Below, piece by piece: positions 1-36,962 of a stretch of DNA of 36,962 bases (position 1 is the stretch's first letter; every line of letters starts with the position of its first letter). The position numbers and the translations under genes were made by a program. The stretch lies in NCBI GenBank assembly GCA_018222765.1, contig JAAEZT010000033.1, positions 1 to 36,962 on the forward strand, read 5' to 3'. Source of the stretch: a bacterium. GTDB taxonomy: Bacteria > Verrucomicrobiota > Verrucomicrobiia > Verrucomicrobiales > Akkermansiaceae. The notes below the pieces were generated by a model. It saw nothing but the letters and a program-made list of their open reading frames with translations. It did not search any database and was not told the DNA's origin.

Positions 1-605
1 TCGTGATCCCGGGGCTGGAGACAGAGTCCGATTGTTCCGACAAGGAGGAGATAGCAGGCGAGGAGCTCGAGGTAGCTCTGGACTGTCTCGGGGATGTCAT
101 TGTGGTAGTTCTCGCCGAGGGTGGCTTTCCAAAGAAAAGAAGCACCGAGAAAGCGGGCGAGAATGTAAATCATCATAAAGGCCGAGGCGAAAAACCCGGC
201 GGCGGGATGGGAGGAGAAGTCGTTGAAGAATTGCGGGAAGTGTTTCCGGTGCTGATGAAAGGTCCAGAGGACGTAAAGGCCGAGTGGAATGTAGAGGATT
301 TCAACCGGGATTTTGATAAAGGTTTCAATGATGGAATCTCCTTCGCCAAGGGCGCCGGCCAGGGAGAAGGCTCCCATGATTTTGTAGAATGGGCCGATTT
401 CGCCGGCGGGACGGGCGGCACCGAACCAGAAGGCGGCGCTAGCGAGAAGAAGGGCGAGTTGGAGGCCTTCGACAGCTCCTTCTTCGGTGGGTAGAACGGG
501 ATGGTCCGGAAGCCAGGCGGGGAAAAGGATCGCAACCGATCCGAGGACGACCAAGCTGGCCGTGACAAGGCGATGTTTCCAGGATCTGGCTTGAGGCTCG
601 CTCAC
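1..605 (-). CDS. Polytopic membrane protein of unknown function (3' end outside window)
   Basis: A minus-strand frame runs open from a GTG at 605 to the window edge, giving about 201 residues with no stop. The protein is strongly hydrophobic, with about five membrane segments: near residues 13-32 (LVTASLVVLGSVAILFPAWL), a second around LQLALLLASAAFWFGAA, then ILYIPLGLYVLWTF, FFASAFMMIYILARFLG and ELLACYLLLVGTIGLCL. Short loops contain Glu, His and Asp residues (LGEGDSIIE, FHQHRKHF). I do not recognise the family. It starts 38 bases after the truA stop in the same direction and is probably the last or a late gene of the manC-ruvX-truA operon. The GTG start is the first usable start after truA and lacks a strong ribosome binding site. 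The frame is real by its hydrophobic pattern and codon use; frames on the other strand here are low-complexity shadows. Confidence 0.7.
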   Translation of the reverse strand, partial: MSEPQARSWKHRLVTASLVVLGSVAILFPAWLPDHPVLPTEEGAVEGLQLALLLASAAFWFGAARPAGEIGPFYKIMGAFSLAGALGEGDSIIETFIKIPVEILYIPLGLYVLWTFHQHRKHFPQFFNDFSSHPAAGFFASAFMMIYILARFLGASFLWKATLGENYHNDIPETVQSYLELLACYLLLVGTIGLCLQPRDH

Positions 606-643
606 TGCAGGCAGTTTGATCCGATGCGGGGAAGATGCAACTC

Positions 644-1389
<746 letters not shown>

Positions 1390-1390
<1 letters not shown>

Positions 1391-1800
1391 TACCAACCGA
1401 GATAGTCTTTGAGGATTTCGAGGGCAGCTACCTGGTCGATGACGTCCTTTTGCTGTTTTGCCTTGCGACCGGCCGAGCGGAGTTTTTCGGAGGCCGTCAC
1501 GGTTGTGAAGCGTTCGTCGAAGAGGGTGAGGGGAATGTCGCCGAGATTGGTCCTCAATTCTTTGCCGAACTTACGGACCTTTTTGGAACTTGTGCCTTCA
1601 GAGCCATCCATCCGGAGGGGGAGCCCGAGAACGACGGCCTGAATCTTGCGCTCGGCGATGACCTCGAGGATGCGGGGAATTATTTCAGTCTTCCGGCAAT
1701 CGATTGTCTCTACGGGATGGGTTCCAATGCCAAACTCATCCGTCGCAGCGAGCCCGATGCGGGCGTCTCCGTGGTCGATGGCGAGAATGGGGTGGGTCAT
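1390..1800 (-). CDS. ruvX: RuvX/YqgF family RNase H-fold nuclease
   Basis: This 136-residue protein belongs to the YqgF/RuvX family, variously described as a putative Holliday junction resolvase and as a nuclease in 16S rRNA 5'-end maturation. The N-terminal AIDHGDARIGLA carries the first RNase H-fold acidic residue. LGLPLRMDGSEG, FDERFTT and the C-terminal IDQVAALEILKDYL supply the other conserved blocks, including the second and third acidic positions. Its ATG overlaps the stop of the preceding small membrane peptide (ATGA), and its stop overlaps the truA start, so it sits in the middle of a tightly coupled operon. Length and motifs are complete. Confidence 0.93.
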
Positions 1801-1964
1801 TTAACCAGTCGGGAGATCGTGCTGATTGCGGTTGCGACAATAATAGCTCCGGAGAGGGTAAGGATGTCGCGACGATCCATGATTCCTAAAATTATCAGAA
1901 GGAGGCCGCCGAAGCCGACAGCAAGGATTAGTGTGAAGACGGGCTGGGTGGGATCTTTTTTCAC
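1797..1964 (-). CDS. 55-residue two-helix membrane peptide
   Basis: A small gene fills the gap between manC and ruvX exactly. Its GTG (1964) follows the manC TAA with no spacer, and its TGA overlaps the ruvX ATG (ATGA). The 55-residue product has a short charged start (MKKDPTQ), one membrane segment (VFTLILAVGFGGLLLIILGI), a charged turn (MDRRD) and a second hydrophobic segment (ILTLSGAIIVATAISTI), and ends RLVK. This is a helical hairpin with positive ends. The perfect fit into the operon and the membrane profile support a real gene. I do not recognise a family and infer no function. Confidence 0.72.
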   Translation of the reverse strand: MKKDPTQPVFTLILAVGFGGLLLIILGIMDRRDILTLSGAIIVATAISTISRLVK

Positions 1965-3035
1965 TTAAAGGAGTTCTGTTGGAAGTTTCGGGCCGAGGTT
2001 TTTGATGGAGTCGGCCTGGTGGCGGTTGGCGACGAGGAGGGCGTCGTCGGTCTGGACGACAATGAGGTCCTCGACGCCGAGGAGGGCAATGCGGGAGTCT
2101 TTGCGGTCGTTGAAGACGATGTTGTTGGAGGCGTCGATTTCGGTGATCTCGGTGTTGGTTTTGTTTTGGTCGCCCTGGGTATCGAGATACTTGGCAATGG
2201 AGATCCAGGAGCCGACGTCGTCCCAGTCGAAGGTGGCTTCGATGTTGAGGACGCGGGAGGCTTTTTCCATGAGAGCGTAGTCGATGGAGATGGGGTGGAG
2301 ACCGGGAAATTTGTCCGCTGTGGTGGTGGCGACGTCGTTGGAGCCCTTGAGCTGATCGATGAAGCCGGCGAGTTCCGGTGTGTGTTCACGGAGTTCATTG
2401 GTGACGGTCTTTAGCGACCAAACAAACATACCGGCATTCCACGCGAAGTTGCCTTGGCGAAGGTATTCCTCGGCGAGTTCAGGATTGGGTTTTTCGCGGA
2501 AGGTGGTGACCTCCATGGCCTCGTGAGTGGTTTCGAAACCGAGAGCGGCGGCTGGTCCGCGCTCGACGTATCCATAAGAGGGGCAAGGCCATGTGGGCTT
2601 GATCCCGATAGTGACGAGGGCGTCGGTTTGGGAGGCGATGGTGAGGCTGTCGCCAAGGACGGACTGGAAGGAATCGGTGTCCTGAATGAGTTGGTCGGAG
2701 GGGAGGACGGCCATGGTGGCGTCGGGATTGCGTGCGGCGATGAGTCCGATGCCGAGAGCGACGGCGGGAGCGGTGTCGCGTTTGGCGGGTTCGGCGAAGA
2801 TGTTTCCGGCGGGGAGTTTGGTCGCGATTTTGCGAACGGCTTCTTCTTGGAGCGAGTTGGTTAGAATGAGGATATTCTCAACGGGGATGAGTCCTTCGAG
2901 GCGATTGATGGTTTGATTGAGAAGAGTGGAGTCGTCGAAGAGGTTGAGAAGTTGCTTTGGTTTGGCATTTCTGCTGAGGGGCCAGAAGCGGGCTCCGCTG
3001 CCACCAGCGAGAATCAGGGCATAGTTGTTGCTCAT
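1965..3035 (-). CDS. manC: Mannose-1-phosphate guanylyltransferase
   Basis: The enzyme makes GDP-mannose from mannose-1-phosphate and GTP, a precursor for mannose/fucose-containing surface glycans. The nucleotidyltransferase signature ALILAGGSGARFWPLSR lies at the N terminus, followed by PKQLL, AEPAKRDTAPA and LPSDQLI, and later FREKPNPELA and NAGMFVW. At 356 residues it is the short form without the C-terminal phosphomannose isomerase domain. I chose the ATG at 3035 rather than the in-frame ATG at 3044. The sequence at 3043-3048 reads as a -10 box 17 bases after a TTGACA, so the upstream ATG would lie inside the promoter. It heads the operon with the 55-residue peptide, ruvX and truA. Confidence 0.93.
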   Translation of the reverse strand: MSNNYALILAGGSGARFWPLSRNAKPKQLLNLFDDSTLLNQTINRLEGLIPVENILILTNSLQEEAVRKIATKLPAGNIFAEPAKRDTAPAVALGIGLIAARNPDATMAVLPSDQLIQDTDSFQSVLGDSLTIASQTDALVTIGIKPTWPCPSYGYVERGPAAALGFETTHEAMEVTTFREKPNPELAEEYLRQGNFAWNAGMFVWSLKTVTNELREHTPELAGFIDQLKGSNDVATTTADKFPGLHPISIDYALMEKASRVLNIEATFDWDDVGSWISIAKYLDTQGDQNKTNTEITEIDASNNIVFNDRKDSRIALLGVEDLIVVQTDDALLVANRHQADSIKNLGPKLPTELL

Positions 3036-3071
3036 CTCGGGCATTCAATCGATTGGGGTGCGGATTGTCAA
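3036..3071 (-). promoter_or_regulatory. Sigma70-like promoter of the manC operon
   Basis: On the minus strand a perfect -35 hexamer TTGACA (3071-3066) is followed after 17 bases by TTGAAT (3048-3043), which matches the -10 consensus at four of six positions. Transcription would start about seven bases downstream, at or next to the ATG at 3035, so the message would be nearly leaderless. Confidence 0.6.
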
Positions 3072-3095
3072 AACCGACTGGTGCCCCTTTTTCTG

Positions 3096-3130
3096 TTGGG
3101 GTGAGGGGATCTCTACGTTATACTGTGTCC
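3096..3130 (+). promoter_or_regulatory. Sigma70-like promoter of the small membrane protein gene
   Basis: TTGGGG (3096-3101) is followed after exactly 17 bases by TATACT (3119-3124). The ATG of the downstream gene begins six bases after the -10 box, and no Shine-Dalgarno sequence lies between. This again points to a leaderless transcript. It is divergent from the manC promoter, whose -35 box lies 25 bases away. Confidence 0.55.
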
Positions 3131-3451
3131 ATGAACGATTCCTATGACGAACGCGACTGGGTGGATACTACGGCAGCTTTCGCTCCGGCAGTGCTCGGTG
3201 CGGCAGCGGGTTTACTGGTGGCTGATGTCTTGAGTGACGAAGCGCGCAAGCCGGTCGGCCTCTCTCTGGCTTGCCTTGGATTGGCTGCGCTGACTCCGAT
3301 GTTGGTGGAGACCATGATTAATAAATTGAATGGCCCAGGAACTCATCGCGGGTCGCAGCGCACTTTGCGTGGGATTAGGAACTCCGGTCTCCCTCCCCGT
3401 GACATCAGCTATGTTGGTGTCGAACTGGGTGACGAGCTGGGAGTTGGCTAA
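3131..3451 (+). CDS. Small membrane protein of unknown function
   Basis: This 106-residue protein starts MNDSYDERDW, giving an acidic head. Two hydrophobic segments follow: AAFAPAVLGAAAGLLVADVL with small-residue packing, and PVGLSLACLGLAALTPMLV. The tail is basic and probably cytoplasmic (THRGSQRTLRGIRNSG). I do not recognise the family. An upstream in-frame start at 3053 would overlap the promoter; the ATG at 3131 is preferred. Its TAA overlaps the rfbB stop by four bases in a convergent arrangement. Confidence 0.6.
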   Translation: MNDSYDERDWVDTTAAFAPAVLGAAAGLLVADVLSDEARKPVGLSLACLGLAALTPMLVETMINKLNGPGTHRGSQRTLRGIRNSGLPPRDISYVGVELGDELGVG

Positions 3452-4410
3452 ACAATTCGCAGCTGCGAACTGATTTCTCGGACGGTTTCCTCAAAGCCGG
3501 TCCGGAACGGAATGCGGGCTTTCCAGCCGAGTGATTCCAGCGAGTGCCGCGTTGCGAGCGCGTATCGGGCGTCGTGCCCGGGACGATCATCGACATGAAT
3601 GATGAGGGATTCGGGTTTTCCGAGTTGCTTCAGAATGGTGCGGGCGATGCCGAGGTTAGTGTGCTCATCGCGGGCGCCGAGGTGGTAAATCTTCCCCGGA
3701 GTGCCGTGTTCGAAGGCCGCGATCAATCCGAGGGCGCAATCCTCGACGTGGATCCAGTCGCGGATTTGTTGGCCGGAGCCGTAGATGGGGAGGGGCTCGT
3801 CACGCATGGCCTGATAAATGAGAGTGGGAATGAGCTTCTCCCGGTGCTGGCGTGGTCCGTAATTATTCGTGCAGCGAGCGATGACGACATCCTGGAGATA
3901 AGTGGTGTGAGCTGCGGTGGTGAGGAGGTCGGCGCTGGCCTTGCTGGCGGAGTAGGGAGAGGAGGGGCGGAGCTTGGTGAATTCGTCGAATTTTTGCGGA
4001 AAGGGAGCCGAGCCATAGACCTCGTCGGTGGAGCATTGAAGGAAGGGCACTTTGAGGAGCCGGCATATTTCCAGCAAGGACGAGGCCCCGAGCACATTAG
4101 TGAGGGTAAACTCCTGGGTGCTTACGATTGAGCGATCAACGTGGGATTCTGCGGCGAGATTCAGGACGCCGGTGACTTGGTGCTCCTCGATGAGCCGGGT
4201 GGTAAGAGATTGGTCAAGGATGTCTCCTTCCACAATGGTGAGGCGGGAATCGTGATCGGGCCCGACGAGGTGATTTCGGTCACCCGCGTAGGTGAACTTA
4301 TCGAGTACGATGAGTTTCTCGACTTCGGATCTCTCCAGAATTTTTCTGACCAGAGTCGAGCCGATGAAACCAGCACCACCGGTGAGCAATAGGGAAGAGA
4401 GCGACCGCAT
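3448..4410 (-). CDS. rfbB: dTDP-glucose 4,6-dehydratase (RmlB/RfbB type SDR)
   Basis: An extended short-chain dehydrogenase of 320 residues. The Rossmann glycine motif GGAGFIGS is at 11-18. The dehydratase triad block STDEVYG has T128, D129 and E130, and the YxxxK pair is Y153/K157 in PYSASKAS. Segments NNYGPRQHREKLIPT and RDWIHVEDC are characteristic of dTDP-glucose 4,6-dehydratases, which make dTDP-4-keto-6-deoxyglucose, the entry point to dTDP-rhamnose. No rmlA, rmlC or rmlD is adjacent, so the sugar product cannot be fixed from context. UDP-sugar dehydratases of the same family remain possible but are less likely. It is transcribed divergently from the lipoprotein gene at 4515. Confidence 0.88.
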   Translation of the reverse strand: MRSLSSLLLTGGAGFIGSTLVRKILERSEVEKLIVLDKFTYAGDRNHLVGPDHDSRLTIVEGDILDQSLTTRLIEEHQVTGVLNLAAESHVDRSIVSTQEFTLTNVLGASSLLEICRLLKVPFLQCSTDEVYGSAPFPQKFDEFTKLRPSSPYSASKASADLLTTAAHTTYLQDVVIARCTNNYGPRQHREKLIPTLIYQAMRDEPLPIYGSGQQIRDWIHVEDCALGLIAAFEHGTPGKIYHLGARDEHTNLGIARTILKQLGKPESLIIHVDDRPGHDARYALATRHSLESLGWKARIPFRTGFEETVREISSQLRIV

Positions 4411-4514
4411 CTACGAAAAGGTATCTGTTTAAACGGTGAGTGAAAGACAAAGATCTTCCCTCCAAGGGGAATCCCATTGACCGTCCGCTGATCCTATGGT
4501 CATTTAGTTCCACA

Positions 4515-5060
4515 ATGAAACCACGTTATATTTTCACTCTGGGTGGACTGACCGTTGCGTTGGTTTCCTGTGAAACCTTGAAAAATTTCCAGCAGCCATT
4601 TGGTGGAAGCACTGGTTTTGATCCTTTGGCCGCGCCCGGAGTGCTTCAAAACAACTCCGCCGTGGTCGTGCCTACGGCGCCGAGTTACATACCGGGACAG
4701 TGGGTGGAGGCCTCTATGCCCAATGCGACCTTCTTCCGGATTGTTCCAAGCGGAAACGCAACTGCGGATAAGATGTTGGCGGTAGCAACGCCGATGAAAG
4801 TTATTTCGACCTCGGGGACCTATGTCAAAGTCGAGCTGGATTCAGGAGATGTAGGCTTTGTTCCTGAGATCATGGTTGCCGAGCGCTCGGCTGCCTCGGT
4901 TGCCCCGCTAGTGCCTCCGCCTGTAGACGGCGTGCCCCCAGTTGTGGCCCCTGAGCCCGAAATTCCCGGCCTGCCTGTGACCCCTCCCCCGGCATCACTT
5001 CCCGATGTGGCTCCTCCCCCCGAAGTACCAGGAATTACTCCTCCGCAAAACGTCGAATAA
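4515..5060 (+). CDS. Lipoprotein with SH3-like core and proline-rich tail
   Basis: The 181-residue product begins MKPRYIFTLGGLTVALVSC, a signal peptide ending in a lipobox (LVSC), so Cys19 is probably lipidated and the protein membrane-anchored outside the cytoplasm. Residues about 65-125 (TFFRIVPSGNATADKML through TYVKVELDSGDVGFVPE) look like a bacterial SH3-like domain. The last 50 residues are a Pro/Val/Pro-rich unstructured tail. I chose the ATG at 4515 because only this start gives a proper signal peptide. TTGACC (4477-4482) and a weak TCATTT (4500-4505) spaced by 17 may form the promoter, again close to the ATG. No specific function is recognised. Confidence 0.72.
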   Translation: MKPRYIFTLGGLTVALVSCETLKNFQQPFGGSTGFDPLAAPGVLQNNSAVVVPTAPSYIPGQWVEASMPNATFFRIVPSGNATADKMLAVATPMKVISTSGTYVKVELDSGDVGFVPEIMVAERSAASVAPLVPPPVDGVPPVVAPEPEIPGLPVTPPPASLPDVAPPPEVPGITPPQNVE

Positions 5061-5078
5061 TTTTCGTAAATACTTTTA

Positions 5079-5110
5079 AACGGTCCGAGAAAACCTCGGG
5101 CCGTTTTTTT
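5079..5110 (+). terminator. Intrinsic terminator after the lipoprotein gene
   Basis: AACGGTCCGAG (5079-5089) pairs with CTCGGGCCGTT (5095-5105) as an 11-bp stem with one G-T pair and a five-base loop, followed by a run of seven T (5104-5110). It insulates the lipoprotein gene from terC. Confidence 0.92.
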
Positions 5111-5139
5111 GGCTTTATCGTTGGGTCAATCATTTGAGA

Positions 5140-5973
5140 ATGCCCTTCGTCATGCCTGAAATCATTTCCTCGCTCGTCACTCTCGGCCTTCTCGTATTAC
5201 TGCAAGCAGTTCTCGGATTCGACAATCTACTCTACATTTCCCTCGAATCCCAACGGGCTCCGGACAGTGAGCAAAGCCGGGTGAGGAAATTGGGAATCGG
5301 GATCGCGGTTGGGTTGAGAATTGTTCTGCTCTTTGTGCTGATCAATCTCGTTGAGGCCTTGCAGGATCCCTTTTTCACAATTGCCAGCGGCGGCTGGGTG
5401 GAGGGAACGTTCAACTTTCACAGTGTGATCGTTCTTTTTGGAGGAGTCTTTATTCTCTACACCGCGACCAAGGAAATCATTCACATGATGTCTCTCGAGG
5501 AAGATGGAAAAGTTGTCGAACGAAAGCCCAGTTCATCAAAGAAAGTGATTGGGCTGATTGTTTTTATGAATGTGATTTTTTCCTTCGATTCCATATTGAG
5601 TGCGATGGCTTTGGCGAGTGTGAAAGATGAATCGGGAATGACAACGGGGTATCAAACTGGAATCATGACTGTCGCGATTGTGATTGGTGGATTGATCATG
5701 ATTCTTCTCGCCGACAAGGTGACGACCTTTCTTCAGCGCAATCGAATGTATGAGGTGTTGGGGCTTTTTGTCCTCTTTGTGGTAGGAATTATGCTGCTTA
5801 CCGAAGGCGCGCATTTGGCGCATCTCAAGTTCTTTGGCAATCCAATCCACGCGATGACCAAGACGACCTTCTATTTCGTCATCGGCGTGCTACTTCTCAC
5901 TGATATCGTGCAGGCGCGGTATCAGAAGAAGATAAACGCGGAGAAGATGCGCCGGGCTAAGGTCGCAGGCTAG
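5140..5973 (+). CDS. TerC-family integral membrane protein
   Basis: The 277-residue protein has about seven membrane helices and the two conserved TerC acidic motifs: LGFDNLLYI near residue 26 in the first helix and FSFDSILSA in the middle, each placing an aspartate within a helix. The family includes tellurite-resistance TerC and manganese exporters such as Alx/MeeY/MeeF, so metal export is a reasonable family-based inference. The ATG at 5140 is preferred over the TTG at 5134; the ATG at 5152 is also possible. The C terminus is basic (QKKINAEKMRRAKVAG). No tellurite gene cluster is present. Confidence 0.85.
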   Translation: MPFVMPEIISSLVTLGLLVLLQAVLGFDNLLYISLESQRAPDSEQSRVRKLGIGIAVGLRIVLLFVLINLVEALQDPFFTIASGGWVEGTFNFHSVIVLFGGVFILYTATKEIIHMMSLEEDGKVVERKPSSSKKVIGLIVFMNVIFSFDSILSAMALASVKDESGMTTGYQTGIMTVAIVIGGLIMILLADKVTTFLQRNRMYEVLGLFVLFVVGIMLLTEGAHLAHLKFFGNPIHAMTKTTFYFVIGVLLLTDIVQARYQKKINAEKMRRAKVAG

Positions 5974-6190
5974 CGGGCGTGGAGACCAGCGGGGGTATGG
6001 ACCATGCGGGCCACGTGCACGATGATGTTTGGCGTTTGGATAATCCGTGAACTCCGGCGGGATCAACTCCACCTAACCATGACATGTAGTTGGTAATGTT
6101 CATTGCTTCAAGAGTCGGTGGGTTTGATCGTTGGCGAAAAGCCTGATTGCGATTGTTGGAAAAAAAGGCACTCTTTTCGGTAGTTCAACA

Positions 6191-7672
6191 ATGCTGATGA
6201 ATTCAAACCGCAGAAAATTCCTTGGAGGCGCCGCGGCGTGGCTGGCACTGCCAGCTTCCGCCGAGGCCGGACGTTCTCTAAAGACGATCTCCCTGTTTCA
6301 TACGACCGACCTCCATGGCCATATTCTCCCTACGGTGAGTTACGAAGGCATCGGTAACTTGGGAGGGCTTGCCCGTTGTGCGACACAGATACGTAAGTGG
6401 CGAAAAGATTGCCCTGATCATTTGTTGTTCGATATTGGCGATGTTTATCAAGGAACGGTTGAGGGTTACCAAACCAAGGGAGGGGTCATGATCGATAGCT
6501 TCAACAAGATGAACTACGACGGCTGGGTTTTGGGGAATCACGAGTTCGATTGGGGGCTGGATGTCGTTGAGGCAGCGGTAAAGCGGTCATCGATGCCGGT
6601 GGTCACGGGGAATGTCGCGGTGGATGGAAAACGGGCGGGTGCAATTGATGGTAATGCCTTTTCAAAACTGGCTCCGTGGATTGTGCGTGAGGTGGGCGGA
6701 TTTAGGATTGGCTTGATTGGATTGGTGACGCCGGGAATTCCCTACTGGTCGCGACCTGAGTTGTTGAAAGGGTTTGGCGTTTTTGATCCGGAGGAAAGTC
6801 TTAAGCAAAGTGTCGATGAATTGCGCGCAGAGAAGGTCGATGCGATAGTCGTGCTCGGCCACATGGGCTATCGTTATAAAGAGGACTACGCCAATCCGAT
6901 TCAAACTCTGCTGAAGAAAGTTCGTGGAATCGATGTCTATATCGGGGGTCATTCCCACCAGGATCGTCCGAGTTGGTATTCTTTTGGTGTTCTTTGCACG
7001 CAGGCAAATTACCATGGCTTAAACTGCGGACGGGTTGATTTGGCCTTTGACCTGGAATCGCGCAAGCTAGTTCATCGCAATGCCTGGACGGTCTTGATGG
7101 ATGCCCGGGTCGATTTGGATCCGCTTATCCTTGAAAGCACAAAGTCAGTAGTTGAGGCCGCGGATGAGAGAAGAAAATCGGTGATTGGCGAGGTGAAGTC
7201 TGCCATTTCGACCTACGGAAAGAAGAGTAAGTTTTGGAAGCTTCTCTGTGAATCTTTCAAAGTTTCGGCGGCAAAGCATGGCGTTCAGGCTGACGGGGTT
7301 TTTCATGGGACCTTCGAGGCAAAAAAAGTTCTCCCCGGGAAAAAGACGATCGAAGATGCCTGGTCATGGATTCCCTACGAAAACTGGTTGGTAGAAGCAT
7401 CGGTCACCGGAGAGCAGATCCGTGAAATCATCGCGGAGGAAAAAGACGTGCGTTATTCGGACCGCGGACTTTATGGGCTCGATGAGGAAACTCTCGAGAA
7501 CGACAAGCGTTACATCATTCTCTTTAATAGCTACGATAGTCAGTCGGGCGGGAAGAAACTTCCAAAGCTCCGCGACATTCTCGAGGAGCCATCGAGTCAG
7601 ACGAAACTCATTCCACTCACCACCCGAGAGGCGGTCATTGACTACTTCGCGGATATGAAAGAGATCGGCTAG
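6191..7672 (+). CDS. Tat-exported 5'-nucleotidase/metallophosphatase
   Basis: A 493-residue calcineurin-like metallophosphoesterase of the 5'-nucleotidase family. The N terminus has a twin-arginine signal (NRRKFLGGAAAWLALPASAEA), implying folded export. Metal-site motifs are in order: HTTDLHGH at 37-44, GDVYQG at 83-88, GNHEFD at 115-120, GHMGY at 223-227 and GGHSHQ at 252-257. The C-terminal half (about 325-490) matches the 5'-nucleotidase substrate-binding domain. The likely role is periplasmic hydrolysis of nucleotides or related phosphoesters. I preferred the ATG at 6191, or six bases later, because earlier starts put 20 extra residues ahead of the Tat motif. It ends convergently on nagA with a four-base overlap. 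Confidence 0.87.
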   Translation: MLMNSNRRKFLGGAAAWLALPASAEAGRSLKTISLFHTTDLHGHILPTVSYEGIGNLGGLARCATQIRKWRKDCPDHLLFDIGDVYQGTVEGYQTKGGVMIDSFNKMNYDGWVLGNHEFDWGLDVVEAAVKRSSMPVVTGNVAVDGKRAGAIDGNAFSKLAPWIVREVGGFRIGLIGLVTPGIPYWSRPELLKGFGVFDPEESLKQSVDELRAEKVDAIVVLGHMGYRYKEDYANPIQTLLKKVRGIDVYIGGHSHQDRPSWYSFGVLCTQANYHGLNCGRVDLAFDLESRKLVHRNAWTVLMDARVDLDPLILESTKSVVEAADERRKSVIGEVKSAISTYGKKSKFWKLLCESFKVSAAKHGVQADGVFHGTFEAKKVLPGKKTIEDAWSWIPYENWLVEASVTGEQIREIIAEEKDVRYSDRGLYGLDEETLENDKRYIILFNSYDSQSGGKKLPKLRDILEEPSSQTKLIPLTTREAVIDYFADMKEIG

Positions 7673-8796
7673 ACCTCTACGCCGCCGAGGTAGGTGCCCT
7701 GAACCTCGAGGTGTTCGTTGAGAACAACGAAGTCGGCGAGGAATCCAGGTTCAAGTTTTCCGCGGTCCCCTAAGCCCAACGTGCGGGCCTGGTTCCACGA
7801 AGTGGTCTCGACCAACTCGTGAATTGGAATTCGGGTGAGTTCGTGAATATGCCGCAGGCCAATGGGATACTGCAGGGTCGAGCCAGCGAGCGCGCCATTA
7901 CTTTTGAGGCGGGCGATGCTGTTTTCGATAACAACCTCTAATCCACCTAACTTCATTTCGCCGTCCTTTTTCCAGGAGGCCGCCACCGAGTCGGTGATGA
8001 GCATGAGACGGTTGGTTTGAATTTTTTCAAAGATCAATTGGAGCATTTCCGGTGCGAGATGAACGCCATCGGCGATGAGTTCGATCTTCAGGCCGTCCTC
8101 GATGAGACCGGCTCCCACGGCTCCGATCTCACGATGGTGCAGTCCGGTCATGGCATTGCCATAGTGGGTGAGGTGGCTGAGCCCAAAGCCCATTGCCTCC
8201 TTAATTTCATCGTAACTGGCTTTGGTATGAGCCGCCGAGGCAATGATGCCGAGTGAATCGGCCTCGCGGACGAGATCGAGTCCTCCGGGAAGTTCGGGAG
8301 CGAGGGAGAGAATGCTGGCTGGGAAAATTTCGTGGAGCTCGCGGAGTTCCGCAGGGTCGGATGGGCGGACAAATTCGGGGTTTTGGGCACCGGCTTGATC
8401 GCGATTGATGAAGGGACCCTCGAGATGCATCCCCGGGACGCGAAGGGGGGCGGACGGAGCCCAGTCGGCGATCGTCTGGACAATTTCACGAAGCTTGTCC
8501 TTGGGTTGGGTGAGGGTGGTGGGCAGCCAGGTGGTAACTCCCTCGGCGAGTTTCTTTTCGGCGATGTGTTGGAGGCTGTCGGGGGAGGCGTCGCAAACAT
8601 CACAGCCATCTGCGCCGTGGGCATGAATGTCGATAAAGCCGGGGAGGAGGCGATTTCCTTCGAGATCGATCCCTTCGTTTGATTCGGCGAGTTCGGACAT
8701 CGATCCGAGCCGAGTGATCAGGCCATGATCGACTTGGACAAACCCGTTTTCTTCCGTCAGGCCGGGTGAAATGAGGTGGGCGTTCTTGAAGAGCAT
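7669..8796 (-). CDS. nagA: N-acetylglucosamine-6-phosphate deacetylase
   Basis: NagA removes acetate from GlcNAc-6-phosphate, giving glucosamine-6-phosphate for amino sugar catabolism and cell wall recycling. This 375-residue amidohydrolase shows DIHAHG (H58, H60), the metal-bridging glutamate in HLEGPF (E126), AAHT (H190), SHLTHYGNAM (H211), ADGVH (H246) and the catalytic aspartate in LITDS (D269). Length is normal. Its ATG shares one base with the pgsA TGA, so it is the last gene of the nrdR-to-nagA operon. No nagB or PTS gene is adjacent. Confidence 0.93.
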   Translation of the reverse strand: MLFKNAHLISPGLTEENGFVQVDHGLITRLGSMSELAESNEGIDLEGNRLLPGFIDIHAHGADGCDVCDASPDSLQHIAEKKLAEGVTTWLPTTLTQPKDKLREIVQTIADWAPSAPLRVPGMHLEGPFINRDQAGAQNPEFVRPSDPAELRELHEIFPASILSLAPELPGGLDLVREADSLGIIASAAHTKASYDEIKEAMGFGLSHLTHYGNAMTGLHHREIGAVGAGLIEDGLKIELIADGVHLAPEMLQLIFEKIQTNRLMLITDSVAASWKKDGEMKLGGLEVVIENSIARLKSNGALAGSTLQYPIGLRHIHELTRIPIHELVETTSWNQARTLGLGDRGKLEPGFLADFVVLNEHLEVQGTYLGGVEV

Positions 8797-9416
8797 CAGT
8801 TGATGAGCAGGTTCCAGGATTTTTTAAGGTAGTTGGCCCCTGAGATCAAAGTGAGGGCGAGGGCTCCCCAGAGAGAGATGATGAAGAGGGGGTTCTCCGG
8901 GGTGGAGAGCATTTGAAAGAAACTGACGAAGGCTCCCGGGTTTTCAATGGGCCCCATCATGAGCCATACGAGGCAGGTGATGCCATAGGTGAGCTGAAAG
9001 GTGGTTTTCCATTTCCCCAGTCGGTCGGCGGCGATGACCTCGCCTTTTTCCACTGCGATCTGGCGGAGGCCGGTGACGAGGAATTCGCGTCCAATGATCA
9101 CGATGGTGATCCAGGGTGGGCAAAGTCCCACACTGCTAAAGAGGACGAAGGCGGAGGCAACGAGAATTTTGTCAGCCAGAGGATCCATGAGCTTGCCGAG
9201 CGAGGTGACGAGATTGAGTTTTCGGGCAAGGTAGCCATCGAGCCAATCGGAGATGGCGGCCATAACAAAGGTCACCAGGGCGACAAGGTATCCTGAAAAA
9301 CCTCCCCAACTTGCAGCGATGACAAAAATGGCCGTTAAAACAAGCCGGGCAAAGGTGATGGAATTGGGAAGATTCAAAGGTGAGAGGAGTGTGTCGTATG
9401 CGGAGACTGTCGACAA
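8796..9416 (-). CDS. pgsA: CDP-diacylglycerol-glycerol-3-phosphate 3-phosphatidyltransferase
   Basis: PgsA makes phosphatidylglycerophosphate, the first step to phosphatidylglycerol and cardiolipin. The CDP-alcohol phosphotransferase signature D-x2-D-G-x2-A-R-x8-G-x3-D-x3-D is complete (D57, D60, G61, A64, R65, G74, D78, D82), and NLPNSITFARL at the N terminus is typical. The protein has about 206 residues and several membrane helices. The start is uncertain: the TTG at 9416 opens the frame, but a TTG 13 codons later, just before NLPNS, would match the usual family N terminus. Neither has a clear ribosome binding site. Confidence 0.9.
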   Translation of the reverse strand: MSTVSAYDTLLSPLNLPNSITFARLVLTAIFVIAASWGGFSGYLVALVTFVMAAISDWLDGYLARKLNLVTSLGKLMDPLADKILVASAFVLFSSVGLCPPWITIVIIGREFLVTGLRQIAVEKGEVIAADRLGKWKTTFQLTYGITCLVWLMMGPIENPGAFVSFFQMLSTPENPLFIISLWGALALTLISGANYLKKSWNLLIN

Positions 9417-9463
9417 TCTTTTGCGTTAATAAATGATGTCCATCGCGATCAGTCAGGGGGAAT

Positions 9464-9802
9464 CTAACCTGGTGGCCATTGGAGCGGACGCCCGGCGAGG
9501 AGGTGGAGATGTAAATGGGGCACGGCTTCTCCCCCGTGGGGGCCATTGTTGATAATGACTCGGAAGCCATCTTCTGCGTAGCCTTCCTGGCGGGCGATCT
9601 CGCCGACTTTCAGGAGGAGATGGCCCAGGAGTTCTTGGTCGTCGGTAGAGCTTTCGGCGATGCGAACGACTGGTTTTTTGGGAATGAGAAGAAGGTGGAC
9701 CGGGGCTTGGGGCGAAATGTCACGGAAGCAAAGGCAGAGATCGTCTTCGTAGACGATGTCGGCGGGAATTTCCCGGGCGATGATTTTTTCAAACAAGGTC
9801 AT
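9464..9802 (-). CDS. HIT-family (HINT/PKCI type) nucleotide-binding hydrolase
   Basis: A 112-residue histidine-triad protein. The family signature is HLHLHLLAG (H96, H98, H100), with a fourth histidine in NNGPHGGEAV. FEKIIAREIPADIVYEDD is the standard HINT start. The family hydrolyses nucleoside phosphoramidates and acyl-adenylates. The frame is open for 25 codons upstream, but the ATG at 9802 matches the family start and lies one base after the stop of the preceding gene (TAAGATG), so translational coupling is likely. Confidence 0.93.
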   Translation of the reverse strand: MTLFEKIIAREIPADIVYEDDLCLCFRDISPQAPVHLLLIPKKPVVRIAESSTDDQELLGHLLLKVGEIARQEGYAEDGFRVIINNGPHGGEAVPHLHLHLLAGRPLQWPPG

Positions 9803-9803
9803 C

Positions 9804-10370
9804 TTATAGGTCGACCGAAAGAGTGATCTTCCTCTGTTTGAGTTGGGCGTCTTGTTTGAAGCCCTCGAGGAAGGCAACGATTTCAGAGCAAAGTTGCTGG
9901 CAGGCCTTCGTGGTGGTTTTTCCGCCCCGCATGATACTGGCGCTTTCCTTAATATCGCAAAAGCGAATGGATTCGGCCCCGCATTCCCGGAGAAGGTTGA
10001 TTTCCTCGGTCAGGAGGCAGAAAAAGACGAGTTCGAATCCATTACCGGCTTCGCGAGCGGATTTGACCAAGGAAACAGTGATGGGGGGAGCGAGAGGAAC
10101 GAGATTGTTGGCGATGGCGTCACAACCGATTTTGCGAAGCATGACGCGCATGCGTTCGTAGAGGTCTTCGAGTGGGAGAACCCGAAGAGGGCAGCGGTGC
10201 TCGAGGTAGTGCATCACGCCGTCGCGAATGTCGTCGATAAAGGGGAAGTCGTGGCGGTTGCTCGCGATGGCCGCCCGGCTCAGGGCTTCGTCAATCCACT
10301 CGGTGTCGTAGCCCACCACATGATGGTGGCCGACTTTGAGTACGGGGAGGTTGCCGACGATGCAGATCAT
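9804..10370 (-). CDS. Unknown protein with ATP-cone-like N terminus, next to nrdR
   Basis: I do not recognise this 188-residue protein by name. Residues about 15-90 follow the pattern of an ATP-cone: a short strand pair, then YDTEWIDEALSRAA, a helix FPFIDDIRDGVMHYLE, and LPLEDLYERMRVMLRKIGC. This compares with NREKLFRGLVKACE and the following helices of NrdR next door. The C-terminal half (about 105-188) is alpha/beta and has two Cys (LLRECGAESIRFCD). The gene starts six bases after the nrdR stop and ends one base before the HIT gene. The ATP-cone reading is my inference from secondary-structure pattern only; a nucleotide-sensing or regulatory role is speculative. Confidence 0.75.
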   Translation of the reverse strand: MICIVGNLPVLKVGHHHVVGYDTEWIDEALSRAAIASNRHDFPFIDDIRDGVMHYLEHRCPLRVLPLEDLYERMRVMLRKIGCDAIANNLVPLAPPITVSLVKSAREAGNGFELVFFCLLTEEINLLRECGAESIRFCDIKESASIMRGGKTTTKACQQLCSEIVAFLEGFKQDAQLKQRKITLSVDL

Positions 10371-10376
10371 TGAGGA

Positions 10377-10865
10377 TTATTTGAAAAGTTTCCGTTGCAT
10401 TGCGTCAGTGCGGGCGCGGTTTTCAAGGGCTTGGATTTCGCGGATGAATTCTCCGACGTCTTCGAATTGCCGGTAGACCGAGACGTAGCGGACGTAGGCG
10501 ACGGGATCGATTTCATGGAGTTTGTCCATGACTTTGGCGCCGATGCTGCCGGAAGGGACTTCGGTATGGTGGTCGCGGTGGAGTTCTGAGAGGATCTCAT
10601 CGACGGCGCGGTCGATGCGCTCCATGGAGACTTTGCGCTTCTCGCAGGCCTTGACCAGACCTCGGAAGAGTTTTTCGCGGTTGATGGCCTCGCGGCTGCC
10701 GTCGTTTTTGATAACACGTAGCTCGGTGCGTTCGATTTGTTCGTAGGTGGTGAAGCGGGATCCGCAGTTAAGACATTTGCGCCGTCGCCGAATCGTCGTA
10801 CCATCCTTGGTACTCCGGGAGTCGATGACTTTGTCCTCGTGGGACCCGCACTGGATACAACGCAT
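10377..10865 (-). CDS. nrdR: Transcriptional repressor NrdR
   Basis: NrdR represses ribonucleotide reductase genes in response to ATP/dATP. This 162-residue protein has the complete zinc ribbon (C3, C6, C31, C34 in CIQC and CLNC) followed by an ATP-cone at about 49-139 (VIKNDGSREAINREKLFRG to VAYVRYVSVYRQF). Length and order are canonical. The ATG at 10865 is preceded by a purine-rich AAGAAAAGA. It heads a run of five minus-strand genes ending with nagA. No nrd genes or clear NrdR boxes are visible in this window. Confidence 0.96.
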   Translation of the reverse strand: MRCIQCGSHEDKVIDSRSTKDGTTIRRRRKCLNCGSRFTTYEQIERTELRVIKNDGSREAINREKLFRGLVKACEKRKVSMERIDRAVDEILSELHRDHHTEVPSGSIGAKVMDKLHEIDPVAYVRYVSVYRQFEDVGEFIREIQALENRARTDAMQRKLFK

Positions 10866-11184
10866 TCTTTTCTTACTAGGCTAAGCGCAGATTCGACGGG
10901 GAAGGCGGGCTTCGGAAGAAAAAATCTCCCCGTTTCCCAGAAGTCATTCACAAGATCCGCAAACTTTGGGATCGAGCGGGGAAATCTAAAAAAACTGTCC
11001 CGATCCCTGAATGATGGGGGCTCTAACAATAAAAAATTACTCTTCATCAACAATGAGATGAGAGAAATAAGAGTGGTCGGTTCTTAAGGTATCTGAAAGA
11101 TCCTGCACTGCAGGGAAAGATGGATTTTCTTTTCAAAAAAATCTTGTCGCCAGTCTCGGACGATGGCAAAGAGTCCCCGCACTC
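10866..11184. other. Intergenic region between nrdR and tRNA-Gly
   Basis: This 319-base region between divergent units holds no gene that I can support. It contains GGGATCG (10968-10974) and its complement CGATCCC (11001-11007) around a 26-base A-rich loop. It also has a near-perfect palindrome CCTGCA-C-TGCAGG (11102-11114) that could be an operator, and an A-rich tract before a TTGTCG (11144-11149) that might be the -35 element of the tRNA-Gly gene. No convincing -10 partner is seen. Confidence 0.4.
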
Positions 11185-11259
11185 GCGGGTGTAGCTCAGT
11201 GGTAGAGCGCGACCTTGCCAAGGTCGATGTCGACGGTTCGAATCCGTTCACCCGCTCCA
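11185..11259 (+). tRNA. tRNA-Gly(GCC)
   Basis: A complete cloverleaf: acceptor GCGGGTG pairs with CACCCGC, the D-arm contains TAGCTCAGTGGTAGAGC, the anticodon loop has GCC at 11217-11219 flanked by CCTT and AAGG, and the T-arm has GGTTCGAATCC. The 3' CCA is encoded (11257-11259). The anticodon reads GGC and GGT glycine codons. Confidence 0.97.
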
Positions 11260-11267
11260 TTTTCTCT

Positions 11268-11301
11268 AAAAAGGTCCATGATTTATTTCATGGGCCTTTT
11301 T
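11268..11301 (+). terminator. Intrinsic terminator of tRNA-Gly
   Basis: The 14-base arms 11268-11281 (A-rich then GGTCCATGA) and 11288-11301 (TCATGGGCC then T-run) pair fully with one G-T pair around a six-base loop. It lies nine bases after the tRNA CCA end. Confidence 0.93.
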
Positions 11302-11386
11302 ACTAAAAGGTGTTAGCTGGGGATGAAAACGCAGTTTGAGCCGGAACGAAGCGGAGTTGGCGTGAGGGAGCGGAGCGGCTAAAGGC

Positions 11387-11409
11387 AATCCGTTTACCCG
11401 CGCCATTTT
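11387..11409 (+). repeat. Degenerate duplicate of the tRNA-Gly 3' end
   Basis: These 23 bases match the T-arm/acceptor end of tRNA-Gly plus its first downstream bases (11241-11263) at 21 positions: AATCCGTT then CACCCGCTCCA in the tRNA, AATCCGTT then TACCCGCGCCA here. Upstream, GGTGTTAGCT (near 11308-11317) weakly resembles the tRNA 5' end. It may be a decayed tRNA-Gly copy or an integration scar. The last bases touch the stop codon of the Nramp-like gene on the other strand. Confidence 0.6.
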
Positions 11410-12920
11410 TATTTTGCGAAGAGCTCCAAGACGACCTTGCTATAGAGGGCGTAGCCACCGGTGATGAACATTCCAATACAACTGATCCAAAGCCCTATGT
11501 CCCAGGCACGGCCGGGCGCGAGACGGGAGTCGCAGCGTTTGTAGCGGAAAAATAAAGCGGCCAGCCCCAGGAAGGGAAGCATGAGGGCGCCCATAAATCC
11601 TCCTGCGAGGACCAATTCTTTTGGGGCCCGGAAGAAAGCGTAACTTGCGAGGAAGAGAATGGGGAAAATGATACAAAAGATTTTGACCCAACGGCGGTAT
11701 GACTCTTCGCTTCCATTGATGAGGCCGAAAATCCTCATCGCGTCGGCACTGACCCGCGCGTGGCTGGCGGTGGCAACGAAGTAGGTCGAGTAAAGAACGG
11801 CAAAGGCGCCGAAGAGGAAGATGGCTTGCGCTGCTGATCCGAAGACGGGGGCATACATTTCTCCGAGAGTGCGGACCATTTGGTCGCCCGAGGGATCGAG
11901 TCCGGTTCGGCCCAGAATAGCCGCTCCGAGAAGGTAAAAGGCGATGGTTGCCGAGGTGTAGACGATCATCGAGCACCAGGCGTCCCAACGAAGGACTTTC
12001 ATCCATCCTTCCGCGCGCGCGGCCCACTCGGGAGAATCGTCCCGCGGACCGGTCCATTTGGCGTAGCCTTTTTCTTGGCACCAGTAAGGGTATTGGATGA
12101 GTTCGGTGGCTCCCACTCCAATGATGCCAAAGGCGGCCAGCGCAACGGTGAGGCCTTTGCCTTCAGGAATTTGGAATGTCATTCCCGATGCGAAGTCGGC
12201 CCAGGTGACCCGCCACTCGGGAAGTGACTGGAGATAGACCACATTGATGATCGTGACCAGGGTGAAGGTCGCGACCAGGGCTGTGGAGAAATTTTGGATG
12301 AGCCGGTATCGTCCTACGACAAGCAGGACGATGGAGACGATGGTAACGAGAAAGCACCAGATTAAAGAATCATTGGAAGTCGGGGCCAGTGAGGATTCGG
12401 TTGCTTCTTCGGCTGCTGGTTCTGGGCTGGCTGCTTCCTCGGATCCAAAGCGCGTGGCGAGACCCTCCTCGACTTGTTTGCTGATGATTGTCTCGTGATA
12501 TTCGTTTGCGACCCGTCCTGACTCAGTCAGTGGTTGTTGAATGGTGAGTGCTTGCCCCACTCCGCCGATAATTCCTCCGAGTTGGACGAGTGCGACCAGG
12601 CTGAAGACGAGCCAAAACCAGAGGAGCCAGTTCACACGGGCCCGCGGGCCGCTGACTTCATTCATGCCGGACAGGGTGGTGCGTCCGGTGGTGATGGTGT
12701 AGCGTCCGAATTCGATTTGGACGAAGACTTTGATGAGGCAGCCAATGATGATGAGCCAGAGGAGGACAAAACCGGCTTCCGCTCCGACGGCGGTGGTGGC
12801 CACGAGTTCGCCTGAGCCCACGATGGCTCCGGCGATGATCAGGCCGGGTCCAAGTTGACGAAGAACTCCTCCAAAAGTTTTCGGCGGCTCTTTGATGGAA
12901 GATTGCTCGTTGTCAGGCAT
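11409..12920 (-). CDS. Nramp-like membrane transporter lacking canonical metal ligands
   Basis: A 503-residue protein with about eleven membrane helices. GPGLIIAGAIVGSGELVATT (24-43) aligns with the first Nramp helix, but the DPGN metal-binding motif is replaced by GSGE (35-38). In the sixth helix, the usual MPH motif region reads GATELIQYPYW (270-280). An acidic Glu/Ala/Pro-rich insertion (about 130-185) forms an unusual extracytoplasmic loop. The overall Nramp fold is likely, but the substrate cannot be assumed to be Mn2+ or Fe2+; another cation or a non-metal solute is possible. The ATG at 12920 is the natural start. It is divergent from the sulfatase gene. Confidence 0.8.
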   Translation of the reverse strand: MPDNEQSSIKEPPKTFGGVLRQLGPGLIIAGAIVGSGELVATTAVGAEAGFVLLWLIIIGCLIKVFVQIEFGRYTITTGRTTLSGMNEVSGPRARVNWLLWFWLVFSLVALVQLGGIIGGVGQALTIQQPLTESGRVANEYHETIISKQVEEGLATRFGSEEAASPEPAAEEATESSLAPTSNDSLIWCFLVTIVSIVLLVVGRYRLIQNFSTALVATFTLVTIINVVYLQSLPEWRVTWADFASGMTFQIPEGKGLTVALAAFGIIGVGATELIQYPYWCQEKGYAKWTGPRDDSPEWAARAEGWMKVLRWDAWCSMIVYTSATIAFYLLGAAILGRTGLDPSGDQMVRTLGEMYAPVFGSAAQAIFLFGAFAVLYSTYFVATASHARVSADAMRIFGLINGSEESYRRWVKIFCIIFPILFLASYAFFRAPKELVLAGGFMGALMLPFLGLAALFFRYKRCDSRLAPGRAWDIGLWISCIGMFITGGYALYSKVVLELFAK

Positions 12921-12995
12921 GGGCTATTGTTAGGGATGCAGGGCTCCGAGGACAAGGCGCGCGGGGACTTTTTTGAGGTGGGGGGATTGGCAAGG

Positions 12996-13030
12996 TTGTG
13001 TTGGCTCTCTCATTCTGAAATAAGCCTCAC
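12996..13030 (+). promoter_or_regulatory. Candidate promoter of the sulfatase gene
   Basis: TTGTGT (12996-13001) is followed after 17 bases by AATAAG (13019-13024), a four-of-six match to the -10 consensus, six bases before the ATG at 13031. An alternative pairing is TTGGCA (12987-12992) with TCATTC (13010-13015). No Shine-Dalgarno sequence precedes the ATG. Confidence 0.4.
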
Positions 13031-14377
13031 ATGAAACTCTTGGTGTATGTCGTTCTCGCTTCCATTTTTTCAGGGGTTCTCTTCGCGGGGGCGCCGAATG
13101 TGATTCTGATCATGGCCGATGATCTTGGATACGGTGATGTGTCGTGTTACGGGAGCAAGCTCAATAGGACTCCCGTTCTCGACAAGATGGCGTCCGAGGG
13201 TGTGAAATTGACGGACTATCATTCGGGGTCAACGGTGTGTACTCCCTCGAGGATGGCCCTTTTAACCGGAATGTATCCGCCCCGCGTGGGATGGAAAGGC
13301 GGCGTTCTAGGATATAAGATGAAGATGTCGGGAGGCTTGTCGGCGGAGGCGCGAACAATGGCCGAGGTGTTCAAGGACGCTGGATACCGGACCGGGATAT
13401 CCGGGAAGTGGCATTTGGGTGATGCCCCCGAGCGTCTTCCGCAAGGGCAGGGATTTGAGCACGCATTCTATATTACATCGAGTAACAACCAGACGAAAAA
13501 GCTCTGGCGGAACGGCAAGTTGATCGTCGAACCTTTTAACAATCGCCGGCTCAGCGAGGAATTCACGAAGGAGGCGATTTCCTTTATTAAGAAAGAGCGG
13601 ACCCGGCCTTTTTTCCTCTACATGCCGTATACGGCGCCGCATTTCCCAGTCGAGGCTCACCCGGATTGGAACGGGAAGTCCGCGAACAAAGCATATGGCG
13701 ATGTTGTGGCGGAACTGGACGCCCGTCTGGGAGAGATTTTGAAAAGCCTGCGGGAGTTGGAGATCGAAAAGGAGACGATTGTCATTTTCACCTCGGACAA
13801 CGGGCCCCAGGAAGGGCGAAAGAACAAGACGGTGGCGGATCCCTATCGAGGTGGAAAGTGGAGTGTCCTTGAAGGGGGGACGCGGGTGCCCTGTGTCATT
13901 TCCTGGCCGGGGAAATTGCCCAAGGGGAAAGTTTGCAAGGAATTGGTCGCGTCCATTGATTTACTTCCAAGCTTGGCCAGCGCTTGTGGGATTGAGCTGG
14001 AGAAGAAGCGTGAGCTTCCTCTGGATGGTGTCTCAGTATGGAACACGCTCAGAGGAGACGAGGGTCCGCATCTCCGCAAAGACATGCTTTATTGGGATGG
14101 TTGGGCGGTGCCACAAGCAATTCGGGTTGGGCAGTGGAAGTTGTATTTCGATCAGGTCAAGGAAGTGAAGGGGTCGAAGGAGGGGCCGGTGCTGATCGAT
14201 CTCTCAACTGACATCGCCGAGGAAGAGGATTTCAGTAAGGACCATCCAGATCGTGTTGATGAGATGTTGGCGTTGGCCCGGAAGCGTTTGGAGGCAATTA
14301 AGGCAAAGAGCATTTCTCTCGGTGGCGAACCCCAGCAGTTTCCAAAGACAAAGGTGCCGCGATGGTTGGTGAAGTAG
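13031..14377 (+). CDS. Secreted sulfatase (type I, formylglycine-dependent)
   Basis: A 448-residue alkaline-phosphatase-superfamily sulfatase with a signal peptide (MKLLVYVVLASIFSGVLFAG). The metal-binding pair is D30-D31 in IMADDLGYGD. The modification site is CTPSR at 70-74, where C70 should be converted to formylglycine. GKWHLG and FTSDNGPQ are further active-site blocks. It probably removes sulfate esters from marine polysaccharides, a common verrucomicrobial trait. No sulfatase-maturing enzyme gene is in the window, so maturation must come from elsewhere. The substrate is not predictable from sequence alone. GH75-like gene follows 67 bases downstream with its own promoter. Confidence 0.92.
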   Translation: MKLLVYVVLASIFSGVLFAGAPNVILIMADDLGYGDVSCYGSKLNRTPVLDKMASEGVKLTDYHSGSTVCTPSRMALLTGMYPPRVGWKGGVLGYKMKMSGGLSAEARTMAEVFKDAGYRTGISGKWHLGDAPERLPQGQGFEHAFYITSSNNQTKKLWRNGKLIVEPFNNRRLSEEFTKEAISFIKKERTRPFFLYMPYTAPHFPVEAHPDWNGKSANKAYGDVVAELDARLGEILKSLRELEIEKETIVIFTSDNGPQEGRKNKTVADPYRGGKWSVLEGGTRVPCVISWPGKLPKGKVCKELVASIDLLPSLASACGIELEKKRELPLDGVSVWNTLRGDEGPHLRKDMLYWDGWAVPQAIRVGQWKLYFDQVKEVKGSKEGPVLIDLSTDIAEEEDFSKDHPDRVDEMLALARKRLEAIKAKSISLGGEPQQFPKTKVPRWLVK

Positions 14378-14405
14378 TCTTATTTTCCCAACTTGCTCCG
14401 CGTTC

Positions 14406-14433
14406 TTGAAGAGTCATTCTGGAGTGGTATATT
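14406..14433 (+). promoter_or_regulatory. Strong sigma70-like promoter of the GH75-like gene
   Basis: TTGAAG (14406-14411), a 16-base spacer, then TATATT (14428-14433), five of six matches to the -10 consensus. The ATG at 14445 starts 12 bases past the -10 box, so any 5' leader would be only a few bases. Confidence 0.65.
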
Positions 14434-14444
14434 GCGCCCCAAGA

Positions 14445-15782
14445 ATGGAGCAAAAATCAGACCCATACGCCCTGGATGGCGTTAAAAATCGGGCCCCAAA
14501 GCGCTTTCCCTGGTTCACCGTCTTTTTGGGAATGGTGGCTCTAGGCCTCGTCGCGGTCGTTTTTTCCCCGGTTCCGGAGAAAGTCCGTCGCAAGGTGGGA
14601 TTGGCCAAGGAAAAGCCCGTTTCCAAGCCGCTGCCACCGCCTGAGCCAGAAAAGATTATCGTGAAGGAAGAGGTGATTGTGGAGAAGCGGGTTGACGTCC
14701 GGCCTCCTTATTATCAGGTACAGCCAAATACCCTGATTTCGAAGAGTTCGATGGGAATCGATGTCAAAACGGTGGTGGAGGAGAAAAAGGGGCTGATTGC
14801 GTCGGCGGAACGGAAGCGGGATGGCAGCTATGAGGCGGAATACACCCTCAAGGTAAACCGCCCCGTGGCGGCGAAGTCATTGATGGAGCTGAAGCTGATG
14901 AATGCCAATCTGGATAAGATTTTGCCCGGCCTGCCGGAATTGCTGAAGAAGTCGACGGTCTCGCCCTTTTTTAAGAAGCTCTACGACAATAAATTTTCCC
15001 GGCTGAAGCGAAATGCGGGCCGGTTTGACAAACTCCTGACGAAGCACAATTACTTCGACTGCCAAACCATGCTGGAAATGGAGCATCCCGAATCGAAGCA
15101 GAAGATCTTTCTGATGCAGGGCGATATGGATGTCGTTTCCGATGGCTCCGATGGGGACCGTCTGGCGACGATGTCGGACAAGATTGTTAATTCTTCCAAT
15201 TATCAACCTTCGACGAGCTATGGCTGGTCAAAGCTCGGGACCACGGAGAATCCGCTCATCGCCGGCTGGCGTAAGCGTTTGGCTGAAGCCAAGAAGGCAA
15301 AAAATGCTACCGAGGTGACTCGATTGACGGCTGGCATTGAAGACATGAAGCGCCGGAGTTTTCTGATCGCGGACTATGATCCCTTCATCGTGATTCCCAT
15401 CGATGTCATTCAGGATCGTGAAAGTGCCTGGGGGCCAAACGTGGGAGACTACGTGCTCGTGATTTATAAAGAGAAAATCTTCCCGGCGATTGTAGGCGAT
15501 GCAGGGCCGAGTTTTAAGATCGGCGAGGGAAGTCTTCGCATGGCCAAGGCGCTCAACCCGAAAGCCGGTCCCTATAGCCGTCCGGTTTCGGAAGTGAACG
15601 TGACTTACGTCGTCTTCCCGAGAAGTTCTGGAAAATGGGGGCCGCCGAACTACGAAGATTGGCGGAAGGAATGCGAGAAGTTGGTCAAAAAAATCGGCGG
15701 CTTGGGCGAAGGATATTCCCTGGAGCATTGGGAGGATACCTTTCCGAAAAAGGAAGAGATCGACGGGGATACTCCAGAATGA
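14445..15782 (+). CDS. Membrane-anchored protein with GH75 (chitosanase-like) domain
   Basis: The 445-residue product has a cytoplasmic head, one membrane anchor (FTVFLGMVALGLVAVVF, about 22-40), a Pro/Glu/Lys-rich linker, then an external domain. The C-terminal half contains LMQGDMDVVSDGSDGDRL, ADYDPFIVIPIDVI, GDYVLVIYKEKIFPAIVGDA and KIGEGSLRMAKAL. The pattern of acidic residues and the final GDxGPxxxIGExS block resemble glycoside hydrolase family 75, known from fungal chitosanases. Chitosan-type hydrolysis is a family-based inference; I cannot verify the catalytic pair. The ATG at 14445 is chosen over a TTG at 14406 that is part of the promoter. It ends one base from the Fpg/Nei gene stop. 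Confidence 0.68.
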   Translation: MEQKSDPYALDGVKNRAPKRFPWFTVFLGMVALGLVAVVFSPVPEKVRRKVGLAKEKPVSKPLPPPEPEKIIVKEEVIVEKRVDVRPPYYQVQPNTLISKSSMGIDVKTVVEEKKGLIASAERKRDGSYEAEYTLKVNRPVAAKSLMELKLMNANLDKILPGLPELLKKSTVSPFFKKLYDNKFSRLKRNAGRFDKLLTKHNYFDCQTMLEMEHPESKQKIFLMQGDMDVVSDGSDGDRLATMSDKIVNSSNYQPSTSYGWSKLGTTENPLIAGWRKRLAEAKKAKNATEVTRLTAGIEDMKRRSFLIADYDPFIVIPIDVIQDRESAWGPNVGDYVLVIYKEKIFPAIVGDAGPSFKIGEGSLRMAKALNPKAGPYSRPVSEVNVTYVVFPRSSGKWGPPNYEDWRKECEKLVKKIGGLGEGYSLEHWEDTFPKKEEIDGDTPE

Positions 15783-15783
15783 G

Positions 15784-16605
15784 CTAAGACGGCTGACAAG
15801 TCGGGCACCAGGCCGTGGTGCGGGTGGCGATGGTGTCGCGGGCGAGTTCGCTTTTACATTTCGGGCAGGTGCCGCCTTTTTTCCAGCGATGTTGGAAGAG
15901 CCAGTTTTTAGGCGGGACGTTTTCGACGTAGGAACCAGGCGCAAAGCCGTCTTTTGATGCCGTCATGTTTTTCTCGGCGACATGCTTGAGCGCACCGAGG
16001 GCGACGAAACGGGTTTCTTTCCGAAGGGCGGCGGGGTTAAGGTCGGCACAGAGTTCTCCGGGATAGATACCCATGCGCCAGCAAATTTCGTCGGCCATCC
16101 AGTTGCCGATGCCGGGGCAGGCGTTTTGGTCGAGGAGGAGCGCTTTGAGGGGCTTTCGCGGGTGCCGCTCGACGAGTTTGCGAACGTGGGCGAGGGAAAA
16201 TTTGGAATCCTGGGGCTGGGGAGGAAATTCTGCCCAAGGATCTGCGCAATCATGGAGCATGATGCGACCGAACATACGGTAGTCATTGAAGATGAGTGCC
16301 GCCTTTCTGGTTCGGATAATGAGGTGGTCGTGCTTTTGGTCTTCGTGATCGGTCGAAGAGGTCGAGAGCTTGCCGGACATCCCGAGGTGGACTTCGAGAT
16401 GAAGCTTCGGCGCGAAAGTGAAGAGCATACGCTTGCCGTGGGCTTTTGAGGAGAGGAGCTTCTTCCCTTTCAAAATGCGCAGCGCAGGAGCGGGGCAATC
16501 ACGGTAAATGCGGGCTTTGGGATGAACATCGACTCTGGAGACGGCTTCTCCGTGGTGTTTGGCCCATTGGCGGCGGGCAAGTTCGACTTCAGCAAGTTCG
16601 GGCAT
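15784..16605 (-). CDS. Fpg/Nei-family DNA glycosylase (MutM-like)
   Basis: A bifunctional base-excision repair glycosylase/AP lyase of 273 residues. After Met removal the catalytic N-terminal proline is P1 with E2, in PELAEVE; MutM usually has PELPEVE. Other family blocks are the lysine in KAHGKRMLF, HLGMSGKL, DYRMFGRI, the helix-two-turn-helix segment QNACPGIGNWMADE, and the C-terminal zinc finger CPKC-x18-CPTC with the conserved arginine in ATRTTAWC. Substrate could be 8-oxoguanine or oxidised pyrimidines; the PELAEVE variant leaves this open. Confidence 0.9.
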   Translation of the reverse strand: MPELAEVELARRQWAKHHGEAVSRVDVHPKARIYRDCPAPALRILKGKKLLSSKAHGKRMLFTFAPKLHLEVHLGMSGKLSTSSTDHEDQKHDHLIIRTRKAALIFNDYRMFGRIMLHDCADPWAEFPPQPQDSKFSLAHVRKLVERHPRKPLKALLLDQNACPGIGNWMADEICWRMGIYPGELCADLNPAALRKETRFVALGALKHVAEKNMTASKDGFAPGSYVENVPPKNWLFQHRWKKGGTCPKCKSELARDTIATRTTAWCPTCQPS

Positions 16606-16718
16606 GGCGGAGACTTGTCGATTCAGGTTGATAGGTAAAATGATTTCTCAGGATGTCGGGCGTTCCGTTGGCAATTGGCACGGGATGCGCTAAGAAAGAA
16701 GTCGTGGCGGATAAATCA

Positions 16719-17471
16719 ATGGCTTTGATGGTAGTGAGCGACCTCGATGGGACCTTGCTGGATCACGGTGACTACTCCTTTGATCCGGTGCTGCCCATTC
16801 TGGACCGGATGGATGAAGCGGGGATTCCTCTGGTGGTGAATACCAGTAAAACGAGAGCCGAGTGGCTGGCGATTCGGGGAGATTTCGGTAATGAAGACCC
16901 GTTCATCGTCGAAAATGGCTCTGCGCTTTATGATGGCGCAGACTGTGAGGTATTCGGGACTCCGCGAGAGGAGATCTTGGAAACGCTGAAGCCTCTCCGG
17001 GCAAAGTATCGCTTTAAGGGGTATTCGGATGCTACGATTGCTAAAATCATGGAGTGGACCGGGCTGGAGCGACCGTCGGCGGAGAGATCTGCGGATCGGC
17101 ATTACAGTGAACCACTGGTTTGGCAGGACAGTGAGGAGAATGAAGAAGAGTTTTGTCAGCTGCTGGAAAAACGTGGTCTGACGACTTTGAGGGGAGGGCG
17201 CTTTCTGCATGTGCAGGGCCAGACCGATAAAGGGAAGCCGCTGGCGTATTTTCGAACAGGCGAGGCGGCCATCATCGCGCTGGGGGATCGCCCCAATGAT
17301 CTCGCGATGCTGAAGGCCGCCGATATTGGAGTAGTGATTGCTTCGCCCGATGGCTTTGTCCTTGAAGCAGAGGATGTTCTGCGAAGCACCGAAACCGGCC
17401 CGCGCGGTTGGGCCGAAGTGATGACCCAAATCTTAGATCAACTGAACATACCACAATCTACCAATGGCTGA
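16719..17471 (+). CDS. gpgP: HAD phosphatase, glucosyl/mannosyl-3-phosphoglycerate phosphatase
   Basis: A 250-residue HAD-superfamily phosphatase of the mannosyl-3-phosphoglycerate phosphatase group. Motif I is SDLDGTLLD (D8 nucleophile, D10), motif II NTSKTRAEW, the lysine lies in DKGKPLAYF, and motif IV is GDRPNDLAML. It would dephosphorylate glucosyl-3-phosphoglycerate to glucosylglycerate, since the next gene is the matching synthase. The ATG at 16719 puts the catalytic motif at the usual place; an in-frame ATG at 16653 would add 22 residues of no family resemblance. Its stop overlaps the gpgS start by eight bases. Confidence 0.87.
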   Translation: MALMVVSDLDGTLLDHGDYSFDPVLPILDRMDEAGIPLVVNTSKTRAEWLAIRGDFGNEDPFIVENGSALYDGADCEVFGTPREEILETLKPLRAKYRFKGYSDATIAKIMEWTGLERPSAERSADRHYSEPLVWQDSEENEEEFCQLLEKRGLTTLRGGRFLHVQGQTDKGKPLAYFRTGEAAIIALGDRPNDLAMLKAADIGVVIASPDGFVLEAEDVLRSTETGPRGWAEVMTQILDQLNIPQSTNG

Positions 17472-18684
17472 TTTTCACCAAGGCGGCGCCGTCGCGACAC
17501 TTCATAATTTAACCAATCGAGGCATCGAGGAACTCGAGAGCGAGTTGGTGAAATTTTCAAAACGACGCCCCATGGGGTTGCTCTTGCCTTCGCTGTTTTC
17601 GGAGCTGGAGACAGATGCCATGCCTCAAATCATTTCCGAGGTGAAGCAGGTTCCCTATCTCAATGAAATTGTCATTGGCTTGGATCGCGCGACCGAGGAC
17701 CAATATCGGGAAGCGTTGAAGTTTTTCAGTGTTCTGCCGCAGCATCATCGGGTCTTGTGGAACGATGGACCACGGTTGCGCCAATTGGATGCCGAGTTGT
17801 CGGAAAAGGGGCTTGCTCCAAGTGAAGAAGGGAAAGGGCGTAACGTTTGGTATTGCCTCGGCTATATGTTGGCCAGCAATCGCGCGGAAGCGATCGCGCT
17901 TCATGATTGCGATATCACTACTTATGATCGCTCTCTGTTGGCTCGCTTGATCTACCCGATGGCAAATCCACAGTTCAGCTATCAATTTGCGAAAGGATAC
18001 TATCCCCGGGTTGCGAATGGCAGTTTGAATGGCCGGGTGACCCGCTTGTTGGTGACACCGCTTCTTCGCTCCCTCGAGCAGGTGATTGGGGCCTCCGATT
18101 ACCTTCGGTATATGGACGGCTATCGATATCCTCTCGCCGGAGAATTTTCCTTCAGAAAAGACGTCATCCAAGACATTCGGATGCCCAGTGATTGGGGATT
18201 GGAAGTGGGAACGCTTTCAGAGATGTATCGGAATTACTCCAACAACAAGCTGTGCCAGGTTGACATTGCTGATCGCTATGATCACAAACATCAGGACATT
18301 TCTAGTGACGATCAGGAAAAGGGGCTTTCGAAAATGTCGATTGATATCTGTAAATTGTTCTTCCGGAAACTGGCGACAATGGGAGTGGTTTTCGAGAAGG
18401 GAACTTTCCGTTCCTTGAAGGCAGCTTATTACCGCAACGCCCTCGATTTTGTGGAGCGCTACAAGAATGACGCATTAATCAATGGTCTTGAATTTGATGT
18501 CCATAAAGAGGAACAATCAGCCGAGCTGTTTGCTGAAAATATTATCGCTGCCGGTCAGGTCTTTTTGAAGTCACCCATGGAGACACCGTTCATTCCCAGC
18601 TGGAATCGGGTCGAGAGCGCCATGCCTGACGTCTTCGAACGTTTCTTGGATGCAGTTGAAAAAGATAATAATGAGTTCTCCTAG
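17464..18684 (+). CDS. gpgS: Glucosyl-3-phosphoglycerate synthase (GT81)
   Basis: A 406-residue retaining glycosyltransferase that joins glucose from NDP-glucose to 3-phosphoglycerate. The start MADFHQGGAVATLHNLTNR and the block HDCDI (D148, D150; the metal-binding DxD) are typical of GpgS, as are YMDGYRYPLAGEFSF and DWGLEVGTLSEM. Family members act in the compatible solute glucosylglycerate pathway, often under salt stress with low nitrogen. The ATG overlaps the phosphatase stop (ATGGCTGA), and the stop touches the next ATG, so all three genes are coupled. A mannosyl-specific synthase (GT55/GT78) is less likely. Confidence 0.9.
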   Translation: MADFHQGGAVATLHNLTNRGIEELESELVKFSKRRPMGLLLPSLFSELETDAMPQIISEVKQVPYLNEIVIGLDRATEDQYREALKFFSVLPQHHRVLWNDGPRLRQLDAELSEKGLAPSEEGKGRNVWYCLGYMLASNRAEAIALHDCDITTYDRSLLARLIYPMANPQFSYQFAKGYYPRVANGSLNGRVTRLLVTPLLRSLEQVIGASDYLRYMDGYRYPLAGEFSFRKDVIQDIRMPSDWGLEVGTLSEMYRNYSNNKLCQVDIADRYDHKHQDISSDDQEKGLSKMSIDICKLFFRKLATMGVVFEKGTFRSLKAAYYRNALDFVERYKNDALINGLEFDVHKEEQSAELFAENIIAAGQVFLKSPMETPFIPSWNRVESAMPDVFERFLDAVEKDNNEFS

Positions 18685-20409
18685 ATGATGAGTCCATTGG
18701 ATGCCCTCCTTGGGAGGATTGGAACCCACCTAACCAAGATCTATGGTGAGGGTGATCATTCGGTTTTGGTTAACCACCTTGTGGAGGCAATGCGCTTGCG
18801 CGAGCATTTCTTCGAGCCCGCTCCATTTACGAACCATTGGTCGGAGAAGGACGTTGCGCTGATTACCTACGGGAACACCATTCAGAGGCGTGGATTCAAG
18901 CCCTTGGAGGAGTTGAAAGAGTTTCTCGATTCGCGGCTGCAGGAGAGACTTTCCATTGTCCATATTCTTCCCTACTTCCCGTGGACTTCCGATGATGGCT
19001 TTGCCGTGTCGGATTACAATTCCGTGAATCCTGAATTAGGGGACTGGTCTCATATCGAGGAAATCTCGACGAAGTATCGCGTTATGTCGGACCTCGTGGT
19101 CAATCATTGCTCGGCCTCGCACGAATGGTTTGTGCAATTCCAGAACGATGAGGAGCCGGGGATGAATTACTTTTTTCAGGCTGAACCTGAAGACGACTTA
19201 AGCGAGGTGGTTCGACCGAGAACTTCTCCCTTGTTGAGGCCGACAGAAACCCCGTCCGGAACCAAGCATGTCTGGTGCACTTTTGGGCACGATCAAGTCG
19301 ACTTGGATTTTTCAAAACCCGATCTTCTCGTGGAGTTGGTCAAGATTATCCGTTCGCATTTGGATCACGGAGTCAGTGTCTTCCGTCTCGATGCAGTTGC
19401 CTTTATTTGGAAAGAGATCGGCACGCGATCTATCAATCTTCCGCAGACTCACGAGCTCGTTCGGTTGTTCCGCACCTTGATTGAGCACGTAAAACCGGAT
19501 GCCGTGATCATTACAGAGACCAATATTCCCAATCAGGAGAATCTGGCTTATTTCGGAAACTGCAACGAGGCACATAGCATCTACAATTTCTCGCTCCCGC
19601 CTTTGCTGCTTCATGCCATCACCACCGGGAATTCTTTTCATCTCAAACAATGGATGATGCGTATGCCTCCCGCGCAGCCCGGAACGACGTATTTTAATTT
19701 CATCGCATCCCACGATGGAATCGGTCTGCGCCCGGCAGAGGGCCTTCTCTCGGATGAAGAAATCGACAGTCTGGTCGATCTGATGCGCAAGCGTGGAGGA
19801 TTAATTTCGGAAAGGGCATTGACCGGAGGTGAGAACCGCCCCTACGAGATCAATATCAGTCTCTTCGATGCGTTGGGCGGGGAAGATGAGTTTTTCTGTG
19901 CTCATACGGTCTTGCTGGCACTCGAAGGAATCCCGGCTTTTTACATTCACAGTCTGTTGGGGACCCGAAACGATTTCGAGCGCTACGGTCGGACGAAGCA
20001 CAACCGTCATATCAATCGCCATCAGTGGGATGCGAACAAGTTGGATGCTTTCTTGAATGATGCGGATTCCCATCATGCGAAGATCCTTGGTGAACTCCTG
20101 CGCTTGATTGAGATTAGAAAATCTCAGGCGGCGTTTCATCCCAATGCGACCCAGTTCACCTTGCATCTTGGGGAGCAGGTGTTCGCCTTTTGGCGTCAAT
20201 CAGTGGATCGCCGAAATAACGTCTTCTGCATTCATAATGTTTCCGGCGAGGAGCAGCGCATTCCTGTCTCCAGCATCAATCTGATTGCAACAGAGGATTG
20301 GATTGATCTTTTGAGCGGAAAAGAGCTGGAAGCGGAAGTCAGTGAAATTATCTTAAAGCCCTATCAATCGGTCTGGCTTGCCAATCGAAGAAAGCACCTT
20401 CCCTATTAA
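18685..20409 (+). CDS. GH13_18 phosphorylase, probably glucosylglycerate phosphorylase
   Basis: A 574-residue (beta/alpha)8 amylase-family enzyme of the sucrose phosphorylase subfamily. LPYFPWTSDDGFAVSDY is the subfamily block near 95-111. The nucleophile is D236 in FRLDAVAF, the acid/base E278 in ITETN, and the transition-state aspartate D344 in ASHDGIG. A GH13_18 gene fused in an operon with gpgS and the phosphatase points to glucosylglycerate phosphorylase, which releases glucose-1-phosphate and glycerate. Sucrose or sucrose-6-phosphate phosphorylase is the alternative. Start ATG follows the gpgS TAG directly. The stop overlaps that of the convergent PhoD-like gene by four bases. Confidence 0.87.
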   Translation: MMSPLDALLGRIGTHLTKIYGEGDHSVLVNHLVEAMRLREHFFEPAPFTNHWSEKDVALITYGNTIQRRGFKPLEELKEFLDSRLQERLSIVHILPYFPWTSDDGFAVSDYNSVNPELGDWSHIEEISTKYRVMSDLVVNHCSASHEWFVQFQNDEEPGMNYFFQAEPEDDLSEVVRPRTSPLLRPTETPSGTKHVWCTFGHDQVDLDFSKPDLLVELVKIIRSHLDHGVSVFRLDAVAFIWKEIGTRSINLPQTHELVRLFRTLIEHVKPDAVIITETNIPNQENLAYFGNCNEAHSIYNFSLPPLLLHAITTGNSFHLKQWMMRMPPAQPGTTYFNFIASHDGIGLRPAEGLLSDEEIDSLVDLMRKRGGLISERALTGGENRPYEINISLFDALGGEDEFFCAHTVLLALEGIPAFYIHSLLGTRNDFERYGRTKHNRHINRHQWDANKLDAFLNDADSHHAKILGELLRLIEIRKSQAAFHPNATQFTLHLGEQVFAFWRQSVDRRNNVFCIHNVSGEEQRIPVSSINLIATEDWIDLLSGKELEAEVSEIILKPYQSVWLANRRKHLPY

Positions 20410-23400
20410 CGTTGGTCCAATTGCCATACACCGCGGAAAAACTCCGCTTGTGATTCAATCTCAGGGAAGCTGACACGGGTGGTGACTTGGGTTGTTCCCT
20501 CTGGTGGATTGTTGTTGCGGGAAACTTCTTCGACTCCGACAGCAAGAGGTGAGAGAGGGGACCAATTCTCGAGGTCGTTGGAAAATTCAATCCTAGGAAT
20601 CGTTTGACCGGACTGCAGGGGGACCGCCGAGGTGAATTCCAGTGTGTAGGGATCGGTTGATACGACATCGGTATTGATGAGCGGAGTTGATTGGACGGAA
20701 CGGGGATTGGTTTGGAAATTGAATTCTTTTTCATTGGTGAAACCATCTCCATCGGGGTCGGCATCGTTTCCCGAAATGGCTTCATCTTGAAGTTCAGCGG
20801 CGGAGAAGTTGTTGCCCAGCCACACAGCCTTTGTGGGGAAAACCCTCACCGTTGTTTGCGCAGACAATGTGCCGTTCAGCGTCAAGGTGTATGTCGTATC
20901 GCTTAATGGGGAAACTGCAACATGCCCAACTCCGTTGATGGAAAGGTCGGTGACTTGACCGATGCCGTTGTCGATCGTCAGGTTTGCGGCTCCTTCCACA
21001 TTCCATTGGAGAATGGCTGCTTCTCCAGAAATGATGGAAGGTTTCAAGGCGGAGAAAGAGTGAATTGCTGTAGGTCCTTCGCTGATGGGGGAGAGGGCTT
21101 CGAGAACTTCCACATTGGCACTGTTGCCATAGGAGATTTCCACCCGATAGCTGTCGCTGTTGTCATAGACCGGCAAGCGGACAAGATTCCCGGCAAAGCG
21201 CATCGCGTAGAGGAGCTCGCTATTGGATTCACTATACACCGCGAGGACGGGAGCGCTCTCCCAGTGGGTTTCAATAATCGGGAGAAATCCGGTGGGGGAG
21301 CGGCCGTCGTTATCAGCCTGGTGAATCGTGACCGGCCAGTCGGGAAACTGGCTGCCTGTTTGTGGAAACTCCGGATCTGCGTGAATCGGCCAGGATTCAA
21401 ATGTAATCTGGCGCGTATCTTTTTTAATGCGAATGATCCCGTATCCTGCACCGCGGTCGTGGAGATTGACGGGGTCGATGTTGCGGGTTTGGTTGTAGTA
21501 TTCGAGTGGGTTGGCTGCGCTGACTATGCGGATGTGACCAGGGTGATTGGAGGTAATGTTTGATTGGCCAGTTGGAAGGGTGCCGTTGCCATCGAGATAG
21601 AAATCTCCTTTATATGGACTCACGGTGGCGGTCCGGCCACCGCTGTTGTGAACGGGATCCCAAACGCGAGGGAAGAAGTTTGAGATGGCGGGCGAAGTGA
21701 AGGAATAGCCGGCATCGGCCGGGCCATTAACTCCGTGATGAACAAGCGTGCTGAGATGTTGGTCACCTGCCAGCTGGAAGCTCCGTGATTGTCTGAGAAT
21801 TTCCCATGTTTCCTCACGCCGATGCTGCGGCCACCCGTGAGCATCTCGATCATTGAGCCCGAAGTTGTATCCTGATGCGGCGTGGGTATGAAGCATTCCG
21901 AAGGGTGACTGTGAGACAACGCACTTGATTTCCTGTCCGTCCCAATCAGTGTTCCAGGCTTTGAGGAAGTCTTTCTGTCGATCTCCGAGAAGAAATTGTT
22001 GATTGAGATCAACTGGGAACCCGTTGGGGCCGGTCTTGAATTTGCGATCTTCTAAAATTGCGAAGCCGACCTCGCCGTAGGTCATGCCGGTGAAGTAGAC
22101 TCCGATTCCTTGTTCGATCAATGGAGCAGGTTGAATGGCATTGTAGGGATCGGGAAGGGGCATGTGGCGGGTTTGGCAGCGCTCTACAAGACGGACCCAG
22201 GAAGGTGGTTGTTCATAGCCGCCGGTCGTCTGGTTATTTGTAGCGATACCTCCTTCACCCCAGAGATTACCCTGATAAACGTCGTGATCGTCGGGAATGG
22301 CAATAGTGGGCATATCTTTTGCCAGATCGCGGGTTTGTAACATCCAGAAGAACCATTTGTAGAGGTAGTCGTAGTGACGATTGAAATTCGAGCTGGTGTC
22401 TTTGCTGGTAGGTTGGCCTTCGTAGATTTGGTCCCCGAGTGCAAGGAGCACGTCGCCGCCATGCTTGGCAATGTGATCGTATGTCTGGAGATGAGGATGC
22501 CAGACTTTGACCGGCGACCAGTCCATCGTGTCAGCCTCCACGCTGCCGTCGGAGATGCGTTGGCAGGAAGTGTTGATGACCACGATTTCGTTTTTGTCGA
22601 CCGGGTCTTTTCGTATGGTTCCCCCCCAGTAGTAGGTTTCTCCATCGACTTGAACTCCCACACGGTAGTCAGTGTCGCGGTTGTCGTTCCACGAGGGGAT
22701 TTCGAAAGTAGCGGTGTAGGAAGAGGGACTGTCGGTGTTGTCGATGGGAGCATTGGCGATCTCGTTCCAGTTCGTTCCGTTGAATATTTCCAGCGTGGGG
22801 TTTGGTGTGGTTGCGAGATCGACGGGAGCGAGTTGAGTAGTCAGTCTCAGGGTTCGGTCATGCAGGGTGTGCATTGCTCCAATGATGGCGAGATTGCGTT
22901 CGGGTTCGGGTTGCAAGGCGTCTCCGGCTCCGGTGAAGTTATCGAACCAAAAGCTTGTTCCGCTCGTGCTGCGATTAGACATGAGTCCGAACGATCCGAG
23001 GATGCGGTCGGAGGGGACCTCGGTGGAGGCTTGGGAAATGAGGTTTTCGGTGACGCCTAGGGAGCTGATGGTGAGAGTGTAGGTTCCGGGTCCGGGATTG
23101 TAGCTGCCGATCAAGGTGATTCTGGCAGCGGATGGAAATCCTCCGCCTTGATTAGCTCCGGAGGCGATGAGAGTAGTTGCGCCTTCTGACATGTCTTCAA
23201 TGATGGCGGCACCATTGTGGTTGATGCCAAGGAAGGTTCCGAAGTCCCGGCCGAGGCCGTCGTGGACAAGGAGAGAGCCTTTCCAATCGAGGTTGGGACC
23301 GGCGCCGATGAGAAAGCCGGAGCGGGCATTAGTTCCGATCGTTCCGGAGTGAATTCCAGTGCGAACGGACAGCGCAAACGCTCCGCCGTTGCCGCGGATG

Positions 23401-25244
23401 GATGTGCCCACACGATGAAGGGTGCGGCGGGGTTTGGAGGTGTGAATGCAATTTACGCGGCCGTTTCGGACTTCCCAATCATGAAGTCGATTTCCCCAGT
23501 ATCCGGGCCCGGGCCAGACGCGGTCGGGCGAGTTGTCCCAGTCGGTGGCAAAGGAACCGTCAGGAAGATTGGCGGGATAGTGATCGAGGCGAACGTTATC
23601 GACGTAGCGCGAAAGCCTATCTCCGCCTCCCGGTCCGCGAAACCGGACGCCGATCTCTTGCCCGGCGTGGGCGTCAAGCGTGGCGGCAGGAATGGCGAGA
23701 TGGTAGTGGTTCCATTTGGTGACGCGTTCGGAAGTGAGGGTGTAGGATTGGCTGGCGATGACCTGAGGCGTGCCGCCATTGTCGACGTAGGCTTCGGCGA
23801 TGAGGTCGCCGGATGAGGGTTCCGGAGGAGCGGGGGGAATGGCGGGGTCGTTGTCATTGACCGAGAGGCGGAAGTCGGCAACGCGACCGAAGCCGGTTGT
23901 GCCATCTCCATTTTCAGCGCGGAAGGCGACGAAGAGGCGTTTGCCGGCGGCGGAGGCCGGAATGGGATTGAAGTCGGCCGTGAACTCTTCCCACGTGTTG
24001 TTTCTGGTCGAAAGTGGAGCGAGGATGGTTTGCAAGATGGTCCGGGATCCGAGGATATCGTCGTTGGAAGTGGTGTAGAGGAAGGTGGCGACCCGGTCTG
24101 CGGAATCATTCCAGTTCGAGGCATCACGCCAGACGAATTTTATGGTCAGGACATCGTCGGTGACGAGGGTGTGCCCGCTGTCGTTGGCGAAAACTGTTTG
24201 CGTAGCGGTTTGGTTGAGGACGGTGGTGCGGGTGCCGTTGTAGCGAAGATTGGTGCGGGTTGCTTGCGCGCCCTGGCCAGCGCCGAGATTGGTCCAGTAC
24301 GGAGTTTCCTGGAATGTGCGCGAATCGGCGAGGGAGGTGTCTTCGGTAAAGTCACCATTCCGAAGACCGGGTCCGATGAGGAGAGGATTGAAGAGTGAGA
24401 GCACGAAGTCATCGACTTCGGCCTGACCGTCAGGGGAGTCATTGCCATCGATGCCTTCGAGCAGGACGAATAACTTTTTTCCATCGGCAGAGGCGGGAAT
24501 GGGAGCGAAGGTGGTTTTGAAACTTTCAAAAGCGGCATCGGTCGACGATGTTCCCGACAAAACGGATTGGATATTGTTGCGAGTTCCTGAGGGGGTGTCG
24601 TCCGAAGTGGTGAAGAGAGTGACTTGAATTTCGTCATCTGCTTCGCTCCAATTCTCTCCATCCCGCCACTGATATGAGAGTTCGAGTTTTTGGCCGGCGG
24701 TCAGGGTGTAGCCCGTTTCGATGGCGAACAGGCGGTTGCCATCGTCGGTGAGCGCGGCATTACGTGAATTGTCTGGCGCGGGAAGGCTGCCGTTGAGAGT
24801 GGTGGCGATTGTGTTTTGATTGCCGGAAAGATTGAACCAGTTCGGGGTGTCGTTGAAGGAACGAAGATCGGTATCAGAATTGTCGGCGTTGAAGTCTCCG
24901 TTGAGAAGCGCCCCGCCGATGATGGCGTTGGGTGGAATTACCGAAGTGTCAGGGCTGAGGGAGGCGTCGAAACGAATGGAGTAGGCCGCCCCGGTTTCGA
25001 TCTTGTGAGCGCTTAGCTGACGGGTGGCACCGGAGTCACCAAAGAGAATTTTCCAACGCCCATTTCCGTAGTCGGTATCTCCCTCGGAAAGATAGGCGTC
25101 GCCCTCCCAGCCCATCAAGGAAGGGTCGGAGATTGGGATGTTGTCTGCCCCGCTATTGAGTTCGACTCCGGGGTTTTGAAGAGCGATGGGCGCGGAGGCA
25201 GTCCAAAGGGTTGAGAGGAAGAAGATTGAAAGGTGGAATTTCAC
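20406..25244 (-). CDS. 1612-residue secreted multidomain PhoD-type phosphatase
   Basis: The largest gene in the window. A signal peptide (MKFHLSIFFLSTLWTASA) precedes two tandem repeats at about 111-284 and 291-462, sharing GxLxNGDF, TPxW, a WRDxxNW block and a closing PIPASAxGKxLFV. Residues 480-780 contain more beta-sandwich, carbohydrate-binding-like material (KWNHYHLAIPAA, SGTSFWFDNFTG). The PhoD-like metallophosphatase core lies at about 885-1290: NTSCQR, LALGDQIYEG (937-943), IPDDHDVY (983-990), LEDRKFKT and LAGDQH (1158-1163). An Ig-like domain (about 1401-1469), a calcium-binding segment DADPDGDGFTNEKEF (1494-1508) and a SNDLENW module end the protein. The start is a GTG at 25244. Probable role: extracellular phosphodiester or phosphomonoester hydrolysis on a glycan or surface. 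Confidence 0.9.
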   Translation of the reverse strand: MKFHLSIFFLSTLWTASAPIALQNPGVELNSGADNIPISDPSLMGWEGDAYLSEGDTDYGNGRWKILFGDSGATRQLSAHKIETGAAYSIRFDASLSPDTSVIPPNAIIGGALLNGDFNADNSDTDLRSFNDTPNWFNLSGNQNTIATTLNGSLPAPDNSRNAALTDDGNRLFAIETGYTLTAGQKLELSYQWRDGENWSEADDEIQVTLFTTSDDTPSGTRNNIQSVLSGTSSTDAAFESFKTTFAPIPASADGKKLFVLLEGIDGNDSPDGQAEVDDFVLSLFNPLLIGPGLRNGDFTEDTSLADSRTFQETPYWTNLGAGQGAQATRTNLRYNGTRTTVLNQTATQTVFANDSGHTLVTDDVLTIKFVWRDASNWNDSADRVATFLYTTSNDDILGSRTILQTILAPLSTRNNTWEEFTADFNPIPASAAGKRLFVAFRAENGDGTTGFGRVADFRLSVNDNDPAIPPAPPEPSSGDLIAEAYVDNGGTPQVIASQSYTLTSERVTKWNHYHLAIPAATLDAHAGQEIGVRFRGPGGGDRLSRYVDNVRLDHYPANLPDGSFATDWDNSPDRVWPGPGYWGNRLHDWEVRNGRVNCIHTSKPRRTLHRVGTSIRGNGGAFALSVRTGIHSGTIGTNARSGFLIGAGPNLDWKGSLLVHDGLGRDFGTFLGINHNGAAIIEDMSEGATTLIASGANQGGGFPSAARITLIGSYNPGPGTYTLTISSLGVTENLISQASTEVPSDRILGSFGLMSNRSTSGTSFWFDNFTGAGDALQPEPERNLAIIGAMHTLHDRTLRLTTQLAPVDLATTPNPTLEIFNGTNWNEIANAPIDNTDSPSSYTATFEIPSWNDNRDTDYRVGVQVDGETYYWGGTIRKDPVDKNEIVVINTSCQRISDGSVEADTMDWSPVKVWHPHLQTYDHIAKHGGDVLLALGDQIYEGQPTSKDTSSNFNRHYDYLYKWFFWMLQTRDLAKDMPTIAIPDDHDVYQGNLWGEGGIATNNQTTGGYEQPPSWVRLVERCQTRHMPLPDPYNAIQPAPLIEQGIGVYFTGMTYGEVGFAILEDRKFKTGPNGFPVDLNQQFLLGDRQKDFLKAWNTDWDGQEIKCVVSQSPFGMLHTHAASGYNFGLNDRDAHGWPQHRREETWEILRQSRSFQLAGDQHLSTLVHHGVNGPADAGYSFTSPAISNFFPRVWDPVHNSGGRTATVSPYKGDFYLDGNGTLPTGQSNITSNHPGHIRIVSAANPLEYYNQTRNIDPVNLHDRGAGYGIIRIKKDTRQITFESWPIHADPEFPQTGSQFPDWPVTIHQADNDGRSPTGFLPIIETHWESAPVLAVYSESNSELLYAMRFAGNLVRLPVYDNSDSYRVEISYGNSANVEVLEALSPISEGPTAIHSFSALKPSIISGEAAILQWNVEGAANLTIDNGIGQVTDLSINGVGHVAVSPLSDTTYTLTLNGTLSAQTTVRVFPTKAVWLGNNFSAAELQDEAISGNDADPDGDGFTNEKEFNFQTNPRSVQSTPLINTDVVSTDPYTLEFTSAVPLQSGQTIPRIEFSNDLENWSPLSPLAVGVEEVSRNNNPPEGTTQVTTRVSFPEIESQAEFFRGVWQLDQR

Positions 25245-25371
25245 GGGTCCGCTCTTTTAGTCCACAGAGGGGAGTAAGTAGACGATATTTTTATGGGATT
25301 AGTGCAGCTCTCTATTTTTTGGCCCATTTGTCGGGATTCGTGGATGCTGTCTCCTTTGTTTTACTGGCGAT

Positions 25372-25401
25372 GCCAAAATAGGCTTGGGTTGAGGCCCAAG
25401 C
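25372..25401 (-). terminator. Terminator after the DUF1501 gene
   Basis: On the minus strand GCTTGGG (25401-25395) pairs with CCCAAGC (25388-25382) around CCTCAA, followed by CTATTTTGG. It lies 12 bases after the DUF1501 stop. The T-run is short and broken. Confidence 0.6.
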
Positions 25402-25413
25402 TCCGCCGGTTGG

Positions 25414-26823
25414 CTACGCCAGAAGTTCCTTGATGACCTTACCCCCGAATTGGGAGAGCTGTTTGTAGCGGCCGGCGTGGAAGTAGGTAAGCTTGTTGTC
25501 GTCGAGGCCCATGAGGTGGAGGAGGGTGCAGTGGAAGTCGCGAATGGGGTGGACGCATTGGACGGCTTGGGCTCCGATGTCATCGGTCGCGCCGACGATG
25601 CCGGGCTTCACGCCGCCACCGGCCATGAGCATGGTCATGGCGTCGGCATTATGGCCGCGACCGATGGAGTAAACACCTCCGCGTTTGTTGTTGTCGGGCG
25701 TGCGACCGAATTCGCCGCTCCAGATGACGAGAGTGTCGTCGAGCATGCCGCGTTGTTTGAGATCGCGGATCAGGGCGGCGACGGGTTTGTCTACAGCGGC
25801 GATACGTGAGGAATGTCCGCGCTCTAGGTAGTCGTGGCTGTCCCAACCACCGGCGAAGATTTGCACAAAGCGGACGCCTTTTTCGACGAGGCGGCGGGCC
25901 ATGAGGCATTGGCGTCCGAAGTCGTGGGTGATCTTGTTATCCATGCCATACATGTTGCGGACGTGCTCGGGTTCGCCGTCGAGATCGACGACTTCTGGGA
26001 CTTCCATTTGCATGCGGTAAGCGAGTTCATACGACTCCATACGCGCGGCAAGGTCGGCATGTTCGGGATGCCTGCGGGCGTGTTCGTCATTGAGGCTTGC
26101 GAGGGCATCGAGCGCGGCGCGTTGGTGGTCGCGTGATTTGAAAGGCTGTGATTCGAGATCGAGAAGCGGGGAGCCGGTGGGGCGAAGAGCGGTGCCTTGA
26201 TAGAAGGCGGGGAGAAAGCCGTTGGACCAGTTTTTGGAGCCGCCCTGAGGGAGGGCCATTTCGGTCATGACGACGTAGCCGGGGAGGTTTTGATTTTCGG
26301 AGCCAAGTCCGTAGGTGGCCCAGGCACCGAGAGCGGGATCAGCACCGAGCCGGCTGCCGGTGTTCATGTGAAAGAGGGCCTCGGGGTGGTTGAGGGACTC
26401 GGCTTGGCAGCCACGGTAGTTGCAGAGTTCGTCGGCGACGTAGGGATCGGCGAGGTGTTGCCACTGGTCGCACATATCGATGCCGTTGGCTCCGACCTTG
26501 CGGAATTTGAAAGGGCTACCGACGTAGAATTGGTATTGCCCTGCGGCGAGGCCGCGGTCGTTCTTGGATTCTGTTTTGTGGAGCTCGGTAAGCTTTGGCT
26601 TGGGGTCGAAGGTGTCCATGTGCCCGGGGCCGCCTTCCATGAAGAGCATGATGACGTTTTTGGCCTTGGGTTCGCCCATAGGTGGTTTGGGTGACATGGG
26701 CCCAGCTTCCTTGGCAAGCAAGTCGGTCATCGCGACGGAGCCGATGGATGCGCCGAGGCCGTAAAGGAACTCACGACGTGAGTGCGCGTCGGAGAGGGGA
26801 CGGGAGCAGAGTGGTGATTTCAT
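25414..26823 (-). CDS. Tat-exported DUF1501 protein
   Basis: A 469-residue DUF1501 protein, related to the alkaline-phosphatase/sulfatase fold. The start carries a Tat signal (SRREFLYGLGASIGSVA). Conserved blocks include MEGGPGHMDTFDPKP, SLNHPEALFHMNTGS, FAGGWDSHDYLERGHSS, WSGEFGRTPDNN and GRGHNADAMTMLMAGGG. In Planctomycetota and Verrucomicrobiota such genes almost always follow a DUF1549/DUF1553 gene, as here: the gap is 24 bases. The pair is thought to act on the cell surface or in the periplasm in glycan use, but the reaction is unknown. No residue is obviously missing. Confidence 0.9.
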   Translation of the reverse strand: MKSPLCSRPLSDAHSRREFLYGLGASIGSVAMTDLLAKEAGPMSPKPPMGEPKAKNVIMLFMEGGPGHMDTFDPKPKLTELHKTESKNDRGLAAGQYQFYVGSPFKFRKVGANGIDMCDQWQHLADPYVADELCNYRGCQAESLNHPEALFHMNTGSRLGADPALGAWATYGLGSENQNLPGYVVMTEMALPQGGSKNWSNGFLPAFYQGTALRPTGSPLLDLESQPFKSRDHQRAALDALASLNDEHARRHPEHADLAARMESYELAYRMQMEVPEVVDLDGEPEHVRNMYGMDNKITHDFGRQCLMARRLVEKGVRFVQIFAGGWDSHDYLERGHSSRIAAVDKPVAALIRDLKQRGMLDDTLVIWSGEFGRTPDNNKRGGVYSIGRGHNADAMTMLMAGGGVKPGIVGATDDIGAQAVQCVHPIRDFHCTLLHLMGLDDNKLTYFHAGRYKQLSQFGGKVIKELLA

Positions 26824-26847
26824 GGCGTCAGGAGAATAAGGGTTGAT

Positions 26848-29673
<2,826 letters not shown>

Positions 29674-29762
29674 CCAGAGAGAGATTTTTGAGGTGGTAAG
29701 GTTGCTAGCTACAGTTATTTACCAGAACCTTGCGTTCTATGAGGAAGAAACTGTCCGACAGC

Positions 29763-30251
29763 TTATCTTTTTTCAAGTGACTGCAGAAAATCTGCGACCT
29801 TGGGGCTTTTCTCTTCCGGGGCCCAGGGGGCGAAGTTCTTGTCGGTGGTGGGATCATAGGGGCCGATTTTGATTTCGAAGATCACAGTATCGGGCCTTTT
29901 GATAATCATGCCGTGCCAGAGGCCGGGTTCGAAATCAATGAGGGGATTTTGGGGGGTGAGGGCGATGCGGTCGAGGATTTCGCCTGACTCGCTGAAGACG
30001 AGAAATTCCAGTTCACCCTTGAGCAGGCAGAGGGATTCGGTGGCGTGGGGGCGGGGATGCCGGTGGGGGCGGATGTAGGTGCCAGGCTGGAGGAAGTTGA
30101 GGAGGCGCTGGACTTGGGCTTCCTGGCTTCGCTGAACCGGCATGATCATGCGTCGGCGCGGGCTTTCCCGGGAGGCCTTTTTGCCGGTCTCGAGGAGATC
30201 GGGTGTGAGACGGAAGAGGTCGCCGGTGGGATTGGGCAGGGCGTTGGGCAT
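29763..30251 (-). CDS. WbuC-family cupin metalloprotein
   Basis: A 162-residue cupin. VQRLLNFLQPGTYIRPHRHPRPHATE supplies metal ligands H63, H65, possibly H69, and E72 on the first cupin block; H113 in EPGLWHGMI lies on the second. The R-x-N-FLQPGTYIRPHRH pattern is that of WbuC-family proteins, often found near O-antigen genes. Here it is beside the mS38-like and hisG genes rather than a polysaccharide cluster. The start ATG at 30251 is the only good one. The substrate is unknown. Confidence 0.83.
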   Translation of the reverse strand: MPNALPNPTGDLFRLTPDLLETGKKASRESPRRRMIMPVQRSQEAQVQRLLNFLQPGTYIRPHRHPRPHATESLCLLKGELEFLVFSESGEILDRIALTPQNPLIDFEPGLWHGMIIKRPDTVIFEIKIGPYDPTTDKNFAPWAPEEKSPKVADFLQSLEKR

Positions 30252-30280
30252 GGATGATCAATACGATATTTCGGGGCACG

Positions 30281-30308
30281 AGAAAACCGCCGAGTTTTCT
30301 GCGGCGGT
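30281..30308 (-). terminator. Terminator after the mS38-like gene
   Basis: On the minus strand ACCGCCG (30308-30302) pairs with CGGCGGT (30292-30286) around a nine-base loop, then TTTTCT. It lies about 50 bases after the mS38-like stop and before the WbuC-like gene. Confidence 0.75.
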
Positions 30309-30358
30309 GCTACTGGCAGAAGGGTGCGGTCTGCCGGACCGAATATCAGCAAGTCAGC

Positions 30359-30463
30359 TTATGACTTGTAGCGAAGGCGCTTCTTGTGGCGATTTGCCTT
30401 CATGCGCTTACGACGCTTATGCTTGCTGATCTTGGTCTTACGACGCTTTTTCAGGTTACCCAT
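30359..30463 (-). CDS. 34-residue AURKAIP1/COX24 (mS38-like) ribosomal peptide
   Basis: A very short, highly basic protein ([20 protein letters not shown]... ending RLRYKS), with 20 Lys/Arg of 34 residues. The pattern [12 protein letters not shown] then NRHKKR matches the AURKAIP1/COX24 domain of mitochondrial ribosomal protein mS38 and its short bacterial relatives. In bacteria that carry it, it is a small-subunit ribosome component. The leader (30464-30485) is A/C-rich with one G in 22 bases and no Shine-Dalgarno sequence. It is too short for most gene finders. It lies between hisG and a terminator. Confidence 0.88.
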
Positions 30464-30526
30464 AATTCGTGGTGGTTGTTAAGTTCTGCGGGTTTAAGGA
30501 ACCGCAATTCCGTTAAAGTTTTTTGC

Positions 30527-31402
30527 TTAGAGAACGATCTTGTTAAGAGGGTATTCGATAATGCCCTCGGCTCCCAGTTCTTTGAGATCCGGGATGATCG
30601 AGCGGGCGATGCTTTCGCAGATGATGGTTTCAATGGCGACCCAACCTTCTTCGGCAAGCCGGGAGACAGTCGGGCGGCGCAGGGAGGGGAGTTTTTCGAG
30701 CACGGCGTCCAGATTAGCTTCCGGGAGGTTGGCTTTGAGGCCGACTTTGTCGCGGGCTTCGAGGGCCCCTTTGATCATCATGACCATGCGCTCCATTTTA
30801 GCGCGCTTCCAGTCGTCGGCAAAGGCTTCCTTGCTGGCGTAGAAGTGGGGGAAGGAGGAAAGGAGTTCGTCCACGATGCGCAGTTTATTGGCGCGGAGGG
30901 AAGACCCGGTCTCAGTGACATCGACGATGGCGTCGACGAGATCGGGGACTTTGACTTCGGTCGCTCCCCAGGAAAATTCGACATTCGCGGTGACGCCTTT
31001 TTCTGCGAGGTAGCGGTTGGTGATTTCGAGTCCTTCAGTGGCGATGTGTTTTCCTTCGAGATCTTCGACCGTCTTGATGGGGGAATCTTCGGGGACAACG
31101 AGGACCCAGCGGGTAGGACGGGTCGTGGCGCGGGAGTAGGGAAGCTCGGCGAGGTCGACGAGATCGACATCGTGCCCATAGGCCCAATCGAGTCCGGTGA
31201 TCCCGCAGTCAATGAAACCCTGATCGATGTAGCGCGCGATTTCCTGGGCCCGAATCATGTAGATATCCAGACCATTATCGTCCGAAGAAGGACGAAGTCC
31301 GCGGTCCGAGGTGTAGATATTGTAGCCAGCCTTTTCAAGAAGCCGTAGGGTTGGATCTTGCAGGCTACCTTTCGGCAGGGCGATTTTAAGTGAGTTCTCC
31401 AC
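30527..31402 (-). CDS. hisG: ATP phosphoribosyltransferase, long form
   Basis: The first enzyme of histidine biosynthesis, joining ATP and PRPP. At 291 residues it is the long homohexameric form with a C-terminal ACT-like regulatory domain (about 215-291), usually feedback-inhibited by histidine; no hisZ is needed. LKIALPKGSLQ is the standard start and DIVDVTETGSSLRANKL the PRPP-binding block. The frame is open to 31819, but the extra 139 residues are Arg/Pro-rich shadow of serS; the GTG at 31402 is the real start. No other his gene is adjacent. The 206-base gap to serS shows no clear promoter. Confidence 0.93.
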   Translation of the reverse strand: MENSLKIALPKGSLQDPTLRLLEKAGYNIYTSDRGLRPSSDDNGLDIYMIRAQEIARYIDQGFIDCGITGLDWAYGHDVDLVDLAELPYSRATTRPTRWVLVVPEDSPIKTVEDLEGKHIATEGLEITNRYLAEKGVTANVEFSWGATEVKVPDLVDAIVDVTETGSSLRANKLRIVDELLSSFPHFYASKEAFADDWKRAKMERMVMMIKGALEARDKVGLKANLPEANLDAVLEKLPSLRRPTVSRLAEEGWVAIETIICESIARSIIPDLKELGAEGIIEYPLNKIVL

Positions 31403-31608
31403 GTGGGGCGGCGGTTTTACCCGCGAATTTGTGGGAAGCAAGTATTTTGAGCGATTCCTGCTCTGGAGTGGCTGAAAGTAGCCTGATTTTTGGCTTCGGG
31501 AGGCGGGCAAATAATGCCGGGGAGGTCTTTGTAAAAGGGGGCGCAAACCCGTCCATTGGCAGATTTGACGATAAAAGCAGAGCGTTCGGGTTCCGAAAAG
31601 AGAGACCG

Positions 31609-32874
31609 CTAGAGGGTGTCCGATCCGTAATACGGCTGGAGGGCCTCGGGGATGTTGACGGCGCCGTCGGCGGTTTGATGTTGCTCGACGAGAGCGACGA
31701 AGAGACGGGGCAGGGCGGTGCCGGATCCGTTGAGGGTGTGGCAGAAGTGGTTTTTGCCTTCGGCATCTTTGTAGCGGAGCTTCATGCGGCGGGCCTGATA
31801 GTCGCCGAAGCTCGAGCAACTTGAGACTTCGAGATATTTTCCCTGACCGGGTGCCCAGACCTCGATGTCGAAAGTTTTCTGGGATCCAAAGCCTACGTCG
31901 CCAGTGCAGAGTTCGATGACTTGATAGTGCAGACCAAGTTCTTGGAGTGCTGCTTCGGCATGACCGGTGAGTTCCTCGAGGAGAGCAAATGATTGGTCGG
32001 GATGAACGATCTGGACGAGTTCGACTTTGTCGAATTGGTGAGTGCGGATGATGCCTCGATTATCGCGTCCGGCACTTCCTGCCTCACGACGGAAGCAGGG
32101 AGTATGTCCCGTCATTTTGATGGGAAGATCGGCTTCGGCGAGGAGAGTGTCGCGGTAGAGGTTCGTGATGGGAACTTCGGCAGTCGGGATGAGAAACATC
32201 TCGTTGTTTTCGATCCCGTACATGTCGTCCTCAAACTTGGGAAGTTGAGTGGTGCCCACCATGCACTCACGCCTTACGACGTGAGGGACGTTGACTTCTT
32301 CGTAGCCGTGTTTGCGGGTTTGAAGATCGAGAAGGTATTGGATCAAGGCGCGCTGAAGGCGGGCTCCCTTGTCGCGGTATACCGCAAAACCCGAGCCCGA
32401 AATGCGGGCACCGTCATCGAAGCTGATCATGCCGTGTTTTTCGGCAATCTCGAGGTGGTCTTTAGGTTTAAGGAGGGCTTGTTTTTCTCCCCAGGTGCGG
32501 ATGACGGGATTGGCTTCCTCGTCGGCTCCGACAGGGCAATTTTCGTGCGGGAGATTGGGGATGTTGAGCAGGAGCTCTTCCTGACGCGCGGCGGCCTTCG
32601 AGCCCTCGTCGTCGAGCTTTTTAATCTCGTCGCCGATCTTTTTGACTTCGGATTCGATGGCCGATGAATCTTCGCCGTTGGCGCGGAGTTTTCCGATCTC
32701 CTTGGAGGTTGATTTACGCTGCGATTGGAGCGCTTGTTTTTCGGTTTCGTTTTTGCGACGGGTCTCGTCGCAGGCGAGGACTTCGTCGATGAGATCAGCC
32801 GAGCCATCGTGACGATTGGCGAGGCGTTCTTTGACGATGTCGGGGGTTTCGCGGATGAGCTTGATGTCGAGCAT
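31609..32874 (-). CDS. serS: Seryl-tRNA synthetase
   Basis: Class II aminoacyl-tRNA synthetase of 421 residues. The N-terminal MLDIKLIRETPDIVKERL begins the long antiparallel coiled-coil arm (to about residue 105) that grips the long variable arm of tRNA-Ser. Motif 2 is GHTPCFRREAGSAGRDNRGI, with the serine-binding THQFDKVE, and motif 3 lies in GSGTALPRLFVALVEQHQ. Length is normal. A tRNA-Ser gene is also in this window at 36872. The leader between the ABC exporter and serS contains two hairpins, so regulation by attenuation is possible. Confidence 0.96.
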   Translation of the reverse strand: MLDIKLIRETPDIVKERLANRHDGSADLIDEVLACDETRRKNETEKQALQSQRKSTSKEIGKLRANGEDSSAIESEVKKIGDEIKKLDDEGSKAAARQEELLLNIPNLPHENCPVGADEEANPVIRTWGEKQALLKPKDHLEIAEKHGMISFDDGARISGSGFAVYRDKGARLQRALIQYLLDLQTRKHGYEEVNVPHVVRRECMVGTTQLPKFEDDMYGIENNEMFLIPTAEVPITNLYRDTLLAEADLPIKMTGHTPCFRREAGSAGRDNRGIIRTHQFDKVELVQIVHPDQSFALLEELTGHAEAALQELGLHYQVIELCTGDVGFGSQKTFDIEVWAPGQGKYLEVSSCSSFGDYQARRMKLRYKDAEGKNHFCHTLNGSGTALPRLFVALVEQHQTADGAVNIPEALQPYYGSDTL

Positions 32875-33208
32875 GGAAGATCTTGGTGAAAGGTTTCGGA
32901 GAACTCCTGACCGCGATTACCCGATTTTTGCCTGAGTGGCAAAGGTCTATTAGTGATATTTCAAAGGGGAGAGATAGTCGCTTGCTGGGGATAGAAGAAA
33001 GCGGCTCCGAAGACCAATCCAGAGCCGCTTTGCACAAAGCCAGGATGCGCTCATTCGAGCAAAATCTGGCGGCGCCGGGGCGCTGCTCGAATAACGTTGC
33101 TGGATTCGCGATTTTGTCTCCGGATTTGCAAATAATTTGGCGAAAATCGGCCAACCCCTGTGGCTCAAGGGAAAGCGGGAGAGAGACAATTTGTCGCGCC
33201 TGAAAAAC
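32875..33208 (-). other. Structured intergenic region upstream of serS
   Basis: This 334-base stretch, read in the minus direction, holds two strong hairpins. First comes a 9-bp stem, ATTCGAGCA (33053-33061) with TGCTCGAAT (33084-33092), enclosing a GC-rich inner part with GGCGCC. Then comes a 10-bp stem, AAAGCGGCTC (33031-33022) with GAGCCGCTTT (33007-32998), followed by CTTCT. A small TTTGCC/GGCAAA hairpin (32927-32943) lies nearer serS. The second hairpin may end the ABC exporter transcript. A small RNA or serS leader attenuator is possible. No protein-coding frame is convincing. Confidence 0.5.
32990..33031 (-). terminator. Probable terminator of the ABC exporter transcript
   Basis: On the minus strand a perfect 10-bp stem AAAGCGGCTC/GAGCCGCTTT with a 14-base loop is followed by CTTCTATCC. 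The tail is only moderately T-rich, so efficiency is uncertain. Confidence 0.6.
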
Positions 33209-34924
33209 TTACTTAATTGAGCTCGCGAGTTCGGCAAATGGACCGTCATTTTCGAGTAATTCCTCGTAGGTTCCCTCCTCGATCAGGCGTCCTTTCCCGA
33301 AAACATAGATTTTATCAGCGTTCTGGATCGTCGAGAGACGATGAGCGACCACGATGGAGGTTCGGTTCTTCATCAACTCGTCTAAAGCCTGTTGAATCAG
33401 TAACTCAGTTTGATTGTCTACCGAAGCGGTGGCTTCATCGAGAAGAAGGATCGGGGGGTCTTTGAGGAGGGCTCGGGCGATGGAAAGGCGCTGTTTTTCG
33501 CCACCGGAGAGCTTCACGCCGCGCTCGCCGACGTTGGTTTCGAGTTGTTCCGGCAATTCCCGCACGAAATCAGCGGCGCGGGCGGCTTCGAGGGCTTTCC
33601 AAAGGTCGTCATCGCTGGCATTTCGGTCGGCAAGGGCGAGGTTCTCGCGGACGGTGCCATTGAAGAGGAAGGCTTCCTGCGTGACGTAGCCGATCGAGGC
33701 GCGGAGGGAGTTTTTAGCCAAGGTGTTGAGTTCCTGTCCGTCGATGGAAATTGAGCCGGAGTCGTATTCGTAAAAACGGCATAAGAGATTGACGATAGTG
33801 GACTTACCCGCCCCGGTGGAGCCTGCGAGAGCGATGGTTTGTCCACGGGTAGCCTGAAGGGAGACATTGTGCAGCGTGGGTTGGTCTTCGTCGTAAGCGA
33901 AACTGACGTCGTTGAAGACAACATCGCCCGTGACAGGTTGGGCGAGGGGAGCTCCACTGGCAGCCTCGGGTTCGTCTTCGGAGTCAAGAATTTCAAAGAC
34001 CCGATCGGCTGCAGCCCTTGAAGATAAGGCCATTTGGTTGAGTTGGTGCAGCTTGCTGACGGGCTCGTAGAACAGGGAAAGAAGAAGGAAAAAGGCGAGG
34101 AGATCGGGCAGTTTCATCTCGCCGGTCATCACCGCGTAACCGCCGAATCCCAAAACGAGGACATACCCGATCATATTAAGAAACGACATGCCCGGTGAGT
34201 AAAAAGCCCACCATTTCATGACCCGCAAGGTGGCTCGACGCATCGCATTGGATAGGTGGTTGAAGTGCAGATGCTCCTCTTTTTCAGCGGCATAGGCCTT
34301 GATCTGGCGGATTCCGGCGATGTTGTCGTGGAGAAGAGCGTTGAGATCAGAGGCGGACTCGCGTTGTTGCTTGTAGCGGTCGCGAGCATCCCGGGTGTAG
34401 ATCCAGGCCCCCAGCATCAGGAAGGGGACGGGGAGGGTGGCCCATGCGGCCACGCTGGCATTCATCCAATACATCGTGATTCCCACGGCCAAGATCTGGA
34501 TGACTGAAATCAGGCCCAATTCGATTCCGTCGATGAGGATGCGCTCCATTGCGGTAACGTCCTCGACGACCCGCGTCATGACATCACCGGTGCGACGCGT
34601 ATCGAACCATCGAAGCGGCAAACGTTGAATTTTTTGGTAGAGATCGGAGCGAATGTCATAGATGACACGTTGCTCGAAGTGGTTGTTGAGGATGATGCGG
34701 GCGCAATTCAGGGCATCTTTCAGGAAAAAACTCCCCAGTCCTAGAAAAACCCAGGGCATGAAGAGGTCGAATTGCTTGTTGGGAATGATTTCCCCCGTGA
34801 TGTGTCGTGTCACCAGCGGGAAAATGATCACCGACCCCGCCATAATGGCGGCGCAGAGGAACTGAGCCCCGCCCAGCATGGGATAGCGCTTTAAGTATGA
34901 AATGACCCGCAGAACGCTTTTCAC
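33209..34924 (-). CDS. MsbA-type ABC exporter (fused permease and ATPase)
   Basis: A 571-residue half-transporter with six membrane helices (residues about 1-310) and an ATPase domain. The Walker A motif is GSTGAGKST (about 365), the Q-loop lies in YVTQEAF, the signature is LSGGEKQR, Walker B is ILLLDEAT and the H-loop AHRLST. The coupling segments DTRRTGDVMTRVVEDV are typical of lipid A/multidrug exporters that act as homodimers. The substrate cannot be fixed. The start is a GTG at 34924 preceded by no clear Shine-Dalgarno sequence. It is divergent from the coiled-coil gene at 35083. Confidence 0.92.
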   Translation of the reverse strand: MKSVLRVISYLKRYPMLGGAQFLCAAIMAGSVIIFPLVTRHITGEIIPNKQFDLFMPWVFLGLGSFFLKDALNCARIILNNHFEQRVIYDIRSDLYQKIQRLPLRWFDTRRTGDVMTRVVEDVTAMERILIDGIELGLISVIQILAVGITMYWMNASVAAWATLPVPFLMLGAWIYTRDARDRYKQQRESASDLNALLHDNIAGIRQIKAYAAEKEEHLHFNHLSNAMRRATLRVMKWWAFYSPGMSFLNMIGYVLVLGFGGYAVMTGEMKLPDLLAFFLLLSLFYEPVSKLHQLNQMALSSRAAADRVFEILDSEDEPEAASGAPLAQPVTGDVVFNDVSFAYDEDQPTLHNVSLQATRGQTIALAGSTGAGKSTIVNLLCRFYEYDSGSISIDGQELNTLAKNSLRASIGYVTQEAFLFNGTVRENLALADRNASDDDLWKALEAARAADFVRELPEQLETNVGERGVKLSGGEKQRLSIARALLKDPPILLLDEATASVDNQTELLIQQALDELMKNRTSIVVAHRLSTIQNADKIYVFGKGRLIEEGTYEELLENDGPFAELASSIK

Positions 34925-35082
34925 GCCGCCAACTTGTCTTGGGCGCTCAATAAGGCAAGCGATGAGTCACTCGTGGCGGCCAGTTTTTAAGATTATTTCA
35001 GGGATCGTTGAATTTTCTGATTGCCGGATCACCACTGAAATCGGTAGCTTCCTTCAAACACCACCTCAACGACTCACACATT

Positions 35083-35862
35083 ATGGCACCCACCTTCGGC
35101 ACTCTAGCAGCTCTGATCCTCATTTTCGCGGCATTCGTCGCTAATAAAAACAAGGAAGCAATCGAGGAAACCAATTCAGTTATCGCAAGTGAAGAAAAGA
35201 AATTTGATCGTCAGACCGAGACCTTCGACGGCTTGGTCGCTGACATCGCTGGCTTGGTAACCGATAAGGAAGATGCCGACGAAGCCCGCGTAGCGAAGCA
35301 GAGCGATCTCGATAAGCAACTCGCCGAAAACAAAGCTACCCAAGCTGAACTTGCTTCCAAGAAAGCCGAAGCAGCTTCTATCGAAGAAGAGGTCGCCTCT
35401 GCCGAGGACAAGTTGAAAACAGTGGGTGACCCTCGTGATCTTGCTCCTAAGATTGAGGCCCTTAAGATGGCTGTTGCCGGACTGGAGGACGATGTCGCTT
35501 TGATCAACGCGCAGGTTTCCAAACTTCTCAGTGATAAGAAGACCACCGAGAGCCAGGCTACCGAGCTGAAAAGAGTTCTGAGCTACCGCACCAAGGGAAT
35601 GTCCCAGCCAACTCTTCGCACCCGGATTAATTCGGTCTTCCGTAATTACGGATTTGTGACTCTCGCTGGAGGCGATGCTGCCGGTGTCGTTGCCGGTTCC
35701 AAGCTGAGCGTTCTCAGCGATGGCGAGGAAATCGCCCAGCTTCGAGTGACAGCCGTTGAAGCCAATAGCTCTTCAGCCAACATCATTCCAAGTTCTCTCA
35801 AAGGAGATGCCTCAATCTCGATCGGCGATGTTGTCGTTCCCGTTGAGGCTGGCAAAAACTAA
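35083..35862 (+). CDS. Membrane-anchored coiled-coil protein, first of a paralogous pair
   Basis: The 259-residue protein has an N-terminal membrane anchor (FGTLAALILIFAAFVA), a long coiled coil rich in Glu, Lys and Ala (about 22-170), and a small beta domain at the C terminus (RTRINSVFRNYGFVTLAGG to ISIGDVVVPVE). The last part matches the next gene in its spacing of Gly-Val-xx-Gly and VEANSSSANIIP segments. The start ATG at 35083 is preceded by an A/C-rich leader lacking G, with ACGACTCACAC ending three bases before it. Codon use is rich in AAG and GAG. Probably a cell-envelope structural protein; no family name is recognised. Confidence 0.78.
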   Translation: MAPTFGTLAALILIFAAFVANKNKEAIEETNSVIASEEKKFDRQTETFDGLVADIAGLVTDKEDADEARVAKQSDLDKQLAENKATQAELASKKAEAASIEEEVASAEDKLKTVGDPRDLAPKIEALKMAVAGLEDDVALINAQVSKLLSDKKTTESQATELKRVLSYRTKGMSQPTLRTRINSVFRNYGFVTLAGGDAAGVVAGSKLSVLSDGEEIAQLRVTAVEANSSSANIIPSSLKGDASISIGDVVVPVEAGKN

Positions 35863-35907
35863 ATTTTTACTGACACACACCATTTAAATCCGACGACTTC
35901 ACACCAC

Positions 35908-36705
35908 ATGAAACTACTTTTATACATTCTCGCCGTTGCCGCTATCATTGCTGCTGGATTCTTCAGCTGGCAGGTCAAAGAGAAATACGCCGCGAAGATC
36001 TCCGCTCGGGATGAGATCAAGGGAACGAACAAGAAGCTCTCACAAAATATCATCGACAAGCAGGAAGAGAAAAAGGGCGCCGAGGCTGACAAGCAGGCTG
36101 CCATCGATCAGAAGGCAGAAGTGTTTGCCCAGTATGATTCTTCGCAAGCCCAAGGTAAGCAGCTCGGGCGAGATCTTGAAGTTGAGCAGGAGCGCTTCAC
36201 CGCTGCTAAAGCTCGCCAGGATGAGATCGCCAATATCATGAAGGAGATCAAGGAGTTGTTTCCTGATACCGAGATCGAAGACGTCCCCAAGGTGTTTGAG
36301 GACCTGCAGGCTACGAAGCGTAAGTTGGACAAGGAGTTCGAAGAGCAGGAAATCGTGAAAGAGGGACTTACCAAGGAAGTGGGTAAGAACAACGACGAAA
36401 TCAATCGTGTGGGTGCCAAAATTGCCGAGAGCCGAACCCGTGTTCTTGGAAATGATTTCCAAGCCACCGTGACTTCAGTCAGTAGTGAATGGGATTTCCT
36501 TGTCATTGCAGCTGGAGAAAAATCAGGTCTTGCCGGTGACTCCCGCCTTCTGGTTCAGCGTGGTGGCCGTCTCCTTGGCAAGGTGGCGATTTCCTCTCTC
36601 GAAGCCAATCAGGCAGTTGCCGAAATTGTTCCCGGATCACTTGCTCCAGGAGCGGTTATCCAACCAGGGGATCAAGTGATTCTTGAGAAGGTTAAGTCGA
36701 ACTAA
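35908..36705 (+). CDS. Membrane-anchored coiled-coil protein, second of a paralogous pair
   Basis: A 265-residue paralogue of the upstream gene. An N-terminal anchor (LLLYILAVAAIIAAGFF) precedes a coiled coil (about 25-180, with DKQEEKKGAEADKQAAIDQ) and a C-terminal beta domain (FQATVTSVSSEWDFLVIAAGE to AEIVPGSLAPGAVIQPGD). The gene follows 45 bases after its neighbour and has the same type of leader: ACGACTTCACAC ending three bases before the ATG. A terminator follows at 36734. The pair is probably cotranscribed and abundant. The function is unknown; a scaffold or envelope-spacing role is only a guess. Confidence 0.8.
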   Translation: MKLLLYILAVAAIIAAGFFSWQVKEKYAAKISARDEIKGTNKKLSQNIIDKQEEKKGAEADKQAAIDQKAEVFAQYDSSQAQGKQLGRDLEVEQERFTAAKARQDEIANIMKEIKELFPDTEIEDVPKVFEDLQATKRKLDKEFEEQEIVKEGLTKEVGKNNDEINRVGAKIAESRTRVLGNDFQATVTSVSSEWDFLVIAAGEKSGLAGDSRLLVQRGGRLLGKVAISSLEANQAVAEIVPGSLAPGAVIQPGDQVILEKVKSN

Positions 36706-36733
36706 TTTCGAAACATCCCAGAAAATCTTAATG

Positions 36734-36764
36734 AAAAAGGCGATCCGATCGGGTCGCCTTTTTT
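36734..36764 (+). terminator. Terminator after the coiled-coil gene pair
   Basis: AAAAAGGCGATCC (36734-36746) pairs with GGGTCGCCTTTTT (36751-36763) with one G-T pair around GATC, and ends in a run of six T. It is 28 bases past the second coiled-coil gene stop. Confidence 0.93.
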
Positions 36765-36820
36765 GATGGCGCGATTTGTTTTCCCTTTCGAAAAAAACCT
36801 TCATTAATGCACGCTTCCCA

Positions 36821-36849
36821 TTGACGAAAGCGCGGGAAGGTGATCATAT
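36821..36849 (+). promoter_or_regulatory. Candidate promoter of tRNA-Ser
   Basis: TTGACG (36821-36826) is followed after 17 bases by TCATAT (36844-36849), a weak -10 match, 22 bases before the tRNA 5' end. The -35 box is strong; the -10 is only half-consensus. Confidence 0.5.
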
Positions 36850-36871
36850 CCCGCCCGTCAACCAAGACACG

Positions 36872-36961
36872 GGACCTGTGGCTGAGTGGTTGAAAGCGCT
36901 CCCCTGCTAAGGGAGTATACCGGAAACGGTATCGAGGGTTCGAATCCCTCCGGGTCCGCCA
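36872..36961 (+). tRNA. tRNA-Ser(GCU)
   Basis: A class II tRNA of 90 bases. Acceptor GGACCTG pairs with CGGGTCC, the anticodon loop CTGCTAA has GCT at 36906-36908, there is a long variable arm (TACCGGAAACGGTA) and the T-arm has GGTTCGAATCC. The CCA is encoded at 36959-36961, one base from the window edge. It reads AGC and AGT codons. Confidence 0.96.
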
Positions 36962-36962
36962 T

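Follow-up and report, generated by a model that had tools for sequence, protein, structure and literature searches.

A predicted operon for making and recovering glucosylglycerate in an Akkermansiaceae genus, with synthase and phosphorylase fused in relatives

In a 36,962-nt stretch of an Akkermansiaceae genome (contig JAAEZT010000033.1 of assembly GCA_018222765.1; hereafter the window), three consecutive genes are predicted to form an operon that both makes and recovers 2-O-alpha-glucosylglycerate, with the opposing enzymes produced together and the net flux set by metabolites, a reading to which we assign a probability of about 0.8. The identities of the genes, their order, their conservation and the fingerprint residues of the phosphorylase come from the sequence; the reactions, the coupling of the genes, the role in salt or nitrogen stress and the mode of control are what we infer from these.

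Results

The three open reading frames lie on the + strand between genes of the opposite strand, mutM (15784-16605, - strand) and a PhoD-domain ORF (20406-25244, - strand). The first, a gpgP-like HAD phosphatase gene (16719..17471, 250 aa), overlaps by 8 nt the second, gpgS, for a GT81-type glucosyl-3-phosphoglycerate synthase (17464..18684, 406 aa), and the third, the GH13_18 gene (18685..20409, 574 aa), starts in the same frame at the first base after the gpgS TAG stop (18682-18684). The junction (18682..18690, + strand) reads TAG/ATGATG, a stop and then two in-frame phosphorylase ATGs, and the overlapping and abutting arrangement of the preliminary description is thus borne out. For the phosphatase we took the ATG at 16719 as the start; another in-frame ATG, at 16653, would give a longer protein, in which family matches set in only near residue 24. 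The 113-nt divergent gap to mutM (16606..16718) is the presumed promoter region, and a promoter scan of it returned no sigma-70-like match. A weak terminator-like hairpin follows the phosphorylase stop (20433..20447, + strand), the region holding three such hairpins against a shuffle mean of 5.0, that is, no excess over chance.

GpgS was found in 26 of the 27 genomes of the genus, with the HAD gene within 1.5 kb at all 26 loci and the GH13 gene directly downstream at 25, the exception being one genus member (G487/L112) in which the phosphorylase does not adjoin GpgS. Because of this genus-wide presence and synteny, we do not regard the layout as a product of chance. GpgS and the GH13 protein each have a single match in the window's genome.

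The phosphatase carries the HAD motifs DLDGT and GDRPND and, at 195.5 bits, exceeds the TIGR01486 cutoff of 164.75, which places it among the MpgP/GpgP enzymes of HAD-IIB; it also matches all the narrower MpgP equivalog models with scores under their cutoffs, and its PDB matches (1xvi, 3ztw, 1wzc) are MpgP relatives. The synthase, with motifs GKGRNVW and HDCDI, aligns with NF040724 (glucosyl-3-phosphoglycerate synthase) over residues 3-405 at 355.3 bits (E 3.9e-106; strict cutoff 700), gives no Pfam match at E 0.001 and weakly matches mycobacterial GpgS structures. Together with the synteny in the genus, these features support the earlier naming of the pair as a predicted MpgP/GpgP-type phosphatase and a predicted GT81-type GpgS. 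Membership of the phosphatase in the mannosyl-3-phosphoglycerate phosphatase family, and the production of both glucosylglycerate and mannosylglucosylglycerate by the planctomycete Rhodopirellula baltica (accessible text of PMC13342039), might suggest instead that the two enzymes make mannosylglycerate or the longer mannosylglucosylglycerate. We consider this very unlikely, as the synthase matches GpgS models only, a glucoside phosphorylase shares the operon, and a further glycosyltransferase is absent among its three genes.

The identity of the third protein requires closer attention. It matches the Pfam Alpha-amylase family, and its AlphaFold model (pLDDT 92.6) has a fold matching GH13 amylosucrases and GH13_18 phosphorylases. 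D236, E278 and D344, which we take to be the nucleophile, the acid/base and the stabiliser of GH13 enzymes, are invariant in a 25-row alignment. Two observations might be read as pointing to an enzyme of sucrose or sucrose-6-phosphate in an incidental neighbourhood: its top NCBIfam name is sucrose phosphorylase (TIGR03852), and the structures nearest to it in sequence belong to GH13_18 enzymes, phosphorylases of sucrose and glucosylglycerol. The TIGR03852 score, however, is 210.6 bits, under the cutoff of 334.4, and the specificity residues differ from those of the solved chains.

Following the accessible part of PMC7178133, glucosylglycerate phosphorylases (GGaP) are distinguished by (T/S)ETN at strand beta-5 and by a loop-A Glu that is Gln in most clades, whereas sucrose and sucrose-6F-phosphate phosphorylases carry the loop-A motifs N(L/V)D(I/L/V)YQ, GFDVHQ or KXXYYQ. 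The window protein has TETN at 277-280 and, in loop A, E388 within RPYE, aligned with SPYE of the characterised E. coli YcjM; none of the sucrose-type motifs is present, loop A reading GGENRPYEIN, and three aligned solved chains have Gln (YQ) and PEIH or PEVH where it has Glu and TETN. The same source describes an unassigned Corallococcus clade whose GEXRPYE would also accommodate GENRPYE, but that clade has AETD in place of TETN. Both fingerprints recur in 18 of 18 proteins of one alignment that includes YcjM. In a collected set of 171 GH13 sequences longer than 430 aa, the window and duplicates counted in, [TS]ETN is found in 170. A loop-A pattern returned Glu in 159 of them, the rest being 10 unparsed sequences, one mis-hit in another stretch and one X, and we base no loop-A frequency on this pattern. 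E388 is nearly, short of fully, invariant in the 25-row alignment, one row (L180) reading X there.

Considering these fingerprint residues, the synteny of the phosphorylase with GpgS across phyla and with GpgP, and the frequent D-glycerate 3-kinase neighbours, the protein is a predicted glucosylglycerate phosphorylase (EC 2.4.1.352), as the preliminary description had proposed; the comparison of specificity residues with characterised GH13_18 members that it had suggested shows agreement with YcjM and divergence from the sucrose and sucrose-6-phosphate enzymes. Since the fingerprints of the latter two are lacking, we reject them as the identity of this protein, and activity on their substrates appears highly improbable.

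Related gene sets occur in marine Gammaproteobacteria, SAR11, Bacteroidota and Planctomycetota, often together with a D-glycerate 3-kinase, a domain present in 37 of the best 80 named loci. This GpgS was found in 38 of 275 gammaproteobacterial genomes surveyed. Of 30 gammaproteobacterial loci, 16 have GGaP downstream in the same orientation, eight have it nearby on the opposite strand and six lack it within 1.5 kb; the latter two classes show that the genes do not everywhere share one transcript. In the marine glyK-gpgP-gpgS-ggaP set (Marinobacter, Alteromonas, Salinimonas and others) the gpgP-gpgS-ggaP order is that of the window, and GpgS of the six best survey matches is 66-71% identical to the window's; many of these sets have a D-glycerate 3-kinase upstream, whereas a search of the window's genus, run without a positive control, turned up none.

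Eight other genera of the family carry GpgS, and in four of them it forms a single protein of ~1000 aa with the phosphorylase; the same is seen elsewhere in Verrucomicrobiota and in 2 of 36 GpgS-bearing Planctomycetota genomes. The fused proteins have domains homologous to the two window proteins, in the same order, and form one fusion clade; an AlphaFold model of one of them was poor (pLDDT 62.5, pTM 0.54; 12 rows). Some lineages show a second fusion, of D-glycerate 3-kinase with the phosphatase. Among the listed titles and abstract openings and the accessible passages on glucosylglycerate, GpgS and GH13_18, for the most part from open-access papers, we found no mention of the GpgS-phosphorylase fusion, and the fused enzyme described in the accessible part of PMC10873239 is a different one, for glucosylglycerol; this weakly suggests that the fusion is so far unreported.

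The window has the unfused form. Its shared frame, with an ATG directly after the stop, and the continuous frame in four other genera of the family would be the expected appearance of a fused gene recently broken by a nonsense mutation, or of an assembly error at the TAG. Yet every one of the 25 genus loci that carry the two genes keeps them separate, and in three frame arrangements, 14 in frame, 10 in another frame with an overlap of ATGA type and one in the third frame; on the tree there is a single change between fused and split, and the window falls with the unfused sequences. We therefore reject a break or an error, which seems extremely improbable.

For a possible horizontal origin of the operon we consulted sequence trees. 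In a tree of 86 rows, picked by hand from 142 loci with GpgS, the genus has Microbulbifer as its neighbour within an unfused gammaproteobacterial group and stands apart from the fused version of its own family, and the same placement was obtained with 63 rows, after removal of 23 long-branched, duplicate or redundant rows including the odd split rows of the family (L111, L130). Both were quick LG+G4 trees, the larger one with a warning of joined long branches, and constraining the genus and the fused rows as one clade was not rejected on the 63-row set (AU p 0.068), so that such an origin is no more than possible.

Discussion

Our consideration of the mechanism is as follows. GpgS would transfer glucose from NDP-glucose to 3-phosphoglycerate, the HAD enzyme would take the phosphate off the resulting glucosyl-3-phosphoglycerate to yield the compatible solute glucosylglycerate, and the GH13_18 enzyme would use phosphate to cleave this into D-glycerate and glucose-1-phosphate. 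As the genes abut, their translation is probably coupled, and the making and breaking enzymes would then be produced together; it would be metabolites (phosphate, glucose-1-phosphate, 3-phosphoglycerate, salt), and not separate transcription, that set the net flux.

The enzyme-level control claimed in the preliminary description gains strength from relatives whose GpgS and phosphorylase make up one polypeptide, although it is not thereby proved: in a fusion, co-production of the opposing activities would be unavoidable, which favours control at the level of the enzymes. A stricter version is conceivable, at somewhat less than even odds, in which co-production is obligatory at 1:1, through the fused protein in part of Verrucomicrobiota and some Planctomycetota and through the stop-start junction in the window's genus, and in which the cycle would be closed where the kinase-phosphatase fusion is also present.

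Let us assume, alternatively, that the phosphorylase works mostly in the synthetic direction, joining glucose-1-phosphate and glycerate in a second, cheaper route to glucosylglycerate, so that both branches of the operon make the solute. GGaP is reversible in vitro and has a high affinity for D-glycerate (accessible text of PMC11009771), and we found no glycerate kinase here that would pull the breakdown. In many relatives, on the other hand, a glycerate kinase accompanies these genes and would draw off the glycerate. Phosphate, moreover, is usually higher than glucose-1-phosphate in cells. We hold this scenario to be rather unlikely and prefer synthesis combined with recovery.

The fate of the glycerate bears on the earlier description of the operon as self-contained. 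The genes for making and breaking are indeed both present, but the operon contains no glycerate kinase gene, none of the GLYK, PF02595 or PF13660 type was recognised in the window's genome, and GLYK was found in 0 of 27 genus genomes by a search without a positive control of its own. The term is unsupported as worded and only partly right, because we recognised no kinase in the genome for the glycerate that phosphorolysis would release. In the published glucosylglycerate cluster of gpgS, gpgP, GGaP and glycerate kinase, the kinase is said to be a frequent, not constant, member, and it is this member that the window operon lacks.

That such genes cluster has been described before (PMC7178133, accessible part), and the window operon is a further example. 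Synechococcus sp. PCC 7002 has the same three activities under neighbouring locus tags (gpgS, GGaP and gpgP; SYNPCC7002_A2021, A2022 and A2023; PMC10873239, accessible part), where the phosphorylase, judged by the tag numbers alone, seemingly lies between synthase and phosphatase, unlike in the window. Among the characterised glucosylglycerate phosphorylases, those of E. coli (YcjM), Meiothermus silvanus and Spirochaeta thermophila (PMC7178133, in the portion available), YcjM is 38% identical to the window protein and shares its TETN and PYE; its neighbours are ABC-transporter and sugar-enzyme genes, with no annotated GpgS or GpgP in the 20-kb stretch examined, in contrast to the window.

According to the same partly accessible source, the in vivo role of GGaP was not experimentally confirmed as of 2020. 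The pairing of the phosphorylase with the synthase at 25 of 26 genus loci, together with the fused relatives, argues that GGaP may serve to turn over the osmolyte that the cell itself makes, and not to scavenge. The fused proteins would make the make-versus-break question addressable on one purified polypeptide. If obligatory co-production holds, then in lineages with the kinase-phosphatase fusion as well, two bifunctional proteins would cycle 3-phosphoglycerate to glucosylglycerate and back, a dedicated osmolyte thermostat under metabolite control.

Organization and predicted functions of the operon

The HAD phosphatase, GpgS and GH13_18 phosphorylase genes, from which the preliminary description had proposed a self-contained operon for making and breaking glucosylglycerate, were found where it had placed them, overlapping or abutting. 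The HAD gene (16719-17471, + strand) overlaps gpgS (17464-18684, +) by 8 nt, and the phosphorylase gene (18685-20409, +) has its first base directly after the TAG that ends gpgS. This junction reads TAG ATG ATG, with both genes in the same frame. Opposite-strand genes flank the operon on both sides: mutM (15784-16605), 113 nt from the HAD gene, and a PhoD-domain ORF (20406-25244, − strand) with a 4-nt stop-to-stop overlap with the phosphorylase gene. The latter encodes 1612 aa, with its PhoD-like phosphatase domain at residues 917-1170; the window also holds an ORF with a GH75 chitosanase domain (14406-15782, +) adjoining a sulfatase ORF (13031-14377). GpgS and the phosphorylase have one match each in the genome (4.33 Mb, 87 contigs).

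The mannosyl-3-phosphoglycerate phosphatase family model recognizes the HAD protein above its cutoff (195.5 bits against 164.75); the protein scores under the cutoffs of narrower equivalog models and is similar to MpgP proteins of known structure. GpgS matches the NF040724 GpgS model over its whole length with 355 bits, under the strict cutoff of 700, and matches mycobacterial GpgS structures weakly. By sequence, the nearest solved chains to the GH13 protein are GH13_18 phosphorylases. AlphaFold models the GH13 protein with confidence (pLDDT 92.6, pTM 0.92), and Foldseek places GH13 amylosucrases and sucrose hydrolases at the top and sucrose-6-phosphate, glucosylglycerol and sucrose phosphorylases lower; because this ranking mixes GH13 activities, the fold by itself does not tell the specificities apart.

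Clustering of glucosylglycerate phosphorylase (GGaP) genes with those for glycerate kinase, GpgS or GpgP is already published (PMC7178133), a three-gene set with adjacent locus tags has been named in Synechococcus PCC 7002, and 198 of 250 Marinobacter genomes were reported to carry homologues of all three (both PMC10873239). The window operon therefore belongs to an already known type.

Predicted specificity of the phosphorylase

By published sequence rules, GGaP enzymes carry (T/S)ETN at strand beta-5 together with a loop-A Glu, and substitution of Asn275 or Glu383 in the M. silvanus enzyme severely reduced activity (PMC7178133); these residues probably correspond to the Asn of TETN and to the Glu of loop A. 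The window phosphorylase has TETN at 277-280 and RPYE with E388. Comparison with characterized GH13_18 members, a check proposed in the preliminary description, sided with GGaP: both features are shared with E. coli YcjM (38% identity), which is tabulated as a characterized glucosylglycerate phosphorylase in PMC8950772, whereas two solved sucrose phosphorylases and one glucosylglycerol phosphorylase have YQ and PEIH/PEVH at these sites. Both fingerprints are present in 18/18 proteins of the alignment containing YcjM. A further alignment, of 25 proteins, has TETN in every row and E388 in nearly every row (row L180 has X), and [TS]ETN occurs in 170 of 171 GH13 sequences of >430 residues, window and duplicates counted, the exception being L174. 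We note that the window loop A, GENRPYE, also matches the GEXRPYE of an unassigned myxobacterial clade, which however carries AETD rather than TETN (PMC7178133).

A glycerate kinase beside the cluster provides an independent pointer to glycerate as the phosphorylase product. In five Verrucomicrobiota loci with fused GpgS and phosphorylase (L038, L040, L041, L042, L073) the phosphatase shares one frame with an N-terminal domain of ~310 aa; in L042 this domain resembles D-glycerate 3-kinases of known structure (6ckg, E 4.8e-14; 7xpc, E 3.2e-13), and in the other loci it matches the domain of L042 or of L038. The kinase-phosphatase fusion recurs in Methylophaga (L170) and Pseudoalteromonas (L173), and a D-glycerate 3-kinase domain is neighbouring or fused in 37 of the best 80 of 593 named-genome loci. 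The window genome has no clear match to the L042-type kinase, the best hit reaching E 0.0015 over 98 residues, and none to PF02595 or PF13660, both searches being positive in control genomes; a second kinase query, run without a positive control, matched 0/27 genomes of the genus. Glycerate kinases of three known types were not found in the window's genome, though the operon should release glycerate.

Distribution of split and fused arrangements

GpgS is present in 26 of 27 genomes of the window's genus, with a HAD gene within 1.5 kb in 26/26; in 25 of these loci the phosphorylase gene follows immediately downstream (the exception is L112 of genome G487). The junctions comprise 14 in frame (a stop, then a nearby ATG), 10 ATGA overlaps in another frame and one in the third frame; being so varied, they represent genuine two-gene arrangements and not a single mutation.

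The family survey found GpgS in 53/260 genomes, spread over nine genera. Seventeen of the 53 sit in open frames of 993-1068 aa, in four genera and never in the window's genus, and all 16 of these loci that were read (G439 was left out) are GpgS-phosphorylase fusions, a count that leaves out four 464-811-aa frames on fragmented genomes (G466, G443, G444, G467). Apart from the window's genus, eight genera of the family carry GpgS, and four of them have the fusion. Among other loci of the family, G343 and G446 have split genes, the former with no HAD nearby, and in G515 and G342 the 1.5 kb around GpgS contain no phosphorylase.

An order survey found this kind of GpgS in 116/288 genomes, most added ones being 33-43% identical. 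A phylum survey with the phosphorylase query found 55/288 genomes at E <= 1e-60, the window's genome counted; 13 of the 55 frames also hold GpgS, as fusions of ~1000 aa. Of the 41 remaining loci (window excluded), 40, at 38-47% identity, are without a full-length GpgS in the stretch read, and in L076 the phosphorylase gene is positioned opposite a pair of full-length GpgS and HAD genes. Several of the 41 have a weak, shorter GT81 match alone, some kb off. L045, L047, L050, L051, L056, L059, L061, L062 and others appear to be a second, stand-alone GGaP-like type in Verrucomicrobiota; near proteins of the L045 type, a shorter, weakly matching GT81 protein is encoded a few kb away on the opposite strand.

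Within the best 80 of 593 named-genome loci, a ranking that favours contiguous matches, 77 have HAD and 11 are fused; ten of these are in records named Verrucomicrobia, Opitutae, Opitutales, Opitutaceae, Puniceicoccaceae, Luteolibacter or Akkermansiaceae, and the eleventh is the planctomycete Mariniblastus. Genomes were drawn evenly for surveys of the class Gammaproteobacteria and of Planctomycetota. The former has GpgS in 38/275 genomes, with no fused-size frame among the 38 (largest 565 aa); of the 30 best loci, 16 carry the phosphorylase downstream in the same orientation, 8 have it on the other strand and 6 lack one within 1.5 kb. Planctomycetota has GpgS in 36/294 genomes, two in fused-size frames; 20 loci read gave 2 fused, 6 with the phosphorylase downstream, 1 on the opposite strand and 11 with none within 1.5 kb. 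Two Pelagibacteraceae records of SAR11 (L185, L186) have gpgP-gpgS-phosphorylase in the window's order with diverged phosphorylases; glucosylglycerate synthesis genes are reported in offshore SAR11 (PMC12636525).

History of the fusion

The total set contains 40 fusion loci, some duplicates or end-cut: L034 (fused protein of ~1000 aa at 2998-5982, − strand), L033, L035-L044, L073, L113-L119, L121-L129, L140-L145, L148, L149, L153, L182 and L190. The literature searched, which lacked the two most relevant primary papers, does not mention such a fusion. On a quick LG+G4 tree of 86 rows, built from GpgS and phosphorylase together, there is a single change of the fused/split label, L076 being left out of the count, so that one fusion event accounts for the data; a split row of the window's family (L130) joins the fused rows with moderate support. 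In the 63-row tree, the 25 fused rows make up a starred clade. The trees place the window's genus among unfused gammaproteobacterial sequences, which suggests that its operon may have been acquired from a gammaproteobacteria-like, unfused source; a single clade of the genus with the fused sequences is not rejected (p 0.068). On this evidence the window's in-frame TAG is best interpreted as the unfused state and not as a broken fusion.

Implications for control of the predicted glucosylglycerate store

In the proposed pathway, GpgS would convert NDP-glucose and 3-phosphoglycerate to glucosyl-3-phosphoglycerate, the HAD enzyme would dephosphorylate this to glucosylglycerate, and the GH13_18 enzyme would use phosphate to split glucosylglycerate into glucose-1-phosphate and D-glycerate. 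Run together, synthesis and breakdown would amount to a futile cycle if the enzymes were left unregulated, so the earlier proposal that flux is controlled at the enzyme level is a reasonable one, tempered by the 8/30 gammaproteobacterial loci with the phosphorylase on the other strand. In the fused relatives both predicted activities reside in one polypeptide, making their separate transcription impossible, and these relatives offer the strongest support we found for the proposed enzyme-level control.
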